A program made the position numbers and the translations under genes. DNA of 64,000 nt, from positions 124,001-188,000 of the forward strand of contig NZ_JACHWB010000005.1 in assembly GCF_014191055.1 (NCBI RefSeq). Direction: 5' to 3'. This DNA comes from Microvirga lupini. GTDB lineage: Bacteria; Pseudomonadota; Alphaproteobacteria; Rhizobiales; Beijerinckiaceae. Under the pieces are notes generated by a model, which was given only the letters and a program-made list of their open reading frames with translations, was not told where the DNA came from and did not search any database. This document shows positions 1 to 64,000 of the stretch, one piece after another. How positions within the stretch are numbered: the stretch's first letter is position 1; each line of letters opens with the position of its first letter.

Positions 1-645
1 GCGCTGCATGAGATGCTGAAACAGCGCCGCGCGTTCCTGACGGCAAAGCGCCTGCTCACCAACCAGACATTCCGCGATCTCTACCGGACCGACACGCTCG
101 ACATCGACCAGCGGCTGAAGATCACGAGCCTTACGTTCCTCTTCACCGACCTGAAAGGCTCGACGCAGCTCTACGAGCGCGTCGGGGACCTCGTGGCCTA
201 TGATCTCGTGCGGTCGCACTTCCAGGTTCTGAACGAGATCGTCGCGTCCGAATCCGGCGCCGTGGTGAAGACCATCGGCGATGCCGTGATGGCAACCTTC
301 CCGACGCCGGATCACGCAATCTCGGCCGCTCTGCGGATGCGCGAGGCGATGCGCCAGCTCAACGAGGAGCGCGGGAGCGAGGACCTGCTCCTCAAGATCG
401 GCATCCATGAGGGACCGTGCCTCGCCGTGACGCTGAACGACCGGCAGGATTATTTCGGCCAGACTGTGAACATCGCATCCCGGGTCCAGGGGCTCGCCAT
501 GTCGCGCTCGATCTTCGCAACCGGCGCCGTGGTCGAGAATCAGAGAGCCTCACAGATCATTGCGAAACAAGGCCTGCATCCGGCCCTGCAGAAGACGTCT
601 CTGCGCGGGCTCAACGATGAGTTCTCGGTTTATGAAATTCCGTGA
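1..645 (+). CDS. Class III adenylate/guanylate cyclase, C-terminal catalytic part (5' end outside window)
   Basis: The frame is open to the first base of the window, so the gene is cut at its 5' end. The visible 214 residues hold a complete class III nucleotide cyclase domain. The first metal Asp is in FTDLKGST, the second in GDAVMATF, and the transition-state Asn/Arg pair is in VNIASRV. The product would make cAMP (or cGMP) from the nucleoside triphosphate. In related alphaproteobacterial proteins this domain follows a sensor or transmembrane region, which would lie upstream here and cannot be seen. The gene ends just before a palindromic repeat. Family assignment is firm; substrate choice is inferred. 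Confidence 0.88.
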   Translation, partial: ALHEMLKQRRAFLTAKRLLTNQTFRDLYRTDTLDIDQRLKITSLTFLFTDLKGSTQLYERVGDLVAYDLVRSHFQVLNEIVASESGAVVKTIGDAVMATFPTPDHAISAALRMREAMRQLNEERGSEDLLLKIGIHEGPCLAVTLNDRQDYFGQTVNIASRVQGLAMSRSIFATGAVVENQRASQIIAKQGLHPALQKTSLRGLNDEFSVYEIP

Positions 646-660
646 GAACCCACGCTACCG

Positions 661-740
661 TCATCCCCGGCCTTGTGCCGGGGATCCGCGTCTTTGCAGC
701 GGTTGAAGACGTGGATGGCCGCAACAAGTGCGGCCATGAC
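661..740. repeat. Palindromic intergenic repeat pair
   Basis: Two hairpin units lie back to back. The first has CCCCGG/CCGGGG arms around CCTTGTG (661-690). The second has GGCCGCA/TGCGGCC arms (about 715-735), flanked by GACGTGGAT and ATGACG. The same GACGTGGAT and ATGACG blocks recur at 6631-6666 and 7176-7256, so this is a dispersed chromosomal repeat family. It may also end transcription between the two convergent genes. Confidence 0.7.
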
Positions 741-761
741 GAGGAGGTTGAATCGACTGCT

Positions 762-1265
762 CTATAGGACCTTCTCGAACCGATACTCCGCCGATTGCGA
801 AATATCCGCCAGTTGCCGCTGGCCCTCGCTCTGCACATAGCCCAACCGTGTGTAGAGCCGATGGGCCGTGACGAAACGTGTGTCGGACCACAGGACAAGG
901 CGCGGTGCGCCCTTGCCGCGCGCATGCGCCTCGGCCTGGTGCACGAGGCGGGAGCCCAATCCCATCCCGCGCTGGTCCGGACGCACATAGAGCCGGTGCA
1001 GTTCCGCCGTTCCTGCTTCGGGAAAGTCCACGGCCACGCAGGCGCAGACGCGCCCGCGTTCGTCCTCGACGGCCCAGAAGGCGCCGCCGGTCTCATCATA
1101 CGATGTGCTCGGCGCGCGCAGATCCGGCAGGTCGTCATGCGGATCGACGAAGCAGCCGGGATAATCCGCGTAGCAGATTGCGATCAGCCCATAGAGATCC
1201 TGCGCATCGCTGTCGCGGACAGGTCGGATGATCGGTTGTGTTTCAACTTGCAGCGCCAGGTTCAT
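762..1265 (-). CDS. GNAT family N-acetyltransferase
   Basis: This 167-residue protein has a GNAT fold. The acetyl-CoA pyrophosphate loop appears as RPDQRGMGLGSRLV, preceded by the beta-4 strand AELHRLYV and followed by the late motif TAHRLYTRLGY. It would transfer an acetyl group from acetyl-CoA to an amine; the substrate cannot be told. The start is the ATG at 1265, which overlaps the stop of the upstream SGNH hydrolase gene in an ATGA. The two are therefore probably translationally coupled. A longer open frame runs upstream but is only a shadow of the hydrolase gene. Confidence 0.85.
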   Translation of the reverse strand: MNLALQVETQPIIRPVRDSDAQDLYGLIAICYADYPGCFVDPHDDLPDLRAPSTSYDETGGAFWAVEDERGRVCACVAVDFPEAGTAELHRLYVRPDQRGMGLGSRLVHQAEAHARGKGAPRLVLWSDTRFVTAHRLYTRLGYVQSEGQRQLADISQSAEYRFEKVL

Positions 1266-1978
1266 TGTTGCCCCTTCTTCATCATCACCGAGCCGACCGT
1301 CGCTTCGAGCACATCGTGCAGCTGGCGATAGGCCCCCACCGACAGATGAACGCCGTCCGTTGTAATCCCTTCGCGCGCCGCTCCCTCGCCGTCGCCGAAA
1401 GCTCCGTGCAGATCGACGATGGCAGCCGCGCGCCCATCCGCAATCTGCACGATCCGACGCCTCAAGGAAGCCATGGCGTCTGGCGAATAGAAGCTCGTGA
1501 GACGCTTGGCCCGCTCGATCGGCGGCGGGGTCATGACGATCACCGGCACGGCGGCGGCTTCGAAATGGCTGACGATCGTTTCGAAGTGTTCCGCCACGTT
1601 GTCGAGGGAACGCTCGCTGCAATCCTTCTTGGCATCGTTCGTGCCGACGAGCAGCACCGCGAGGCTGGGCTCGGCAGAGTTGAGCAGAAGCGGCACGCGC
1701 GGCTCCAGGGCCTCGGTCCAAATGCCGGAATAGCCGGCATTCAGCACAGGCAGCGAAGCGATGCGGTTCCAGTAGAAACCTTCGACAAGGGAATCGCCCA
1801 CGAACAGCAGTCCACCCGGCCCAACGGCGGAGCGGTGCGAGGCGATCACGATATCGCGGATCAGCCAGTGCGGCGCGAAAGGATTGGGCTGCGAGGTCAC
1901 GGGAGCGGTGCCTGCATGAGCCCCGGCGGGCGCGGGTGCGCTCCGCCGGGATGGCCGAACGGCCTTACTCGATCCCAA
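1262..1978 (-). CDS. SGNH/GDSL-family hydrolase
   Basis: The protein is a small SGNH hydrolase. Block I is FVGDSLVEG with the nucleophilic Ser, block III is VGTNDAKK with the Asn, and block V is TDGVHLS with the Asp-x-x-His pair. It likely hydrolyses an ester, for example on a lipid or acylated sugar. There is no clear signal peptide. The coordinates use a TTG that overlaps the end of gatB by 14 bases. No good ribosome site precedes it, and a GTG at 1900 is an alternative start giving about 213 residues. It ends in an ATGA overlap with the acetyltransferase gene. Confidence 0.8.
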
Positions 1979-3440
1979 GCTTGCGCTTGAGGATCTCGTT
2001 GAGGGCCTGCGGGTTGGCCTTGCCGCCCGTGGCCTTCATGGTTTGACCGACGAACCAGCCGAGCAGGGTCGGCTTCGCCTTCGCCTGCTCCACCTTGTCC
2101 GGATTGGCCGCGATGATCTCGTCCACGGCCTTCTCGATGGCGCCGGTGTCGGTCACCTGCTTCATGCCGCGCTGTTCCACGAGTTCGCGCGGGTCGCCGC
2201 CTTCCGTGAAGACGATCTCGAACAGGTCCTTGGCGATCTTGCCGGAGATCACGTTCTCGCCGATGAGCTCGATGATGGCGCCGAGCTGGGCGGCCGAAAC
2301 CGGCGTCTCGGCAATGTCCTTGCCTTCCTTGTTCAGGCGGCCGAACAGCTCGTTGATGATCCAGTTCGCAGCCGCCTTGCCGTCGCGGCCCTTCGCCACC
2401 TCCTCGAAGAAGTCGGCGGAAGCGCGCTCGGCCACCAGCACGCTCGCGTCGTAGGGCGAGAGGCCATAATCGGCCATGAAGCGTGCCTTCTTCTCGTCGG
2501 GCAGTTCCGGAAGGCCTTTCGCGAGATCGTCCACATAGGCCTGATCGAACTCGAGCGGCAGCAGGTCCGGATCGGGGAAGTAGCGGTAATCGTGCGCCTC
2601 TTCCTTGGAGCGCATGGAGCGGGTCTCGCCCTTGCCGGGATCGTAGAGGCGGGTCTCCTGGTCGATGGTGCCGCCATCCTCCAGGATCGCGATCTGGCGG
2701 CGCGCCTCGTATTCGATGGCCTGACCGATGAAGCGGATGGAGTTGACGTTCTTGATCTCGCAACGCGTGCCGAGCTCGTCGCCTGGGCGGCGCACGGAGA
2801 CGTTCACGTCAGCGCGGAGATTGCCCTTGTCCATGTCGCCGTCGCAGGTGCCGAGATAGCGCAGGATCGTGCGCAGCTTGGTCACATAGGCGCGGGCCTC
2901 GTCGGACGAGCGCAGGTCCGGCTTCGACACGATCTCCATGAGGGCCACGCCGGAGCGGTTGAGATCGACGAAGCTCATGGTCGGGTGCAGGTCGTGAATC
3001 GACTTGCCGGCATCCTGCTCGAGATGCAGCCGCTCGATGCGGACCGTGATGGTCTCGCCGGTCTCCGGCACGTCCACGATCACCTCACCCTCGCCCACGA
3101 TGGGGCTCTTGTACTGGCTGATCTGGTAGCCCTGCGGCAGGTCCGGGTAGAAATAGTTCTTGCGGTCGAAGGTGCTGCGCAGGTTGATCTCGGCCTTGAG
3201 GCCCAGGCCCGTGCGGATGGCCTGGCGCACGCATTCCTCGTTGATCACGGGCAGCATGCCCGGCATGGCCGCGTCCACCAGGGAAACGTGGCTGTTCGGG
3301 TCGCCGCCGAAGGCCGTGGAGGCGCCGGAGAAGAGCTTGGCCTGGCTCGTCACCTGGGCATGGATCTCCATGCCGATGACGATTTCCCAATCGCCTGTCG
3401 CGCCCTTGATGAGCTTCTTAGGGTTGACCGGAGCGTTCAT
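1965..3440 (-). CDS. gatB: Aspartyl/glutamyl-tRNA amidotransferase subunit B
   Basis: At 491 residues this is a full-length GatB. The N-terminal GatB/E catalytic domain opens with [11 protein letters not shown] and contains the [20 protein letters not shown] region typical of the kinase-like active site. The C-terminal part holds the helical YqeY-like tail (about residues 340-491). GatB phosphorylates the Glu or Asp on mischarged tRNA so that GatA-derived ammonia can convert it to Gln or Asn. The matching gatA and gatC lie nearby on the same strand, separated by small unrelated genes, so the three are clustered but not one compact operon. Confidence 0.97.
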
Positions 3441-3473
3441 GAGCCTTGCGCCTTTAATCTCTCGCTTTTGCTA

Positions 3474-3590
3474 AAGCATCGGACCCAAAAGTGGAATGCA
3501 CTTTTGGGACCCATCCGATGCCTCTCCATAAATGAGAGCATCGTTGAGCGCGGAAAACCGGAGCCACTTTTCCGCTCGATGCTCTCGTTT
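3474..3590. repeat. Two intergenic hairpin elements
   Basis: The stretch between gatB and the next gene (3441-3775) holds two dyads. The first pairs GCATCGGA..CCCAAAAGTG (3476-3493) with CACTTTTGGG..CCGATGC (3499-3521), with a five-base bulge. The second pairs GAGAGCATCG (3534-3543) with CGATGCTCTC (3577-3586), with an inner CGGAAAA/TTTTCCG pair. They look like dispersed repeats rather than simple terminators because neither ends in a T run. The rest of the gap is AT-rich and probably carries the promoter of the gene at 3776. Confidence 0.6.
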
Positions 3591-3775
3591 CGAGTACGAG
3601 CGGCGCTTGAACCGGTCAACCCCCTTCGAGATGAACGGACGTTCAGATAGATAAACCGTTCGTTAAGATCAGAAATAAATTATGCACAGATTTCAAAAAT
3701 AATTGCCACGCTCGAATGAAACCCCTCCGCACATTCGGCGTTGTTCGGGAGGTAAAACGGTCAAGGAGTTTCAAA

Positions 3776-4105
3776 ATGGCTATGGATCCCATGGATCGCG
3801 AACCCAACGTCTACAATCGTGAGACGAATGTCTACGATAACACCGGCCGCGGTTCGAACACACTTGCTTACGTGATCGGCGGTCTTGTTATCGCCCTGGG
3901 CCTTCTGGCCTTCCTCTTCTATGATGGCGGCAGCAACGAGCCGAGCACCACGGGCTCGACCGGCACCCAGACGGAAACCACCGCACCGCGCACCGGTTCC
4001 GGCGCAACCGGCGGTTCCTCGACGGCTCCGGCGACTCCGTCGGCCCCCGCTACTCCGTCGTCCCCGGCTCCGGCCGCTCCCGCGGCTCCGGCCAACCCGC
4101 AGTAA
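3776..4105 (+). CDS. Single-pass membrane protein with Pro/Ala/Thr-rich tail
   Basis: I do not recognise a family. The 109-residue product has a polar N-terminus (MAMDPMDREPNVYNRE), one transmembrane segment around residues 29-46 (AYVIGGLVIALGLLAFLFY), and then a low-complexity tail of Gly, Thr, Ser, Pro and Ala. The tail is probably periplasmic. The ATG at 3776 follows AAGGAG at a good distance; an upstream in-frame ATG at 3716 lacks such a site. It may act as a cell-envelope linker, but that is only a guess. Confidence 0.7.
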   Translation: MAMDPMDREPNVYNRETNVYDNTGRGSNTLAYVIGGLVIALGLLAFLFYDGGSNEPSTTGSTGTQTETTAPRTGSGATGGSSTAPATPSAPATPSSPAPAAPAAPANPQ

Positions 4106-4251
4106 TCGCGTCTCGCGTCACACTGCGCAGGATGGGCCTGACCTCACGGTCGGGCCCATTCCTTTTGCGCCTTCACTCCCAAGGAACCAACCGCAAGCTT
4201 GAGCGGTTTCGCCTGAAAGCCCCCACACGGCAGCACGTCAGGAGCCCCAAG

Positions 4252-4779
4252 ATGGCGAATAAGTCGAGCTTCACCCCGGAAGAATGGTCCCGCCTCGTCG
4301 CAAGCCCCGTGGTGGCCAGCATGGCGATCACCGCGGCGGATCCGGGCGGGCTCTGGAGCCTGCTGCAGGAATCCATGTCGAGCGGCTGGGCTTTGCTCGA
4401 AGCCAAGCAGGACGCTCAGGCCACGCCGCTCGTCAAAGCCGTGGCCGATGACATCACCGATACCGAAACGCGCAATGCCGTGCGCGAATCCTTCCAGAAG
4501 CAGTTCACAGGCAGCCAATTCGCCGATGTGAAGCGCAAGGCCGTCGAGGAGCTTCACGCCGTCTCGGGTCTGCTCGATGCCAAGGCTCCCGACGAGGCGG
4601 CTGCCTTCAAATCATGGCTGTGGAGCGTGGCCCGGAAATCGGCCGAGGCCGGCAAGGAAGGCGGGTTTTTGGGATTCGGGGGTGTGGCTGTCAGCGATGC
4701 CGAAAAGGCCACCCTGGCCGAGATTGCCACGGCACTCGGCAGCCCGGCCGGTTCCGGCGCGGGGCTGGCCGAAACCTAG
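4252..4779 (+). CDS. Conserved-looking hypothetical protein
   Basis: This 175-residue protein is mainly helical, with an N-terminal SSFTPEEWSRLVASP motif, an acidic-basic central part, and a glycine-rich loop (GGFLGFGGVAVSDAEK) near the C-terminus. No signal peptide or membrane segment is visible. The start ATG follows CAGGAG seven bases upstream. Codon use matches the host genes around it, so it is probably a real chromosomal gene. I cannot name a function. Confidence 0.65.
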   Translation: MANKSSFTPEEWSRLVASPVVASMAITAADPGGLWSLLQESMSSGWALLEAKQDAQATPLVKAVADDITDTETRNAVRESFQKQFTGSQFADVKRKAVEELHAVSGLLDAKAPDEAAAFKSWLWSVARKSAEAGKEGGFLGFGGVAVSDAEKATLAEIATALGSPAGSGAGLAET

Positions 4780-4788
4780 TACCGAGAG

Positions 4789-5103
4789 CTACCCTCTGGC
4801 CAATCGACGGGCGGCATAGGCGCCGCTCGCCCAGAGCATGGCGGCCACGAAGCGCACGGGAAACAGGGTCAGCCCCTCAGACCGAACCGGCGCGATCCAG
4901 GGGATCCCCAGACTGCTGATCGCCCAGGATACGAGCACGGAGACGGCCAGGGCCACCATGCCGATGATCAGCACCTTGCCGAACTGGTCGGCCTTCCAGC
5001 CGAGCCAGACCGCAATCAGGATCAGCACCGGATCGAAGGCCGCAGGCAGCCAATCCCACAGGGTGACGACGGGTACGGTCGGTCCCACCGGGTTCAAGCC
5101 CAC
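4789..5103 (-). CDS. Small membrane protein downstream of gatA
   Basis: The 104-residue product has at least two hydrophobic segments, [13 protein letters not shown] (about 24-36) and [19 protein letters not shown] (about 44-62), and a weaker third near the C-terminus before a basic tail. It starts at a GTG overlapping the last ten bases of gatA, so it is likely translated from the gatA message. No family is recognised. The overlap and strand make it a plausible operon partner, but nothing ties it to amidotransferase function. Confidence 0.6.
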
Positions 5104-6608
5104 CAGGCCTGGGGCAGCTTGATGCGGCCGGCCGCATCCTCGATCACCTGACCGGCAGCGAAGAGGGTCTCCTCGTCGAAGGCGCGGCCGATGAGCTGGA
5201 GGCCCAGAGGCAGCCCCTGGGCGTCCAGACCGGCCGGCACGGCGATGCCCGGCAGGCCCGCCATGTTCACCGTCACGGTGAAGATGTCGTTGAGGTACAT
5301 CTCGACCGGATCGCCCGAGCCCTTCTCGCCGATGCCGAAGGCCGAGGACGGCGTCGCCGGCGTCAGGATGGCGTGCACGCCCTGGGCATACACCTCCTCG
5401 AAGTCGCGCTTGATGAGGGTGCGCAGCTTCTGGGCCCGGACGTAATAGGCGTCGTAATAGCCCGCCGAGAGCACGTAGGTGCCGATCATGATGCGGCGCT
5501 TGACCTCGCGGCCAAAGCCGGCGGCGCGGGACTTCTCGTAGAGTTCGACGATATCCCGGCCGTTCTCGCGCAGGCCGTAACGGACGCCGTCATAGCGGGC
5601 GAGGTTCGAGGAGGCCTCGGCCGGCGCCACGATGTAATAGGCGGGCAGCGCGTATTTGGTGTGCGGCAGCGACACCTCGACGATCTCGGCACCGGCGGCG
5701 CGCAGCCATTCGGCGCCCTGATGCCAGAGCTTCTCGATCTCCGGCGACATTCCGTCGATCCGGTATTCCTTCGGAATGCCGATCTTGAGGCCCTTCACGC
5801 CGCGCGAGACGGCGGCCTCGAAATCCGGAACCGGCAGGTCCACGCAGGTGGTGTCCTTCGGGTCGGGGCTCGCCATGGAGCGCAACATGATGGCCGAGTC
5901 GCGCACCGTGCGGGCGATCGGGCCCGCCTGATCCAGCGACGACGCGAAGGCGACGGTGCCCCAGCGGGAGACGCGCCCATAGGTCGGCTTGATGCCGACG
6001 GTTCCGGTGAAGGCCGCTGGCTGGCGGATCGAACCGCCCGTATCGGTTGCCGTGGCACCGAGGCACAGGTGCGCCGCGACAGCCGCCGCCGAGCCGCCCG
6101 AGGAGCCCCCGGGAACCAGATGGGTTCCCTCGATGGCGCCCGAAGCGCCCGCGCTCACGTTCGAGCCCTCGCGCCGCCAGGGCGACACGACGGGACCGAA
6201 GGCGCTGGTCTCGTTGGACGAGCCCATGGCGAACTCGTCCATGTTGAGCTTGCCGAGCATCACAGCGCCGTCGTTCCAGAGGTTCCGGGTGACGGTAGAC
6301 TCATAGGGCGGGTTGAAGTTGCCGAGGATCTTCGAGCCGGCCGTGGAGACCACGCCCTCGGTGCAGAACAGGTCCTTGATGCCGAGCGGAATGCCCTCGA
6401 GGGCGCGGGCCTCGCCCTTGGCGATCTTCTCGTCGGAGGCCTTGGCCATGGCGAGCGCCTTCTCGGGCGTCTCGAGCACATAGGCGTTGAGCGCCCTCGC
6501 CTTCTCGATGGCCTCCACATGGGCCTGTGTGAGCTCGGTGGCGGAGAAGGTCTTGGCCTTCAGGCCGTCGCGGGCCTCGGCGATCGTGAGATGGGTCAGT
6601 TCGGTCAC
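5094..6608 (-). CDS. gatA: Aspartyl/glutamyl-tRNA amidotransferase subunit A
   Basis: At 504 residues this is a complete amidase-signature enzyme. The catalytic Lys lies in IPLGIKDLF, the cis-Ser and nucleophilic Ser lie in the [13 protein letters not shown] loop, and the surrounding [10 protein letters not shown] block is typical. GatA releases ammonia from glutamine and channels it to GatB. Translation appears to start at GTG 6608, giving [16 protein letters not shown]; no strong ribosome site is seen. Upstream a palindromic repeat separates it from gatC. Confidence 0.97.
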
Positions 6609-6630
6609 GGGACTGGATCTCTTGTCTGAA

Positions 6631-6666
6631 CGTCATGGCCGGGCTCGTGCCGGCCATCCACGTCTT
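6631..6666. repeat. Palindromic intergenic repeat unit
   Basis: The unit reads CGTCATGGCCGGG-CTCGTG-CCGGCCATCCACG, a strong hairpin with GGCCGG/CCGGCC arms. It matches the units at 661-740 and 7176-7256 in both the hairpin and the flanking CATGGCC and ATCCACG blocks. It lies between gatC and gatA and may modulate the stability of a joint transcript. Confidence 0.65.
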
Positions 6667-6698
6667 AATTCCTCAGGGAGGGTGGGCAGGCTTGCGCC

Positions 6699-6986
6699 TT
6701 ACTCGACCACCTTGGGCACCAGGAAGAAGTTGTCTTCCGTGGCAGGGGCGTTCTGGACGATCTTTTGCGGATAGCCGCCATCGGTCACGCCGTCCTGGCG
6801 CTTCTTCATGACCATGGGCGTCACGGAGGTCATGGGCTCGACGCCCTCCACGTTCACCTCGTTGAGCTGCTCGACGAAGGCCAGGATGGCGTTGAGCTCG
6901 CCCTGGAGATGGGGCACCTCCTCATCCGTCACGGCAATGCGCGCCAGATGGGCGATGCGGCGGACCGTTTTCTCATCGACCGACAT
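6699..6986 (-). CDS. gatC: Aspartyl/glutamyl-tRNA amidotransferase subunit C
   Basis: The 95-residue product has the usual GatC size and motifs: an N-terminal [21 protein letters not shown] helix, the [15 protein letters not shown] central helix, and the C-terminal VEPMTSV segment. GatC wraps around GatA and GatB and stabilises the complex. It lies upstream of gatA on the same strand, the common order in alphaproteobacteria. AAGGGG precedes the ATG. Confidence 0.95.
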
Positions 6987-7070
6987 GAATGGTCATACCC
7001 CTTGGAAATCTGCTGGCCGGGCTATAGCACCCGCCCGCGCCGGGGAGCAACGGCGGATGTGGCGCCCTTG

Positions 7071-7256
7071 GTGTCATTCCCGGCCGGAGCGTCAGCGGAG
7101 GGGAAGGGAATCCATAACTCGCGTGTGTGGGCGGATCCCCTTCCCGCACTTCGTGCGCCGGGATGACACCCTCTCCGTCATGGCCGGGACAAGCCCGGCC
7201 ATCCACGTTTTAAGCCGCCAAAGACGTGGATCCCCGGAACAAGTCCGGGGATGACG
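7071..7256. repeat. Cluster of palindromic intergenic repeats
   Basis: Between gatC and the UPF0173 gene lies a long imperfect palindrome: TGTCATTCCCGGC at 7071 pairs with GCCGGGATGACA near 7168, with a second pair GGGGAAGGGAATCC/GGATCCCCTTCCC inside. It is followed by two hairpin units of the family seen at 661 and 6631 (7176-7210 with GGCCGGG/CCCGGCC, and 7225-7256 with CCCCGGA/TCCGGGG). The cluster looks like a hotspot of repeat insertion and may separate the convergent transcripts. Confidence 0.65.
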
Positions 7257-7269
7257 TGCAGGGTTATGC

Positions 7270-7971
7270 TCAGACCGTCACGCCCACGGTCTTGTGCGGC
7301 ACCACCACCTGTATGCCCTTGCCGTCGAGGGCGGCCACGAAGCGGTCCGCATTGGGCACCAGCGGCGGGAAGGAGCCGTAATGGCAGGGGATGACGGCCT
7401 TTGCGTTCTTGAAATAACGCTCGACGGCGAGCGCCGCGACCTCCGGGCCCATGGTGAAGCGGTCGCCGATCGGCACGATCACCACGTCGGGCTGATGGAT
7501 TTCGGCGATCAGGGCCATGTCGCCGAAGATGTCCGTATCGCCCATGTGATAGACGGTCGGCTCGTTCATGGCCTTGACGATGACCCCGTTGGCGCTGCCA
7601 AGAGGAAAGGTCACGTCCATCTCGACGAGGCCGGACGAATGGTCCGCGCGCACCAGGGTGACGGTGAACCCGCCCTGCCCCGTGGTGCCGCCGGTGTTCA
7701 TGGGATCGAAGTGCTCGAGGCCCTGCTTGGCGAGGTACATGCACAATTCGAAATTCGTCACCACCTTGGCGCCGGTCGCCTTCGCGATGTCGAGGGTGTC
7801 GCCCACGTGATCCCCATGGCCATGGGTCACGAGAATATGGGACACGCCCTCATTGATCCTGGCCCTGTCGCCCTCGAAGGCCGGATTGCCGGTGAAGAAG
7901 GGATCGATGAGCACGGCCTTGCCGGCGAAATCGAGCCGGAAGGCGGAATGTCCGTACCACGTGATTTTCAT
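7270..7971 (-). CDS. UPF0173 family metal-dependent hydrolase (metallo-beta-lactamase fold)
   Basis: This 233-residue protein begins [11 protein letters not shown] and carries the metal-binding [10 protein letters not shown] motif (around residue 57), further ligands in GDTDIFGDM, and the late CHYGSF block. These are hallmarks of the small UPF0173/YtkL-like branch of the metallo-beta-lactamase superfamily, with two metal ions expected. The substrate is not known for the family. I start it at the ATG at 7971, which follows GAGGGAC; a longer frame exists but adds an unlikely N-terminus. It is divergent from the sugar ABC operon. Confidence 0.88.
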
Positions 7972-8101
7972 GGAAAGTCCCTCGTGTTTGGCCAGATGAA
8001 ATGGAGCGGCTTCAGCCCCTGACCATGTTCCAGAGGAACAAAACGGCGGATCGGGCTTTAAGAAGCTAAGCAATAAACATCAAGCCTGCAGGAGGATAGC
8101 C

Positions 8102-9367
8102 ATGCCACGCCTCATCGCCAGCCTCGGCCTTGCCGCCGGGATCCTCGCCTCGACCAGCGCCTGGGCGGTGGAAATCTCGATCTCGTGCAGCGCGCTGGGC
8201 AAGGAATACGAGATCTGCAAGCAGGGCGTCGATGCCTGGGCGAAGAGAACCGGCAACACGGTCAAGATCGTCTCGACGCCGAACTCCGCCACGGAGCGCT
8301 TGGCGCTCTACCAGCAGCTTCTGGCCGCAGGAGCGTCCGACATCGACGTGTTCCAGATCGACGTGGTCTGGACCGGCATCCTGGCCGATCATCTCATGGA
8401 CCTCACCGCCAAGGGTCAGGCCGACATCGACGACCACCTGCCCGCCATGGTCGAGACGAGCCGCGTCAACGGCAAGCTGATGGCCATGCCCTGGTTTGCC
8501 GATGCGGGCCTGCTCTATTACCGCCAGGACCTGCTCGACAAATACAAGCGCCCCGTGCCGCAGACCTGGGCCGACCTGACCGAGACCGCCCGCATGATCC
8601 AGGACGGCGAGCGCAAGGACGGACGCGGTGACTTCTGGGGTTATGTCTGGCAGGGGCGGGCCTATGAGGGCCTGACCACCAACGCGCTGGAATGGGTGGC
8701 CTCCTTCGGCGGCGGCGCCATCGTCGACGACAAGGGCGAGATCACCATCGAGAACCCGAAGGCCACGGAAGCCCTGAAGGCCGCCGCCGGCTGGGTCGGC
8801 ACCATCACGCCAGAGGGCGTGCTCAACTACACGGAGGAGGAATCCCGCGGCGTCTTCCAGGCCGGCAACGCCGCTTTCATGCGCAACTGGCCCTATGCCT
8901 GGGCGCTGGCGCAGGGCGCCGACAGCACCATCAAGGGCAAGGTCGGCATCGCGCCTCTTCCCAAAGGCGGCGCCGACGGGCGCCATGCGGGTACGCTCGG
9001 CGGACAGCTTCTCGCCGTGTCCAAATATTCCAAGAATGCGGACGCTGCGACCGACCTCGTCCTGTACCTGACCAGCCAGCAGGAGCAGAAGCGCCGGGCC
9101 GTCGAAGGCTCCTTCAATCCCACCATCGTGGCGCTCTACAGCGATGCGGACATCGCCAGGGCCAACCCGTTCATCGGCGATCTCGTCGACGTGTTCACCA
9201 ATGCGGTGGCGCGCCCAGCGACCGTGACGGGCCAGAACTACAATAAGGTCTCGACCGAGTTCTTCAACGCGGTGCATCAGGTGCTGTCGAAGCGCGCCGA
9301 ACCGGCCCAGGCGCTCAACCGCCTCGACCGAGACCTGAAGCGGATCAAGCGCGACGGCTGGAAGTAA
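8102..9367 (+). CDS. thuE: Trehalose/maltose-type ABC transporter substrate-binding protein (ThuE-like)
   Basis: The protein has a cleavable signal peptide (LIASLGLAAGILASTSAWA, about residues 4-22) and a family 1 extracellular solute-binding domain. Segments such as TPNSATERLALYQQLLA, DIDVFQIDVVW and AGNAAFMRNWPYAW are characteristic of ThuE-type trehalose/maltose/sucrose binding proteins of rhizobia. It would sit in the periplasm and hand sugar to the ThuFG channel. It heads a four-gene operon and has a good GGAGGA site. Sugar specificity is inferred from resemblance; related disaccharides are possible. Confidence 0.85.
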   Translation: MPRLIASLGLAAGILASTSAWAVEISISCSALGKEYEICKQGVDAWAKRTGNTVKIVSTPNSATERLALYQQLLAAGASDIDVFQIDVVWTGILADHLMDLTAKGQADIDDHLPAMVETSRVNGKLMAMPWFADAGLLYYRQDLLDKYKRPVPQTWADLTETARMIQDGERKDGRGDFWGYVWQGRAYEGLTTNALEWVASFGGGAIVDDKGEITIENPKATEALKAAAGWVGTITPEGVLNYTEEESRGVFQAGNAAFMRNWPYAWALAQGADSTIKGKVGIAPLPKGGADGRHAGTLGGQLLAVSKYSKNADAATDLVLYLTSQQEQKRRAVEGSFNPTIVALYSDADIARANPFIGDLVDVFTNAVARPATVTGQNYNKVSTEFFNAVHQVLSKRAEPAQALNRLDRDLKRIKRDGWK

Positions 9368-9369
9368 GG

Positions 9370-10341
9370 ATGACCAGCGCGGTCGCCCAAGGTGACGTCC
9401 CCGTACCGCGCCGGGTTCGGGGACGCCGCTCGTCGCTGACGCGGTCGCGCGTCAGGGCGGCATGGCTGTTCATCGCGCCGAGCCTGATCATCCTGGCGCT
9501 CATCGCCGGATGGCCCTTGGCGCGGACGATCTGGTTCAGTTTTACCGACGCCGACCTGAACAATCTCAGCGACTACGAATTCATCGGCTTCGAGAACTAC
9601 CTCGCCAACTACGATGGCGAGTGGCTTGGGCTGCTGACCGATCCCGACTGGTGGCGCTCCGTGTGGAACACGGTGTGGTTCACCCTCGTGTCCGTGTCCA
9701 TCGAGACCGTGCTCGGGATCGTCGTGGCGCTGATCCTCAATGCCGCCTTTCCCGGTCGCGGCCTCATGCGGGCGATCATCCTCATTCCCTGGGCGATCCC
9801 GACCGTGGTGTCCGCCCGCATGTGGAACTGGATGCTGCACGATCAGTTCGGCGTCATCAACGACATGCTTCTGCGCCTCGGCCTGATCGCTGCGCCCATC
9901 ACCTGGACGGCCAATCCCGATACGGCGCTCTGGACGGTCGTCATGGTCGACGTGTGGAAGACGACGCCGTTCATGGCGCTCCTCATCCTGGCTGCCCTGC
10001 AGATGCTCCCCGGCGACATCTACGAGGCCGCACGGGTCGACGGTGTCCATCCCGTGCGCGTGTTCTTCCGGGTGACGTTGCCGCTGATCCGGCCGGCTCT
10101 GATCGTCGCCATCGTCTTCAGGGCGCTGGACGCGCTGCGCGTCTTCGATCTGATCTACGTGCTGACTGCCAATTCGCGCGACACCATGTCGATGTCCGTC
10201 TATGCCCGCCAGCAGCTCGTGGATTTTCAGGAGGTGGGCTTAGGGTCGGCCGCCTCGACGCTGATCTTCCTCATCATCGCCCTTCTCGTCGTCATCACGC
10301 TGGCCGCTGGCCGCGTTCGGCTTGGGGAGGATCCGCGATGA
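9370..10341 (+). CDS. thuF: Sugar ABC transporter permease (ThuF-like)
   Basis: This 323-residue MalF-type permease has a basic N-terminus, a first membrane helix at about residues 33-53, a periplasmic loop, and five more membrane helices. The cytoplasmic EAA coupling loop is visible as EAARVDGVHPVRVFFRVTLPLI near residue 220. It forms the membrane channel with the next gene product. Its start lies two bases after the stop of the binding-protein gene, and its stop overlaps the next start in an ATGA, so the operon is tightly coupled. Confidence 0.87.
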   Translation: MTSAVAQGDVPVPRRVRGRRSSLTRSRVRAAWLFIAPSLIILALIAGWPLARTIWFSFTDADLNNLSDYEFIGFENYLANYDGEWLGLLTDPDWWRSVWNTVWFTLVSVSIETVLGIVVALILNAAFPGRGLMRAIILIPWAIPTVVSARMWNWMLHDQFGVINDMLLRLGLIAAPITWTANPDTALWTVVMVDVWKTTPFMALLILAALQMLPGDIYEAARVDGVHPVRVFFRVTLPLIRPALIVAIVFRALDALRVFDLIYVLTANSRDTMSMSVYARQQLVDFQEVGLGSAASTLIFLIIALLVVITLAAGRVRLGEDPR

Positions 10342-11162
10342 AGGTGCTCTCCCGAATCGGCTTCTGGCTGCTCGTGATCGCCATCGGGCTTTTTGCCCTG
10401 TTTCCGTTCTATTACGCGATCGTCTCATCCTTCCGCTCCGGCGCCGAGCTGTTCTCCGTGGCCTATCTCCCGGAGCGTTTCGACCTTTCGAACTATGCGG
10501 CGGTCTTCGACCGTCAGCCCTTCGGCCGGAACATCCTGAACTCGATCATCGTGGCCGGCGCCGTGGTGGCCGTATCGCTGGGTCTCGGCATCACGGCGGC
10601 CTATGCCTTCGGGCGCATCGCGTTTCGCGGCCGCGCGCTCCTGCTCATGACGATCCTCGCGGTCTCCATGTTCCCGCAGGTGGCCGTGCTGTCGGGCATG
10701 TTCGAGCTGATCCACAGCCTCGGGCTCTACAACACCCTGCCGGGCCTGATCCTCGCGAATCTCATGCTCACCCTGCCCTTCACCATCTGGGTGCTCACCA
10801 CCTTCATGCGCGAGCTGCCGAAGGAGATCGAGGAGGCCGCCTTCGTCGATGGGGCGACGCCCTGGATCGTGGTCAGGCGCGTGTTTCTGCCGCTGATGGC
10901 GCCGGCCGCAGTGACGACGGGGCTTCTCGCCTTCATCGTCTCCTGGAACGAGTTCCTCTTCGCCCTCACCTTCACCCTCACCAACGAGCGGCGCACGGTG
11001 CCGCCCGCCATCGCGCTCATGACCGGCTCGACGGCCTATGAGCTGCCCTGGGGCACGATCATGGCGGCTTCCGTCATCGTGACCCTGCCGATCATCGCGC
11101 TCGTGCTCGTGTTCCAGCGCAAGATCGTCGCGGGACTGACAGCGGGCGCCGTGAAGGGCTAA
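10338..11162 (+). CDS. thuG: Sugar ABC transporter permease (ThuG-like)
   Basis: The 274-residue product is a MalG-type permease with an N-terminal membrane helix (IGFWLLVIAIGLFALFPFYY), a periplasmic segment and further helices. Its EAA loop, EEAAFVDGATPWIVVRRVFLP, lies near residue 175. It partners the preceding permease. The start ATG at 10338 overlaps the previous stop by four bases. A longer open frame extends upstream through the preceding gene but is not coding there. Confidence 0.87.
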   Translation: MKVLSRIGFWLLVIAIGLFALFPFYYAIVSSFRSGAELFSVAYLPERFDLSNYAAVFDRQPFGRNILNSIIVAGAVVAVSLGLGITAAYAFGRIAFRGRALLLMTILAVSMFPQVAVLSGMFELIHSLGLYNTLPGLILANLMLTLPFTIWVLTTFMRELPKEIEEAAFVDGATPWIVVRRVFLPLMAPAAVTTGLLAFIVSWNEFLFALTFTLTNERRTVPPAIALMTGSTAYELPWGTIMAASVIVTLPIIALVLVFQRKIVAGLTAGAVKG

Positions 11163-11177
11163 TCCGGGAAATCATGC

Positions 11178-12308
11178 ATGGCTGATGTCATCCTCAAGAA
11201 CGTGCAAAAAACTTTCGGGCGGGCGAAAGTCATCCACGGGGTCGATCTCGACATCCGCGACGGCGAGTTCGTGGTCTTCGTCGGGCCTTCCGGCTGCGGA
11301 AAGTCCACGCTGCTGCGCCTGATCGCGGGCCTCGAGGACATCACGGCGGGCGATCTGTTCATCGGCGGCGATCGGGTGAACGAACTCGTGCCCGCCAAGC
11401 GCGGCATTGCCATGGTGTTCCAGTCCTACGCGCTCTATCCGCACATGAACGTCTACGACAACATGGCCTTCGGGCTGGAGCTGGCGAAATCCTCGAAGGC
11501 CGAGATCGACCGCAAGGTGCGGGAAGCCGCGCGCCTCTTGCAGATCGAGGCGCTGCTCGACCGCAAGCCGCGCCAGCTTTCCGGCGGCCAGCGCCAGCGC
11601 GTCGCCATCGGCCGCGCCATCGTGCGGGATCCGAAGGTGTTTCTCTTCGACGAGCCGCTTTCCAACCTCGATGCGGCTTTGCGCGTGCAGACGCGCATCG
11701 AGATCGCCAAGCTCCACACCGACACCCGCGCGACCATGATCTACGTCACGCACGACCAGGTGGAGGCCATGACGCTGGCCGACCGGATCGTGGTGCTCAA
11801 TGCGGGCCGCATCGAGCAGGTGGGCACGCCGCTCGAGCTCTACCACCGACCGGCCAACCTGTTCGTCGCCGGCTTCATCGGCTCGCCGCAGATGAATTTC
11901 ATCGAGTGCCAGGTCGCCGGTGTGGGACCTGCCGAGGTTCTGGTGAGCCTGCCCGGCGGCGGCACCCTGGCTGTCCCGGTCCAGCCCGACGGCTTGCAGG
12001 CCGGGGAAGCCGTCACGCTCGGCGTCAGGCCGGATCATGTCAGGATCAGCCCTGAGGGAGCGCTGAACGGCCGGGTCGAGCTGGTCGAGGAACTGGGAGA
12101 AAACCATCTTCTCTACGTCGATGCGGGCCAGGGCCGCCGCCTCACCGTCCGTGAGCCCGGCGACGCAAGGCACGAGGCGGGCAGCACCGTATCCCTCGAT
12201 CTCGCCCGAACGTTCTGCCACCTGTTCCGGCGCACCGGCGAAGCGCTGCAGCCGCAGGCAGGCGCCACGAGCCCCACCTCCCCCGATCTGACCAGCAGCG
12301 TGGCCTGA
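11178..12308 (+). CDS. thuK: Sugar ABC transporter ATP-binding protein, MalK/UgpC type (ThuK-like)
   Basis: At 376 residues this is a complete MalK-type ATPase. The Walker A is GPSGCGKST (36-44), the Q loop is [10 protein letters not shown], the ABC signature is [13 protein letters not shown], the Walker B is [12 protein letters not shown], and the switch His lies in THDQVEAM. The C-terminal third is the OB/TOBE regulatory domain. It powers import through the two permeases. A tail after about residue 355 (Thr, Ser and Pro rich) is unlike the core family. Confidence 0.9.
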
Positions 12309-12373
12309 TCTCGACGCCGGGCGACTTCCTCTATACTGCCTGTGATCTGCCAAGCAGGATGAGGAGCAAGCCC

Positions 12374-12934
12374 ATGATCTCGCGAGACGACGAACTGGTC
12401 GCCTTCATCGACGGCCTGCCGCCCCGCGCCCGCCTCATGGGCCTGGACCTCGGCACCAAGACCATCGGCCTTGCCCTGTCCGACGTGGAGCGCCGGATCG
12501 CGACGCCGCTCGAGACGATCAAGCGGGTGAAGTTCACCCCCGATGTGGGGCGAATCAAGGATCTTGCCGCCCGCTACGAGGTCGGCGGGCTCGTCTTCGG
12601 GCTCCCGCTCAACATGGACGGCACGGAGGGCCCCCGCTCCCAGGCCACCCGCGCCTTTATCCGGAACATGAAGCCCCTGCTGCCCCTGCCCGTCCTGTTC
12701 TGGGACGAGCGCATGTCCACCATGGTGGTGACCCGCACGCTCCTCGACGCGGACGCCTCACGGGCGAAGCGCGCCGACGCAGTCGACAAGATGGCCGCCG
12801 CCTACATCCTCCAGGGCGCTCTCGACCGCTACGAGCGGATTGCGGCTGACGCAGCGGATGCGGAAGACGAGGCCGCCGCGAAAGCAGGCCTCGACACGGA
12901 AACGCCGCCCGAAGGCGGCGCTATGGATGAGTAA
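12374..12934 (+). CDS. ruvX: Putative Holliday junction resolvase / pre-16S rRNA nuclease RuvX (YqgF)
   Basis: The RNase H-like fold starts with [18 protein letters not shown], holding the first catalytic Asp. A second acidic site lies in FWDERMST, and the C-terminal block [16 protein letters not shown] carries the third. YqgF is involved in processing the 5' end of 16S rRNA, and Holliday junction activity has also been reported. The ATG at 12374 follows GAGGAG at seven bases, so I prefer it to the ATG at 12359. An acidic, alanine-rich tail of about 30 residues extends past the fold. Its closeness to gatCAB is common in this order. Confidence 0.9.
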
Positions 12935-12982
12935 GTTGTAACGTCGGCCAAAGCTGGCTGCTGAGCGGAGCCGCGTTCCGAC

Positions 12983-13534
12983 TTAAATCCCGCCGAAGTC
13001 CTTGTAGGTCAGCTTCAGATTCGCGTCGAGTTGGGCGAACTTTATCGCGGCCTTAGCGCCTGTTCCGTCCGGATCGTAGTAAAGGGCGCCCGTGTTGTTG
13101 TCGTAGATGATCCGATCATTCGAATCGTGAGCGCTTGAGCCAGTCCAGAACGCGCTGGAGGACATAAAGCCTTTGGAATTGACGGGAACCTTGAAGGTTA
13201 TCTTATGAAGGACAATCGTGTCGTACTTCACGTTGAAGTCTTCAACGGTGTCCACGTTGCTGGCCGACGGCTTTTCAAAGGCGAAAAAGTCGTATCCCGC
13301 ACCTCCGACCAGGGTATCCCGCCCTAGGCCGCCACTCAGAAAATCGTTCCCGCTCTCGCCGTAAAGCTTGTCATTGCCATTGCCGCCATCGATGATGTCG
13401 GCGCCACCGCGTCCCCAAAGACTATCGTTGCCCCCTAATCCAGCGAGCACATTACTCCGGCCGTCGCCGTAAACCTTGTCGCTGCCCGCCGTTCCGACAG
13501 CAACACCGTCCTTATTCGGCCTTCTCGTCGCCAT
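12983..13534 (-). CDS. Small RTX (hemolysin-type calcium-binding repeat) protein
   Basis: The 183-residue protein has four or five nonapeptide repeats of the form GGxGxDxLx between residues about 10 and 95 (GNDKLYGESGNDFLSGG, GRDTLVGGAGYDFF), followed by a beta-rich C-terminal domain. RTX proteins fold on binding calcium outside the cell and are exported by type I secretion through a C-terminal signal; no N-terminal signal peptide is present. The ATG at 13534 follows GAGGG. Its C-terminus differs from that of the three prophage RTX proteins, so it is probably an independent host gene. Confidence 0.8.
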   Translation of the reverse strand: MATRRPNKDGVAVGTAGSDKVYGDGRSNVLAGLGGNDSLWGRGGADIIDGGNGNDKLYGESGNDFLSGGLGRDTLVGGAGYDFFAFEKPSASNVDTVEDFNVKYDTIVLHKITFKVPVNSKGFMSSSAFWTGSSAHDSNDRIIYDNNTGALYYDPDGTGAKAAIKFAQLDANLKLTYKDFGGI

Positions 13535-13981
13535 TGTACCCTCGCAATCGCCTAACGTTTCGTCATTTCCTAAGAATACTTGCAATAAAATCCCAAACCC
13601 CGAAAGGCAACAGTATACTGACCCTAGGATTCGGATTTTCAGGATAAGGATCTATTGCGTCACACCCATCGGTATTTTCCTAGTCTTGTATCTATCTCAC
13701 CGCTCCGGTCCGTGCGCATGCGCACAACTGATCGATATATGGGCAAACCGAAGCGTGGCTTAGAGCGAGACCGAAGGCCTCGGTTGGCATTTGGACTGAT
13801 TTTTCCCATGACCATCGCCTGAGCAAGACGAGGTGGCGTACGCCTTTGAGCACCGTACATTTCAAGGCTTGACGGCGCGTCAAAAGCCCCCTATCTCAGC
13901 GCCAACCGCGAGCCGGTTTCGAATCCCTGCCTTTAATGCTGAGTCAAATTCAGAAAAGGCGAAGGATTTCAATGGTTTCGT
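13535..13981. other. Gene-free stretch before tRNA-Gln
   Basis: No convincing gene is seen in these 447 bases. The few short open frames lack ribosome sites and recognisable content. The stretch next to the RTX gene is AT-rich and probably holds its promoter. Confidence 0.5.
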
Positions 13982-14055
13982 TGGGGGATAGTTTAATGGT
14001 AGAACAGCGGACTCTGACTCCGTTAGTCTTGGTTCGAATCCAGGTCCCCCAGCCA
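13982..14055 (+). tRNA. tRNA-Gln (anticodon CUG)
   Basis: The cloverleaf is clear. Acceptor arm TGGGGGA pairs with TCCCCCA, the D arm contains TAGTTTAATGGTAGA, the anticodon loop CTCTGAC gives anticodon CTG (reads CAG), and the T arm contains GGTTCGAATCC. The discriminator is G and CCA is encoded. Phage-like genes start about 110 bases downstream, so its 3' end is a plausible integration site for the resident prophage. Confidence 0.97.
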
Positions 14056-14167
14056 CCTTACAAATCAAAGACCTAGCGGCGTTTCCTGAAAATTCAGACT
14101 CGGGGGTTAGACACCTCGATCCGTCGAAGTTAGACAATCGCGCCCCTCTTTCTGCTGGGGGGGCGTC

Positions 14168-14632
14168 ATGAGATATTTCCTTGATACCGAATTCAATGGC
14201 TTCGGTGGGGACCTCATAAGCCTAGCCCTTGTAAGCGAGGATGGCCTGCGGTCGCTCTACCTTGCTACTGAGTGCAAAAGCCCTGAACCATGGGTCGCAG
14301 AAAATGTCCTGCCAATCATCGATGGCGGCACCGATCCCATCATGGTCCAGCCCGACGAATTCGGAAAAGTGATCTGCTGGTTCCTTCAGCACGATAGGCG
14401 CCCACACGTCATCTCGGATTGGCCCGACGATATCCGCTACTTCTGCCAAGCTCTCATCACAGGGCCGGGGCAAATGGTGCCTATTGGGGCCATCGCCTTT
14501 GAAATGGTTAGGATTGACGCTTATCCGACGCCACTAGAGGGCGCGGTCCAGCACAATGCCCTATGGGATGCCAGAGCCCTTCGCCAAGCGGTATTGGCTT
14601 CGACCCCTTCCAGCATCGGGAGGGCGTCATGA
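14168..14632 (+). CDS. DEDD-type 3'-5' exonuclease-like phage protein
   Basis: The 154-residue product opens with MRYFLDTEFNG, an exo I motif with the Asp-x-Glu metal ligands. It closes with AVQHNALWDARALRQA, which matches the exo III motif with His and Asp. A central acidic segment (VISDWPDDIRYF) could be exo II. This points to a small DnaQ/oligoribonuclease-fold exonuclease common in phages of this type. It would trim single-stranded DNA or RNA in the cytoplasm. It is the first gene of a tightly packed plus-strand series, with its stop overlapping the next start in ATGA. Confidence 0.7.
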   Translation: MRYFLDTEFNGFGGDLISLALVSEDGLRSLYLATECKSPEPWVAENVLPIIDGGTDPIMVQPDEFGKVICWFLQHDRRPHVISDWPDDIRYFCQALITGPGQMVPIGAIAFEMVRIDAYPTPLEGAVQHNALWDARALRQAVLASTPSSIGRAS

Positions 14633-14865
14633 GCCCTGAACACGCACGATCCGTCACGCTCGGCGTCCTGCCTTATGACGACAATTCCGGCTTTCGCTTC
14701 GCCATAGAAGCCGCGTCCGATGGCAGCCTAAGGATCTCTCAGGGCTCGGACATGGTCTACATCGATGCCGACCAATGGGAAGCCGTCAAACAGGCGGTCG
14801 AGGAAGCTTTGCGCTTCACCGCCCTCTCGCCCCCTCTCAGCGATGGGAGGACGGGGGATGTCTGA
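14629..14865 (+). CDS. Small phage protein
   Basis: The 78-residue acidic protein starts MSPEHARSVTLGVLPYDD, with a GGAGG site ahead of the ATG. Its start overlaps the exonuclease stop, and its stop region overlaps the next gene. No motif is recognised. The predicted mix of short strands and one helix (DADQWEAVKQAVEEALRF) and the gene context suggest a soluble early phage protein. Confidence 0.6.
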   Translation: MSPEHARSVTLGVLPYDDNSGFRFAIEAASDGSLRISQGSDMVYIDADQWEAVKQAVEEALRFTALSPPLSDGRTGDV

Positions 14866-15190
14866 GATGATCGAACGGGTGGCCGAAGCTCTGATGAAGG
14901 CTCGGCATCCAGACGCACCCCTCACCTATGCCGAAGTCGTCTTTGCGGTTCAGACCGGCAGCGACTCGTCCGTTCTTGATGGGTTCCGCAGGGACGCCCG
15001 CGCTGCCATTGAGGCCATGCGGGAGCCTACCGTTGCCATGCTCGTGGGCGGGAACCACTGCCAACCCGGCAGCTATTCGGCCGAGAAGATCTGGGCTGAG
15101 ATGATCGATACCGCCCTCGCTGAGACTCTGTCCGGAAACACCCCTTTCCCGATGAAGGCGAAGCCTGAAGGAGGGCACCTCAATGACTAG
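14858..15190 (+). CDS. Small phage protein
   Basis: The 110-residue product starts MSEMIERVAEALMKARHP at an ATG preceded by GGGGG and overlaps the preceding gene by eight bases. It is mostly helical, with a conserved-looking middle (DARAAIEAMREPTVAML) followed by a loop and a second helical part (SAEKIWAEMIDTALAE). Proteins with this pattern of an N-terminal helix and an EAMREPTxxM block are common in phages of alphaproteobacteria, but I know no function for them. Confidence 0.65.
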   Translation: MSEMIERVAEALMKARHPDAPLTYAEVVFAVQTGSDSSVLDGFRRDARAAIEAMREPTVAMLVGGNHCQPGSYSAEKIWAEMIDTALAETLSGNTPFPMKAKPEGGHLND

Positions 15191-15464
15191 CCCCATGAAA
15201 GAGCAATCCATGTCAGAGCAAGAGGGGATGGTCGAACCAGACTTCTTGTCTCAGTCCGGCGAGACCACGACACCGCAAGAGCGCAGAGAGTGGTTCAAGG
15301 CCCGCGCTCAGGAGGCAGAGACTAGAGGCGCGACTTGGCATCGTTTCTCGCATCATGAGGACGTTGAGCTAATCTTGTATGAGGGGTGGAAGGAACGCCC
15401 CAAGGATGAAGGACCGGTCCGCTGGCAGTTCGTCCTTATTCCGACAGAAGGGTCAAAGCCATGA
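15183..15464 (+). CDS. Small phage protein
   Basis: The 93-residue protein is hydrophilic and charged, with a Trp-rich second half (EWFKARAQEAETRGATWHRFSHH, then YEGWKERP and PVRWQFVLIP). It overlaps its neighbours at both ends by a few bases, which supports co-translation. No family recognised. Confidence 0.55.
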   Translation: MTSPMKEQSMSEQEGMVEPDFLSQSGETTTPQERREWFKARAQEAETRGATWHRFSHHEDVELILYEGWKERPKDEGPVRWQFVLIPTEGSKP

Positions 15465-15661
15465 ACGAAGATGAAATCCAAAGGGTGGCTCAAGCCATCA
15501 ACGAGCAATATCAAGGGCAAACGATCCCGCCCGATGAACTCCGGGAGATGGCCATTGCTGCCATCAAGGCTATCCGCTCTCTGCCCGAAAACGATCTTTC
15601 CCGAGGAGCCAACGGCGACGGAGGGCACCCCTCCCTCTCTCTGGAAGGAGAGCGGGGATGA
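15461..15661 (+). CDS. Small phage protein
   Basis: This 66-residue product starts MNEDEIQRVAQAINEQYQGQ and is predicted to be two helices with a flexible Gly/Ser-rich tail. Its ATG overlaps the previous stop, and its own stop overlaps the next start. Function unknown. Confidence 0.5.
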   Translation: MNEDEIQRVAQAINEQYQGQTIPPDELREMAIAAIKAIRSLPENDLSRGANGDGGHPSLSLEGERG

Positions 15662-15894
15662 GCGTGACCGAGGCACAGAAGCGGTATCTGGCCGAGATCC
15701 CAGACTCGCTGCCGGGGCGCCGGGCGATGACGCCACCTCACAAGCGGATGTACCGGAAGCTTGAGCGCCAGGGCTTGATCGTTGCCGCCCGCTATGCTGA
15801 TGGCCTGAAGCTATTCGAGACGGCCTATTTCATCAGGACGGATGCGGGAAGAGCTGCCCTCCCCACCCCTCCCTCTTCTCTTACAGGGGAGTAG
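15658..15894 (+). CDS. Small phage protein, possibly winged-helix
   Basis: The 78-residue basic protein contains TPPHKRMYRKLERQGLIVAARYADGLKLFETAYFIRTDAGRAAL across its middle. A helix followed by a beta hairpin ending in a TDAGR-type strand is the usual look of the wing in winged-helix DNA-binding proteins. That reading is tentative. It ends the run of overlapping small genes. Confidence 0.5.
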   Translation: MSVTEAQKRYLAEIPDSLPGRRAMTPPHKRMYRKLERQGLIVAARYADGLKLFETAYFIRTDAGRAALPTPPSSLTGE

Positions 15895-15969
15895 AGGTGC
15901 CCTCCGCTTCGCTCGGGAAAGCATGTTTACGGACTGAACCTAGCCGCTATGGTGTGAGAGGAGAGTGAG

Positions 15970-16212
15970 ATGACAGCTTTTGACTGGAACCCGATTACTT
16001 CCGCCCCGAAGGATCGCATGATTCTGGGCCGCTCATTTGTCGACGGGGCGCAACAGGATGTGATCATGAAGTGGGACGAGGCGCGACAGTCCTGGGTTCA
16101 TGCAGGCGGCGGGGCGGAATATACAGCCTACGATCCAGAGCTTTGGATGGAGATCCAAGAGGATGTCATCCGAGACATCAAAGCATTCGCCGCTCCGATA
16201 AAAGAAGCTTGA
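15970..16212 (+). CDS. Small phage protein of the DUF551-like type
   Basis: The 80-residue protein begins with WNPITSAPKDRMILGR, close to the W-x-P-I-x-x-x-P motif of small phage proteins of the DUF551 kind, and has a later Trp (QQDVIMKWDEARQSWV). The role of that family is unknown. A GAGAGTGAG site precedes the ATG, and a series of terminators follows. Confidence 0.6.
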   Translation: MTAFDWNPITSAPKDRMILGRSFVDGAQQDVIMKWDEARQSWVHAGGGAEYTAYDPELWMEIQEDVIRDIKAFAAPIKEA

Positions 16213-16274
16213 CGCGGCATAACGGCTAAGCTACCGTAATATATAGATGCCGAAGTTTTAAGAGCATCCAACCG

Positions 16275-16357
16275 GCCCGCCACGCGCGGGCTATTTTTTT
16301 GGCCCGCAGTCTGCTGGGCCCATCGTCAGCCGCTCCCGTCCGGGGCGGCTTTTTTTG
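16275..16357 (+). terminator. Tandem rho-independent terminators
   Basis: Three hairpins follow the early gene run. GCCCGC/GCGGGC (16275-16291) is followed by a run of seven T. GGCCC/GGGCC lies at 16301-16320. AGCCGC/GCGGCT (16328-16350) is followed by another seven T. Two of the three are classical terminators in the plus direction, so transcription of the early cluster should end here. Confidence 0.85.
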
Positions 16358-16371
16358 TTTCTGGAGTACAT

Positions 16372-16518
16372 ATGAACCCTACCAAGCGCGCTAACACCGT
16401 GGTCGCTCTCGCACGTCTTGCAACGGAGGTTAGGAGGATTATTGAAATTCTCGTACGGGCCGGGTTTCTCGACGCAGAAAGCCTCCGTTCACTCCTTAAT
16501 GCGATATTCGGCCCATGA
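16372..16518 (+). CDS. Very small basic phage protein
   Basis: A 48-residue open frame starts at ATG 16372, five bases after CTGGAG, and reads MNPTKRANTVVALARLAT onward to a TGA. It is basic and strongly helical (EVRRIIEILVRAGFLDAESLRSLL). The good ribosome site, its place between a terminator and a gene, and the clean amphipathic helix argue that it is real. Function unknown; a small DNA-binding or regulatory peptide is possible. Confidence 0.5.
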   Translation: MNPTKRANTVVALARLATEVRRIIEILVRAGFLDAESLRSLLNAIFGP

Positions 16519-16593
16519 CCTACTCCCGCGACATTTCAAAGATCTGTCGTTGCGGACTTCTCGCCATCAAAACCAAGAGACTTAATACATCAA

Positions 16594-17088
16594 ATGAGCG
16601 AACTCACAACAAACAACTCAAAGGATGACGCTGCAAGCATATCCATATCTGCAGAAAGAGCTCAGGAAACAGAGGCAAATATACTAGCAGACCATTCGAG
16701 AAACTCCAAAGTTCTTGGATTTTTCCTACTAGCCTACTTTATCGACAAGCCCATAATGACTTTGCCGATTGTGGGAGAGCTAAATATATACAATTCAACT
16801 CCAGCTACGTTCGCGGCGGGAATTGCCATTGGATTTGGCCTAATATTCACCTTTATACGCTGGAACTGGTTCGCTGAATTTTCAGCTTGGGGCTACTATG
16901 GGATTGTCGGTCGGACAGTTTATGAGAACTGGGATTTCGGCACCGGGCTTGAAAAGATTTCGTATGGAATGCTCTCGTCAGCTAAAATTAGCTGGTGGTT
17001 AGCTGTCCCTATTGTCGCGTTCTTACTCATCGATTGCTCGAAATCCATGGCCAAGCTGTTTATGCACTTACAGAAACCAATTTGGTAA
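16594..17088 (+). CDS. Phage-encoded multi-pass membrane protein
   Basis: The 164-residue product has a hydrophilic N-terminus (about 40 residues) and three or four hydrophobic segments: VLGFFLLAYFI, FAAGIAIGFGLIFTFI and WWLAVPIVAFLLID. The DNA is clearly more AT-rich than its neighbours, as are the other membrane-protein cargo genes at 48174 and 53936. This points to recent acquisition. It may act in superinfection exclusion, but no motif shows that. Confidence 0.6.
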   Translation: MSELTTNNSKDDAASISISAERAQETEANILADHSRNSKVLGFFLLAYFIDKPIMTLPIVGELNIYNSTPATFAAGIAIGFGLIFTFIRWNWFAEFSAWGYYGIVGRTVYENWDFGTGLEKISYGMLSSAKISWWLAVPIVAFLLIDCSKSMAKLFMHLQKPIW

Positions 17089-17186
17089 ACTGCCGCTTTG
17101 CATGCTGGCTATGATACGAGTCGGGTAAAACGAAATATTCTACTGAAGTCACTCTGCCTTATACTTATCACGAACTACATTACAGT

Positions 17187-17471
17187 ATGACCTACTTCCG
17201 CAACACCACCGCTATCTCCGAACTCAACGGCCTACCCGTCAACACTTGGTCTGAGGAATGGCGGATCGAGACCGAAGCCAAAGCCGTCCTGAAGGTGTCC
17301 AAGCAGGAGCGGGACGTGTTCTTCAACGGTCGGAAGGACGAGAACGGGAAGACCATTGACCGGGGCTTGGTCGGGATCCGCGGACCTCAGGCGGCCGAGA
17401 AGATCATGGAAACGGCCCGACAGCTCCAGGCCGTGCGTGAGGTAAGTGGACGTAAGGCCTTGAGAAGCTAG
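17187..17471 (+). CDS. Small phage protein
   Basis: This 94-residue charged protein starts MTYFRNTTAISELNGLPVNTW and continues with helical, Lys/Glu-rich sequence. A short dyad-free gap separates it from the RTX gene downstream. Small phage proteins with the sequence EWRIETEAKAVLKV and the RxGRKDENGK loop are seen near lysis or early regions; I cannot give a function. Confidence 0.55.
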   Translation: MTYFRNTTAISELNGLPVNTWSEEWRIETEAKAVLKVSKQERDVFFNGRKDENGKTIDRGLVGIRGPQAAEKIMETARQLQAVREVSGRKALRS

Positions 17472-17598
17472 CTTGTCATCTCTCGACTAAATCCATTTTT
17501 AATACACTTCGCTGAGTGTCCCAGCCATTCATTCAGGAACAAGGCCGTGCAGCAGCTTCATCAGCGCTAGCAGTGGCCCAAAGGAATCGGGGGACCAA

Positions 17599-19314
17599 GT
17601 GGCTTTCAAGACTCAATCCTTCAAGTATTCGTACCAAGGAACCATCTTCTCTTTCGGAACCGGCGACTTCAATGGCGATGGAAGCCTTGACCTGATTTTC
17701 GGGGGACCTACGACGCCTTTCGAGAACAAGCCGATGCCGTTCAACGCGATTAGCGTGAGCAAGAAGGGCGTCATCACCAATATCACGACAAAGCTCTTTG
17801 CCACTACGCCGTATGCGGTTCAGGCAAGCGAAGGCGTCGTAGCCGACTTCAACGGTGACGGGGTCGACGACTTCTTTTCAGGGAACTTTGGGTACGATAG
17901 CCATCCGTTTCCGGGTGAGTACAACACCCTTATGTTATCAGGACCGGGGGGAAAGCTCTACGACGGTTCATCCGAACTCCCCCTAAATTTCGATGGCGAA
18001 CCCGATCTTGTTCATACTGCAACTGCTGCCGACATCGACAATGATGGTGACCAAGACATCCTAAGTGGAGACTTAAACCTTCCTTTCATTATGCGAAATG
18101 ATGGAAAGGGCAATTTTAAGGCTGATTACAATTCAATGCCTGGCGCCGGCGCGTACGGCGGTGATGATCGGATGATCTCAGAATGTAAATTTGTTGATAT
18201 CAATAACGATGGCTGGCGTGACTTGATTACCGTTTACGCTGACAGAGGCTCGGTGGCTGGACACACCTTCCTGAACAATGGCGCCGGAGTCTTCGCGAGA
18301 AGCGGTGAGACGGCACTTCCTGTTGGCATTTATGGTGCGCAGAATACCAATGTTGTAGACGTGCTAGATCTCGACATAAACGGCGACGGCTTCATGGATT
18401 TGGTCCTGGCCGCGACTCCAGGCAAACCCTATTACCAGGGCCAAAAAGTCCAAATTCTTATCAACAACACGGACGGCACGTTCCACGACGAGTCTTCACG
18501 CATCAAACAGGATGGCAAGGGATTCTGGTTCCAGGAGATCGAGGCCATCGACTACAACGGCGATGGCTTCATGGACCTCGTGGGAACGAGTGACTACAGC
18601 GAGACCAAGAAGCAGACAATCGTTTGGATCAACAACGGTTCAGGCAGATTCACTCCACTCCCTAAATCAGATCTGAACGGTTTTGAGAGTTCAATCATAC
18701 CGCTGGATTTCAATAAAGACGGAAACATGGACTTCCTATCGTTCCGTCAGGAGGGGAACTATTTCACTTCGAATGGCAAATGGGTTTTCAAGACTCACCT
18801 GAACGTTTGGAATACAATCAAGCTAACGAACCGCAACGACACAAAGACCGGCACAAAAGACCGTGATCTCATGTACGGATATGAGGGCAATGATGTCCTC
18901 AAGGGCGGGTCTGGTAACGACAACATCCAAGGCGGCAGCGGTAGGGACAAACTCTACGGTGGTGTTGGGCGAGATGCCCTGAGCGGGGGCTCTGGTGCAG
19001 ACGTGTTTGTATTTCAATCCATAGCAGACAGCACTCTGTCGGCGGCTCGCCAAGACACGTTGTATGATTTTTCCGGGCGGGCAGGAGACAAGATCGATCT
19101 GAAGGCAATAGACGCTAAGGTCGGGATTAGTGGCAATCAGGCATTCACCTTTATTGGCCAGCAAGCCTTTCGACAGAACGTTGGTGAGTTGCGCTATGAG
19201 AAGGTTTCTGGTGGCGCATCCATAATTGGGGATGTGAATGGCGATGGCAGTGAGGACTTCGCAATCTATCTAAAAGGCGTCTCTACTCTCTCGAAAGGCT
19301 ACTTCATTCTGTAG
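17599..19314 (+). CDS. FG-GAP/VCBS-repeat protein with C-terminal RTX module
   Basis: This 571-residue protein has seven or so FG-GAP-type repeats with calcium-binding loops (GDFNGDGSLD near residue 14, ADFNGDGVDD, ADIDNDGDQD, VDINNDGWRD, LDINGDGFMD, IDYNGDGFMD, LDFNKDGNMD), predicted to form a beta propeller. RTX nonapeptides follow (GGSGNDNIQGGSGRDKLYGG, about 434-465), and then a C-terminal domain ending in GYFIL. It would be exported by type I secretion and fold in calcium. Start is GTG after GGGGGA. The C-terminal 100 residues match those of the proteins at 22390 and 59751. Confidence 0.85.
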   Translation: MAFKTQSFKYSYQGTIFSFGTGDFNGDGSLDLIFGGPTTPFENKPMPFNAISVSKKGVITNITTKLFATTPYAVQASEGVVADFNGDGVDDFFSGNFGYDSHPFPGEYNTLMLSGPGGKLYDGSSELPLNFDGEPDLVHTATAADIDNDGDQDILSGDLNLPFIMRNDGKGNFKADYNSMPGAGAYGGDDRMISECKFVDINNDGWRDLITVYADRGSVAGHTFLNNGAGVFARSGETALPVGIYGAQNTNVVDVLDLDINGDGFMDLVLAATPGKPYYQGQKVQILINNTDGTFHDESSRIKQDGKGFWFQEIEAIDYNGDGFMDLVGTSDYSETKKQTIVWINNGSGRFTPLPKSDLNGFESSIIPLDFNKDGNMDFLSFRQEGNYFTSNGKWVFKTHLNVWNTIKLTNRNDTKTGTKDRDLMYGYEGNDVLKGGSGNDNIQGGSGRDKLYGGVGRDALSGGSGADVFVFQSIADSTLSAARQDTLYDFSGRAGDKIDLKAIDAKVGISGNQAFTFIGQQAFRQNVGELRYEKVSGGASIIGDVNGDGSEDFAIYLKGVSTLSKGYFIL

Positions 19315-19336
19315 CCACCTGGTCACTGGATAAGAC

Positions 19337-19855
19337 ATGACAGGACGCCCCAGTACTGAACAACTCCGCTTCCGGGATCAAATCCGGGAGAACAGCCGCC
19401 GGCGGGCTGAATATGGTGGGATCGCCATCAAGGCGGCATTACTGGCCCTAGGCATGTTCGCCGCCTGCTCGCTGTTTTATGCCGCGCGGGCCGAGACGGT
19501 CGACGGCCGCTGGGTCGTCATCATCGACGGCGATACAATCGACGTCCAAGGCGAGCGCATTCGCATCCTGAACATCGACGCCCCTGAAAGCTTCCGCTCG
19601 AGATGTGAGGCGGAGCTGAAGCTGGCATTGCGGACTAAGGAGAGGCTTGGTCAGCTCCTGCGCTCCGGGTCGGTGGAGATCAGGCGAGAGGGACAGGATC
19701 GCTACCGGCGCACGCTGGCAACGTTGTCGGTGCGGGAGGGCGATGTAGGCCAGATCCTGGTTCGCGATCGGCTTGCCCTCCCCTGGAAGGATGGCCGTGA
19801 GGACAAGGAGCGCCGGTTGAAGGTCTGGTGCGGCCCGTGGGCGACATTGCCCTAG
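19337..19855 (+). CDS. Staphylococcal-nuclease-like (thermonuclease family) protein
   Basis: The product has a membrane anchor or signal segment at about residues 29-50 (AIKAALLALGMFAACSLFY) and then a SNase-fold domain. VVIIDGDTIDVQGERIRILNIDAPE carries the calcium-binding Asp and the catalytic Arg region, and REGQDRYRRTLATL carries the second Arg block. At about 115 residues the domain is a complete, short version. It would cut nucleic acid in the periplasm or at the membrane. It ends four bases inside the convergent gene that follows. Confidence 0.82.
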   Translation: MTGRPSTEQLRFRDQIRENSRRRAEYGGIAIKAALLALGMFAACSLFYAARAETVDGRWVVIIDGDTIDVQGERIRILNIDAPESFRSRCEAELKLALRTKERLGQLLRSGSVEIRREGQDRYRRTLATLSVREGDVGQILVRDRLALPWKDGREDKERRLKVWCGPWATLP

Positions 19856-20172
19856 CGCGGGTACTTCTCGGGACGAGTCGATAGATAATGCCGGTAGCAG
19901 GCAATGACCTGCCGGCCTGCTTCGACCCTATCGGCCTCTACGCCATTGGTTGGTGAGCCATAGCGAGGCCCTGGAAGAGCGACCGTCATCGACCATTGCC
20001 AATGTCCGCTCTGAGGCCCGCCCGTGATCTGATGGACATTCCCGATTGTCTCGTCTCCACGCTCCATGTGAAACCGGGGGAAGCGCACGTCAGGATCGAA
20101 CGCCATCCAGAACGTGTCATCGTAGCCGCCGTCAGGGTAGACCTCAGCGGTTCGCTTCCAATAGATGCCCAT
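19852..20172 (-). CDS. Phage hypothetical protein
   Basis: The 106-residue protein starts MGIYWKRTAEVYPDGGYDDT and is rich in aromatic residues. The middle reads FPRFHMERGDETIGNVHQITGG, and the end is basic. It is convergent with the nuclease gene and is the last gene of the minus-strand lysis cluster. Function unknown. Confidence 0.55.
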   Translation of the reverse strand: MGIYWKRTAEVYPDGGYDDTFWMAFDPDVRFPRFHMERGDETIGNVHQITGGPQSGHWQWSMTVALPGPRYGSPTNGVEADRVEAGRQVIACYRHYLSTRPEKYPR

Positions 20173-20205
20173 GAGATCCCCAATGAGAACATTGAGGGAA
20201 CATAA

Positions 20206-20688
20206 TCACCGGGCGAGAGTCAAGGCGGTCGGCACCTTCACCTCAGGAAGCTCCTGCCAGATCGTCCACAGCCCATGCCTGAGGGCATAGTTCGCCTGCC
20301 CTCTAACCGTCAGGTCAGGGACGTTCATCAGCTCGAGCGGGATCTGAGCGCAGAGTCCATTCGAACCCGGCCCAAGGGTGGCAGTCCGGAACTCCCGCAA
20401 CACCTCGCCGTCGCTTCGCCGCGAAACCACAGCCGGATAGGCCACCGCAGTCCCGTCCACGACCAGAGACCAGGCGATGACCGTTGGCTGGGCGTACCGC
20501 TCCTTGTGCCACCACCAGCGCCAACAGACCCGCGTCGGCTCCCGGACGGTTACCTCTACTTTTTGATCCGTCAGGACCGGGGCGAGCTCGGCTTCCAGGA
20601 TTGGGCTGAGGTAGTAGAACAGCCCCATCCCGAACATGCTCATGAAGAGCCACACGGCAGCGCCGGCGATGAACTTGGGTCGCGTCAT
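20206..20688 (-). CDS. Membrane-anchored phage protein of the lysis block
   Basis: The 160-residue product starts MTRPKFIAGAAVWLFMSMFGMGLFYYLSP, with one membrane segment at residues 7-28, followed by a beta-rich region containing CWRWWWHKERY. The start overlaps the previous stop in an ATGA. An N-terminal anchor followed by a periplasmic domain beside a holin and an endolysin fits a spanin-like or lysis-accessory role, but I see no lipobox and no coiled coil, so this is weak. Confidence 0.55.
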   Translation of the reverse strand: MTRPKFIAGAAVWLFMSMFGMGLFYYLSPILEAELAPVLTDQKVEVTVREPTRVCWRWWWHKERYAQPTVIAWSLVVDGTAVAYPAVVSRRSDGEVLREFRTATLGPGSNGLCAQIPLELMNVPDLTVRGQANYALRHGLWTIWQELPEVKVPTALTLAR

Positions 20689-21071
20689 TTGCCACCTGAC
20701 ATTCTGAACCAGATGAGGGTGCACATGCCTGTGATGAACAGGATCGTCATGGACAGGAAGCCCTGCTTGACCATGGCCTCCTTGATTTCGCGCCAGGAGC
20801 GCAGGGCATCGAGGTCTTTCCGCAAGGTGCCGATCTCGCTGGGATTGACGCCGATGCGTTCCAGAAACCGCTCAATGGCCTTGTCGGCAGCCGCCTCGGC
20901 CGCATCGACGGCGGCCGTCTTGGCGATCTGCTCCACCTCTTCCTTGGAAGGAGCCCGCGCCAGGACTTGAGCCGCGGCGCGGTCAGCCGCCTGCCAAGCA
21001 AGGTTCTCCAATTCCTTCAGAGGAATAATGGCCGGCGGATCCTTGCCAAGGTCGAGGTGGTGATCCTTCAT
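20685..21071 (-). CDS. Coiled-coil protein with C-terminal membrane anchor, lysis block
   Basis: The 128-residue protein has a long Ala/Glu-rich helical region (about residues 18-85), then a C-terminal membrane segment (FLSMTILFITGMCTLIWF). It lies between the putative holin and another membrane protein and overlaps its neighbour by four bases. A tail-anchored helical protein in this place may be a holin partner or antiholin; the sequence alone does not settle it. Confidence 0.55.
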   Translation of the reverse strand: MKDHHLDLGKDPPAIIPLKELENLAWQAADRAAAQVLARAPSKEEVEQIAKTAAVDAAEAAADKAIERFLERIGVNPSEIGTLRKDLDALRSWREIKEAMVKQGFLSMTILFITGMCTLIWFRMSGGK

Positions 21072-21075
21072 GCGG

Positions 21076-21492
21076 CTAGGCCTTTTTCTCAGCCGCGAGC
21101 ATGGTGCCGATCAGTGCGCCCGCAGGTCCGAACTGCCCAAGCACCTGAGGAAGATGGGTGTTGGCGATGTCCACGAGGTTGCCATCGGGAACTCCGAGTT
21201 TCTTCAGGGTGTCCGGCACAGTCTGCTTCACGTAGCCGGCCGTTTCCGCCAGCACCCTCGCCTTAACCTCGGGGGGGATAACATCTCCGGCTTTGAAACC
21301 CCTGGAGGCGAGCGCTCCGATCAGGCCATTGATGAAGGCATTGATGACCGCCTGGCGCCGGTTTGCGTCAGCATCGGCGCCGAGCTTGTCGAGAAGCTTG
21401 ATGACGAGGGGCGGGACGATAATCGGGATCATCAGCGTGATGATCGTGATGGCGATGTTCCAGAGGTCGTTGAGCATGCTGTTCCAGTCCAT
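21076..21492 (-). CDS. Putative holin
   Basis: The 138-residue protein has one strong N-terminal membrane segment (IAITIITLMIPIIVPPLVI, about residues 13-31) followed by a soluble helical domain. This layout resembles single-pass LLH-type phage holins, and the gene sits directly beside the endolysin gene. A good AGGAG site precedes the ATG. The holin call rests mainly on topology and position. Confidence 0.55.
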   Translation of the reverse strand: MDWNSMLNDLWNIAITIITLMIPIIVPPLVIKLLDKLGADADANRRQAVINAFINGLIGALASRGFKAGDVIPPEVKARVLAETAGYVKQTVPDTLKKLGVPDGNLVDIANTHLPQVLGQFGPAGALIGTMLAAEKKA

Positions 21493-21518
21493 GGGGATCT
21501 CCTAGCGGTTCGGGAGGG

Positions 21519-22199
21519 TCAGGCGACTTCCTTCAGGAGTGCGCCGTATTCAGCGATGGCATTGAAGCAGGGGCAGACCTTCACCCACTCGTGGGGCTCG
21601 ATCATTCCGTCTGCATCGAGGTCTGGAGAAAGGTCGCGGTGCCCGACGACAGCCCGCAGCGCGTACTTGGCTGCTGCCTCCCGGGTTAGCCGGATCATCG
21701 TCTGCATCTGCTCGGGGGTGCGGGTATCCTTGGGCTTACCCTTGGCGTCCAAGCCGCCAACGTAAGAGTAGCCGATGGTCCCGGTGTTATGGCCGGAGAC
21801 GTGTGCACCGACCTGGGATTCCGGACGGCCATCAGAGATAGAGCCGTCGAGATGCACCAGCTTGTGGTAGCCGATGCCGGTGAAGCCGCGGGCCCGGTGC
21901 ATCTTGTCGATGTCCGCCCGGGTGAACTCCCTGCCCTCTGGGGTAGCCGTGCAGTGCCAGACGAGGGTATGGATCGGGCGCCCCTTCTTCGGAGCCGATG
22001 GCGACTTGACGGTCATCTCAGGCGTCAGAGAAGCCAGAGCGCCGAGGGTCACAGGACCGGCGATACCATCCGCCTTCAGTCCGTGCTCCCTCTGGAAAGC
22101 TTCGACTGCCTTGCGGGTCTTCGGCCCTAGATCGCCGTCAATGGGTCCGGGGTCATAGCCACGCGCCAAGAGAGCGCGCTGGATCTCAGCGACGTTCAT
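21519..22199 (-). CDS. Endolysin: N-acetylmuramoyl-L-alanine amidase with peptidoglycan-binding domain
   Basis: The 226-residue enzyme opens with a peptidoglycan-binding domain (residues about 3-58: VAEIQRALLARGYDPGPIDG, then KTRKAVEAFQREHGL). From residue 76 it has an amidase type 2 domain: VWHCTATPEG with the first zinc His, the GYHKLVHLDG block, and VVGHRDLSPDLD with a second His, followed by KVCPCF. It would cut the bond between muramic acid and the stem peptide to release phage. No signal peptide is seen, so it should depend on the holin for access. Confidence 0.92.
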   Translation of the reverse strand: MNVAEIQRALLARGYDPGPIDGDLGPKTRKAVEAFQREHGLKADGIAGPVTLGALASLTPEMTVKSPSAPKKGRPIHTLVWHCTATPEGREFTRADIDKMHRARGFTGIGYHKLVHLDGSISDGRPESQVGAHVSGHNTGTIGYSYVGGLDAKGKPKDTRTPEQMQTMIRLTREAAAKYALRAVVGHRDLSPDLDADGMIEPHEWVKVCPCFNAIAEYGALLKEVA

Positions 22200-22389
22200 G
22201 GAAGTCTCCTGTGTGGTTGAGGAAGGCTGGCTAGAGGACCGTCAGGCGCACGAAAGCGCCCCCGAGTGTCTCGGTGGTGATGGGGTCCTCGTAATATGTG
22301 AAAAGATGCCTCAGAGAGGCGTTGTTGCCGCAGTCGCGGTTTCAGAATAGAGATCGAGGCTAGGGGATAACCCTACGTAAGGGGCATAG

Positions 22390-23151
22390 ATGGCTAAGTT
22401 CACGTGGTCAGGAACCGAAGGGTTCAAGCTATACAATTTCAATCTGAGCTGGCTCGTGGAAGCAGACAGCTACGAGCGTTCTTCGACGACCTTCAAAGCT
22501 ATATACGGGTCGCTCAAGCGCTCATGGGACAAGTTTGAAGGCCATGGGTTCACCTACGACGCCACCGGGATTCCAACCGGCGGAACGGTCACCAGCTACA
22601 CCGGCGTTGAAGGTGGGCGCAAAACCGCCTCTTTAACTGGTGTCAAAATTTCAGTGTCAAAGCTGGTCGACGCTGCATCAACCTACTCGACCAGTGACGA
22701 TCTAAGCGCCCTCAGATCTGCCTTGTCAGGGCGCGATCAGATTACGGGCGGTCGCTACGACGACAGTCTGAGCGGGTTCAACGGCAACGATACGATCGCG
22801 GGCGGCGGCGGTGCCGATTGGCTGTCAGGCGGCAAGGGAGCCGATAGGTTCGTATTCAAGTCGGTGTCTGAGTCCCGCGGCTACAACAACGACTACATCA
22901 CGGACTTCTCCAGATCTCAGGGCGATAAGGTTGATCTTTCGAAGATCGATGCCAAGACCGGAGTCTCTGGGAATCAAGCCTTCATATTTATCGGCACTGC
23001 AGAGTTCTCAGGCACCAAAGGCCAGCTACGTTACGATGCTTATGCGGGCGATTCATATATAGAGGGTGACGTGAATGGGGATGCCGTTGCTGATTTTGAG
23101 CTGACCCTCGCGAACGTCTCTGTTGTCACAAAGAGCTATTTCTACCTTTAA
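22390..23151 (+). CDS. RTX-type protein
   Basis: The 253-residue product has an N-terminal 110-residue domain without recognised family, then RTX nonapeptides (LSGFNGNDTIAGGGGADWLSGG, about 121-146, and GADRFVF). The C-terminal module runs SGNQAFIFIGTAEF, then EGDVNGDAVADFELTL, and ends in SYFYL. It lacks a signal peptide, as expected for type I secretion substrates. It sits just after the endolysin gene on the opposite strand. Its last 100 residues match those of the proteins at 17599 and 59751. Confidence 0.82.
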   Translation: MAKFTWSGTEGFKLYNFNLSWLVEADSYERSSTTFKAIYGSLKRSWDKFEGHGFTYDATGIPTGGTVTSYTGVEGGRKTASLTGVKISVSKLVDAASTYSTSDDLSALRSALSGRDQITGGRYDDSLSGFNGNDTIAGGGGADWLSGGKGADRFVFKSVSESRGYNNDYITDFSRSQGDKVDLSKIDAKTGVSGNQAFIFIGTAEFSGTKGQLRYDAYAGDSYIEGDVNGDAVADFELTLANVSVVTKSYFYL

Positions 23152-23158
23152 ATCGAAC

Positions 23159-23184
23159 GGAGGGCGCTTCAACGAGCGCCCTCC
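23159..23184 (+). terminator. Hairpin after the RTX gene
   Basis: GGAGGGCGCT (23159-23168) pairs perfectly with AGCGCCCTCC (23175-23184) around a six-base loop, starting eight bases after the RTX stop codon. There is no clear T run, so it may be a weak terminator or an mRNA-stabilising hairpin. Confidence 0.6.
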
Positions 23185-23315
23185 TGGCAACCTGCGCCCT
23201 CCCTGCCCCCAAGCCCTCCGACACTGAAGGCTAAGCCCCTCCTCTTGGTGGTCGTGGTGTCCTCGTGATGAGGGGGAACTTGTCTCGATGGTTCGCCTGT
23301 GCCAGCATTGTGGCC

Positions 23316-23942
23316 ATGCGCAATATCAGGATTGCAATATACGGGTGCGGAGGCTTCGGCCGCGAAATTGAGCCCCTCGCCTCCTCTATGGATGCTGATG
23401 TGGTCTTCGTCTCTGATATTCCGAGCGAACACGGCTCCGTCATCAATCATATCCGCGTCATCTCTTTCGATGACTTAATCTCTCCTCAGCATATTGACCG
23501 GGAGGTTGTTCTAGCCGTTGGCAGTAGCGATGGGCGCCGCAACCTAGCTGCCAAATGCAAAGCCGCAGGATTGCGGTTTGGCTCGCTTCAAGCCCCTACT
23601 GTTCGTCTGCTCCGCGATAACAAGATTGGAGAGGGCTCTGTCTTCTGCGATTATTCGATGTGCACCAGCAACGCCCGTATTGGCCAGCACTTCCAATGCA
23701 ACATCTATTCTTACGTTGCCCATGATTGCGTTATAGGTGATTTCGTGACCTTCGCGCCGCGCGTGAACTGCAACGGCAATGTCACCATTGAAGATGACGT
23801 GTATGTAGGGACCGGCGCTTTTCTCAAGCAAGGGATTAGGATTGGCCGCGGCGCCACTATCGGCATGGGAGCGGTCGTCACAAATGACGTTCTTCCAGAC
23901 GTAGTTGTGGTGGGGAACCCGGCTCGGGTGCTGGAACGATAG
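23316..23942 (+). CDS. NeuD/PglD-like sugar O- or N-acetyltransferase
   Basis: The N-terminal part (IRIAIYGCGGFGREI) matches the small nucleotide-binding-like domain of the NeuD/PglD family. The second half is a left-handed beta helix with hexapeptide repeats (IGEGSVFCDYSMCTSNARIG, VTIEDDVYVGTGAFLKQGIR, IGRGATIGMGAVVTNDVLPD) ending in VVGNPARVLER. Such enzymes acetylate nucleotide sugars or sialic acids with acetyl-CoA. I place the start at ATG 23316 because the glycine motif then lies at residue 8; an upstream in-frame start exists. It faces the DegT and glycosyltransferase genes, making a surface-sugar block in the prophage. Confidence 0.83.
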   Translation: MRNIRIAIYGCGGFGREIEPLASSMDADVVFVSDIPSEHGSVINHIRVISFDDLISPQHIDREVVLAVGSSDGRRNLAAKCKAAGLRFGSLQAPTVRLLRDNKIGEGSVFCDYSMCTSNARIGQHFQCNIYSYVAHDCVIGDFVTFAPRVNCNGNVTIEDDVYVGTGAFLKQGIRIGRGATIGMGAVVTNDVLPDVVVVGNPARVLER

Positions 23943-24040
23943 GATGTAAGAAGCTGACCACCCGCTCCGCCCCATCGGTGGCTCGGAGCGCGACCAGACC
24001 GATCCTCGTCATTAGCCACGACTGAAGCGACACTATTGCC

Positions 24041-25144
24041 TTAGCTAGTGGAACTCTCTAGCCCGAAAATTACCTGCTCCGCCACGGCGTCCACTTCGCT
24101 ACAGGTCATATCCACGAAAAAGGGTAGACCTAATGTCTCTTTGGAGAGCCGATCAGTAGTCGATACGTCGAAGCGTTTCAGGTTCTGGAACGCTGATTGA
24201 TTGTGGATCCCATCGCCCCACCAAGCTCGGGAGTCGATGCCTTTCGTTGAGAGAGACTTTGCAATGGCTTGTTGATCACGGTGCCTGAAACGAACAACGC
24301 AAACAGAGCCGATCCAGCTCTCGCCAAACCCTTCCTGAAGCTCGGCATATCCTCTTGCATGGAGGGTCGAGCGGTATTGTTGAGCAATACGTTTGAACCG
24401 CCCAACTGTATCGCCATAGCAATCCATCGAAGCGAGGCCCACAGCTGCATGGTATTCGCTCAACTTACCATTCTGCGCCTCCACTTGGGCATTCCTGGAG
24501 CCATAGAACCCGAAGTTACTTCGCTTCTTCACATCAACGATCAGTCGAGGGTCACGGCTCACAACGTAGCCACCCTCTCCTGCTCCAAGGACTTTCGTAG
24601 CATGCAGACTCACTACAGAGGGGCTATATCCAACCTGAACAGTGTCGTGGGCGGCAGCCGCATCAACAATTGTTGGAATTCCTGTAGTTGCTGTAAACTC
24701 GTCCCAGACATTCACATCCAGAGGCGCTCCAAACGGAGCGACAACCATCACAGCGGCAACACGTCCCTCAACCTTAGAAATTGCAGCGTGTACCGCATCA
24801 GGGGTAATCGCCCAAGTCTGCTCATCAACGTCCAGAAGAACAGGCTCCAGCCCAGCCGCAACAACAGCATGGGCCGTCGCAACAAATGTCCACGCTGGGA
24901 TAAGACATATACCACTCTGGCCCTTTGCAACCGCTTGTAGCGCGAGGGTAAGACCCACCGTCGCGTTCGAAACTGTGACAATGCACTCAGGGGATATATC
25001 CAGCCGTCTCGCCAATCTCGTCTCAAGCTCGGTAACTAGAGGCCCAAAGTTGGTGTAAGTCCGATTAGCATCAACGCGCCTAAGGTAGGGAAGCAGCGCC
25101 TCAGCCGGAGGCATGAGTGGGCGAGCAACAGGGATCGGGCTCAA
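24041..25144 (-). CDS. DegT/DnrJ/EryC1/StrS-family aminotransferase
   Basis: This PLP enzyme carries the family features: a TVSNATVGLTLAL cofactor loop, an Asp in VDAAAAHD, and the Lys in SLHATKVLGAGEGG that forms the Schiff base. It would aminate a keto-sugar bound to a nucleotide, giving an amino sugar for surface glycans. I prefer a TTG start at 25144: AAGGAG lies at the right distance, it overlaps the upstream stop, and it gives the typical SPIPVARPLMPP N-terminus. An ATG at 25180 would add twelve residues. The DNA is more AT-rich than the phage structural genes. Confidence 0.86.
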   Translation of the reverse strand: MSPIPVARPLMPPAEALLPYLRRVDANRTYTNFGPLVTELETRLARRLDISPECIVTVSNATVGLTLALQAVAKGQSGICLIPAWTFVATAHAVVAAGLEPVLLDVDEQTWAITPDAVHAAISKVEGRVAAVMVVAPFGAPLDVNVWDEFTATTGIPTIVDAAAAHDTVQVGYSPSVVSLHATKVLGAGEGGYVVSRDPRLIVDVKKRSNFGFYGSRNAQVEAQNGKLSEYHAAVGLASMDCYGDTVGRFKRIAQQYRSTLHARGYAELQEGFGESWIGSVCVVRFRHRDQQAIAKSLSTKGIDSRAWWGDGIHNQSAFQNLKRFDVSTTDRLSKETLGLPFFVDMTCSEVDAVAEQVIFGLESSTS

Positions 25145-26694
25145 CGGGCGCTCCTTTGCTTGACGCGAGTACGTTCCCATACCTCCGAAAGATGATGCTC
25201 AACCAATTTTGCCTGCTCTGTCATATTCCCAAACTTCTTCGCAATGTTTCCCGCGACTTCTCCCGCCTGTTCCCGCCTCATGTGAATATCGAGGCCGATC
25301 GCCAAGTGTACGTACTGCTGACCGTTTGAGGCGCTAAGGGCGTAATCGCGCTGCTCTGCAATTATAGCAAACCCTTCTTCTGTTTGGCTTGCCATCCAGA
25401 CAACGGGAACATTGCGAGCTTGGGCCTCAATGCAAGACATTCCCCCCGGAAAGGGGAATGTATCAAGAAACACGTCGATGCATTCTGAGACGATATGGCC
25501 GTCCACAAATTCATTCAGAACAACCATTCTACTACCAACCGGAGATGTCTCTTTCTTCTCATAAACTGCAGAACTTACACCAGTTCCACCAGCAAAAAAT
25601 ATTGCGTTGGGTGTATTGATAAGAATTTGCTCGACCAGGCACATATACTCTTTGGTCACCTTGGCCATTCGGCCATAGACGCCATACACGGTACTCGGGG
25701 ATGAGACGCCGGATTCGACTGCAAGGAAGTTCCGAAAGCTCTCAATGCTCTCACTAGGTCTAGCAATTCTCTGGAAGATGTGAGCCGTATTTCTCGGGGT
25801 CCGCACTGCCTGCACGTTTTCCGAAACCAATCCAGAGGCAGATTTGGTGATGCCAAGGAAGATCAGATCGAGCTCGGGGATAGCCCACGCCGCAAACCCG
25901 TTCTCATGAAAGGCCTGGACTGGGGCCGCTCGGCGTTGAAAAGCAATCGTTGCGACAGCGCTAGAATTGTCTGAAATGAGAATGTCGATTTCGTCCGCCA
26001 TGGCCTGATCGATTACCGCCTCCGCGGTAGCTGTCGGTGTTGTACGCGCCATGTTCCGGACTTGGATCCCGTGCTCGGAAGCAAAATTTAAAAGGGATTC
26101 AAGTGGCTCATTGATACAATACAGATATGGCCAATTATTGCTCTCGCGAAGTTGTTGCTGCCCCAGGATCAGAGACACAGTGATGCGTCCAACAGCATTT
26201 GCCCCGTCCAGGTTGTTGCTTTCCGTAAGATACGCAATCCTCGGGGCGTTGCTCGAGCTTAGATGAGGAACCCGTTTCTCGAAGTTGTTGGAAATAAATT
26301 CGGCGAAAGGAGCAACGACGTCCACGTTAAACGTCTTGAGATTGGACAGGACTTGGGTCCTGCGCCATAACATAATGTAAAGAAGAGAATAGACTGCCGC
26401 CCCTCGATCCAGATCCGATCTCTCGGATATCAATTTCGGGTACAAAGCAGAGAACTCAGCATACAGCTTATCAAGCCTGTCGAATTCGCCCGAATTGACT
26501 GCAGCGTACCCGGCCGCCAACATGGCATCCGCGACCTTCTGCTTAATCTCACCTGACCAATGATCCTCAGGCACCTGGATATCAATCCAGTCAAAGCGAT
26601 ACTGCTCTATTTCATTAGCAGCGTGAACTCGATCATCCATTGGATCGATAGCCTTGGGCCGGAGAAACCTTTCGATTGGACGCTGAAACCACAT
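25141..26694 (-). CDS. GT-B-type glycosyltransferase-like protein
   Basis: The 517-residue protein has an N-terminal helical region (about 1-140), then a two-lobed glycosyltransferase-like part. The C-terminal lobe contains IFFAGGTGVSS, the DVFLDTFPFPGGMSCIEAQ donor-binding block with acidic residue and glycines, and VPVVWMASQTEEGFAI. The DxFPFxGGMSxIEA pattern is close to that of O-GlcNAc-transferase-like and HMW1C-like enzymes. It likely adds sugar to a surface polymer or to a protein; the acceptor is unknown. It overlaps the aminotransferase gene start by four bases. Confidence 0.7.
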   Translation of the reverse strand: MWFQRPIERFLRPKAIDPMDDRVHAANEIEQYRFDWIDIQVPEDHWSGEIKQKVADAMLAAGYAAVNSGEFDRLDKLYAEFSALYPKLISERSDLDRGAAVYSLLYIMLWRRTQVLSNLKTFNVDVVAPFAEFISNNFEKRVPHLSSSNAPRIAYLTESNNLDGANAVGRITVSLILGQQQLRESNNWPYLYCINEPLESLLNFASEHGIQVRNMARTTPTATAEAVIDQAMADEIDILISDNSSAVATIAFQRRAAPVQAFHENGFAAWAIPELDLIFLGITKSASGLVSENVQAVRTPRNTAHIFQRIARPSESIESFRNFLAVESGVSSPSTVYGVYGRMAKVTKEYMCLVEQILINTPNAIFFAGGTGVSSAVYEKKETSPVGSRMVVLNEFVDGHIVSECIDVFLDTFPFPGGMSCIEAQARNVPVVWMASQTEEGFAIIAEQRDYALSASNGQQYVHLAIGLDIHMRREQAGEVAGNIAKKFGNMTEQAKLVEHHLSEVWERTRVKQRSAR

Positions 26695-27000
26695 AATTCT
26701 ATCTCTAATCCGCCAACAATTCCTAATTCGATTGATCTCTTTTGACTAGGCGCGTGCGACGTTGTCCCTCGAGATCAGCCCTCAGGTCGCTAGCCAGTCC
26801 TATGATGTAAAGTTACTCGGGTCGATGCTTATTCTCCGGCGCCATACATCGAATTAGCTGGGCTTGACCAAAGGGTTGGCATACCAGCGGACGCTGGGAA
26901 CTCCAAGATCCTTCGGCCGGTCTTTTCATGAGCGGCGACATGTCAAAGGTCGCTAAATTGCGCCTTGTCGGGCGGGGGTGCCGTAGAGTAAGCAACAGAT
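26695..27000. other. Gene-free stretch in the sugar block
   Basis: No supported gene is seen in these 306 bases between two divergent genes. The part next to the glycosyltransferase is AT-rich and probably carries promoters for both directions. Confidence 0.45.
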
Positions 27001-27477
27001 ATGAAGTCAAATCATGCTCTTGCCCCAACAACCCAGAAGCGCTTCATCGTAGCCTGCCGCTATAAAAAAGGTAGTGCTGCGGAGAAGGCCGCCCTGCAGC
27101 TTGAAGATAGCATGAAACTTCATGCCGTGGCCTCGGTCATCGAAGAGACCTCAGGAGATGAGACGAGGGCGGAGTTCGTCCGCCGGATCTGGCACAAGTT
27201 CGACCGGCCGATTGTGTGGCTGGATCCGGAAACCTTCATTGACCGTTTCCCTGTTGTATTCAGCCGGATCGATGCCGACTTCGCCGCTCGCCGCAAAGAG
27301 GGCGGCGCTATCCACACAGGCCCACTCTATTTCGGCAAGTCAGAAGCAGCCGGTGCGCTCTTGGACGCATGGGTCCGAAATGCTCGCGACTACCTTGATA
27401 GCTCGCGGGATCCTCTGCTCGATGCCTGGAACCTGCTAAGCCACCAAGGGAGCTTGCGGTCCTTCTGGCTTCCTTGA
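27001..27477 (+). CDS. Possible GT-A-type sugar transferase fragment or small protein
   Basis: The 158-residue product contains RPIVWLDPETFIDRFPVVF, which looks like the metal-binding DxD-type strand of a nucleotide-diphospho-sugar transferase. It is followed by GGAIHTGPLYFGKSEAAGALLDAWV, similar to the acceptor part of such enzymes. It is shorter than a normal enzyme of this fold, so it may be a fragment or a minimal domain. It is in the same block as other sugar genes, which supports the reading. Confidence in the function is low. Confidence 0.5.
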   Translation: MKSNHALAPTTQKRFIVACRYKKGSAAEKAALQLEDSMKLHAVASVIEETSGDETRAEFVRRIWHKFDRPIVWLDPETFIDRFPVVFSRIDADFAARRKEGGAIHTGPLYFGKSEAAGALLDAWVRNARDYLDSSRDPLLDAWNLLSHQGSLRSFWLP

Positions 27478-27486
27478 GGACCTCCA

Positions 27487-27576
27487 TCATGCCGGCAGAT
27501 TGGCGGCAGGAACGATTAATTCATTGAGTTGCTGGTCGCTGATCCCGACAGCCTGAGCCCGCATCCGCACAATAAT
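27487..27576 (-). pseudogene. Gene remnant, C-terminal 29 codons
   Basis: The minus strand holds a short frame ending AQAVGISDQQLNELIVPAA plus NLPA and a stop, with no start. It closely resembles the end of the remnant at 49461-49643 (TQAVYVSDEQLDELMEQAAG plus LPA). Both lie downstream of a fibre and fibre-chaperone pair, so both may be tails of an old fibre or fibre-linked gene cut by cargo insertions. Confidence 0.4.
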
Positions 27577-27812
27577 TCAACCCTAGGCGCTGGTGACCTG
27601 GCTCCGAAGGGGCTTTCCTATGGACCTATGTGTTCCAGGGCACCCTGCCCTCTAAACGTCGTTCTGCTGCACGCCCTAGGCGGAGGTCAGTTCTACGCTG
27701 AGAACTCTCGGTAGTCATAGAGGCCTCATGATGTCTGAAACAGACGGAGTTGAACCTAGATCAACGGCTACAGATACGTTATTAAGGTACCAACCTAGAG
27801 GGAATTACCGTG

Positions 27813-28070
27813 ATGGTTTCGAATATAGTTGAGCTGAATGCTTCCTCTGGCAAGACGAGGCAAAATGAGATTGCCCGTCTTAAAGCAGAGGTTGATGCGT
27901 GGAGAGTCGCAGCTAGAGTATTGAATGCAGGTATCTCAACACCGGAGGGTCTTCTAATGTACTTACGCGACCTAAGTGAGGCTGAAGCCTCGCGTTCCAA
28001 AGCCGCACTGGATAGGCACACGGCCACGCGGACGTCTGCCGAAGCTGCGCTGCACCAGATCAGGCGCTAG
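27813..28070 (+). CDS. Small helical protein
   Basis: The 85-residue product starts MVSNIVELNASSGKTRQNEI and then forms one long charged helix (ARLKAEVDAWRVAARVLN), a loop, and a second helix rich in Ala and Arg. GAGGGA lies about ten bases ahead of the ATG. It overlaps the convergent fibre-chaperone gene by 11 bases. No family recognised. Confidence 0.5.
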   Translation: MVSNIVELNASSGKTRQNEIARLKAEVDAWRVAARVLNAGISTPEGLLMYLRDLSEAEASRSKAALDRHTATRTSAEAALHQIRR

Positions 28071-28368
28071 GCGATAGCAACTCCGCTGCCCGCTCTGCCC
28101 CGTAGGCATGCTCTGCCGCTGCCACAAGCGCCGGCCAGAACTCGTCATTCGATGACAGGTACTCCGCCGCGTCAAAGATCGCCTGCAGTCTTGGCGGGAA
28201 GCCTGCCCTGATCTGGAGATAGGCGTCATACTCCGCATCTGTCATCCTGCGGAACATGGGTGCCTTGTAGATGCGCGGCTTGGGCTGCTCTGGCAAGACT
28301 TCTGTGACGAGATTATCTGCGAAGCTCTCCGGCACCTCGACAAGTTCCTCACCTACATAAATAAGCAT
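28060..28368 (-). CDS. Tail fibre assembly chaperone-like protein
   Basis: The 102-residue product contains KAPMFRRMTDAEYDAYLQIR followed by AGFPPRLQAIFDAAEYLSS, nearly identical to the protein at 50183-50506 in the nested element. It is the last gene of the structural operon, and its start overlaps the fibre stop by one base. Small proteins in this position, paired with a fibre, commonly act as fibre assembly factors. The name is inferred from place and pairing rather than from a known motif. Confidence 0.6.
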   Translation of the reverse strand: MLIYVGEELVEVPESFADNLVTEVLPEQPKPRIYKAPMFRRMTDAEYDAYLQIRAGFPPRLQAIFDAAEYLSSNDEFWPALVAAAEHAYGAERAAELLSPSA

Positions 28369-29144
28369 CAGCGTCCCTCCACGATAACGGTTGAGCCAGC
28401 GGCGATCTGCCCGCTGAGGGGGTAGAGCATGAGATGCGTCGGGCGGCCCGTTTGGTTTCGGGTGTAACCAGACGAGAGGTTAACGTTGTTGAATTGGGTC
28501 GAGTGGAACCCTGAGTGCTCGGAGCGCCAAGTCGTGCCTTTTGAAGCCGCTAGATCGTTCCATAGGTCAATCTCGATCGACGTAATGGCGGGGACGGTGG
28601 GGCCCGCTGCCGCGCCCACACGCATGTATGACTCAGTCACATCACCGCTTGCAAACCACGCTGCCCCGTTGCTGCCGCCGTAGCGGGCCCTATACTGATC
28701 AGCCGCCTGTAGATAGGTGGTTCCATTGTCCTGGCTGATACGACCCATCACGAAAGTATCGGCGACAGTCGTGAAGAAGGATGCCTCGATGTGCAGTTTA
28801 TAGACATCGGATGGGATCGGAATGATGATCGCACCACCTACGGCCGTGGTGCGAATGTTGTAGATTTCTCGCCACCCTGATCCGGTCAGGGTAATAGAGC
28901 CAGTCGCCGTGTCGATCACCATCAGCGTGCGCCAGGCGCTGCCGGTCCAATATTTTCGCGTGATCTTCCCGGCGGCCGACGTATCAGCCCAGGTGGTGCC
29001 CACGACCTTGTAGATCGGCTCCGTGGCCCCTGAATGCTCTGACAGTAGAGCATTAAATGTCGCGTTCGCGCGTGCCGCGACTTGGGCACCACTCCCCGGC
29101 CCTGTCGGGTGCAAGCCCCATTGGCCCAAGGTCGGTTGGCTCAT
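28368..29144 (-). CDS. Tail fibre/receptor-binding protein
   Basis: The 258-residue protein has an N-terminal attachment-like segment (FNALLSEHSGATEPIYKVVG, then TTWADTSAAGKITRKYWTGS) shared with the protein at 50503-51267, and a different C-terminal half. A conserved stem with a variable tip is typical of phage fibres. It follows the large tail-tip gene and overlaps it by four bases. It would sit at the end of the tail and contact the cell surface. Confidence 0.7.
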   Translation of the reverse strand: MSQPTLGQWGLHPTGPGSGAQVAARANATFNALLSEHSGATEPIYKVVGTTWADTSAAGKITRKYWTGSAWRTLMVIDTATGSITLTGSGWREIYNIRTTAVGGAIIIPIPSDVYKLHIEASFFTTVADTFVMGRISQDNGTTYLQAADQYRARYGGSNGAAWFASGDVTESYMRVGAAAGPTVPAITSIEIDLWNDLAASKGTTWRSEHSGFHSTQFNNVNLSSGYTRNQTGRPTHLMLYPLSGQIAAGSTVIVEGR

Positions 29145-32100
29145 GACTCTCTCCTTCCATAACCCTTCGCCACGTAATCAAGCGTGCGCGAGACGGGCGT
29201 TCCTGCTGAACTGAAGAACCGGGCATCGAAGCCGGTCGTGTCCTTGTTGGTGATCTCCAGGCGATCCCCTGAGGCCATGCCCTGCCCCGTCGTCGCCAAG
29301 CCTTCGAAGCCGATGAACGGCGGCACGTATTGAATGCGCAGCCCCGCGGCCGGGACGGCAATATCGTCGCCGGCGATCACGCGGTCGGGCATATCGATTG
29401 ACACCTCAAGGCGGGTCACGATGGGGGTGACACCAAACTCGTAGGAGGCCAGTTTCATCCTGAACTGGAACGCCCGGGCCGTGACATCGCCGATGACGAA
29501 GGTGCGCCATTCACCCCAGACCGGGGCTCCTGCCGGGTCGTCGTTCGTGACCCGGTATTCTAGCCAGGCGTCCCACAGCGATGCGGCAGCGGTCTGGTAG
29601 AAATCCTCCATAGCGTAGACATCGGTGACTGCGTAGATGTCGTCTGTGAGGTTGATACCGAAAGCGTCAATGACGGCTGTCAGGCGAGAGGTATAGACCC
29701 CGCCGAGGTCCAGAGTTTGGGGGAACGTATAGGTTCCCTCTGGTACAAGCCCTTCGGAGCCCAGGTACCAATCCTGTCCAGGCGCATACCAGTCTTCACG
29801 AGCGTACACGTCTTCGGAATAGGTGAGCTGAAGCCCTCCGAAGGTGGTGTTGATAACAAGGTCGGTCTTGGCCCCTGAAAAGCCCGGTTGTTCTATGAAC
29901 CTCTCGACGGCATTGAGCTGCGATATTCCAGCAACGTCTGAGACCACGAAAGCGGCATGCGCACTCGTAATCCCCGCCCGGCTCACGGCCTTGACCAAAT
30001 AGGTGCCGGAAGCCGCCGGCACCTGCGCCCCCGGCGTTGTCACGCGAGAGATCAGCGGCACCGCCGTGCCCCACTCAACACCGGACAGGTTTGGCGAGAA
30101 CCGGAGCTCGTAGTGTTGAAGATGGATGTCGCTGACCGCGTTCCAGGCCAGCGTCATCAGATCGCCCAGAACGGAAGCCTCAAAGCCCGTCACATCGCTC
30201 GGTGGCGCGAGCACTCCGGCAATCTGGACGTTGTTCCGATAGGCCCATGAAGAAATGCCCGTGGCCGAGTAGATCGACCTGACGCGGATATCGATCTGAG
30301 ACGCCGGGATATCCAGGATCTCGATGGACGTCCCGCTGGTCGCTCCCACCGGAACCCATTGGCCATCCGTCGCGGTTTCCTCCGGCGTCACTTCGGGATC
30401 GGTGTCGAAATCCGGCTGCCTGAAGTCGATCCGATACTCGACCTCGAAGGTGAGCGCTCGAGGATCGGTCCGCCGCCAGAAAATCATGGCGGCCGCCCGG
30501 ATCTCGTCCGATTCCAGATACAACCGCTCGGCCACTGTGATGTTGTCAGGCGGAAGTGGATCCGGCGCGTCACTGGGGTCGGGGACATCGATGATCGGCT
30601 CATCCAGGATGTCCCAAACCTCCTGGCGGTCGATGACAGCCTCGATATCCATCCGGTCGCGGCCTGACGGCTTGGCGGTCTTGACCAGGAAGTGCCGGGT
30701 CAAGGTCGAACCCGCACCGATCTGCACCGTGGTTTCTTCCATGGTGTCGAGGGCGATGACCTTGTCCAACGTCAGGCCGGTGAAGGCCTCGACAGATGCC
30801 CGGCTGGCAGAGTTGAGCGTGATCTCGTCGGTGGTGCCCACCGTTTCGATATCCACCGGTCCCCATTGGCGGCCGCTACGATCCCGCAGAACGATCCGGT
30901 CGCTTGCCGCCACCGTAACGGACCGGTCGAGCAGCAGCGTGTCCCCCACTCGGTCCACAACCGAAGCAATCTGCATCTTGGAGGCGAACCACGTCTCGAC
31001 CGAGATAGGATCGCCGCGCTTGTAGATGCGTCCGTCATACTCGGTCTGGAACCGCACGCTCTGCCGCCGATAGAAGGCGGACGAGGCGAGCCAGCGTGTG
31101 ATGTGCTGCGCATGAGCTTGGTTCGTGATGCCGAAGAGGCTCCGGCGGGTTGGGGTCAGGCTGGTGTTGCCATAGACCACGTCATCCAGCTGCACCAAGC
31201 GGCGCGGATCGCCCCGGTCGTAGTACTCGGCAATGTAGTGCGACTCGCCGTTATCAGGGTCCAGATCGAAGGTCAGGCCGCTCGACCCGCCGACGATCTG
31301 CCGTGAGGTGATGACATGCGGTCGAAGGTCCTTGCGGTCGTCGCGCACAAGCGACCACATGCGCCCGAGCTGCACCGGTTCGGCCCGCAGAGGGAACAAC
31401 ACCGTGCTCGCGACATTCCACACACTGTCAGGCCCGCGGATGACGCCGTTGAAGGTATCGAAGCGTCCAAGGGTATCGGCATAGAATTTCAGGGTGTCGA
31501 GATCGAGGGAGGCGTCCGGGATGGCCGCGCCGTAAGTGGCGTTGCGCATGACATCGGCGTAGACCCAAACCGCTTTGTTCGTTTCCTCGTTGACCCAGCC
31601 CGCACCGTTCCACACCGGAAGGATGCTGGAGGCTTCTACCTCGATGTTGGCGAAGGACGTGACGCCGAGCGCTTCCGACGACTTGACCTCGATGGCGATC
31701 TCGGTGACGTGGGGGCGGACGCGCTTGTCATTGATGTGGCCGCGCAGTCCATCCCATTGCAGCGCATTGGCGATGAACGTTACCTTGTCGTTCGGCGGCT
31801 CATCCGACCTGAGATTGCGGCCCCGGACCATGTACCGCCCTTCCGGGACGTTCAGGATGTGTGTCCAGCGCAACGGGCGCTTCGACAAGATCCCGTTGTT
31901 TCTGGTCCAGGCGTGGAGGGTCTTCCAGTCGCCTACCCTGTCACCGAAATCATTGACTGCAGCATATTGGAATTCCCAGGCAATCGGGACCGCAGCCTCA
32001 AACCCGCCCTTGGAATTGACGCCTGAGTAATAGGCGCCCTGCGGAGCCGAGATATCGAGCTGGATCTTGTTGACCGTGACGTCAGGATCGGCGACCAGAA

Positions 32101-32983
32101 ACGGGCCGGTCCAATCCGCGATGGGGCTGTCCGGCCGCACGAGCTCGTTGCCCTGTACGTTGGGCGAGGTCAGAACATCGCCCGGCACAAGATCGGACGT
32201 GACGCCGGGCCCGATGACGCCGACCTTCGAGCCTTCGAAGGCGGCGCGGATGCTCTCGCTCGGGAACCGGCCCGATGAGATGCCGGCGGGCCAGCGGGCC
32301 AGGGTTTGCCCGTTCACACGCACCGCATAGATCTTCGCCCTGCCGAGCGTGACAGTCATGCGTTTGCGCAGGATCTGGTGTTCGCCCTGGTACTCGAAGT
32401 AGTCGCTTTGGGAGAGGTCCGGCACCGTCCAGCAGCGGCCATACAGGCGCGGGATGCGGTCGCCCGGCCTTGGCAGGTTCCCGCCGCCGCTGACGCCATA
32501 GACTGGCTTGGAGTCTTCGCTAGGCTTGTTCGCCTTGGGCTTGAAGGCCGAACTGAGCAGCGCCATGCTGCCCATGATGATGCCGGTCGAGACGAGCTTA
32601 CCGGCGAAGGTCAGACCGCCACCGACCGCCCCGAGCCCGGGGACCGCAGCCACGGCGAACGGCACGATGATGGATAGCGCAATGGCGGCAATCGCCATCA
32701 GGATCTGGCCGCCGCCGCCCTTCCCGCCCTGGGGCAGATACGTGATCAGAACGATATCCTGCGGCCCGACGAGTTTGTCCTTCCACTCGCCTTTGAGCAC
32801 GACATCCACGCTGGTCGGAGCGACCGGCTGGCCCATGCGATGCACAGAGACGATGAAGCTGCGCGACCGGTCGGCGTGCCGCCTGACCAGCGTGGACAGC
32901 CGCCGGCGGCGCCGATCCTGGATATGATGATCCGGCCTGACCTCCGCGCGGGAGATCAGGGCACGTTGAGCGATAAGGGTCAT
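29141..32983 (-). CDS. Tail tip / host-specificity protein (gpJ-like)
   Basis: At 1280 residues this is the large central tail-tip protein. Near the N-terminus a hydrophobic stretch (ILMAIAAIALSIIVPFAVAAV plus a Gly-rich part, about 95-135) and then GGNLPRPGDRIPRLYGRCW mark the gpJ-type start. The middle has the KRPLRWTHILNVPEGRYMVR block, and fibronectin-type segments follow (about 860-1000). It forms the distal tail and probably binds the receptor or fibres. It overlaps the NlpC/P60 gene upstream in the operon, as in RcGTA-like and HK97-like modules. Confidence 0.85.
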   Translation of the reverse strand: MTLIAQRALISRAEVRPDHHIQDRRRRRLSTLVRRHADRSRSFIVSVHRMGQPVAPTSVDVVLKGEWKDKLVGPQDIVLITYLPQGGKGGGGQILMAIAAIALSIIVPFAVAAVPGLGAVGGGLTFAGKLVSTGIIMGSMALLSSAFKPKANKPSEDSKPVYGVSGGGNLPRPGDRIPRLYGRCWTVPDLSQSDYFEYQGEHQILRKRMTVTLGRAKIYAVRVNGQTLARWPAGISSGRFPSESIRAAFEGSKVGVIGPGVTSDLVPGDVLTSPNVQGNELVRPDSPIADWTGPFLVADPDVTVNKIQLDISAPQGAYYSGVNSKGGFEAAVPIAWEFQYAAVNDFGDRVGDWKTLHAWTRNNGILSKRPLRWTHILNVPEGRYMVRGRNLRSDEPPNDKVTFIANALQWDGLRGHINDKRVRPHVTEIAIEVKSSEALGVTSFANIEVEASSILPVWNGAGWVNEETNKAVWVYADVMRNATYGAAIPDASLDLDTLKFYADTLGRFDTFNGVIRGPDSVWNVASTVLFPLRAEPVQLGRMWSLVRDDRKDLRPHVITSRQIVGGSSGLTFDLDPDNGESHYIAEYYDRGDPRRLVQLDDVVYGNTSLTPTRRSLFGITNQAHAQHITRWLASSAFYRRQSVRFQTEYDGRIYKRGDPISVETWFASKMQIASVVDRVGDTLLLDRSVTVAASDRIVLRDRSGRQWGPVDIETVGTTDEITLNSASRASVEAFTGLTLDKVIALDTMEETTVQIGAGSTLTRHFLVKTAKPSGRDRMDIEAVIDRQEVWDILDEPIIDVPDPSDAPDPLPPDNITVAERLYLESDEIRAAAMIFWRRTDPRALTFEVEYRIDFRQPDFDTDPEVTPEETATDGQWVPVGATSGTSIEILDIPASQIDIRVRSIYSATGISSWAYRNNVQIAGVLAPPSDVTGFEASVLGDLMTLAWNAVSDIHLQHYELRFSPNLSGVEWGTAVPLISRVTTPGAQVPAASGTYLVKAVSRAGITSAHAAFVVSDVAGISQLNAVERFIEQPGFSGAKTDLVINTTFGGLQLTYSEDVYAREDWYAPGQDWYLGSEGLVPEGTYTFPQTLDLGGVYTSRLTAVIDAFGINLTDDIYAVTDVYAMEDFYQTAAASLWDAWLEYRVTNDDPAGAPVWGEWRTFVIGDVTARAFQFRMKLASYEFGVTPIVTRLEVSIDMPDRVIAGDDIAVPAAGLRIQYVPPFIGFEGLATTGQGMASGDRLEITNKDTTGFDARFFSSAGTPVSRTLDYVAKGYGRRES

Positions 32984-33378
32984 GCGTGCCTGTAGAAGGT
33001 GAGCTTCCAGCGCCGAAGCTGGGTGACTTCCATGATCGTCTCGGAGACGAGGTTGTGGCCGATGTCGGAGTGCCAGATCAGCCCCCGGCTTCCGACAAGG
33101 AGCCAGATCCCGACGTGTAGGTCATGAGCCTTGGTCATGATGGCGAGATCGCCGTCCTGAGGTGTCTTGACCTCGATCCAATCGGAGCGGGCGGAATGAC
33201 TATCGAAGATGGCTTTGCGGCGCTCGGGATGGCTCACGAGATCGGGCGCGATCGTCGGGAGATCATCGACGCCGAACAGGTCGCGGCGCACGCGCTGCAC
33301 GAAATGCCAGCAGGTGTTCTCCTGCGACCACGGCAGCGAGCCGAGGGCGTTGAGATAGGCGAGACGGTCTTGAGGCAT
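32980..33378 (-). CDS. NlpC/P60-type tail peptidase (gpK-like)
   Basis: The 132-residue product has NTCWHFVQRV with the nucleophilic Cys (residue about 23) and HDLHVGIW with the catalytic His (about 87). This is the layout of the papain-like NlpC/P60 fold found just upstream of the gpJ gene in many siphophages. It probably cuts peptidoglycan cross-links during DNA entry. Its ends overlap both neighbours by a few bases. Confidence 0.8.
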   Translation of the reverse strand: MPQDRLAYLNALGSLPWSQENTCWHFVQRVRRDLFGVDDLPTIAPDLVSHPERRKAIFDSHSARSDWIEVKTPQDGDLAIMTKAHDLHVGIWLLVGSRGLIWHSDIGHNLVSETIMEVTQLRRWKLTFYRHA

Positions 33379-33902
33379 TATTGAGCTTCGTAGAGGCCCG
33401 GATAATGGTCTTTGTCGTAGGTATCGCGGGGGAAGGCCTGAGAACCGACGTCGTCGAAGCCGAACGCACCCTCGACACGGGTTTCTGTGACGCTTGCGGA
33501 CTTGACCCTGAGATCGGAAATCACCTCGCCAGGCTCGAACCGGGCATCGGACCGATAATTTCTATAGATTGCCGTGATTGTGCCAGCCATAACGGCCGCG
33601 TTTTCAAGGACCTCGGCAAGCTCGCCTGACACGCCATCGATCACAAGCGTGCCATCCGTCGGGCCATCATTGTCGGCGCCGGGTGGTATCGCATCAAAGG
33701 CAGTGGCCGTGAACGGCACGGTCGCCCCGGTCTCAAGCGTGAGATACACGAGACCGTTAGCATCACCCTCATCACCGACAACAAAGCGAGCAGGTCCATC
33801 GTCACCGGGGATGTTCAGTTCAATCGTGTGCAGGAATACGACATCCTGCGGCGCGGAGGCATAGGCTTCCTCCATCGCCATCGTCAGACGATCTTTCGCC
33901 AT
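33378..33902 (-). CDS. DUF1833-type minor tail protein
   Basis: The 174-residue protein fits the DUF1833 family: an N-terminal helix MAKDRLTMAMEEAYASAP, then a beta-rich domain (VVFLHTIELNIPG, PGADNDGPTDGTLVIDGV). Such proteins lie between the tape measure and gpJ genes of phages and are thought to be tail-tip (distal tail or hub) parts. The position here is exactly that. Confidence 0.75.
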   Translation of the reverse strand: MAKDRLTMAMEEAYASAPQDVVFLHTIELNIPGDDGPARFVVGDEGDANGLVYLTLETGATVPFTATAFDAIPPGADNDGPTDGTLVIDGVSGELAEVLENAAVMAGTITAIYRNYRSDARFEPGEVISDLRVKSASVTETRVEGAFGFDDVGSQAFPRDTYDKDHYPGLYEAQ

Positions 33903-33903
33903 G

Positions 33904-34272
33904 TCAGTAGTCGCGCGCTCTCAGAGGTAGGGTGACGTAGACCCAGGCAATCACGTCATCGACCTGAGGCTCATCAATGAGCATCACGGTCTTCTCCGGG
34001 TAAGGAGCCGACACGCCGGGCTTCCACACCGGCATCGTGAAGCGTGAGGCGCCATGGTTCAGGGTGTCACGGTGGAATGCCTGGAAGGTCAGGAATTCCG
34101 CGTGGGTGAGCTTCAGGCGGACGTTCACGTCGCTCCAGGTGGTCGTGGAGCGGCGGCGGGCGCGGCCTGGGCCGTCCTCCATGTCGGTCCTGATCGGAGG
34201 TGGCGTCAGGCGCACGATCCCGGTTCCGTCCTGCACGACCTCAATGGGCAGGCTCACGGGCCAAGCAACCAT
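33904..34272 (-). CDS. Minor tail protein
   Basis: The 122-residue product starts MVAWPVSLPIEVVQDGTGIV and carries WSDVNVRLKLTHAEFLTFQA, a pattern seen in minor tail proteins that follow the tape measure gene. It is beta-rich and lacks a membrane segment. Its start overlaps the tape measure stop by one base. Precise role in the tail tip is not known. Confidence 0.65.
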   Translation of the reverse strand: MVAWPVSLPIEVVQDGTGIVRLTPPPIRTDMEDGPGRARRRSTTTWSDVNVRLKLTHAEFLTFQAFHRDTLNHGASRFTMPVWKPGVSAPYPEKTVMLIDEPQVDDVIAWVYVTLPLRARDY

Positions 34273-37200
34273 CAGCCTCTCCCGTTAAAGCCGGCGCCGA
34301 GCTGGCGCGATGTCGGTCCGTTGCGCATCGCGTCTTTGCGGACGGCGCCTTTGGCGGTCTCTTCGATGACCGTCACAATATCAATGCTGCCATCGTCATT
34401 CTCCCGGGCTTCGGATTTGACCGCAGCGCCCGAATTGTTGACGACGTTGTTGTTAACCGTAATCCCGCCTTCAGCGCCCTTCCCGCCGTTCTTGATCCCG
34501 GCCACATCGTCCTTCGACAAAACCCATTCGCCCTTTTGCAGGATGGCCGGCACCTCGTCAGGGCGAAGGCCGGAGTGATAGCGGGGAGCGTCATCGTAAT
34601 AGGCCGGGTGAATGTAGCGCTTGAAGGAGTGATCCCGTCCCACGAGCCCGCCGCTGTGGAAGCCGAACGAGAGACCACTGAAGTCAAGGCCTGTAGAGAA
34701 ACTGCCCCAGTCATATCCTCCTCCACCACCGAAGAGGCTGCCGAGCCCGCCGAAGCCACCGCCGCCGCCTCCAGCGCTCAGTGACTGACCAAGCTGGTTG
34801 ATGGCCTGACCGATGCCATTGGCTCCCTGCCCGATGGTGGACGCCGTCCCTTCCAGGGCAGTTCCGACCATATCACCACCCTGCTGGGTAATGTTGCCGA
34901 GGCCGGTCAGGCTCTGCGTGATCTGCGGAGTCGCGCTGCTCATGCTCTGCGAGAGCTGATTGAAATTGCCGGAGAGTTGCTGCAGGTCGGCACCCATACC
35001 GCCCGCTAGATTGTCGGCGCCGGCCGAGCCGTTGAAGGCCTGAGGGCCATTTCGGTTGATGCCCTGCCAGCGGCTAACGCCGATGTCGCGGGCGCCGTAC
35101 CACTGCCGCCATCCGTCCTTGGCGACGACATCCATGCCGAAATCAACCTGCTGCTGCCAGGTGGAGGGATCACGGACGTTAATGCCCTTCGCTAGGGCCG
35201 TATTCCCGAGCCCGCCGCCCGTGTAGAGCTGCATTGGGCCATAGGACATCCCGTTGTCGCCAAGTGCGTCGAAGCGGAACCCGCTCTCCTGCTTGATGAC
35301 GCGAGCGGCCACATCTGGGTCAATGCCACGGATGGATGCTGCCTGCCTGACATAGCTTTCGACTGCGCTGAGGCCATTTCCAGCAATGGAAGCAACAGAA
35401 TTGGCCGCGGTCTTGAGGGGCTCTACAGCCGAAGTGATCACCTCAGGCAGCTTGCCCATTCCAGCGAATGCCTGCGCAGGAAGCTCAGGGCCATAGCCAC
35501 CCTTAGCCATCGGCACGTATGAAGGCGCGTTGCTGCCAAGGAAGCTGAACGGATTAGGGCCATTCCCCATTGCCCAGTTCAGGGTCATGTCGAGGAAACG
35601 ATCAGCGATCCTCTCCAAAGCGTTCGCGAATGCGTCGGCTCCGGACTTCGCGCTCCGCAAATCCGATATGAAGCCTTTGAGCGTGCCAGTCGTGAAGTTG
35701 GACCAGTCCGCTGCCGTCTTGACCTTCTCCAGGCCCTCAGCCGCCTCACCTGCTCTGTTGGCTGTCGCCTGTATCCATCGCTGAAGGTCACCCGTCAGCG
35801 GGATTTGAGCCTCGATGGCCGCGTTGATTAGCTCCTGTTCCGCGCGGTACCGGGCCGCCTCCGCAGCACCCATACCAAAGGTAGCGGCTTGCTGCTCCAG
35901 AGCCCTGATCTGATCTTGAATGCGATCGGTCGACCGATCCCAGCCCTGTGAACGCCTCTTCGCATCGGCCTCAGCCTGCTTCTGCGCATCCTGGGCGATC
36001 TTCTCCGCATCGCGCGTGTTGGCCCGTTCGACCGCCTCGTCATAGGCCCTCTTGGCCCGGTTGCGCCCGTCGAAATCTTCATCCGCCAAAGCGCCGACGG
36101 CGCGACGGTATTCCTGAAGCGCCTTTTGCTGCTCGGTCAGGTTCGGCAAGCCAACCTTGGCGAGCGCCTCCATGGCGGAGGTGAATTCCTTGACGTTGCC
36201 AGCGCCATCTGCCGCCGCGCCGGATGTCAGGCGCATGGCTGCTTGCGATTTGTCGAGCGCCTCTGCGATCTTGAAGGCGGCTTCCGAGCCCTTCAGGAGT
36301 TCGCTGCCGAGAAGTTGCAGGGCCGTGTTGTCGGCCGCAGCCGCCATGATGCGGGCGACCTCTTCCCGGAAGAGCCGGATGTTCGGCTCCCCTCTGGCGA
36401 CCGAGGCGTTGAAAGCCTCGAAGGCACTCTGGAACGCTGCGAACTTGGAATTGATGGCCGTGTCGGCGCCGCCGAAGGCATTGCCCATCGGGTCCGTGTA
36501 GGCTGGACCTGTCGTGACGGAGAAGCCGGCGTACATCTCACCGGTTATGCGCCCGAGTTCCGCCTTCAGGCGTTCGGTCTGAGCCCTGAGCTGGCCCTCC
36601 AGAACGCGCCCGCTCTCCGCCGCGTATTCCTCCAGTCCCTTGCCTGCCTCACCATAGGCCGATGCAATGCCCTTGATGAGATCAGCATGGGCATTGAGCT
36701 TGTCGTCGAGGCTTTCGACCTTCTCTTCGGCGCCGGTCATGTACTGGACCAGCGCACCGCCGGCGGCAATGGCGCCGATGGTCAGGAGGCTGACCGGGCT
36801 GATGACGGACAGGAACGCCGCACCAAGGGCCTTCACCGCGCCACGTGCGCCGCCCGGAGTATCGCCAAGAACAGCCGCAATCTGCGTGCCCTGCTGTAGA
36901 GCGATGGTGAAGGGGTTCGAGCCGGACTGCAGCTGGACGGCGATGTCCTGGAACTGTGCAGCAAGGTTGCCGGTCTGCCCGACAAGGTTATTATTTGCAG
37001 CCGCTAGGGGCGCGTATCGCTGCTGCATCCTCGCTAGGGATGCAGCATATTGGTCGTTATTGATGACGCCTTGTGCGAGCGCCCGATCAAGCATCGCCTG
37101 CCCGCGGGACATCTGCTGGAGAGCGCGGAACGCCGGGTCAACGGACGCCACGGTCCGCTCATAGGCCTTCGCTGCGGAAACTTGCGAGCGGGTGGCATCC

Positions 37201-37343
37201 TCCGTCACCTTCGCGGCAAGGCCAGCCGCGTCGATCACCTTCTTCTGTGCCGCAGCGGTCTTCTCAAGATCAGCCGCAACCTTATCGGCCCCTTCTGACC
37301 GATAGCGGAGCAGCAGTTCTTTGATAGCTTGGACTGTGGCCAT
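34272..37343 (-). CDS. Tail tape measure protein with lytic transglycosylase domain
   Basis: At 1023 residues this is the tape measure. It starts with a lambda-type region (VQAIKELLLRYRSEGADKVA, then a coiled coil to about residue 125), a hydrophobic stretch near 165-210 (FLSVISPVSLLTIGAIAAGG), and long helical parts. At about residues 665-760 lies an SLT-like transglycosylase module (IRGIDPDVAARVIKQESGF, catalytic Glu in the KQESGF motif). The length sets the tail length, by analogy roughly 150 nm. The C-terminal part is Gly/Gln-rich, then a conserved GGLVGRDHSFKRYIHP block. Confidence 0.88.
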   Translation of the reverse strand: MATVQAIKELLLRYRSEGADKVAADLEKTAAAQKKVIDAAGLAAKVTEDATRSQVSAAKAYERTVASVDPAFRALQQMSRGQAMLDRALAQGVINNDQYAASLARMQQRYAPLAAANNNLVGQTGNLAAQFQDIAVQLQSGSNPFTIALQQGTQIAAVLGDTPGGARGAVKALGAAFLSVISPVSLLTIGAIAAGGALVQYMTGAEEKVESLDDKLNAHADLIKGIASAYGEAGKGLEEYAAESGRVLEGQLRAQTERLKAELGRITGEMYAGFSVTTGPAYTDPMGNAFGGADTAINSKFAAFQSAFEAFNASVARGEPNIRLFREEVARIMAAAADNTALQLLGSELLKGSEAAFKIAEALDKSQAAMRLTSGAAADGAGNVKEFTSAMEALAKVGLPNLTEQQKALQEYRRAVGALADEDFDGRNRAKRAYDEAVERANTRDAEKIAQDAQKQAEADAKRRSQGWDRSTDRIQDQIRALEQQAATFGMGAAEAARYRAEQELINAAIEAQIPLTGDLQRWIQATANRAGEAAEGLEKVKTAADWSNFTTGTLKGFISDLRSAKSGADAFANALERIADRFLDMTLNWAMGNGPNPFSFLGSNAPSYVPMAKGGYGPELPAQAFAGMGKLPEVITSAVEPLKTAANSVASIAGNGLSAVESYVRQAASIRGIDPDVAARVIKQESGFRFDALGDNGMSYGPMQLYTGGGLGNTALAKGINVRDPSTWQQQVDFGMDVVAKDGWRQWYGARDIGVSRWQGINRNGPQAFNGSAGADNLAGGMGADLQQLSGNFNQLSQSMSSATPQITQSLTGLGNITQQGGDMVGTALEGTASTIGQGANGIGQAINQLGQSLSAGGGGGGFGGLGSLFGGGGGYDWGSFSTGLDFSGLSFGFHSGGLVGRDHSFKRYIHPAYYDDAPRYHSGLRPDEVPAILQKGEWVLSKDDVAGIKNGGKGAEGGITVNNNVVNNSGAAVKSEARENDDGSIDIVTVIEETAKGAVRKDAMRNGPTSRQLGAGFNGRG

Positions 37344-38121
37344 TATGTACCTTGCTTGCCCTCAGCGGCTCGTTTGAGCAGCGATTTCACGGCGTCAGGA
37401 TCCTGTGCGGAGATTTCGCCGGGCTTCATGTTCGAGACAGCGATGAACTCGGAATCCATGGCCCGGATGATCACCCGGAAGCGGTCGAAGGCGTCGATGT
37501 CAGGAAGGATGCCGTAGCACTCGGCATATTTGGCGATGGCCGTGAACGGGATGCGTCCAAGGCTCATGCCAGTCTCCCGGTCGGTGCTCAGCTCGCGCCA
37601 TGCTGTCCAGTAGAACGCAAGGCGGGGGGGCACATCGGGCTTAGGAGGGACGGGCCCCGGGCATTCACGCCCGAAGCCTGCGTAGTAGGCTATCTTCTGG
37701 CCCCACGTCAGTTCCCAACGGAGGGCGCTGGCGAGTTTTTTGCGTCGGTCTCCAGGCTGTCGAGGCCGTGACGCCCAACGATAGAGGCTGCGTGTTCGAC
37801 CGCTTCACGGAAGACCTTCATTTCCGGATCGGTTAGGAACTCAAGCGCCCGCTCCTTGGAGTAAGGCGCATCCTCGATGCCCAACCACTCCTCAAGAATG
37901 GTTTCATGCAGGAGACGAACATAGGTCTTTTCCTGCACCGCCGGGTCTTTGGCCTCCTCAGGGGTCAACTCTTTGCCGTACTGATCGAACAGGCGGCGGT
38001 AGTCGCTGTTGTTGAACGCCCTCACCTTCAAGGCGATCTCGGGCGGCAGGTTCGGGAGGTTGCGGACCCAGCCGCCGCTTTCCATGCGCCGGCTGATCGC
38101 TTTGATGTCGCTGATCTTCAT
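37343..38121 (-). CDS. Tail assembly chaperone G-T fusion made by -1 frameshift
   Basis: The frame that ends at 37708 and the downstream frame that ends at 37343 join through a -1 slip on A_AAA_AAC (37735-37741). After slipping, the codons run KLASALRWELTWGQKIAYYA and on into LAFYWTAWREL without a stop, giving about 259 residues. This is the gpG/gpGT arrangement of lambda-like tails, in which a small share of ribosomes makes the longer form. The downstream part has no convincing start of its own; only a GTG at 37633 inside a run of C would serve. Confidence 0.78.
37708..38121 (-). CDS. Tail assembly chaperone, short form (gpG-like)
   Basis: The 137-residue protein starts MKISDIKAISRRMESGGWVR and is helical, with a LPPEIALKVRAFNNSDYRRL block. 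It lies between the major tail gene and the tape measure gene, the fixed place of tail chaperones. In this family the protein coats the tape measure before tube assembly. It ends at a TGA eleven codons after the slippery site. Confidence 0.75.
   Translation of the reverse strand: MKISDIKAISRRMESGGWVRNLPNLPPEIALKVRAFNNSDYRRLFDQYGKELTPEEAKDPAVQEKTYVRLLHETILEEWLGIEDAPYSKERALEFLTDPEMKVFREAVEHAASIVGRHGLDSLETDAKNSPAPSVGN
37735..37741 (-). promoter_or_regulatory. Programmed -1 frameshift slippery site A_AAA_AAC
   Basis: The minus strand reads gcA AAA AAC in the zero frame, the classic X_XXY_YYZ heptamer. The zero frame stops soon after it, and the -1 frame stays open to 37343. Its position near the end of the upstream chaperone frame is the expected one. 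Confidence 0.8.
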
Positions 38122-38216
38122 GTCTCACCAATCGGGTTGATGTCGGATTGCCGGGTTTGATCGGGCTGGGCGGGCGACACCCGACGAGCCGCCCGCCCTC
38201 GCTCGCGAGCGATCTC

Positions 38217-38699
38217 TTAGGCGCCGGATGTCGGAGCGACCTCGGTGATGGCGCTATCGATGGCGATAACGAAGGTTCGGCGCACAGTGTCATTGACGGA
38301 CGCGCCGCCGTTGCGCTTTGACATGACCTTGCCCATGAAAAAGTGCATCTCGTCTGTGCCAGTGGGGTTCAGCTTGTTCGGGTACTGGATCTTGAAGGGA
38401 TAGCGGAAGTTCGTCCCCTCGGCAGCGACCATGGCCTGCTGGCCGACGTCAGAGGCGTCATGCCCGACAGTCACAGTCAGGTCACCGGCATCGCGGATGC
38501 CCTTGCCCTTGCGGACGCGGTTGTCGGAAAGCGCGTTGAAATTCACTGCAGCCGACTGGTCTCCATACTCACCGAAGCTCTCCACGAGACCGACTTCGGT
38601 CCAGGTGAGAGCCTGATAGGCGGCGGCATTCGCAGGCGTGGAAGCAGAGGCAGGCGCGATGAACAGCTTGGCGCCATTGGTGTCCGTGGTGTTACCCAT
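38217..38699 (-). CDS. Major tail tube protein
   Basis: The 160-residue product starts MGNTTDTNGAKLFIAPASAS and has a beta-rich core with ALTWTEVGLVESFGEYG, GDLTVTVGHDASDVGQQAM and FRYPFKIQYPNK. These are features of lambda gpV-like/tail-tube proteins in siphophages. Its place immediately before the chaperones fits. A GC-rich hairpin (about 38169-38200) follows the gene. Confidence 0.82.
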   Translation of the reverse strand: MGNTTDTNGAKLFIAPASASTPANAAAYQALTWTEVGLVESFGEYGDQSAAVNFNALSDNRVRKGKGIRDAGDLTVTVGHDASDVGQQAMVAAEGTNFRYPFKIQYPNKLNPTGTDEMHFFMGKVMSKRNGGASVNDTVRRTFVIAIDSAITEVAPTSGA

Positions 38700-38756
38700 C
38701 GTCTTGGTCCTTCAGTCTATGCGGCCTGCCCAGAGCCGCGGCGATGGCATGAAAAA

Positions 38757-38778
38757 GGCCCCTCTGGGCGGAGGGGCC
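38757..38778 (-). terminator. Rho-independent terminator ahead of the tail tube gene
   Basis: On the minus strand GGCCCCTC pairs with GAGGGGCC (38757-38764 with 38771-38778), followed by a run of five T. It lies after the gene at 38806 and before the tail tube gene, so it may reduce read-through, with the tail tube using its own promoter or antitermination. Confidence 0.75.
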
Positions 38779-38805
38779 GATCCGTCGAACGGAATTGATG
38801 AGGGC

Positions 38806-39042
38806 TTACTTGCCCTTGGCAGGAGCCTCGACAGCCACAGTTGCTTCGACCTTCTCGGCTACCTTTGCGGGCACGCTGATGGCGCCGGCGACGACACGGC
38901 CCTTGAACTGGGCGTCTTCCGGGTCGACATCGAGGTCTTCCACCTCGCCCGGGGCAATCGAGCCGGTCGGTGGGTGACCGTCCTTGGCCTTGCCCTTCAG
39001 GTTGAAGCTCAGGGTCTCACGGGTGTTATTTTGAATTCTCAT
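38806..39042 (-). CDS. Small phage structural-region protein
   Basis: The 78-residue product starts MRIQNNTRETLSFNLKGKAK and has a short beta-strand part with DGHPPTGSIAPGEVEDLDVD and a C-terminal Lys/Ala/Val-rich tail. Small proteins of this type between the tail terminator and tail tube genes occur in RcGTA-like phages; the role is unknown. Confidence 0.6.
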   Translation of the reverse strand: MRIQNNTRETLSFNLKGKAKDGHPPTGSIAPGEVEDLDVDPEDAQFKGRVVAGAISVPAKVAEKVEATVAVEAPAKGK

Positions 39043-39195
39043 AGTATCTATCCTTTCTATGCATGGTGATGCCGCAGATAATTTCGATATTCTTGCTCAA
39101 CCTAAAGAATTGTTCCCTACCACTTAAGGGGCAATCCAGTAATCTGGACGTCATCTACGGGAAAAACTAGGATTTGCACAAAATTGGGGATGCCG

Positions 39196-39975
39196 ATGAA
39201 GCTGAAGTTCTTCTTCATCTCTGCGATTGTCAGTCTCTTACCAGCTTGCGCTAATGAGAGAATCGTAAATCGAAGCGAATGGCTTGGTCAGGCGACCCGA
39301 AGTGCGACGCAGAACGAGGTCTTCGTTAATCTCAGCAGATCAATCATAAGTCCGTTTGCCATACCAACCAGAACGACGATCTCGCCAGAGATCAAAATGC
39401 AGATGGTCGACAACGGAAGCATCTCTGCGGCCATTCCAATCTTCAATGTTGCTAAGGCGTCGGGCGCTCTAGGCGTAGAGGTTGGAGACAACATCGATAC
39501 CTACACTGCTAGTGTCGCCGCAGAAGCAAATCCCGCAACCCTGCGGTCACTGCGGGATTTGTATATGTACGCAGTCGATCCGAACCTCAGAACCGCACGA
39601 GGATCAGATTTCGCGAGGAGCTTCCCAGATCGGTGGCTGTTCTGGAAGAACCGCCAAGGGCAATCAGTCGGTGATGTACCACCTCCTCCTGGAGCGCAGT
39701 GGATTGGTTCATCCTCAGCACACGACTTCTACACGACAAACCCTCTAGCATTCAGCGAGTTTGTCCTTGCTACATTAGGAGGGGATAGCACGACTCAAAT
39801 TCGGCAAAAGCCACCGCAGAAGGACGCTCGGCCGTCCAAGCCCCCGCCTCAACAGCCAGCTCCCCCACGATCATTGAGCCCTACAAACGTTCCTCCACCG
39901 AGCATCAATCCTACGCCACCTGAGCCACAGCAGCCCCTCATCCTCAGAGACAGGGGAAGGATCATATTCGATTAG
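39196..39975 (+). CDS. Lipoprotein cargo gene inside the tail operon
   Basis: The 259-residue protein has a lipoprotein signal (MKLKFFFISAIVSLLPAC, Cys at about residue 18) and a long proline-rich C-terminus (about 205-250). It is on the plus strand, against the tail operon, and its DNA is more AT-rich. These are signs of a cargo (moron) gene expressed in the lysogen. It would sit in the outer membrane; possible roles are exclusion of other phages or cell-surface change. ATG at 39196 follows GGGGA; ATG 39190 is also possible. Confidence 0.68.
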   Translation: MKLKFFFISAIVSLLPACANERIVNRSEWLGQATRSATQNEVFVNLSRSIISPFAIPTRTTISPEIKMQMVDNGSISAAIPIFNVAKASGALGVEVGDNIDTYTASVAAEANPATLRSLRDLYMYAVDPNLRTARGSDFARSFPDRWLFWKNRQGQSVGDVPPPPGAQWIGSSSAHDFYTTNPLAFSEFVLATLGGDSTTQIRQKPPQKDARPSKPPPQQPAPPRSLSPTNVPPPSINPTPPEPQQPLILRDRGRIIFD

Positions 39976-39988
39976 CTCGTAGTCATCC

Positions 39989-40390
39989 TCAGGCATGGTA
40001 TTCAAAGACGTAAGGCACCACGACTGAGAGCGAATAGAAGTTGCCTTCGTCATTGCTATCGTCGATGAACGGTGTCGTCGGCTGCAAGCATCGTACTCCG
40101 CCGACATTGCGGTCTCTATATAGACTGGCGAGCTCGTCCGCTCGTTGCATCATGAGGGCTCGATCACTGTCCCTAGTGAAAGAGAGCACGAACCGGATTC
40201 CACCTTCCTCACGGTAGATCCGGTTGCCGATACTGAGCCGAGTGGTGTTCGCCACCGGATACTGGATAGCCAAGAAGTCACCACTCGGGTCGGGACGTGG
40301 GCCGAGATAGATCATCCCTACGATTGGGGAATAATCCCAATTCGCAACGGCGTGCTCCTCTACGGCGTCGATAACCGCCTTGCTGGCCAT
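39989..40390 (-). CDS. Tail terminator-like protein (DUF4128 type)
   Basis: The 133-residue protein starts MASKAVIDAVEEHAVANWDY and has the short alpha/beta layout of tail terminator proteins, with FLAIQYPVANTTRLSIGN and a C-terminal FYSLSVVVPYVFEYHA. It lies between the gp10-like gene and the tail tube gene, as expected. It would cap the tail tube and join tail to head. The annotation rests on size, layout and place. Confidence 0.65.
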   Translation of the reverse strand: MASKAVIDAVEEHAVANWDYSPIVGMIYLGPRPDPSGDFLAIQYPVANTTRLSIGNRIYREEGGIRFVLSFTRDSDRALMMQRADELASLYRDRNVGGVRCLQPTTPFIDDSNDEGNFYSLSVVVPYVFEYHA

Positions 40391-40436
40391 TGTGTTTAAG
40401 CCCTATTCTCTCAGCGCGGCATCAGGAGATCAGAAC

Positions 40437-40712
40437 ATGGTCCAATATGATCTGACCGTATTTCAAAGGGGTCAAACATCCCCAATGTTCAAACCGTTTC
40501 CACTTTCCCCATCGCCCTACGGCTCGTTCAACAAGGGCGATATTCTTGATCTCCGAGGCGGGAACGCAGGCGTTTGGACGATTATTGAAGTTCGGCATGC
40601 CATCGTTCCGGGAGCGGGGGGATGGGTCAGCCGGACCTTGGTTTTCGTTGATAGATCGCTTGGGGTCACCGGGGAACCGGGGGATGACAACCCCACCCCA
40701 TGGCCATGGTAG
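40437..40712 (+). CDS. Small cargo protein inside the tail operon
   Basis: The 91-residue product starts MVQYDLTVFQRGQTSPMFK after an AGGAG site and is rich in Pro, Gly and aromatic residues. It runs against the tail operon and lies between two structural genes, like the lipoprotein gene nearby. I cannot identify a family. Confidence 0.5.
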   Translation: MVQYDLTVFQRGQTSPMFKPFPLSPSPYGSFNKGDILDLRGGNAGVWTIIEVRHAIVPGAGGWVSRTLVFVDRSLGVTGEPGDDNPTPWPW

Positions 40713-40718
40713 GGAAGA

Positions 40719-41411
40719 TTACCTCAGGGTGATAACGATAGCGGGCGTGCGTAGCGAATGCTCGGTCTTCTGGGCAGTCCGGTCCGCCCCGGCCGCGGTG
40801 AAGCGCCCATTCTTTGCACGAGCGGCCGGCACTCCGACTGCCTGATACGGCACGATCCCATCTTCACCCAACGCGCGGTAGCTGAACTTGATGTTTGCCA
40901 GATTGCCGAAGCGCCGTTTGGCGAGCGCCGCCACGACTTGAAACACACCATCGGGGACCTGTGCCGAATGCCCCCGCTCAAGCTTCCGGCTATACGGCTG
41001 GCTGTTGAGGAAGACATACTCGTTAGCCGTGGGAGCTTCTGCCCCCATAGGCACCTCAGCACCATCCGCCAGGAACATGAACGAGCGTTGATAATCTCCT
41101 GTCAGGACCGGAGCATGAAGCACAAGCTGCTCTCCGATCCAGGCGAACACATCTTCTAGCAAGTCGAAGGCAAACAGGATCGTGCCGCCGTCCGGATTGA
41201 CCGACTCCAGCGCTGCGCCACGCCGGCCATCCACGAAGGTCTCGTACTGCGGTTCGTAGCCGAGCGCCTGCCGATTGGCAGCCTGTGCCTTGCCGAGTTC
41301 CTCACGGGCAAAGGAGGCCATTGTGGCCTTCCGCGCCTCTGGGGATAGCTCCTCCTTCAGGAAGAGGGCCAGATCCTTGTCGATGGCGTCGATTTTGGCC
41401 GTGATCGCCAT
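40719..41411 (-). CDS. HK97 gp10-like head-tail protein
   Basis: The 230-residue protein starts MAITAKIDAIDKDLALFLKE and has helical, then beta-rich content, with HAPVLTGDYQRSFMFLADG as a central block. The V-L-T-G-x-Y-x-x-S pattern is typical of gp10-like minor tail or neck proteins. Position after the head closure gene fits. The start overlaps the previous stop by one base. Confidence 0.72.
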   Translation of the reverse strand: MAITAKIDAIDKDLALFLKEELSPEARKATMASFAREELGKAQAANRQALGYEPQYETFVDGRRGAALESVNPDGGTILFAFDLLEDVFAWIGEQLVLHAPVLTGDYQRSFMFLADGAEVPMGAEAPTANEYVFLNSQPYSRKLERGHSAQVPDGVFQVVAALAKRRFGNLANIKFSYRALGEDGIVPYQAVGVPAARAKNGRFTAAGADRTAQKTEHSLRTPAIVITLR

Positions 41412-41746
41412 CAGCCCTTCACCTGAAGCTCGAAGCGAACCAGCACGTCGTTCATCTTCACCGGCTCGGCCGCCACGATGGAGCGGACACGCCCGTCGAT
41501 AGTGATCCAATCGCCCTTGATAGGGGTGCCACCCGGCCAGCCTGCCAACCCTGACGGCGACAGAATGGCCTTGCTGTCGTTCTGGTCGATGCCTCCGATC
41601 AGCTCATCAGGCTTGAAGCCGCGTACATGAGCCTTCACAGTGGCCGTTGCGACCGGTGCGGCAGCCGTGCCCCTGCGAAGGGTCACCGTCTGGCCGGTCT
41701 TTGCGATCTTCCGGTCCAACTTGGCGATTTCGGATCGCGGGTTCAT
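41411..41746 (-). CDS. Head closure-like protein
   Basis: The 111-residue product starts MNPRSEIAKLDRKIAKTGQT and forms a small beta barrel by prediction (TVTLRRG, KGDWITIDGRVRSIVAAEPV). Its size, motif KGDWITIDG and place between connector and gp10-like genes match head closure (Ad2/gp16-like) proteins. Confidence 0.65.
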   Translation of the reverse strand: MNPRSEIAKLDRKIAKTGQTVTLRRGTAAAPVATATVKAHVRGFKPDELIGGIDQNDSKAILSPSGLAGWPGGTPIKGDWITIDGRVRSIVAAEPVKMNDVLVRFELQVKG

Positions 41747-41747
41747 G

Positions 41748-42356
41748 TCACGCCAACGTCGGCATAACGAAGGGAGCCAAAAGGCGCTCGGCTTCGGGAT
41801 GGTTCAGGAACGAACCCTGACCGGGCATCCAGTAATCGGTTCGACCGATGCCTTCGACGCTCTCGCTCTTCACGAGGATATCGCGCTGGCGATTGCCGAG
41901 CATCGTTGCGGCCACAAGGGCGGTTGCGCGCTCTACGTTGACCGGAAGGTTGCGATCATCCTCTTCAGGAAGGGCGTAGCCAGCCGTATAGACGACCACG
42001 ACAGGCGAAGCCCGCCCACTCCAGATGTGCACGCGAGAAGCAGGCCTGATGATTCCAGCGCCCTTGTCGATCCGACATCCGCTGCCAGTGAAAGCCGCGC
42101 CGTTGATAGTCTCGATTTCCACAACCGGCGTGCGAGCCAAAATGATCGTTCCGGACCCATCATCGATAGTCTCTTCCACCGTCTCGCGAGCGAAGACGCG
42201 ACGGCAATACACTGCCACCTGCCCCGATGCCTGATCGATCAGGGCTTCGATAGCTGCATCGCCCAGCCCTTCGGCTGCTGTGCCCGCCTCAGCCCGGACA
42301 GCGTCCATCGTCGTCAGGCGATAGTTCTCGGCCGGGGTGATGACTTCGACCGCCAT
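41748..42356 (-). CDS. Head-tail connector (gp6-like adaptor)
   Basis: The 202-residue protein starts MAVEVITPAENYRLTTMDAV and has the helical N-terminus (ALIDQASGQVAVYCRRVFA) and the VVVVYTAGYALP block of gp6-type adaptors, which form a ring under the portal. The start overlaps the previous stop by one base. Good match in place and content. Confidence 0.78.
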   Translation of the reverse strand: MAVEVITPAENYRLTTMDAVRAEAGTAAEGLGDAAIEALIDQASGQVAVYCRRVFARETVEETIDDGSGTIILARTPVVEIETINGAAFTGSGCRIDKGAGIIRPASRVHIWSGRASPVVVVYTAGYALPEEDDRNLPVNVERATALVAATMLGNRQRDILVKSESVEGIGRTDYWMPGQGSFLNHPEAERLLAPFVMPTLA

Positions 42357-43321
42357 CACTGCACCGCCTTTGCCGGAAGGCCAACGCGCACCGGTTCTTG
42401 AGGCTTTACTTCCTTCATCACGCCGTCGCGGCCGTCCCTGCCCTTCTTCACGGCAAGGCGGAAACCCTTCCCGCTATCAGGCTTCTCGGAAGTCTCTTCC
42501 TGGCAGATCCAGTAGCTTCCGCCCCATGTGACGCCATCGCCAGGACGATATGTCTTGCCTTCCTTGTAGACACCACGGTCAACGATGATCGGAAGCCGGA
42601 AGTCCTTGACATCCTCGCCGCGCATGAAGCGCAGGATCACACCCTCGTCGGTGTCGAGAAGGTCGATATCTTCAAAGCCGAAGCCGTCGCGTCCGTCCTT
42701 GCCAGGGTTGCCGTCCTTGCCGACCACTGGGCCGAGATTGCGCGTCTCGCCATTCGTCAGGGTCACGACAAGCTCGCCCGCCCGGTCAATTATGGCTCCG
42801 GCAAGCCCAATTCCATCTTTGCCGTCCTTGCCATCAGACCCATCTTTTGGTGCAGGAATGGCTGCAACCGCCTTCTCAACTGCATCCGATACAATCCGCT
42901 GAACGTCAGCAGGGTCAACGCTCTCGCCATCCTTGCCCGGCTCGCCATCTTTCGGCCTAGGAAGCTCGCTGACGCGTTTCTCGACCTCGGAGGTGATCAG
43001 GGGCGCCACATCTTCGATAGTGACGCTCTTGCCGTCCTTTGGTGCCGGAAGCCCGGCGATGGCCCTTTCGACCTGTTCGACAACCATCGCCTCGATGTCA
43101 GGCAATTCGGGCGCCTTGATGCCCTCCAAGGCTGTCTTGAGGCCATCGACCTCCTCCACGATGATCTGGCGGACCTCGCCAAGATCAGCATCCTTGCCGT
43201 CCTTCGGCATCGGCAGATCCTCGAAGCGCTTCTCCAGCGCCTCCATGCGGGACAGGATCGGCGCCAAATGGCCCTTTACGATCTCGGCAAGCTCTTGGCC
43301 GAAAGCTTTAGGGTCGATCAT
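42356..43321 (-). CDS. Collagen-like protein with a carbohydrate-binding-like domain
   Basis: The 321-residue protein has an N-terminal coiled coil, then PxPKDGxx units repeated about five times, several collagen-like GxDGxxGKDG runs (KDGEPGKDGES, KDGSDGKDGKDG, GKDGNPGKDGRDG), and near the C-terminus VYKEGKTYRPGDGVTWGGSY followed by WICQEETSEKP. That last block looks like a CBM5/12-type module. It lies between portal and connector, an unusual place for a fibre-type protein. It could be a head fibre or decoration that binds polysaccharide; that is inference. Confidence 0.65.
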   Translation of the reverse strand: MIDPKAFGQELAEIVKGHLAPILSRMEALEKRFEDLPMPKDGKDADLGEVRQIIVEEVDGLKTALEGIKAPELPDIEAMVVEQVERAIAGLPAPKDGKSVTIEDVAPLITSEVEKRVSELPRPKDGEPGKDGESVDPADVQRIVSDAVEKAVAAIPAPKDGSDGKDGKDGIGLAGAIIDRAGELVVTLTNGETRNLGPVVGKDGNPGKDGRDGFGFEDIDLLDTDEGVILRFMRGEDVKDFRLPIIVDRGVYKEGKTYRPGDGVTWGGSYWICQEETSEKPDSGKGFRLAVKKGRDGRDGVMKEVKPQEPVRVGLPAKAVQ

Positions 43322-44682
43322 GCCGCGAGACCTTTCTGAAATGAGAGCATGGCCTCGGCTCGGAATGCTCGTTCCTCTGCTTCCCGGCGAGCAGCATCAT
43401 CTTCCTCGGAGGGCTCACGTGGAGCCGCAGGCTTGGCGCCAAATGGGTCGTCCTGCGCATCGCGCTTGGCCAAAGCCTCAAGGCTGTAGTTCTGCTGCTG
43501 GAGATAGGGGCTGTTGCCGCCTGCCTTCGGGCCGAGGTTCAGCCGCTTGCGGGCCTCATTTGGGGCCTTGATACCAGCACCGACCGCTTCCTTCTCGGCA
43601 TTGATCAGGGCCGTGGTGTCCATGCGCAGAAGATTGTCGACATCGAACTCCGTCCCGATGTTCTCTCCCATGCCGAGGCCTTCATCCAGGCAGAGCTCTA
43701 TCGCCTCGATCAGCACCTGAAGGCATTGCGAGTAGTATTCGATATTGAGTGCTTCGACGTTGTTGTTGGTCGGTATCGTGCCCACGCCGATCTTGTAGGG
43801 CGGGACATGGTAGGTCGAACAGACGACCTCCGCAGACCATTTGAGCTGCTCGATGAGTTGCGAGTCGACGGCCTTTGCCCTCATGGCCTCGTACTTAAGA
43901 CCATCGCCCAGAACAGCCACTTTGCCAGAGTTTTTGCCGGAGTAGCTCTGGTCCCAATGCTCCTTCAGGCGCTTTGCCGTATCATCGCTGATCGCTGCCG
44001 GCGCCGTCAGAATTCCGCCCGGCTGGGCCCCGTTCTGGAAGAACGTCGTGCTGTCGTTCTGGATCGCAAGGCCCTGCGTAGCGGCAAGGCCGCCTGCAAA
44101 GATCGGGGAGAGCCCGACGAGCGGGTGATAGAAGCAGTTGAAGCGGTCGTGGATGATCTCTCGGGAAGGAACGGTCACCGCCTGGGGCAAGCCAGCAAGA
44201 TTGTCGGTGTTGAGCTGGTAGAACACGCTGCCGTCATCGGCCACAAGCGGCGTGACGAGGGTCCAATCCAGCACATAGAGGGCCTTTACGACGCCACGGC
44301 CGTCGCGCTGCTTCAGGATCACCGCATTGCCGCGCTGGAGCTTGGACAGAACCCAGCTTTCCATGAATTGCATACGGTTCTGGAAGTGGTTTGGCTTGCG
44401 GAGGACTGGCGAATAGGCGGGGTTGGCCGTCTCGGACCAGATGCCGCTCTCGTCCTTCTGAACCAGCTTGATCCGAAGCTTAGAGATATCCGAAGCGATC
44501 AGGGTGCGGCAGGCGAAATCCGCATGGTTCGACAGCACGTCGTCATATCGGATTTCAACGTTCCGCTGCCAGGCGCCGGCGAAGGCCTCGAGGATGCGAT
44601 ACCAGCCCCGGTTCTGGGAGATGGGCGCAAGCGCCTTCTCCTCCGCTTTGGAGCGGGATATGTTCAGGCCCAGAAGGCGCAT
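43318..44682 (-). CDS. Portal protein (HK97 family)
   Basis: The 454-residue protein shows the HK97 portal pattern: FACRTLIASDISKLRIKLVQ early, PLVGLSPIFAGGLAATQGLA in the centre, AVLGDGLKYEAMRAKAVDSQ and YHVPPYKIGVG later, and a helical C-terminus with acidic and Ala-rich residues. It forms the dodecameric ring for DNA entry. Its place downstream of the capsid gene, instead of between TerL and the protease, is unusual. Confidence 0.9.
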   Translation of the reverse strand: MRLLGLNISRSKAEEKALAPISQNRGWYRILEAFAGAWQRNVEIRYDDVLSNHADFACRTLIASDISKLRIKLVQKDESGIWSETANPAYSPVLRKPNHFQNRMQFMESWVLSKLQRGNAVILKQRDGRGVVKALYVLDWTLVTPLVADDGSVFYQLNTDNLAGLPQAVTVPSREIIHDRFNCFYHPLVGLSPIFAGGLAATQGLAIQNDSTTFFQNGAQPGGILTAPAAISDDTAKRLKEHWDQSYSGKNSGKVAVLGDGLKYEAMRAKAVDSQLIEQLKWSAEVVCSTYHVPPYKIGVGTIPTNNNVEALNIEYYSQCLQVLIEAIELCLDEGLGMGENIGTEFDVDNLLRMDTTALINAEKEAVGAGIKAPNEARKRLNLGPKAGGNSPYLQQQNYSLEALAKRDAQDDPFGAKPAAPREPSEEDDAARREAEERAFRAEAMLSFQKGLAA

Positions 44683-44685
44683 TGA

Positions 44686-44988
44686 TCAGGCCTTGGTAGC
44701 TTCGGCGATCTTGGCTTCAAGCGTCTTGGCATCCCAGCCGCCGAAGGGCTTCTTGCCGACCGCATCATGATACTGCTTGCGCAGGGCGGAGATGTCTTCC
44801 TTCTGCTTTGGAGCCCCGCCGGTCTTGCCATTTTTGTCGTGATCCCCCTTACCGTCGAACGGTTTCTTCGCCTGCCGGCCATCATCCGCAACCGCATCGG
44901 TTCGCTCATACCCGAGATCAGAGAGGATCCGGGCATAGCGGGGGTCGCGGGCTTTCATGGCCCGGGTCATGTAGGACGATTTCTTCAT
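44686..44988 (-). CDS. Small phage protein between capsid and portal
   Basis: The 100-residue product starts MKKSSYMTRAMKARDPRYAR after a clear GAGGAG site. It is basic at the start, has a Lys/Asp/Gly-rich low-complexity middle, and ends in a helical part with GGWDAKTLEAKIAEA. The C-terminal part resembles small head-associated proteins that assist capsid assembly, but I cannot assign it. Confidence 0.6.
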   Translation of the reverse strand: MKKSSYMTRAMKARDPRYARILSDLGYERTDAVADDGRQAKKPFDGKGDHDKNGKTGGAPKQKEDISALRKQYHDAVGKKPFGGWDAKTLEAKIAEATKA

Positions 44989-45008
44989 GGCAAGCTCCTC
45001 ACGAGAGA

Positions 45009-45032
45009 ACCGGCCCCGCATGCGGGGCCGGT
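45009..45032 (-). terminator. Perfect 24-bp palindrome after the capsid gene
   Basis: ACCGGCCCCGCA pairs with TGCGGGGCCGGT without a mismatch, 17 bases after the capsid stop. No T run follows, so it may be a processing or stability hairpin that sets high capsid expression relative to the portal. Confidence 0.6.
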
Positions 45033-45048
45033 CGTGATCATCGGACGC

Positions 45049-45930
45049 TTAGGGCGTTACGACGGGGTCACCCCAGGTGATGTTATCCATCCAGGCCACA
45101 GCGCTGGCGCGGCGGCGGGCCCAGTTCATGGTCCGCTCGGCACGGAAGGCCACGCTATTGGTCTGGAACATGGAGACTAGCTCGGCGTCGACCGGCGTAG
45201 AAGCGCCCGAGTCCTGGGTCGGATTGTCCGCCATCTCGAGCGAGGCTTCGGTCGACATGGCAATGTCGACGCCGCCCTCATCCGCCAAGTAGACATCCTC
45301 GGCATTGACCAGCGCGACATAGTCGCCGAGGTAGTTCGAGACGATGACCGGCAGTTCGAAGAAAGTACCACCCTGCATGGTGATGCCAGGGAATTCGCGC
45401 TGCCCGAGCGGGTTCAGCATCATCATGAGGCGCAATGCATAGGTCGCACCCATGATCCAGACGCCGGACTGAAGCGGGTTGTTCGCCGCAACGAAGGCGC
45501 CGATAAGCGCCTGAACGTCCTCACGGACGCCATCCGCACCGGTCGCATCGCTGTTGGTGACAGCCGTGACACCGTTCAGGATCGAAGCCGGCCGGACACC
45601 GCCGACCGCCGCTGAGGTCGGGTCGATGAACGAGATGTCCGAACGCTTGGCGATGGCCTTGGCCAGCGAGTTGCGCAGGAGCACGTCGGAGGACGGCGAG
45701 CTATCGCGGATGAGCTCCATGGTCTGCACTGCGATAGCCGCGATCTTCAGTGGCGTGATCTCGTTCCGGCCGACCGTGAACTTGGTCAGCGGCTTGCCCT
45801 TGCCCTCGCCAACCCACTGCGCCTCGGTCTCGGAGGTTTCAGTGATCAGGGGGACCCGAAAGGGAATTCGGGTCAGGTTCGGAATATTGCCGGTTCCGAA
45901 CCGCCCGAGGATCGTCATCGGCCGGAGGAA
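45049..45930 (-). pseudogene. Prophage major capsid protein, C-terminal part (interrupted by nested element)
   Basis: From the left repeat to the stop this frame encodes about 293 residues of an HK97-fold capsid: FLRPMTILGRFGTGNIPN at the cut, then AQWVGEGKGKPLT, a spine region, and a conserved end with LADEGGVDIAMSTEASLEM and MNWARRRASAVAWM. The N-terminal part lies at 55827-56920. Joining the two across one copy of the repeat gives one frame with no gap, so the split is by insertion and not by decay. In the present state no capsid is made from this gene. Confidence 0.9.
45920..45930. other. attL core of the nested element
   Basis: GGCCGGAGGAA here is repeated exactly at 55827-55837. It encodes the Phe-Leu-Arg-Pro codons of the capsid gene. 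The integrase stop lies five bases inside it. Outside the 11 bases the flanks differ, as expected for site-specific recombination. Confidence 0.85.
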
Positions 45931-45935
45931 TATTT

Positions 45936-47246
45936 TTAGCTTTGATATGAATGCCTTACAGAGATTTGTCGCGGCCTTGTCGCGTCCAGGCTCGCTGCAA
46001 CTGCCTCTGTTGTCGCAACCATGCGCGTATCGGTCGGGAAAAGATGACCGTAAATGTCCTTGGTCGTCTGTATCGAAGCATGCCCGATGAACCGCTTTAG
46101 GTTCATGTCGTCGAGCCCGGCTTCGATGAGCAGGCTTGCAGCCACATGGCGCAGGGCGTGAGGGGTGAACTTGTTCCGCTTGGCCTCGTGATCGTAGAGC
46201 CCGGCGGCATCCATCAGGCGCTTCCAGAACGTCGTCGCGCTGGCTGTTGCCGACATGGGCTTGCCGACCTTGGTTAGGACCACGAAGCCCCGGAGCTGAG
46301 TCGGATCGACGTTGACCACCTCGGTTTCCCACATGCGGGCGATGCGGCTAAAGATGGCCTTGGGGTGCGTTGAACCTCGGAACCGCTCTGGCTCGTTCGC
46401 CATCGTTCTGATGATCCAATATCGGGCGGCTTGGTAGAGCGCCCGGCGCACCGGCTCCGTGAGCGGCACGTCCCGGTAGCCTGCCTCAGTCTTAGGGCTC
46501 TTGAGCCCGTTCACCTTGGAGTGAGCGCGGCGGACATGGATCACGCCCCTTTCCCAGTCGATGTCCTCCCAGTGAAGCCCGTAGGTCTCTCCAGGCCGGA
46601 ATCCGCAGAATACGCCGCATGCGATGACCACAGAGCGGTTTACGAAGGTCAAGAGGTTCTCTCCCCTCTCAAGCGTGCCCGCAGCCTCCAAGAGCGCCCG
46701 AATGTCGTCCTTGGTCGGGATCGCCTTGCGCTTGGGCTTATGAGGTAGCTTACAGGGTTCGTCGCGCAGGACGTTCCGGCGCACCCACCGCTTAGACACT
46801 GCGAATGTGAACAGGACATGCAAGGAGCCGTAGATCCCGCTGATGGTCGAAGGCGATAGCTTTTCGCGCAGTTCCTCGACATAGGCTTGCACCTCTGCCG
46901 CCGTGATCGAAGAGACGCGCCGGGTTGCGAACTTGGGAAGGGTGTAATGCTCAAGCCGGTACTCGTAGCCCTTGACGCCGCCCATGGTCAGATCGCCTAG
47001 CTTCTGGCGCCGGTGGCAGTCCTTAATGAACTCATCGACTGCCTTTGCGAAAGTAACGCTCTCATTATAGGCAGTATGAACCCCTTGGGTGATCTCGCCC
47101 TCTACTTGAACCCGAAAAGCATCCGCGTCTTTTTTCTTCTCGAACGTCTTCATGCGGCGGGTACCGCCCTGGTCGGTATAGCGCACCACCCAGGCTGTTT
47201 TCTTCTCGCCCTTATAGGTCCACTCTCTCTTGCTTACGCTTGCCAC
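45936..47246 (-). CDS. int: Tyrosine integrase of the nested element
   Basis: The 436-residue recombinase has an arm-binding N-terminus (WVVRYTDQGGTRRMKTFEKK), a SAM-like core-binding domain (about 60-155), and a catalytic domain with Arg217 (CGFRPGE), the beta-hairpin Lys region, His363-x-x-Arg366 (HALRH), His389 (GHAS) and the nucleophile Tyr399 (DIYGHLF). All catalytic residues are present. It ends five bases from the left att core, as is common for elements that carry attP beside int. It would drive integration into, and excision from, the capsid gene. Confidence 0.93.
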   Translation of the reverse strand: MASVSKREWTYKGEKKTAWVVRYTDQGGTRRMKTFEKKKDADAFRVQVEGEITQGVHTAYNESVTFAKAVDEFIKDCHRRQKLGDLTMGGVKGYEYRLEHYTLPKFATRRVSSITAAEVQAYVEELREKLSPSTISGIYGSLHVLFTFAVSKRWVRRNVLRDEPCKLPHKPKRKAIPTKDDIRALLEAAGTLERGENLLTFVNRSVVIACGVFCGFRPGETYGLHWEDIDWERGVIHVRRAHSKVNGLKSPKTEAGYRDVPLTEPVRRALYQAARYWIIRTMANEPERFRGSTHPKAIFSRIARMWETEVVNVDPTQLRGFVVLTKVGKPMSATASATTFWKRLMDAAGLYDHEAKRNKFTPHALRHVAASLLIEAGLDDMNLKRFIGHASIQTTKDIYGHLFPTDTRMVATTEAVAASLDATRPRQISVRHSYQS

Positions 47247-47270
47247 GTTGCTCTCCTTTCAGGGGAAGAG

Positions 47271-47294
47271 GCCCGGCCACGGGTGCAGCCGGGC
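47271..47294 (-). terminator. Hairpin between the acidic-protein gene and int
   Basis: GCCCGGC (47271-47277) pairs with GCCGGGC (47288-47294). It sits in the 55-base gap ahead of int on the minus strand. No T run follows, so termination may be weak. Confidence 0.5.
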
Positions 47295-47301
47295 AGGTTG
47301 G

Positions 47302-47748
47302 TCAGTAGCTTTCGGGGATGGTGTGATAGGTGCGCTCGACCGTCCCGACGATGACGAAACGGGCCACGGTCGCGTCGATGCCGTATTGCTCATCTAAGCC
47401 GCCACGGTCGCCAATTCCGTTGTCGTCGGTGTTGCCCTCGAAGTCCTCGTCAGGCTCCCGCCCGTCGTGCTCCTCCTCGAGGTCCTGGTCGGTGCCGTGA
47501 GCATATGTACCGGTCCACCCAAGGGAGGGCTCTAGGTCGGCATCGCTCTCTGCCTCGTCGACATAGCCAGGCATTACCGTGCCGAATGATGGCTCTAGAT
47601 CCGGGTCGCCGTCGATGGCGTCAAGGATGCTGAAAAGCCGCTCAAGTTCGTTCTCTATGGATGTCCGAAGGGCGCGGAGATTGGCCCGCTCTAGCTCAAG
47701 GCCTAGAGACACTATTGGCCCGGTCTGGGCATTGAATTGTGATGTCAT
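47302..47748 (-). CDS. Highly acidic protein upstream of int
   Basis: The 148-residue product starts with a helical part (ALRTSIENELERLFSILDAI) and continues into a very acidic, Asp/Glu/Gly-rich stretch (about 48-120: DQDLEEEHDGREPDEDFEGN). The end turns basic/hydrophobic (ATVARFVIVGTVERTYHT). Strong negative charge in a small mobile-element protein fits a DNA mimic, for example an inhibitor of a DNA-binding host or phage protein. This is speculation; no family is recognised. Confidence 0.55.
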   Translation of the reverse strand: MTSQFNAQTGPIVSLGLELERANLRALRTSIENELERLFSILDAIDGDPDLEPSFGTVMPGYVDEAESDADLEPSLGWTGTYAHGTDQDLEEEHDGREPDEDFEGNTDDNGIGDRGGLDEQYGIDATVARFVIVGTVERTYHTIPESY

Positions 47749-48173
47749 GGGTACTCGCGGAATAGAACCGGCTTCTCAGGGCCGGGGAGCGAGGTTCCGT
47801 TCGGGAACGTTGCTCCATGCCAGCGGTCGTCACTGGCACCGGGAGTCTGAGAACATATCCGCGAGAATATGCGCCACGGCCTTCGCACAAAGGCTATTGT
47901 ATAACCGTGGCACTCCCGGCATAGTGAGCCGGTCGCGCCCACAGTTAAGGGGCACGTCAATTTCAGTAGGATCGGGCCGGCAAGCCAGATCGCTACCTAT
48001 CGCAGATGCAGCGCTAGACCCGGCAAGGTCCCGCTGCGGAAGTTCTCAGGCTCCAAGCTCCAATATGACACGCGAACCCACCGCCCGGCAAGGCGGGAGG
48101 GGTTCTCGCGCGCATAGCGCCTTGCTCGCTAATGTCCCGGTGTGGCACACAGGTTACGGGGGGATCAGTTAAA
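47749..48173. other. Gene-free divergent control region
   Basis: These 425 bases lie between the minus-strand int side and plus-strand cargo. No gene is seen. There is a dyad CATAT...ATATG (about 47853-47870) and AT-rich tracts before the membrane-protein gene. A promoter region for both directions is likely. Confidence 0.45.
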
Positions 48174-48947
48174 ATGAATGCACCTTTATGGGTTCGAACC
48201 CGCTTCACGGCACTTGTCCTAGGGGCGCTTCTGTTCATCAACCTTCTTCTCTTCGTCTCAAACGAGGCGACCGTTGCCAATACCCTAGCCCGCCTTCCGC
48301 AGCCTATCGCCACCCTGATCGCTGGGATTGTCGGCCTTGGAACTATCGCTTGGCAGACGCGCCGAGGCTTCCAAAATCTGATCGCCTCGCAAGAGCATCG
48401 CGCAGAACTAGACAGAGCGGCTAGGCTCCACCAGGCCGAATTAACGGACCTCCAGTCTGAGAAGCAAAGTGACCGGCAGAGAAGGACACTTGCAGCAGCT
48501 ATTCATGCAGAACTCATTGCGCTGCTACCCCAGGTGCACAACACTCAACAATATCTATTGTTACAACAACACATCTTTCTAGAGATGGCAAAGATTGACA
48601 AAGACAAGAAAACCGACTTCCGGCTGCCTCAGTTTCGAACTACTGTTTTCGAGAGTGCTCTCCCAAATATCGGAATGCTTGGGCCTTCGACTGCTGGTGA
48701 TGTTATCTCTGTCTATTCATTACTACGTTTGAATATGGACCCTCCCGTTATCAAGGATAGCCCGGTACAATTTCTTGCATCTCTCGTGGAAAGCTTGACA
48801 AAAACCTATTCAAACCTTGGGGGCGAGATCGTCCATGTCGGCTCACGGCTGACGCATGTCCAGTTTGGAACTGCCGACCCGGGAACGCTCTACGATTTTC
48901 GGAAGCAACGCGATGGTGCAGGCGAAGCTGAAGCCTCTGGCACCTAA
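48174..48947 (+). CDS. Membrane-anchored coiled-coil cargo protein
   Basis: The 257-residue protein starts MNAPLWVRTRFTALVLGALL, with two membrane segments at about residues 10-30 and 47-62 (LPQPIATLIAGIVGLGTIAW), then a charged coiled coil (about 70-115), then a helical C-terminal half. It is on the plus strand, opposite to the structural genes, and its second half is AT-rich. These features fit a lysogen-expressed gene; a role in phage exclusion or immunity is possible but not shown. Confidence 0.6.
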   Translation: MNAPLWVRTRFTALVLGALLFINLLLFVSNEATVANTLARLPQPIATLIAGIVGLGTIAWQTRRGFQNLIASQEHRAELDRAARLHQAELTDLQSEKQSDRQRRTLAAAIHAELIALLPQVHNTQQYLLLQQHIFLEMAKIDKDKKTDFRLPQFRTTVFESALPNIGMLGPSTAGDVISVYSLLRLNMDPPVIKDSPVQFLASLVESLTKTYSNLGGEIVHVGSRLTHVQFGTADPGTLYDFRKQRDGAGEAEASGT

Positions 48948-49025
48948 TAATCACCTTCTAAAGTCAGGCTTGTCAGTGGTTCCCACCACATGTTGAATGC
49001 CCTTTAACTAGCTGGGGAGCTATTC

Positions 49026-49409
49026 ATGAAACTCGTATCTATCGCTGCCATTGGGGCAGTCGCCTTGGGGCTTGCCGGTTGCCAGACGACAGCTGATCAG
49101 CAGCAGCCCAAGAAAGTCTTCGTCCGCGCTGATGGACAGTCTATTCGAGGCAATCCAAGGCTTGAGCAGCAGGCTGAACTCGATAAGACCATCTGCATTG
49201 GTGAGACACAGAAGGCCGCCGTTGGCATGTCCCCAATCTATTACCGTGGTGTTGTCGGGGCTATCCAAGCTGGCATGATCGAAAACCAAAGGCAGAGCGC
49301 CCTTTTAGATGTCGCTATCGGTTGCATGGCTTCAAAGGGCTATGTCGTCTCGACTGAAGAAGAGGCAGCAGCTCGGCAAGCCGCGCGGTCTCGGCCACGT
49401 CGTAGCTAG
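49026..49409 (+). CDS. Small lipoprotein
   Basis: The 127-residue product has a clear lipoprotein signal (MKLVSIAAIGAVALGLAGC, lipobox LAGC with Cys at residue 19) and a mature part with two further cysteines (KTICIGETQ, DVAIGCMASKGY). The C-terminus is Arg-rich. It would be lipidated in the outer or inner membrane. As cargo on a phage element, blocking superinfection at the cell surface is a reasonable guess. Confidence 0.7.
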   Translation: MKLVSIAAIGAVALGLAGCQTTADQQQPKKVFVRADGQSIRGNPRLEQQAELDKTICIGETQKAAVGMSPIYYRGVVGAIQAGMIENQRQSALLDVAIGCMASKGYVVSTEEEAAARQAARSRPRRS

Positions 49410-49460
49410 AACGGAAGGCCGGGCAGCCTTGCGAGCTGATCCCGGCCTCTACCTTCCGCC

Positions 49461-49643
49461 CTAAGCAGGCAGCCCCGCCGCCTGCTCCATCAGCTCGTCG
49501 AGTTGCTCGTCTGAGACATAGACAGCCTGGGTCAGCATTGGCACGAAGACGCCGTCCCCGAAAAGGCCCGGAATCGGGCGACTGGACAGTTGAGCGACGG
49601 TCTTGCTAAAACCGTGCCATGAAAATTCTAGGCGGACGCTACC
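49461..49643 (-). pseudogene. Gene remnant, C-terminal 60 codons
   Basis: An open minus-strand frame without start reads SWHGFSKTVAQLSSRPIPGL, then FGDGVFVPMLTQAVYVSDEQ and a stop after AAGLPA. Its last 22 residues resemble the remnant at 27487-27576. It is cut at its 5' end where the acetyltransferase gene (plus strand) begins. It looks like the tail of a former fibre-linked gene. Confidence 0.4.
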
Positions 49644-50203
49644 TCACCGAAGACGAACTCTTTGAAGCGGGTGTGCCGACTGTTGGGAAGGGCGTTCGCG
49701 TTCATTCAACTGCTGTACTTGTTGACCTCGAACGAATGTCTTTCGGCTCAAATGTCCGTATCGATCCGTACTGTGTCATCAGCGCAGCCGGTGGGTTCGT
49801 TCGGTTTGGCTCTTACATCCACATTGCCGCCCAAGCTGTCATGATGGGCGGTGAGGGAATCGAGATGCAGGACTTCTCCGGGATTTCCCAAAGTGTCTGC
49901 GTCTATTCAGTCAGCGACGATTATTCAGGCGAAACACTGACAAATCCCACTGTTCCAAGGCACCTACTCAAGGTCAAGCGTGGAACTGTAACCCTTGGTC
50001 GCCACGTCATAGTAGGCAGCCACTCTGTCGTTCTGCCGGGGGCAAATATTGCTGAAGGGTGTGCGGTTGGCGCCCTCTCGCTCGTAAACGAACCCCTTGC
50101 CCCCTGGGGAATTTACGCTGGCACGCCGGCACGCCGGTTGAAAGATCGCAGCCGCAACCTTCTCCACACCGAGAGGCAACTCTCAGCCGAGAGTGGGGCT
50201 TAG
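49619..50203 (+). CDS. Left-handed beta-helix acyltransferase
   Basis: The 194-residue protein has hexapeptide repeats in two blocks (VGKGVRVHSTAVLVDLERMS, FGSNVRIDPYCVIS and GTVTLGRHVIVGSHSVVLPG, ANIAEGCAVGALSLVNEPL), ending GIYAGTPARRLKDR. The Y-A-G-x-P-A-R motif is typical of galactoside- or maltose-type acetyltransferases. It would acetylate a sugar, perhaps on surface polysaccharide. It is convergent with the fibre-chaperone gene, overlapping by 21 bases. Confidence 0.78.
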   Translation: MKILGGRYLTEDELFEAGVPTVGKGVRVHSTAVLVDLERMSFGSNVRIDPYCVISAAGGFVRFGSYIHIAAQAVMMGGEGIEMQDFSGISQSVCVYSVSDDYSGETLTNPTVPRHLLKVKRGTVTLGRHVIVGSHSVVLPGANIAEGCAVGALSLVNEPLAPWGIYAGTPARRLKDRSRNLLHTERQLSAESGA

Positions 50204-50506
50204 TAGTTCTGCGGCACGTTCCGGACCATAAGTATCTTCTGCGGCTGCCATGAGGTCCGGCCAGAACTCATCATCCGACGATAGGAATTCTGCCGCGTCA
50301 AAGATCGCCTGCAGTCTTGGCGGAAAGCCTGCACGGATCTGAAGGTACGCCTCGTACTCGGCGTCCGTCATCTTGCGGAACATCGGGGCTTTGTAGGTGC
50401 GCGGAAGGCCCATTGGAGGTGGGGGCGCTGCCTGATCGGCCTCGTATTGTGCCAACTCTTTTGTCGTCAGAGGCACCAGTTCCCCGTCATCGTATTTCAT
50501 CATCAT
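50183..50506 (-). CDS. Tail fibre assembly chaperone-like protein of the element
   Basis: The 107-residue protein shares almost all of its last 70 residues with the protein at 28060-28368 (KAPMFRKMTDAEYEAYLQIR, then AGFPPRLQAIFDAAEFLSS), while the first 35 residues differ. Start overlaps the fibre stop. It should act on the fibre encoded by the adjacent gene and perhaps also on the prophage's fibre. Confidence 0.62.
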   Translation of the reverse strand: MMMKYDDGELVPLTTKELAQYEADQAAPPPPMGLPRTYKAPMFRKMTDAEYEAYLQIRAGFPPRLQAIFDAAEFLSSDDEFWPDLMAAAEDTYGPERAAELLSPTLG

Positions 50507-51267
50507 GGCACGCTCTCCAAGGTAAACTTGCCGGTGGCAATGTTCCCAGAACTCATAAGAAGGCGGATTTTATTTACCCGAGCGGCGTTCGTAAGACACT
50601 TCACGGACCCATTAAATATGGTCAGGTAATTCGTTGCATTGATGATCGCTTCGCTTTGCAGATTGACGGAGAACCGCTTTGAGGCAGACCCAGGATGAAT
50701 AGTTAGGCAACCAGAGGCACCATTGAGAGCATTGGAGTTATCTATTGGCGCCGTGATGAGAGGCATGGTTTCAGTCGAGGCAGATATTGTCGCGATGCCA
50801 GAGGCAGTCGTGTTGTAATTCATCTGCTTCAAATAATCGCCCGAAGTGGAGCGGTAGCTTGCTCCATCATTCTCAGAAACGCGCAAAGCAAGCTGCGCGT
50901 TGTTCACAGCACCTTGAACTTCCGAGAAGGTTAGCCGGTACGATCGAAACCCTGGGGACAGTGTAAAGTCTACAAAAGGAGCGGCGACTGTGACATCTGT
51001 TGTTTGGGGCCCGGCATAGCTGATTACACCTGTCGCGGTGTTGATCGTCATCAGCGTGCGCCAGGCGCTGCCGTCCCAATACTTGCGGGTGATCACGCCC
51101 GCGACCGACGTATCAGCCCAGGTAGTGCCTACCACCTTGTAGCTCGGCTCGGTCGAGCCTGAGTGCTCCGACAGTAGAGCATTGAAGTTGTCTCTCAGTC
51201 GTCCCGCGAAGGTTGATGGAGTCATCGGCCCTATAATCGGGATCTGCCAATTGGTGGCTTGGCTCAT
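50503..51267 (-). CDS. Tail fibre-like protein of the element
   Basis: The 254-residue product shares an attachment segment with the prophage fibre (FNALLSEHSGSTEPSYKVVG, then TTWADTSVAGVITRKYWDGS), but its C-terminal 160 residues are unrelated. The pattern suggests that the shared part docks onto the same tail tip and the distinct part binds another receptor. The element has no other tail gene. A good AAGGAACG site precedes the ATG. Confidence 0.7.
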   Translation of the reverse strand: MSQATNWQIPIIGPMTPSTFAGRLRDNFNALLSEHSGSTEPSYKVVGTTWADTSVAGVITRKYWDGSAWRTLMTINTATGVISYAGPQTTDVTVAAPFVDFTLSPGFRSYRLTFSEVQGAVNNAQLALRVSENDGASYRSTSGDYLKQMNYNTTASGIATISASTETMPLITAPIDNSNALNGASGCLTIHPGSASKRFSVNLQSEAIINATNYLTIFNGSVKCLTNAARVNKIRLLMSSGNIATGKFTLESVP

Positions 51268-51509
51268 TTGCTCGTTCCTTTCTTAGCAACGGTTAGCATT
51301 TGGGTGCGCACCTTGCTTTCTGCGCGCCTATTAAAAATCACTCTGAAAGCCTTGTCTTGATTAGGTTTCAGGGCCTTCGATTTGCCGGAAAGTGCGCACT
51401 CGCAAATCAAATCGGTAAGCAAAATTGTCTGCATGCGCACCCGTCCGGTAACGGCCCTCGGGTCTCCTCAAGTGTGAGGATACCCCCCCGGGTCTGCTTT
51501 CTTTCCGAT

Positions 51510-51533
51510 CCCGAAAAAAACCTTTTTTCGGGG
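51510..51533 (+). terminator. Strong hairpin in the 51268-51602 gap
   Basis: CCCGAAAAAA (51510-51519) pairs with TTTTTTCGGG (51523-51532) around a short loop. The arms supply A and T runs in both directions, so it may act as a bidirectional terminator. The rest of this 335-base gap shows no gene; it carries a C run (51483-51489) and AT-rich tracts. Confidence 0.7.
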
Positions 51534-51602
51534 CGTTTATGAAAGGAAATACCCCCGACCGGTGGAGGCCCCGTTCATGGGCTCGCCGAGGTCTCCCCCC
51601 GG

Positions 51603-51818
51603 TCACTGTAGGCTCTCTCCGCCGCGTCGGGCGGTGCCGGTCGCTTCGGCCTTCACCCTGTCGAACTGCTGTCGTTGGATAGCTATCTCGGCTCGGATCT
51701 CTTCATCGGTCGCGCCCTTGCTGGACAAGAGTCGGGCCGTATCCTGCAGCCTCTCCTCTGTGATCTCGTCAAAGCAGGCTTCTAGGTCGGCAAAAGACTT
51801 GATCTTAAACGTGGTCAT
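51603..51818 (-). CDS. Small protein downstream of the element's capsid
   Basis: The 71-residue product starts MTTFKIKSFADLEACFDEIT and is helical and charged, with a basic end. It overlaps the preceding gene by four bases in an ATGA, so the two are made together after the capsid. A small helical partner of the capsid (scaffold or size factor) is one possibility; no sequence match supports it. Confidence 0.5.
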   Translation of the reverse strand: MTTFKIKSFADLEACFDEITEERLQDTARLLSSKGATDEEIRAEIAIQRQQFDRVKAEATGTARRGGESLQ

Positions 51819-52039
51819 TCGCGGCCTTCCCGAATGGCTGTGAGGTGTTCTTCGATGGCAGTGAGGCGCTCGTCGGTCTTGCGGTGCTTTTCCCGCATCT
51901 CGTCGCGAACGGTCTTCACGCATGCGGCGAGCATTGCTCCCACCAGCGGCCCGAGCCCTTTGCCGCTGATCTTGCCAGCGTTCTCAAAGGCTCGGTCTAA
52001 TTCCTCTAGGATCTTTTCGTCCCAAGCATCCTCATCCAT
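51815..52039 (-). CDS. Small coiled-coil protein downstream of the element's capsid
   Basis: The 74-residue product starts MDEDAWDEKILEELDRAFEN after GAGGG and ends in a heptad-like helix (MREKHRKTDERLTAIEEHLT). It begins 11 bases after the capsid stop. The size, helix content and position would suit a scaffold or external capsid-size factor as in other satellites, but this is inference. Confidence 0.55.
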   Translation of the reverse strand: MDEDAWDEKILEELDRAFENAGKISGKGLGPLVGAMLAACVKTVRDEMREKHRKTDERLTAIEEHLTAIREGRE

Positions 52040-52049
52040 GGTGCGGCCC

Positions 52050-53099
52050 TCAGTAGGAAGTGCCGGAGACATAGGCCACGGCACCGGGGTTGCGCATCTT
52101 CCAACGGATCGTGCGGATGCCCCTGAAGCCGACGCTATTGGCCTGAAAAAGGCTGACCATCTGCACCGCGCCATCAACGGGATCGTCCCGCATCTGAAGT
52201 GCGGCTTCCTGAGCGATGTCTAGTTCCACGGCGCCATCGGCCAGCATCAGTTCCGCCGCATCGAGGAGCGTGATTTGATCGCCCGCATTGGCAGAGACCA
52301 GAACCGGGATTCCCCAGATGTCACCGCCCAGGACGTTGACGTTCGGGAACACGCTGGCGCCCTGGCTGTTTCTGAGCGCAGCCAAGGCAAGCGCGTTCTT
52401 CGGGCTCATGATGAAGTAGGGAGCAAGGAACTGTGCGCCGGCTGCGCTGAGAGCACCGGTAAGGGCGTACAGATCCGCCTCGGGATCGGTGGACGGGATC
52501 GCCGTCAGGCCGTTGGTGATCGAAGCCGGGCGAATACCGGTTTCCGTCACGGTCGGGTCAAGGAGCTGCTCGTCGGTGAATTGGGCAATCCCGCCAACGA
52601 GGTCCCGCATGACCACGGCCTCGGCTGCAGGGTCCGACGACCTCACCAACTCCTTGGTGAGCACGATGATTCCGGCCACCTTGGAATGCTCGAAGTCGTC
52701 GACGCTCATATCGAGCTTGCCGACCGGGATCGGCTTGAACTCGCCAACCCAGCCCGCCGTTGCGCCGGATGTCTGCTTGTTGAACTTCACCCGGAACGGG
52801 ACCGGGCGGAAACCGCGCATCCGGCCAAGGATCGTAAGCGGGCGGACCAGCTCAAGGAATTCAGTGGCAAAGCCCTGCACCGGGACGAGGGGATCACCCC
52901 AATTTCCCGTTGAACCAGCCGGCACCGCCGCCTTTTGTACCATGCTGATGTACTTCGAATTAGGCCACCGCTTCTCAAAGACTTCGGCGGTATCCATGCC
53001 CGCCTCGTAGCCGACGGCGCGGGCAATCGTGTATCTGACGAAGGCCTGAGCCTTAGCGTTCAGCTCGTATTGACTGGTAAGAGTGGCGAGTCGGTCCAA
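52050..53099 (-). CDS. Major capsid protein of the nested element (HK97 fold)
   Basis: About 349 residues align end to end with the mature part of the interrupted prophage capsid: FVRYTIARAVGYEAG, EFLELVRPLTILGRM, TAGWVGEFKPIPVGKLDM, DPTVTETGIRPASITNGL, ELDIAQEAALQMRDDP and the end VGFRGIRTIRWKMRN. It lacks the protease and delta (scaffold) regions. I start it at TTG 53099, which follows CCGGAG; TTG 53162 would add 21 residues. The region matching the att core reads GGGCGGACCAG, so the site is absent. It is the only head gene on the element. Confidence 0.87.
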   Translation of the reverse strand: MDRLATLTSQYELNAKAQAFVRYTIARAVGYEAGMDTAEVFEKRWPNSKYISMVQKAAVPAGSTGNWGDPLVPVQGFATEFLELVRPLTILGRMRGFRPVPFRVKFNKQTSGATAGWVGEFKPIPVGKLDMSVDDFEHSKVAGIIVLTKELVRSSDPAAEAVVMRDLVGGIAQFTDEQLLDPTVTETGIRPASITNGLTAIPSTDPEADLYALTGALSAAGAQFLAPYFIMSPKNALALAALRNSQGASVFPNVNVLGGDIWGIPVLVSANAGDQITLLDAAELMLADGAVELDIAQEAALQMRDDPVDGAVQMVSLFQANSVGFRGIRTIRWKMRNPGAVAYVSGTSY

Positions 53100-53185
53100 G
53101 GTTGTGCTCCGGTCATCTTGTGTTGTGATAGTAAAACTGCGGTGATACTGGCCGGGTCTCAATGGGCTTTGCGGGTTTGCGAGTT

Positions 53186-53551
53186 TCAGCCGCCCAAACT
53201 CGCAGGCTCTACTTTCCAGATGATGCCGTCTCTATCGCTGCCGACCTGCAGGACACGCCAGCCGGCAAGCTCCTGTTTCTCCATGCGTCGCAACAGCTTT
53301 CCGACTTTGCGCGGGCTCGTGCCGCCCGCTGCATGAAGGGCCGTGAGCAGCTTTTCAGGCGGTGCGGCCTCGGCAAAGTCTGCGAGTTCCGAGGCCGTAA
53401 ACACGCGAGCCCCTACCGCTGAGGCGATGGCATCGAGCAAGGCAGCGAGGCTATCGGCCTGGACAGGTGCGCCGGCTTGCCGGGCAATATCAGCCCGAAG
53501 GCCTCGCACCTCGGATATGAGCACACGCAAGAGCGCGTCAGTGTCGGACAT
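53186..53551 (-). CDS. Winged-helix-like small protein upstream of the element's capsid
   Basis: The 121-residue product starts MSDTDALLRVLISEVRGLRA. The N-terminal helix is followed by an Ala-rich helical part and a C-terminal region (SPRKVGKLLRRMEKQELAGW, then VLQVGSDRDGIIWKVEPAS) that looks like a helix-turn-helix with wing. It lies between the cos-like site and the capsid gene, exactly where the prophage has TerS. It could bind the site or regulate the capsid. Start is uncertain; no good ribosome site is seen. Confidence 0.55.
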   Translation of the reverse strand: MSDTDALLRVLISEVRGLRADIARQAGAPVQADSLAALLDAIASAVGARVFTASELADFAEAAPPEKLLTALHAAGGTSPRKVGKLLRRMEKQELAGWRVLQVGSDRDGIIWKVEPASLGG

Positions 53552-53702
53552 GCACACTTCATCCCCGAAGGGGATGGCCGAAACCCCCTTCCTAAACTTC
53601 ATCGCAGTGCGAACGGTGGACCCCGGTCGGTTTGAGGGTCCTTGCTGGATGGGTCGAGAATGCCCCCCGGTCCTGCTCAGGTCAGGCGTTGCAGAATGGC
53701 CG

Positions 53703-53759
53703 TCTCAGAACATTAATCTGCAAAAACGAGAAGTTTTGCCCCCTGCCGGTGCAGGCCCC
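53703..53759 (+). other. Putative cos/packaging site of the nested element
   Basis: These 57 bases match 59169-59225 at 55 positions, in the same orientation. They contain two neighbouring dyads: GCAAAA...TTTTGC and CCTGC-CGGT-GCAGG. They lie in a 384-base gene-free stretch (53552-53935) ahead of the element's capsid module. The matching copy in the prophage is between HNH and TerS. No other feature in the stretch is recognised. Confidence 0.72.
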
Positions 53760-53935
53760 TTCGGCTCTCTGGGCGAGCCCCTTCCCCCTCTGCACCCTCA
53801 ACATTTGAATTGTGGCTGCGTGCGAAGTGGATAGGACGCCGGTCCCTAGATCTTGGCCATACGTAGGCCGGAGCCCCCCTTGGCAGCGATCACGACATAA
53901 GGCATTTCAACTCTATTGAATGCCTGGGGGGCAGA

Positions 53936-54550
53936 ATGATGAATAAGACGAGAATTGGCACTTGGATTGCGGCAATCGTCCTTGGCGTGGTCGGCTCCGG
54001 CGTATGGGAGAACGTAGTACGTCCACTTCTGTCGTGGGCCTCGGAAAAGCTCCTTTACATCGGAACGCTAGGAGCGACGTCTTACCTCAACAGCATCTAT
54101 GTTGACATCGCGCGCGGGCAATATGAGAGAGCAGCGCTGTCTAACTATCTTCTTACAATGGGCTTTGCATCGGTAAGCATCGGCGGTCTCGTGACCTTGT
54201 ATTTTCTAATCAGGTTCACACGGAAGCGCGAGATAAACCTAGAACAATCCGGCCCGTTATATCGGAGACTTGAACGTTTCAACTCCTTTTTCTCGATGCC
54301 GATATTCCTGTTCCTCCTCACCTTCCTATTCGTAAACTTTGCTCGCGACACGTATGCTGTGAGAGCCGCCAACCACCTAGTACAGGTGCAAACGATAGTG
54401 GCGCCCTATGTGGATGAGCGCACCCGTCTAGAACTCGCCTCTCGATCGGCGCAAATTCAGAACCGCGACGACTATGTCAAGCTTCTCAATGAGATCGATA
54501 CTATTGCGACAAAGAACAAGCTATACACCCCGAAATTCAAGGTGTTCTAG
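53936..54550 (+). CDS. Membrane cargo protein of the element
   Basis: The 204-residue protein has three membrane segments: IGTWIAAIVLGVVGSGVW near the N-terminus, TMGFASVSIGGLVTLYFLI around residue 80, and FSMPIFLFLLTFLFVNF around 125. The C-terminal 70 residues are helical and charged. The DNA is AT-rich compared with its neighbours. It is on the plus strand, between the packaging-like site and the palindromes. Membrane proteins in this setting often exclude other phages; no family match is claimed. Confidence 0.6.
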   Translation: MMNKTRIGTWIAAIVLGVVGSGVWENVVRPLLSWASEKLLYIGTLGATSYLNSIYVDIARGQYERAALSNYLLTMGFASVSIGGLVTLYFLIRFTRKREINLEQSGPLYRRLERFNSFFSMPIFLFLLTFLFVNFARDTYAVRAANHLVQVQTIVAPYVDERTRLELASRSAQIQNRDDYVKLLNEIDTIATKNKLYTPKFKVF

Positions 54551-54601
54551 TCGCGAAGGCCCTTGCCTTTCATTCTGATACTTTGCTGAAACTAAAAAGC
54601 C

Positions 54602-54705
54602 GGGGGCGTTCTTGCCCCTTATCCGGGGGCGCTATCGCCCCTTATGCCGGCCATGTGCCGGGGGCGTTCTCGCCCCTACAGTCCTGGGGGCGTTTTCGCC
54701 CCTAC
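54602..54705. repeat. Four tandem palindromic units, possible replication origin
   Basis: Units start at 54602, 54625, 54660 and 54686, each reading GGGGGCGNTNTYGCCCCTWM, with GGGGCG/CGCCCC-type arms. They are spaced 23, 35 and 26 bases and overlap the 3' end of the winged-helix gene, so that gene's C-terminus is encoded by the repeats. Iteron-like sites next to the gene for their binding protein are a common origin design. Confidence 0.7.
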
Positions 54706-55150
54706 TTTCTAGATCTCGGGAGGGTGCAGCTTTAAGAGCCGCCACCACGGCAACCGCATGCTCGTCTGTGCTGATGCGCTGCCACTCGTCTGTCGGGGCC
54801 TGACTGCGGCCTGTCCCATGCACATAGGTGAGCCGATAGAGAGAGGGCGTCCTGAACTCGGCAATGGATCGGCGGCCCTGCCTCGTCACCTCCAGAAAGC
54901 CCAGGCCAGCACATTGACGGATGGCGAGGGCGATAGACTTCCTTCGGATGCCTGCCTTCTCAAAGTCGGCATAGGTGCAGGGCAGCCTCCCATTTTCGGC
55001 GCTGCCATGCCTCATGTGTTCAAGCTCCAGCCGGTCGAGGATGCGCCGGGCATTATCCGGCAGATGCCTCCAGGCTGGGGATTCCCGCATGTCGCGGCGA
55101 TGGGCAATAAACTGCTGCCCAATGCTGTTGCGTCTCTTCTTTACGCTCAT
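54632..55150 (-). CDS. Helix-turn-helix/winged-helix protein, possible replication initiator
   Basis: The 172-residue protein starts MSVKKRRNSIGQQFIAHRRD, then shows a winged-helix-like region (ARRILDRLELEHMRHG, YADFEKAGIRRKSIALAIRQ, GLGFLEVTRQGRRSIAEF) of the kind seen in RepA-like and phage replication-associated proteins. The basic, Pro/Arg-rich end comes from the palindromic repeats. It is third in the AlpA-PC4-HTH operon. A role in starting replication at the neighbouring repeats is a reasonable inference. Confidence 0.62.
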   Translation of the reverse strand: MSVKKRRNSIGQQFIAHRRDMRESPAWRHLPDNARRILDRLELEHMRHGSAENGRLPCTYADFEKAGIRRKSIALAIRQCAGLGFLEVTRQGRRSIAEFRTPSLYRLTYVHGTGRSQAPTDEWQRISTDEHAVAVVAALKAAPSRDLESRGENAPRTVGARTPPAHGRHKGR

Positions 55151-55173
55151 TCCGCGCCTCCGGTGCCGATGGC

Positions 55174-55425
55174 TTACCGGGGGGCGGGAGCGACAAGGCC
55201 GAGGCTCTCAGCTTGGTCTCTCGCCTCGCACATGGCGCGGGCAATCTCAGGCAGGAGGTCAACGCGAAAAGCGAGCCCCGACTTAGAGGGACGCATCGCC
55301 CCATCGGCAGCCTTAAACCATACCCTGACATGAGCGACCGTGTGGCCTTGGAACTCCCCTAGGCTGACCCGGATCTCTTCACGGCTGTTCTTGCGGATGG
55401 TGGAAACGAGAGTGTCGTCGGTCAT
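55174..55425 (-). CDS. PC4/p15-like single-stranded DNA-binding or transcription cofactor
   Basis: The 83-residue product starts MTDDTLVSTIRKNSREEIRV and continues LGEFQGHTVAHVRVWFKAAD and PSKSGLAFRVDLLPEIARAM. The beta-sheet plus helix with REEIRV...V-R-V-W...GLAF pattern matches bacterial PC4-like (p15) proteins. These bind single-stranded DNA and can act in transcription or replication. It overlaps the AlpA-like gene in an ATGA. A phage or satellite setting suggests a part in replication or late gene control. Confidence 0.68.
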   Translation of the reverse strand: MTDDTLVSTIRKNSREEIRVSLGEFQGHTVAHVRVWFKAADGAMRPSKSGLAFRVDLLPEIARAMCEARDQAESLGLVAPAPR

Positions 55426-55616
55426 GCCGCCACCTTCCCCGCCCGCGTGGCAATCCAAGCCCGTACGTCCGATTTCAGAGCGCAGACGGTGCGGCCCATT
55501 TTGAAGGTCGGCAGCCCGTGCTTTTCCTTCAGATGATAGACCTGTCTCGGCTTCCATTTGAAGGCCTCTGCGATGGCCGGTACGCCATACAAAAGATCCT
55601 CATTCTCAGTCGTCAT
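55422..55616 (-). CDS. AlpA-like putative excisionase/regulator
   Basis: The 64-residue protein starts MTTENEDLLYGVPAIAEAFK and holds a MerR-type helix-turn-helix: YGVPAIAEAFKWKPRQVYHL, then the basic turn GLPTFKMGRTVCALKSDVRA. Such small proteins act as recombination directionality factors and regulators in satellites and prophages. ATG 55616 follows AAGGAAGGA. It is the first gene of the minus-strand operon next to the right end, so it could control excision from the capsid gene. Confidence 0.72.
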   Translation of the reverse strand: MTTENEDLLYGVPAIAEAFKWKPRQVYHLKEKHGLPTFKMGRTVCALKSDVRAWIATRAGKVAA

Positions 55617-55648
55617 TTTCGGTCCTTCCTTGTCGCGCCTCACATCCA

Positions 55649-55670
55649 ACTCTTGCACCACTCTTGCACC
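55649..55670. repeat. Two tandem 11-bp repeats near attR
   Basis: ACTCTTGCACC occurs twice without gap (55649-55659, 55660-55670), about 160 bases from the right att core and 33 bases upstream of the AlpA-like start. They could be sites for integrase arm binding or for the AlpA-like protein acting on its own promoter. Confidence 0.55.
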
Positions 55671-55750
55671 ACGGAGACGCCGGGAGGCTGCGGCAGTCAG
55701 CGGTAAGCTATTGATTTCATTGATACGGGTGTAAGCACGCCCGCGACATG

Positions 55751-55773
55751 AAAAAAGCCGCCCGGAGGCGGCT
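55751..55773 (-). terminator. Rho-independent terminator inside the right end
   Basis: On the minus strand AGCCGCC-TCCG-GGCGGCT is followed by TTTTTT. It lies between the stop of the interrupted capsid frame (55799) and the element's first operon. Helper late transcription would therefore stop here and not enter the element. Confidence 0.8.
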
Positions 55774-55798
55774 AAGTTGTTGTTCTGTTGAGACTAAT

Positions 55799-56920
55799 TT
55801 ACGCCGCTTGGCGCATGTCTGTTCTTGGCCGGAGGAACTCCACAAAGTCGGCGAAGCCGCCCTCGTTGCCGATCAGGGCATCCGTGTTGCTGGTTGTCAT
55901 CGCAGATACCGCAGCCTTGACGATGTCGACAAGGTCTGGATCGGTCTTGCCATACATGCCTTCCGCGATGGCCGCCACGGGCTGATGCGTCTTGGTCGAG
56001 AGAGCCAAGCACTTTGCGTAGCGAGCGAAGCGAATCCCCTTCTCGGGGGCCGACTTCGGCAGGGCGACGCCAGAGCGGACGGCCGCACCTTCGGCACCCG
56101 TCTTGATCTGGTCGTGCACGACGGGCTTTGCGGAGAGAGCCTGCGCCTTCTCCAAAGCGCGGAGGCGCTTCAGGTCGCCGTCGATGGCCTCAACCTCGCC
56201 TTCCAGCGTGTCGAACTCTTCCTGCTCGGCCTGGTCGGTTGAACGGCCTTCGTCGATGGACTTCTGCATGACGGCTGCCATGCGAGCGGACTTGGCATTT
56301 CGCGAGGCCTCAAGCGCCTCGATCTGTTCTGCGATGGTCTTCATCTTAGTGCCCTCCTTCGGGCGCAAGTTCACGGATTTGATGGCTTTTCCCGAAGCGC
56401 CGGGGCGGACAGGCCGATCATCTGCCTTGGGCTCTTTGCCGGTCGCGGCGAGCAAGGGGGCATCAATCGACTTGATAGTGGAAATCACCGCGTCGGCATT
56501 GGCCGGCACAGAGACAAGAGAAAGCTCAAGAACCTCGGTGGCGATGAAGCGGATGCCGCCTTCGTCCATCCACGAGTATTCGAGAGCGCGGAAGCCAATG
56601 GAGACGCCCTTGACGAGGCCGGCCTTCACTTCGCCCCAAGCCGTTTCGACGCGGTCGCGCAGAGGTCCGGGCTCATCAATGATCGGGAGCTTGGCTTCGA
56701 ACTTGATGCCGTCTTTGGTAGGTTTATCGAAGGTAACAGTGCCGACAGGCTTGCTGTGGTCGTGTTGATGCAGCAGTGGCATGGGGTTCTTGAACTGGAC
56801 ACCCAAGGGTTCCACGATGTCCCCTACCCGGTCAGGGTTAGGTGTTGTGGCCACGCCGCGGATAATACGCTGGTCCTCCTCGACCGCTTTCACGGCCAGG
56901 ATCGAATACATGCGGTTCAT
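55799..56920 (-). CDS. Prophage protease-capsid fusion, N-terminal part (interrupted)
   Basis: The 373-residue frame starts MNRMYSILAVKAVEEDQRII, a prohead-protease domain (about 1-160, with LHQHDHSKPVGTV and the VKGVSIGFRA block). From about residue 190 a coiled-coil delta-type scaffold region follows (MKTIAEQIEALEASRNAKSA), then the first 80 residues of capsid up to FADFVEFLRP. After the att core the frame reads RTDMRQAA and stops inside the element. The protease and scaffold parts are thus still intact. An internal ATG at 56344 with a strong GGAGG site could make the scaffold-capsid part alone. Confidence 0.88.
   Translation of the reverse strand: MNRMYSILAVKAVEEDQRIIRGVATTPNPDRVGDIVEPLGVQFKNPMPLLHQHDHSKPVGTVTFDKPTKDGIKFEAKLPIIDEPGPLRDRVETAWGEVKAGLVKGVSIGFRALEYSWMDEGGIRFIATEVLELSLVSVPANADAVISTIKSIDAPLLAATGKEPKADDRPVRPGASGKAIKSVNLRPKEGTKMKTIAEQIEALEASRNAKSARMAAVMQKSIDEGRSTDQAEQEEFDTLEGEVEAIDGDLKRLRALEKAQALSAKPVVHDQIKTGAEGAAVRSGVALPKSAPEKGIRFARYAKCLALSTKTHQPVAAIAEGMYGKTDPDLVDIVKAAVSAMTTSNTDALIGNEGGFADFVEFLRPRTDMRQAA
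55827..55837. other. attR core of the nested element
   Basis: GGCCGGAGGAA matches the left copy at 45920-45930. On the right side it continues into CTCCACAAAGTCGGCG, which encodes ADFVEF of the capsid on the minus strand. On the left it continues into the element. Confidence 0.85.
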
Positions 56921-56934
56921 ATCAGGGGTCCTTG

Positions 56935-58788
56935 TCAGCCCAGCACGAACATCTGGAACTCTTTGGGCTTGGCGCCCTCGTAGGAATTCGCGGCACCAAT
57001 CGCCATGCAGAGAGCCACAGCCGCGTCGATCTTGTTGACCGCTCGCTCTTTTGCGAGCCAGTAGTTGCCCCAACGGTCGTCGTCCGTGACCGCGCTCATC
57101 ATGGCCGAGATGAGTACCGGGTTCTTTTTCAGGCGGATGCGCCCTTCAAGGATCGCATCTTCCAGTTCACGAACCGACCCAGGCATCCAAAGCCCTTCAG
57201 GGTCGCGCCCCGCGGCCTTCGCTGCCTCCGTCATGGCCTCGTTCGGCCTGCCCTTCTTCGTGCCGCCCTGCGGGTGCTCGACGAACTCGACACTGATACC
57301 CAGCGCCGCGCATTCCGGCTCAAAGCCACGGCGGAAGGCGTAGCGGTCATAGGCCACGCACTCGACCTTGAAGTCATGGGCGTATTCGGCCAAGGCCTGT
57401 GCAACGTGATCGTAGCGAATGCTCTCGCCTTTCGGAGCGTGGATATGTTCGGCATCAGCCCATTGCCGATACGGCGCCTTGTCCCTTAAAGACCGGGCGT
57501 CCAAGGTGTCGCCAGGGGTCCAAGCTTCGATCCAGGCGTCATAGGTCGGCTTGCGGACCGTCTGCGTTTGCCCGTTGCGCTCGGCCGTGACCTCGATCTC
57601 GCCAGTCTTCACGACGACCGCCAGAGCGGTGATGTCCCGGTTCTGAGACAGGTCGCAGCCGATCCAGACCGGCTTTCCGTGATGCTCCTCAGGCTCGAAA
57701 TCGGCAATGGCCGGCTCAAGAGCCGCCCGGGTCATCCAGGCCGTGTCGGCATCCGTCCACTGACAGAAGTGCAGTCTCAGAATGCCATTGAGCTTTGAGG
57801 GCATCGCCTTCGCCTGAGCAACGACGCCTGCCAGATACTCCTCTGTGATCGTAACCCCGAGAAGCGGATTCGCCTTGATCCAGCAGGAAGGGTCATTCAG
57901 CGGATCATCGCCCGGATCAAGGGCGCACACATATGAAAACGTGTTGTCGTCCAGAACCTCGCCTAGATAATGGGCATCGTCGTCCTTGGCATCGATATTG
58001 CCGGCCGCGACCCTCACAGCATGTTCGTGCTCAGCCCAGCAGATCGAATTGCGGTCCGACCCGCTGTTGGTGATCATCAGCAGGAGTGGCTGCCGGCGAA
58101 ACTTGAAGCCGCGCTCGAGGATCTCGATGATGCCACCGTCCGCGTGCTCGTGGACCTCGTCCACAAGCGCGAAATGCGGGCGCGGCCCCGAACCTGTCTT
58201 CTTGGTCTCCCTCGAGACCGGCCGGAAGAACGATCCCTTGGCGAGGTACGCCAGATTGTACTCCTTGCCAGGGCCTCCGCTGCGCTTCAGGCGCTTGTCG
58301 AGGTCCGGCGATTTGTCCACCATCTTCACGGCATCGCGAAAAAGGATGCCTGCTTGGTCCTTCGTGGCGCCGGCGGAGTAGATTTCCGCTCCTGCCTCAC
58401 CATCCGCTGTCAGACCGTAGAGCCCAATCCCGCCCGCAAGAGGCGATTTCCCGTTGCCCTTGCCCTGCTCAATATAAGCCCGCCGAAACCGGCGTCGGCC
58501 ATCCAGCTTCTTCCAGCCAAAAAGCGAACCGATGATGAAATCCTGCGCAGGTTGGGACTTGAACGCCCTACCCTCGAATTGTCCCTCGCTCAGCCTCAGC
58601 TTCTCTTCGAAGAACCGGAGCGCCTTGGCTGCGCTCGCTGGGTCGAAAACAACGTCCTTCCGCCGCAGATCGTCCAAATGCCGACGACAGGCGTTCCGAA
58701 CGTGGGGGCCGGCGACGATCTCGCCCCTAACAACAGCCTCGGCATAAAGGGTCGCGCGGTCAGTCGTCGAAGAACTCGTCCTTGTCAT
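56935..58788 (-). CDS. terL: Terminase large subunit (HK97/Terminase_1 type)
   Basis: The 617-residue protein has the ATPase P-loop region AYIEQGKGNGKSPLAGG (about 104-120), the Walker B HFALVDEVHEH (about 205-215), and the nuclease part starting VWIGCDLSQNRDITALAVV (Asp near residue 366), with further acidic residues (VECVAYDRYAF). It drives DNA into heads and cuts at the packaging site. Stop lies 14 bases before the protease start. It is the only large terminase in the window, so the nested element must borrow it if packaged. Confidence 0.93.
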   Translation of the reverse strand: MTRTSSSTTDRATLYAEAVVRGEIVAGPHVRNACRRHLDDLRRKDVVFDPASAAKALRFFEEKLRLSEGQFEGRAFKSQPAQDFIIGSLFGWKKLDGRRRFRRAYIEQGKGNGKSPLAGGIGLYGLTADGEAGAEIYSAGATKDQAGILFRDAVKMVDKSPDLDKRLKRSGGPGKEYNLAYLAKGSFFRPVSRETKKTGSGPRPHFALVDEVHEHADGGIIEILERGFKFRRQPLLLMITNSGSDRNSICWAEHEHAVRVAAGNIDAKDDDAHYLGEVLDDNTFSYVCALDPGDDPLNDPSCWIKANPLLGVTITEEYLAGVVAQAKAMPSKLNGILRLHFCQWTDADTAWMTRAALEPAIADFEPEEHHGKPVWIGCDLSQNRDITALAVVVKTGEIEVTAERNGQTQTVRKPTYDAWIEAWTPGDTLDARSLRDKAPYRQWADAEHIHAPKGESIRYDHVAQALAEYAHDFKVECVAYDRYAFRRGFEPECAALGISVEFVEHPQGGTKKGRPNEAMTEAAKAAGRDPEGLWMPGSVRELEDAILEGRIRLKKNPVLISAMMSAVTDDDRWGNYWLAKERAVNKIDAAVALCMAIGAANSYEGAKPKEFQMFVLG

Positions 58789-59155
58789 CTTTCTCGATGT
58801 CGCCGCGGTTCCGCTCGTCGGTCAGACCGAGTTCGCTCATATAGGCCCGCATCTGCCCATGCCTGGATGCCGGGAATCCTGTCGGATTGAACCGGAACTC
58901 GTGCCACAGTTCACAGAACGCGATGGCCGCCGGCTCCCGTGATGCGTCCAGCCACGAGGCCGGCTCGATGTATCTCTTCCATGCCGCCAGAGCCTCACCC
59001 TTCAGGTGCTTAGGTCTGGTCAGCTTGCCGAAACTCTGTACGCTCGCCTCGACCGCCTCACGGATTTCCTTCTCGGTCCCGTGCCGCGTGACGTTGCGGG
59101 TCCCATCTATCAGTCGAAGGTGCGCTGGCTTCGGCTTTGCGCCGCGCTTAGCCAT
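58760..59155 (-). CDS. terS: Terminase small subunit (P27 family)
   Basis: The 131-residue product starts MAKRGAKPKPAHLRLIDGTR, the usual P27 N-terminus (x-G-x-K-P-x-P-x-x-L-x-x-L-x-G-x). It continues with helical segments (LKGEALAAWKRYIEPASWLD, AIAFCELWHEF) and a polar acidic tail overlapping TerL by 29 bases. It binds the packaging site and delivers DNA to TerL. The putative cos site is 13 bases upstream of its start. Confidence 0.9.
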   Translation of the reverse strand: MAKRGAKPKPAHLRLIDGTRNVTRHGTEKEIREAVEASVQSFGKLTRPKHLKGEALAAWKRYIEPASWLDASREPAAIAFCELWHEFRFNPTGFPASRHGQMRAYMSELGLTDERNRGDIEKDDKDEFFDD

Positions 59156-59168
59156 TGCGTGTTTCCAA

Positions 59169-59225
59169 TCTCAAAACATTAATCTGCAAAAGCGAGAAGT
59201 TTTGCCCCCTGCCGGTGCAGGCCCC
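59169..59225 (+). other. Putative cos site of the prophage
   Basis: The 57-base block lies in the 98-base gap between TerS and HNH genes, the usual cos place in HK97-like phages with an HNH gene. It contains the GCAAAA...TTTTGC and CCTGC-CGGT-GCAGG dyads. The copy at 53703-53759 differs at two bases only. Packaging function is inferred from place and from the second copy. Confidence 0.75.
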
Positions 59226-59253
59226 AATCGCCCTAGACTTCTGCCTTCCCCCC

Positions 59254-59598
59254 CTAGAGAGGCCACCCGTCGCAACCTATGGCCTGCCTGGGCTTGCCTC
59301 GCTCTTCCCTCTGCTTCCCGCTTGAATGGCATCGCCATGGGGCTGCGTCGCACAGGCTCTGAAGCTCGCCTTCCCAGAAGAGGATAGGATCGCCTCTATG
59401 GGGGACGACGTGGTCGGCTACTGTGGCCGGGGTGATGCGCCCCTGAGCCTTACACATGCGGCAGTGGGGCTCTAGCCTCAGCTGGTTCTTTGCCCTCTTG
59501 CGCCATCGGGCTGTCCAGTACCATCGACGCCAGGGCTTCTCCTGTGTCCGCTTGGCGTCGTGCTCCCGGTTGCGAGCTCTCTGGTCTCTTTGCGTCAT
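59254..59598 (-). CDS. HNH endonuclease (packaging-associated)
   Basis: The 114-residue protein has PHCRMCKAQGRITPATVADH, followed by VVPHRGDPILFWEGELQSLC and RCHSSGKQREE. These give the zinc Cys pairs, the His-x-x-x-H catalytic core and the final His of the HNH fold. HNH proteins beside TerS help the terminase cut at cos in HK97-type phages. N-terminal 40 residues are basic. Confidence 0.85.
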   Translation of the reverse strand: MTQRDQRARNREHDAKRTQEKPWRRWYWTARWRKRAKNQLRLEPHCRMCKAQGRITPATVADHVVPHRGDPILFWEGELQSLCDAAPWRCHSSGKQREERGKPRQAIGCDGWPL

Positions 59599-59750
59599 TC
59601 AGCCAGCAGACAGCGCCCGGGCTGGGCAACGTCACTCAATGTTTGGGTGGAAACCTGACAACGAATGCAGATCTAGGGACGTCGCGAGGGGTTGACGTTG
59701 CGTAATTGCCCGGCAAAAACCAAGCTAAAGCCACAGGGGGCAAGTCATCC

Positions 59751-60851
59751 ATGTATACGCCGACCAAACTCGAAATTTACTTCCTTAAGCTCGTGAACGA
59801 AACCCGTGCCAAGGTCGGAGCTAAGCCGCTCTCCTTCGACGGCGAGCTGCTGGAGTCCTCGGACGCCCACAGCCTGTGGATGGGCAAGACCAACATCTTC
59901 TCGCATACGGGCGAAGGCGGCTCGACCGCTGGCGCCCGGATGACCTCCGCAGGTTACGAATGGCAGGCATGGGGCGAGAACATCGCGTGGCGCTACGGCC
60001 CCCTCACGGAGGAGACCATCCGAGGGCTGCACGACCAGTTCGTCAACTCGCCGGGCCACTACGCCAACCTCATCAATGGCACCTTCCAGGAGATCGGAAT
60101 CGGCTTGCAGGTCGGGAAAGGCGGCGTCTACGTGACCCAGAACTTCGGCTCGCCCAACGCGAACGAGCGCGCAGAGCCTAACGACGTGGGCACCGGCCGG
60201 GCCACTACCAGGGGCACGAGCGGCAAGGACATGCTGTATGGCTCCAACGAAGCCGACGACATGTATGGCGGGCTGGGCCATGACACCTATTACGTGGACC
60301 ACAAGAACGACAGGGTTTTCGAACAGGTTGGGCAAGGCACCGATAAGGTCATCAGCTCTGTCACATTCTCTCTTGGGGGGCAGGACCTGGAAAACCTCAC
60401 GCTCTGGGGTATGGGGAATATCAGCGGCACAGGCAACAGCCTGAACAACTCAATCGCGGGAAATTCCGGCAGGAACACACTCAAGGGCTCATCCGGAAAA
60501 GACACCCTCAACGGCAACGGCGGCAAGGACGTTCTTTGGGGTGGGACAGGTAAAGATACCTTCGTCTTCGATACCTCCGCGGAAGCTGACGGCGACACCA
60601 TCCGCGATTTCACGCGCGGCGCCGACCGCATCAACCTGAAGAACATCGACGCGAACGCAGGTCAGGCGGGTAATCAGGCTTTCAAGTTCATCAGCGAGAA
60701 GGACTTTCACAACGTCGCCGGTGAATTGAGGGCTTTTAAGTCCGGTGCCACCACCTACATCACCGGCGACACCAATGGTGACGGCATCGCCGACTTCACC
60801 ATCATGGTCAGCGGTCTGAAGGCATTCGCTAGCTCGGACTTCATCCTCTAA
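59751..60851 (+). CDS. CAP-domain protein with RTX repeats
   Basis: The 366-residue protein starts MYTPTKLEIYFLKLVNETRA. Residues about 7-130 are a CAP/SCP-like domain (DAHSLWMGKTNIFSHTG, WGENIAWRYG, VNSPGHYANLINGTFQEIGI, YVTQNFGS). RTX-type repeats follow (about 145-285), and then the C-terminal module with AGNQAFKFISEKDF and ITGDTNGDGIADFTI, ending SDFIL. Export by type I secretion is expected, with no signal peptide present. ATG 59751 is preferred; a TTG at 59706 adds 15 residues. It stands right of the HNH gene, on the plus strand. Confidence 0.86.
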   Translation: MYTPTKLEIYFLKLVNETRAKVGAKPLSFDGELLESSDAHSLWMGKTNIFSHTGEGGSTAGARMTSAGYEWQAWGENIAWRYGPLTEETIRGLHDQFVNSPGHYANLINGTFQEIGIGLQVGKGGVYVTQNFGSPNANERAEPNDVGTGRATTRGTSGKDMLYGSNEADDMYGGLGHDTYYVDHKNDRVFEQVGQGTDKVISSVTFSLGGQDLENLTLWGMGNISGTGNSLNNSIAGNSGRNTLKGSSGKDTLNGNGGKDVLWGGTGKDTFVFDTSAEADGDTIRDFTRGADRINLKNIDANAGQAGNQAFKFISEKDFHNVAGELRAFKSGATTYITGDTNGDGIADFTIMVSGLKAFASSDFIL

Positions 60852-61071
60852 CCAAGGTTTGGGCCTCGTACCTGTCGAGGCCACTCCCCCTCCGCTTGGC
60901 GTCGTGCTCTCTCTGCCTTGCTTTGTGGTCCAGGGACTTGGGCAAATGCGTGTCCCATTACTTCCCGACAACTTGCCGCATAAGTCGGGGCCACGAGTAA
61001 AAATTCAATGCCACGATGTTGCCTTATTCAAGTACTCACGTGACATCTCCTAACCAGAAAAGGAATATCCA

Positions 61072-61350
61072 GTGGGGCTTTACTTAGTCAGCTATGATCT
61101 ACGCGAGGAGCGGAACTATGATCCTCTTTATGAGTGCCTTGCCGCATGGAACGCGAGCAGGCTCTTGAAGTCTGTTTGGCTCGTGAAGTTAGATGCCTCC
61201 GCGGCAGCAATAAGAGACCACCTCAACATGCTTATCGATTCGGACGACGGCACCGCAGTGATCGAGCTTAAACACGGCTGCCAGTGGGCCTGTCACAAGC
61301 CCGAAGAAGACGGTGTAGCTTGGTTGCGAGCGAACGCACGGCCTGCCTAA
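61072..61350 (+). CDS. Orphan Cas2/VapD-like small protein
   Basis: The 92-residue product starts GLYLVSYDLREERNYDPLYE and continues ASRLLKSVWLVKLDASAAAI and RDHLNMLIDSDDGTAVIELK. The first strand with YDL, the SVWLV second strand and the D-D-G-x-A-V-I third strand match the ferredoxin-like fold of Cas2 and VapD-type nucleases. No CRISPR array, cas1 or toxin partner is visible. Start is GTG after AAGGA. It may be a phage nuclease or an orphan regulator. Confidence 0.6.
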   Translation: MGLYLVSYDLREERNYDPLYECLAAWNASRLLKSVWLVKLDASAAAIRDHLNMLIDSDDGTAVIELKHGCQWACHKPEEDGVAWLRANARPA

Positions 61351-61361
61351 CCTACCTCAAC

Positions 61362-61450
61362 AGCCCCAGCCTCTCAGCGAGCCTAAGGGCGGCACGGGCC
61401 AGTCGCTACACTGGCTAGAGGGGCGAAGGTACAGCCGTGAGGCTGGGGCT
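61362..61450. repeat. Long-range inverted repeat after the Cas2-like gene
   Basis: AGCCCCAGCCTC (61362-61373) pairs perfectly with GAGGCTGGGGCT (61439-61450), enclosing a hairpin CCAGT/ACTGG (61399-61414). On the minus strand the left arm also encodes AERLGLLR-stop, the same ending as the small frame at 61533. The 61351-61723 gap holds otherwise only that small gene. A structured RNA or a terminator is possible. Confidence 0.5.
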
Positions 61451-61532
61451 TACATCCGCACTCCCTCGCAGGGCCCTTCTGCTGCGTGTCGATTTACCCG
61501 GTGCATCTCCGGTCCACGCCGCCGTGCCAAAC

Positions 61533-61643
61533 TTATCTTAGCAGACCTAAGCGTTCTGCCATGCTCTCTTCTACGTAGAGGTTGGGGCTGATCTCTATCA
61601 TGAGACAGCCATCGTCTCGGATGTAGAATTTGCGTGTGGGCAT
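61533..61643 (-). CDS. Very small phage protein (36 residues)
   Basis: The minus strand reads MPTRKFYIRDDGCLMIEISP and on to ESMAERLGLLR and stop. It has a compact beta-strand then helix layout. The last eight residues also appear at the end of a stop-bounded minus-strand stretch at about 61353, hinting at a duplicated small gene. Ribosome site is poor. I regard it as plausible only. Confidence 0.4.
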   Translation of the reverse strand: MPTRKFYIRDDGCLMIEISPNLYVEESMAERLGLLR

Positions 61644-61723
61644 GGGTCTTGACGCTGAAGAGCCTCTGACAAAATAAGCTCAGCCGAAGGGCTTAGGCCC
61701 GCTCAACGGTTTGTGAGCTTGCG

Positions 61724-61909
61724 ATGAAAAAGGCTTCTGAATACCGACAGCATGCCGAAGAGTGCTGGCAAATGGCCAATGGGGCTTTGAATGAGGAGCA
61801 ACGCGCACAGTTGCTGGAGATGGCCCAAACTTGGGAGAACCTCGCAAGGGAGCGGGAAGCAAAAGCTCGGGAGCAGCCTGCCCGTTCGGTCCCCAAAGAG
61901 GCGGAGTAG
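61724..61909 (+). CDS. Small helical protein common in this order
   Basis: The 61-residue product starts MKKASEYRQHAEECWQMANG and has the E-E-Q-R-A-x-L-L-x-M-A-x-T-W pattern (NEEQRAQLLEMAQTWENLAR). Many small proteins with exactly this pattern occur on rhizobial chromosomes; no function is known to me. Its occurrence in a prophage may reflect a host gene picked up. Confidence 0.7.
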   Translation: MKKASEYRQHAEECWQMANGALNEEQRAQLLEMAQTWENLAREREAKAREQPARSVPKEAE

Positions 61910-61930
61910 CTTAGAAAAGGCCCTGCGCGA

Positions 61931-62527
61931 TCAGCTCGCCGGGGCATCAACCGCGATCCCGAGATGAATACGGGCCTCGCTTATTATCGGCTTCACGCAT
62001 TCCTCAAGGACCGGGGGAAGAGCTCGGGCCGCTTCGAAGGCGATGTTCGGATCCCTGCCCTCTTTCTTCATATGGTAGGGATCGAATATCTCACTTACTT
62101 TGGCTGCTGCTTCGACTGCCGCTAAACATTTCTTCGTGGCCGCATTCGCCTTATCTGTTCCGAAGAGCGGAGCCTCCCAAGCCGTCCGCTCAAACTCTTC
62201 ATGCGCTATTTGCACCTGGCTCCACCAGTGCGGGTCGCCTCTGCCCTCTGCCTCCCAGACCAATGCACCTCGAATACGTTCATTAAGAGAGCGTACGCTC
62301 CTTAACATTCGGATGTACCAGTCGAGTTGGTTGTCGAATGCCTTTTGGGTCTTGTAACCCTGAACAGCGTGCATCGCGCCGCTCTTGGATCCGACGTAAG
62401 CAGCAATGAGTGCCGAGACAACGGCTCCTATTGCTCCGAGCCAGCCAGCCCAGATTGTCCCATCTTCGGCTACAGCCGGTGAGCAAATAGTCGATAGATA
62501 CAACGTGGGCATTACCAAGCGCTTCAT
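61931..62527 (-). CDS. Exported or membrane-anchored hypothetical protein
   Basis: The 198-residue product starts with a signal-like segment (MKRLVMPTLYLSTICSPAVA) and a second hydrophobic stretch (WAGWLGAIGAVVSALIAAYV, about 26-45). The rest is helical, with a Trp-rich part (DPHWWSQVQIAHEEF). GAGGC precedes the start. It resembles membrane cargo proteins with a coiled soluble domain. No family recognised. Confidence 0.55.
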   Translation of the reverse strand: MKRLVMPTLYLSTICSPAVAEDGTIWAGWLGAIGAVVSALIAAYVGSKSGAMHAVQGYKTQKAFDNQLDWYIRMLRSVRSLNERIRGALVWEAEGRGDPHWWSQVQIAHEEFERTAWEAPLFGTDKANAATKKCLAAVEAAAKVSEIFDPYHMKKEGRDPNIAFEAARALPPVLEECVKPIISEARIHLGIAVDAPAS

Positions 62528-62722
62528 GGCGGCCTCGCATCATCGGAATTGCTCTGACGCGCTACGCTGATCGACCTGGAACGAAACCTTACTGAGAAAT
62601 CGTGCAAGCTTCGCACTCTGAGAGACAGCGGCCTGGGCTCCGTCTCTCCTACGCGGTCGTAGCTCAAAGCCCAAGAAGACCGAGCACACTGTCACCACAA
62701 GTTCTGAATGGTATAACTACAG

Positions 62723-63343
62723 CTATGCCGCTCTAGTTTCAAGTGTCTCGTTGAAGTTTGTCAACAGTAGACGCTCGCCTTCCACAAGCCCTGACTGGAT
62801 TGCTGGGAAGTGGCCTAGAACTTCTCCCCTGTACCAAAGCACAGCCACGAGCGCACCACTGATCTTCTCCGCAAACCGGGTGAGCTGCTTTGTCTTGAAC
62901 GGTCCCATAACGCGATAGAAGGGGCGCTCTTGCACCATGCGAGCGTCATAGACGACCTCCCTGCCCTCCTCGTCTATGACGGTGAAGGGCTGGTCTCCGC
63001 TGACGACCTTGTCGTGATAGGCCCAAAGCTCTTCATGGCCGCACTTGTCTGGATCAACCCCGACGAAGAGATACCCAGCGGCAGGCCTCTGGCCAACCTC
63101 GTAGACCCTGTTCCTGCGGCGAACCAGGTCGGTGTCGACCGGACGATAGGTCGTGAAGCCAGCCTGCTCCAAGCCCTTCTGCACCTTCGCTTCGGCCTTG
63201 GCGTTCACGCGAACCACATACCAGCGCCGGCTCTCGTCGATGGAGACCTTGATCCGCTCAAGGCGGATGAAATGCGTCGGGGTCACCTTCGGCGTCTCAA
63301 GCCGTTGGCGGATGTGCTTCTTACGGCGGTTCTTCTTAGCCAT
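62723..63343 (-). CDS. Phage NusG-like transcription factor
   Basis: The 206-residue protein has a basic N-terminus (MAKKNRRKKHIRQRL) and, from about residue 40, an NGN-type domain: RWYVVRVNAKAEAKVQKGLE, then AGFTTYRPVDTDLVRRRNRV and RPAAGYLFVGVDPD. NGN domains bind RNA polymerase. The C-terminal part (about 140-206) may include a KOW-like barrel but is diverged. Phage copies of NusG are suspected to control read-through of late genes; the many terminators in the structural operon fit that idea. AGGAG precedes the ATG. Confidence 0.75.
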   Translation of the reverse strand: MAKKNRRKKHIRQRLETPKVTPTHFIRLERIKVSIDESRRWYVVRVNAKAEAKVQKGLEQAGFTTYRPVDTDLVRRRNRVYEVGQRPAAGYLFVGVDPDKCGHEELWAYHDKVVSGDQPFTVIDEEGREVVYDARMVQERPFYRVMGPFKTKQLTRFAEKISGALVAVLWYRGEVLGHFPAIQSGLVEGERLLLTNFNETLETRAA

Positions 63344-63394
63344 GTGCGGGGATCTCCTGGGCTTTGGCAGACAGGGCGAAGCGGGGGAGGTTCG

Positions 63395-63562
63395 TCATGG
63401 CTTGCTGAGCTCCTTGCCCAGGAAACCGCATACTGACAGGCAGAACGTCGCAATGCCCGCGATGAACAAGCCAAAGGCGCCACCTTCATTCCAAGCCCAC
63501 CAGAGAGCAGAGCTATAGATCAGCAGGACGCCGATGGTCGCCAAAACGTCAAAGAGCTTCAT
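63395..63562 (-). CDS. Small two-pass membrane protein
   Basis: The 55-residue product starts MKLFDVLATIGVLLIYSSAL and has a second hydrophobic part (AFGLFIAGIATFCLSVCGFL). ATG 63562 follows GGAAGG at seven bases and overlaps the stop of the next upstream gene in an ATGA. No function known; small size suits a regulatory membrane peptide. Confidence 0.6.
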   Translation of the reverse strand: MKLFDVLATIGVLLIYSSALWWAWNEGGAFGLFIAGIATFCLSVCGFLGKELSKP

Positions 63563-63696
63563 GCTGCTGCCTTCCATTCCATGCGAGCTGAGGGAGGGAC
63601 ACGCTTTGCGCGCTTCATGTCCTCGTAGAGGGCTTTCCGAAGAGCCTTCCAGAACTGCGCTTCCATGCAGGCCTGCTTGCCTTTGCGAACACTCAT
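63559..63696 (-). CDS. Small basic phage protein (45 residues)
   Basis: The frame reads MSVRKGKQACMEAQFWKALR, then helical KALYEDMKRAKRVPPSARME and ends WKAAA. ATGA overlaps at both ends link it to its neighbours. The size and basic character suggest nucleic acid binding, but no family is recognised. Confidence 0.6.
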   Translation of the reverse strand: MSVRKGKQACMEAQFWKALRKALYEDMKRAKRVPPSARMEWKAAA

Positions 63697-64000
63697 GGCG
63701 ATGACTCCAAGCGAGCGATGGTTCGCGAGATCGTGCGGGACGGGACGCCGAGGATTTGGGCTACCGTGCCTTGGTGCATGTGAATGCCGTAGAGCCGGAG
63801 CACCTCGGCTTCATCGACCTGACGAGGGACGGGCTTGAACCGAATGGCCGGAGGCAGCTTCTTCTCGTGGTAGGCGATGGTCGCGTGGGAAACGCCATAG
63901 TCCTGCGCGATAGCTGAAAGCGTTTCCTTTGTCTGGCGCCTAGCCTTCAGCCTATCAGCGACCTCCCTAGCCTGCCGAGAGTTCAGCTTGTTCGGACGTT
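63693..64000 (-). CDS. Helix-turn-helix DNA-binding protein (5' end outside window)
   Basis: The frame is open to the right window edge and encodes at least 102 residues. A resolvase-like HTH is visible near the cut end: REVADRLKARRQTKETLSAI, then AQDYGVSHATIAYHEKKLPP. A second is near the C-terminus: GTVAQILGVPSRTISRTIAR. Two HTH units suggest a sequence-specific regulator of phage genes. Its stop overlaps the start of the gene at 63559 in an ATGA. Confidence 0.68.
   Translation of the reverse strand, partial: RPNKLNSRQAREVADRLKARRQTKETLSAIAQDYGVSHATIAYHEKKLPPAIRFKPVPRQVDEAEVLRLYGIHMHQGTVAQILGVPSRTISRTIARLESSP

What the first reader, a model, noticed from the sequence alone, without database searches (positions are those of the whole stretch)
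45920..55837. A 9.9-kb satellite-like element sits inside the helper prophage's protease-capsid gene
The C-terminal capsid half ends (minus strand) at FLRPMTILGR at 45930, and the N-terminal half ends at FADFVEFLRP at 55827. GGCCGGAGGAA is present at both junctions. Joining the flanks across one copy gives GACTTTGTGGAGTTC-CTCCGGCCGATG with the frame kept, and a total of 1965 bases, exactly 655 codons. The element has an intact integrase next to one end and an AlpA-like gene near the other. Integration of a satellite in the major capsid gene of the phage that could package it would silence the helper and make helper capsid synthesis depend on excision. I know of no described satellite with this target.
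Basis: partly seen in the sequence, partly recalled or inferred. Interest (0 to 1): 0.95.

Follow-up and report, generated by a model that had tools for sequence, protein, structure and literature searches.

The report
Satellite embedded in helper's capsid gene
A small parasite of a bacterial virus sits inside that virus's own coat-protein gene and carries a coat gene of its own and what looks like a copy of the virus's packaging signal, much like a trick described in gut bacteria in 2023 but built from different parts.

Summary
A 9,907-bp element with 11-bp repeats splits a 654-codon protease-capsid gene. Relatives show exactly this join: 16 of 18 and 77 of 80 IMG/VR loci are uninterrupted (12 contigs are in both sets). 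Three further elements sit at the same codon of other phages, and a fifth relative is a 10.7-kb contig that closes on itself. All five carry a capsid gene of their own. A cos-like sequence matches the resident helper clearly in three composites (70-119 bits; mismatched pairs 23-44), only weakly in the fourth (40 bits).

Best read as a helper-embedded phage satellite. This element works like one but is not a member: integrase, excisionase-like gene, replication module, gene order and att motif differ. I call it a new variant, probably convergent. Excision, packaging and silencing of the helper are inferred, not shown.

The parts
45920..45930 (-). att core, integrase side (TTCCTCCGGCC), joined to the 3' part of the helper capsid gene
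55827..55837 (-). att core, excisionase side, joined to the 5' part of the helper capsid gene
55799..56920 (-). helper protease-capsid gene, 5' part: protease, linker (scaffold-like by recall) and start of the capsid domain; ends 8 codons inside the element
45049..45930 (-). helper protease-capsid gene, 3' part (293 aa, rest of the capsid domain)
45936..47246 (-). tyrosine integrase, 436 aa; one of five in a capsid-site clade
55422..55661 (-).
   Evidence: PHROG 18541 and 66; weak NCBIfam matches below cut-off; no Pfam match
55174..55557 (-). PC4-like regulator (true start probably inside this ORF)
   Evidence: PF02229, PHROG 4053
54632..55150 (-). replication-initiator-like protein, 172 aa, 92% identical in L025
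   Evidence: no family match of its own; the gene in the same place in L054 matches DnaD-like and initiator PHROGs; model of low confidence
54597..54705 (.). four iterons, overlapping the 3' end of the initiator-like gene; likely origin
   Evidence: same number and near-identical spacing in L025 and L127
53703..53759 (-). cos-like site, 55 of 57 nt identical to the helper's HNH-terS gap (59169-59225)
59169..59225 (-). helper cos-like site between the HNH gene (59254-59598) and terS (58760-59155)
53186..53602 (-). unknown protein conserved in L025 (66%)
52050..53162 (-). the element's own major capsid protein, 370 aa, without protease or linker part
   Evidence: PF05065 1.6e-17; PHROG 617 positions 294-626 only; HK97 heads rank first for a low-confidence model
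51603..52177 (-). two overlapping small ORFs downstream of the capsid gene, conserved in L025 and in a remnant in L017; no family match
50503..51267 (-). fibre-like protein; N-terminus 65% identical over 88 aa to the protein next to the helper's J gene. 'Fibre' rests on that position; neither protein matches a fibre family
50183..50506 (-). ORF following the fibre-like gene, like the one in the same place in the helper (79% DNA identity over 204 nt; 65% protein identity)
47302..50203 (.). cargo: hexapeptide acyltransferase (49619-50203 +), 127-aa ORF (49026-49409 +), 271-aa ORF (48132-48947 +), 148-aa ORF before the integrase (47302-47748 -)
   Evidence: no PADLOC match
53936..54550 (+). 204-aa ORF, unknown
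14003..64000 (.). helper prophage as far as it lies in the window: left att in tRNA-Gln (13982-14055); right att and helper integrase lie beyond the window

Best explanation
A helper-embedded phage satellite. Its integrase recombines an 11-bp core with the conserved FLRP stretch of the capsid domain in a family of prophages that make a fused protease-capsid protein. While integrated it lies co-oriented inside the helper's late gene, so late read-through would also transcribe its capsid and fibre-like genes. On induction the integrase and the excisionase-like protein would cut it out, rejoin the helper gene and free a circle that replicates from its own initiator and iterons and is packaged by the helper's terminase at the element's cos-like site, into particles built from helper portal, protease and tail and possibly its own coat protein and fibre. 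Shown by sequence: the insertion, its precision, its recurrence, the capsid genes, the cos-like matches, the iterons, a relative that closes into a circle. Inferred: transcription, excision, replication, packaging, effect on the helper.
For: Same-codon insertion in four composites (window, L025, L072, G561). 16 of 18 and 77 of 80 IMG/VR relatives uninterrupted. PF05065 capsid protein in 5 of 5 elements. Cos-like sequence shared with the resident helper: 95, 70 and 119 bits in three composites against 23-44 bits for the six mismatched pairs among them, lying between HNH and terS or terL. Four iterons with conserved spacing. L054, 10,756 bp, 56-nt exact terminal repeat, integrase gene running across its ends. 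No portal or large terminase among the 14 of 15 listed window-element ORFs scanned with PHROGs, nor in the fifteenth. Published precedent 11capE, where excision after induction was measured (PMC10111431).
Against: No reads, induction or particle data here. The L054 repeat could be an assembly overlap or a concatemer. In the fourth composite (L072/G562) the best match in the helper's HNH-terL interval is weak (75% over 59 nt, 40 bits), no better than mismatched pairs, though it lies just after the HNH gene on both sides. The L025 element also matches helpers of two other prophages, L021 and L022, at 55 and 58 bits, keeps a 27-nt window-type half-site (41 bits), and the window element matches L018 at 37 bits, so the fit is not exclusive. 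The cos role rests on position and similarity. PMC10111431 says PICI capsid genes are not needed for transfer and reports that no particles of its own composite were found. Absence of terminase or portal in the other four elements was tested only by tBLASTn with the window's proteins; their HNH proteins also match the HNH part of a small-terminase family (L054, L072).
Confidence: 0.82

Rival explanations
1. Capsid-switch module: the element is less a transferring satellite than a cassette that, while integrated, makes the composite phage use the element's coat protein and fibre together with the helper's truncated protease-linker product.
For: Insertion leaves the protease and linker part of the helper gene whole (373-aa product); the element's coat proteins lack that part (PHROG 617 positions 294-626, 319-626 and 312-626 of 626 in window, L054 and G561); the fibre-like protein has the N-terminus of the helper's.
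Against: Own initiator, iterons and cos-like site are not needed by a cassette; insertions are rare (1 of 80); a relative closes into a circle; the composite is 9.9 kb longer than the helper.
Confidence: 0.1
2. Remnant of a second prophage that integrated in the capsid gene and lost its packaging and tail genes.
For: Carries phage late genes and an integrase.
Against: Five elements of one integrase clade are all compact (9.6-15.8 kb) and none gave a portal or terminase match by tBLASTn with the window's proteins; cos-like match to the resident helper in three; the initiator-like gene is 92% identical between window and L025.
Confidence: 0.04
3. A true member of the published HE-PICI/gram-negative PICI group that spread to these bacteria.
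For: Same embedding, co-orientation, own capsid gene, shared cos-like sequence (PMC10111431).
Against: No PF13356 in the five integrases scanned, though L025 has a weak match to another arm domain (PF14657, 0.0076); 11capE and P4 stand apart in the tree; no Pfam AlpA in window, L025 or L072; no primase found; integrase at the other end; no doubled TGTATTGC motif.
Confidence: 0.04

Closest known systems
HE-PICI 11capE and relatives (Tommasini, Mageeney and Williams 2023, PMC10111431)
   Different: There: lambda-type capsid gene, arm-type (PF13356) integrase directly after the 5' gene part, PF05930 AlpA, primase, Enterobacteriaceae. Here: HK97-type protease-capsid fusion, integrase without PF13356 lying just before the 3' gene part, HTH/excisionase-like protein, initiator-like gene with four iterons, other bacteria
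Capsid-forming PICIs (cf-PICI; recalled; a cf-PICI capsid, 9gyi, is among the fold matches)
   Same: Own HK97-fold coat protein
   Different: No portal or large terminase found in the window's element; cf-PICIs are known (recalled) for a full set of head genes
P4-type satellites
   Same: Small genome, own replication start, excisionase-like gene, needs a helper
   Different: P4 integrase has PF13356; P4 has no coat gene in its annotation, the element does

Membership tests
HE-PICI / gram-negative PICI | Integrated in a late gene of a helper prophage, co-oriented with it | tested here: met
HE-PICI / gram-negative PICI | Short att identity block, target gene left disrupted | tested here: met
   11 bp in window and L025, 17 bp in G561, about 8 bp in L072 read by eye
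HE-PICI / gram-negative PICI | Integrase of the HE-PICI clade | tested here: not met
   11capE and P4 apart from the 64 others (SH-aLRT 99, quick tree, long branches); PF13356 in both of them and in none of five of ours
HE-PICI / gram-negative PICI | AlpA (PF05930) | tested here: not met
   11capE yes; window no match, L025 and L072 only HTH_17 below cut-off
HE-PICI / gram-negative PICI | Primase-based replication module | tested here: not met
   no primase match in the 15 listed window-element ORFs, each scanned with at least one library; initiator-like gene plus iterons instead
HE-PICI / gram-negative PICI | Order: 5' late-gene part, int, alpA, ..., late zone | tested here: not met
   11capE annotation against window, L025, G561, L072
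HE-PICI / gram-negative PICI | Doubled TGTATTGC motif on both sides of attP | tested here: not met
   exact 8-mer: 0 of 4 integrated elements within 400 bp; one single copy in L054
HE-PICI / gram-negative PICI | Packaging-site sequence shared with helper | tested here: met
   clear in window, L025, G561; weak in L072
HE-PICI / gram-negative PICI | Excision and replication after induction | not testable with these tools
   measured for 11capE in the paper
Phage satellite (general) | Lacks its own full set of particle and packaging genes | tested here: met
   no portal or large terminase among the window element's listed ORFs
Phage satellite (general) | Moves in helper-made particles | not testable with these tools
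   needs induction and particle DNA
Capsid-forming PICI | Full own head and packaging set (definition recalled) | tested here: not met
   coat gene only, no portal or large terminase

The most novel reading that the evidence does not exclude
The insertion codon is not just a parking place: by cutting the helper's fused protease-capsid gene near the start of the coat domain, the satellite keeps the helper's protease and scaffold-like part as a separate protein and supplies a coat protein that lacks that part, so the embedded state itself makes hybrid shells for the satellite before excision. This would have evolved independently of HE-PICIs, in an integrase clade that also enters terminase genes of other phages.
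Probability: 0.25. Interest if true: 0.8.

Novelty: new variant of a known kind. Interest (0 to 1): 0.6.

Why it matters
It shows helper-embedding outside the Enterobacteriaceae in which it was described, with other building parts, so the strategy probably arose at least twice. Composites whose cos-like sequence fits their own helper, next to one that fits poorly, give a natural test of how satellites adapt to helpers. Related integrases in front of cut terminase genes suggest that phage late genes are a more general niche for such parasites.

Tried and rejected
Searches of the window's genus and order for the integrase gave nothing close: 1 of 397 genomes at E 1e-60, its own; 4 of 249 at 1e-35, its own included. 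The cos-like sequence matched in 5 of 299 genomes, only its own strongly; the weak G122 hit falls in the HNH-terS gap of a related phage.

Dropped: that satellites shorten the tail with a small tape measure (in G559 the helper's protein has 670 aa, the satellite's 675). Trimmed: that the whole related integrase clade sits in cut late genes. I read 20 of 88 loci and scanned 10. L026, L056 and L058 start at PHROG 9 position 227-228, where the intact terminases of the window and G561 start at 169 and 181. L128, L057 and L066 start mid-profile in PHROG 15, but no intact control of that family was run. L091 (195) is hardly shorter than intact; L060 and L068 look whole; L113 is unclear. L075 rests on tBLASTn and L063 on a 34-aa match. 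In L055, L059, L061, L062, L078, L092, L107 and L110 I recognised no cut late gene; L059's terminase is whole. The 5' part was seen only for L026.

The automated core search also gave many 10-14-bp chance repeats, set aside, and missed L072 and G561 (short core; partner outside the locus). Structure models were poor: initiator-like protein 58.7 mean pLDDT (not searched), coat protein 53.9.

Papers: PMC10111431, outline and main text parts 1-6 of 8, supplements not seen; PMC11389934, one passage, a reference-list entry; all others search listings only. That no such element is described outside Enterobacterales rests on these searches of an open-licence library and on that paper.

Full report
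What is there. The window holds a helper prophage in tRNA-Gln: a 54-nt stretch at 94% identity links window about 14003-14056 with a point beyond the window, next to a phage integrase gene. Its late genes (terS, terL, protease-capsid, portal) are on the minus strand. The protease-capsid gene is cut in two by a 9,907-bp element with 11-bp core repeats at 45920-45930 and 55827-55837. The two parts add up to 654 residues with the frame kept.

Is it more than chance. In 18 IMG/VR loci found with the 3' part, the 5' part abuts in 16; the other two are a record 100% identical to the window and one more insertion, G561. Four loci chosen from whole genomes (L018, L020, L021, L022) are uninterrupted too. 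Twelve contigs occur in both sets. Close relatives read FADFVEFLRPMTI(L/V)GRFG across the site.

The same insertion elsewhere. Integrase searches found L025 (IMGVR_UViG_3300018877_000056, 89% identity), L027/G561 (3300042922_001062, 68%), L072/G562 (2843075475_000002, 69%) and L054 (3300004213_000426, 73% over its larger piece). L025, G561 and L072 sit at the same codon of phages whose capsid parts are 57-88% identical to the helper's. Core repeats are TTCCTCCGGCC, TTCCTGCGGCC and TTCCTCCGCCCGATGAC; the variants differ at third codon positions, and each is the same at both ends of its element; in L072 only about 8 bp agree. L054 is a 10,756-bp contig with a 56-nt exact terminal repeat, the integrase gene running across its ends and one core: a circle, or a concatemer.

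Gene content. The element has an HK97-type capsid protein (PF05065, 1.6e-17), 35% identical to the helper's over 296 residues. It matches only the coat part of PHROG 617 (294-626 of 626), without protease or linker. The other four elements have a PF05065 protein too (L025 6.7e-15, L054 4.9e-13, G561 9.6e-8, L072 1.2e-7). L072 also has a protease-like ORF. A low-confidence model (mean pLDDT 53.9) ranks HK97 heads first. There is a fibre-like gene whose N-terminus is 65% identical to the protein next to the helper's J gene, and the ORF after it; neither matches a fibre family, so the name rests on position. Further: an excisionase-like HTH protein, a PC4-like regulator, a 172-aa initiator-like gene, and cargo. 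L025 has instead a neck-like gene and a tape measure protein of the same length class as its helper's (675 and 670 aa). G561 has a fibre-family gene and two candidate defence genes.

Replication and packaging. Four iterons overlap the end of the initiator-like gene, spaced 23, 35, 26 in plus-strand order in the window and 26, 35, 23 in L025; an element in a Devosia MAG (L127) has 26, 34, 23. A 57-nt stretch of the element is 96% identical to the gap between the helper's HNH gene and terS. In L025 and G561 the elements also share a stretch with the HNH-terL interval of their own helper. Three elements against three helpers give 95, 70 and 119 bits for the resident pairs and 23-44 bits for the six others. 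The fit is not exclusive: the L025 element scores 55 and 58 bits with two other prophages (L021, L022) and keeps a 27-nt window-type half next to its own helper-type half (41 bits), as if the site had been refitted; the window element scores 37 bits with L018. In the fourth composite (L072/G562) the match is weak, 75% over 59 nt and 40 bits, though just after the HNH gene on both sides. Packaging function is inferred.

How it probably works. Integrated, it interrupts the helper's capsid gene and lies co-oriented in the late operon. On induction it would excise, rejoin the gene, replicate from its own origin and be packaged by the helper's terminase, perhaps in shells with its own coat protein and fibre. 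Only the sequence anatomy is shown.

What is known. The 2023 paper on helper-embedded PICIs (PMC10111431; outline and parts 1-6 of 8) describes 11capE in the capsid gene of a lambda-like prophage in E. coli, with its own capsid gene and a 258-bp stretch shared with the helper at the cos place; 201 elements in that site and 290 in other late genes; and, by qPCR and sequencing, excision of the composite, its replication, then excision of the satellite. The authors found no particles. They examined the top five integrase hits in each of seven databases and found phage surroundings only among Enterobacterales.

Same or different. I fetched 11capE. There the order is capsid 5' part, int, AlpA, primase, capsid gene, capsid 3' part; here it is 5' part, excisionase-like gene, regulator, initiator-like gene, cos-like site, capsid gene, cargo, int, 3' part. 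11capE and P4 integrases have PF13356; the five of ours scanned do not (L025 has a weak PF14657 match instead). 11capE has PF05930; window, L025 and L072 do not. In a quick tree of 66 integrases (64 of 88 screened loci, kept at 115 bits or more or with a noted target, plus 11capE and P4; L054 is a partial row) the five form a clade (SH-aLRT 99) and 11capE with P4 stand apart (99), on long branches, so their exact place is unsure. The doubled HE-PICI motif is absent near att in the four integrated elements; L054 has one single copy. So it works like an HE-PICI but misses five features of the group. Independent origin is the likeliest reading.

A wider pattern, less sure. Several related integrases are followed in frame by terminase genes that start mid-profile: L026, L056 and L058 at the same place (PHROG 9 position 227-228; intact genes of the window and G561 start at 169 and 181), and L128, L057 and L066 in another family without an intact control. 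The 5' part was seen only in L026. L060 and L068, next to portal and protease genes, look whole, and in eight of the 20 loci read I recognised no cut late gene. This resembles the late-gene tropism of HE-PICI integrases but is a lead.

Host. That the window is from an alphaproteobacterium of the order Hyphomicrobiales is my judgement from gene likeness; no call names it.

Verdict. Real, well explained, a new variant of a known kind. Interest 0.6: the phenomenon is published, but a second, differently built lineage with five members, three with a clear cos-like match to their own helper, is more than another example.

Noticed in passing
L026 near 1.2 and 11.2 kb; L056 near 11.2 kb; L058 near 10.4 kb: Related integrases followed in frame by terminase genes cut at the same place, near the ATP-binding motif (motif name recalled); in L026 the 5' terminase part lies about 10 kb upstream.
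   Followed up: partly
L127 (JAQSXP010000014.1, Devosia MAG): Element with the same initiator type and four iterons, a PF05065 coat gene and a tape-measure-like gene, whose excisionase side abuts a LysR-like ORF (recalled likeness) instead of a late gene; its other border was not resolved.
   Followed up: partly
L017 9106-9950 (G016): Remnant with the end of the satellite-type coat gene and the two small downstream ORFs, about 4 kb from a tRNA-Gln(ctg) gene, the tRNA in which the window's helper sits.
   Followed up: partly
L027 6244-8603: Cargo of the G561 element: two ORFs match PADLOC candidate families PDC-S48 (also DEDDh exonuclease) and PDC-S32.
   Followed up: no
window 62723-63343: NusG-family ORF (PF02357, 2.4e-8) in the helper; could be an antiterminator (inference).
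   Followed up: partly
window 22390-23151 and 59706-60851; by recalled likeness also 12983-13585, 17599-19314 and L141 14666-15457: Proteins with RTX calcium-binding repeats (the first two by PF00353; the second also with a CAP domain) at and inside the prophage ends.
   Followed up: partly
window 56935-58788 and L034 6225-7928: Helper terminases only 25% identical although the capsid parts next to them are 57-75% identical: mosaic late modules.
   Followed up: no
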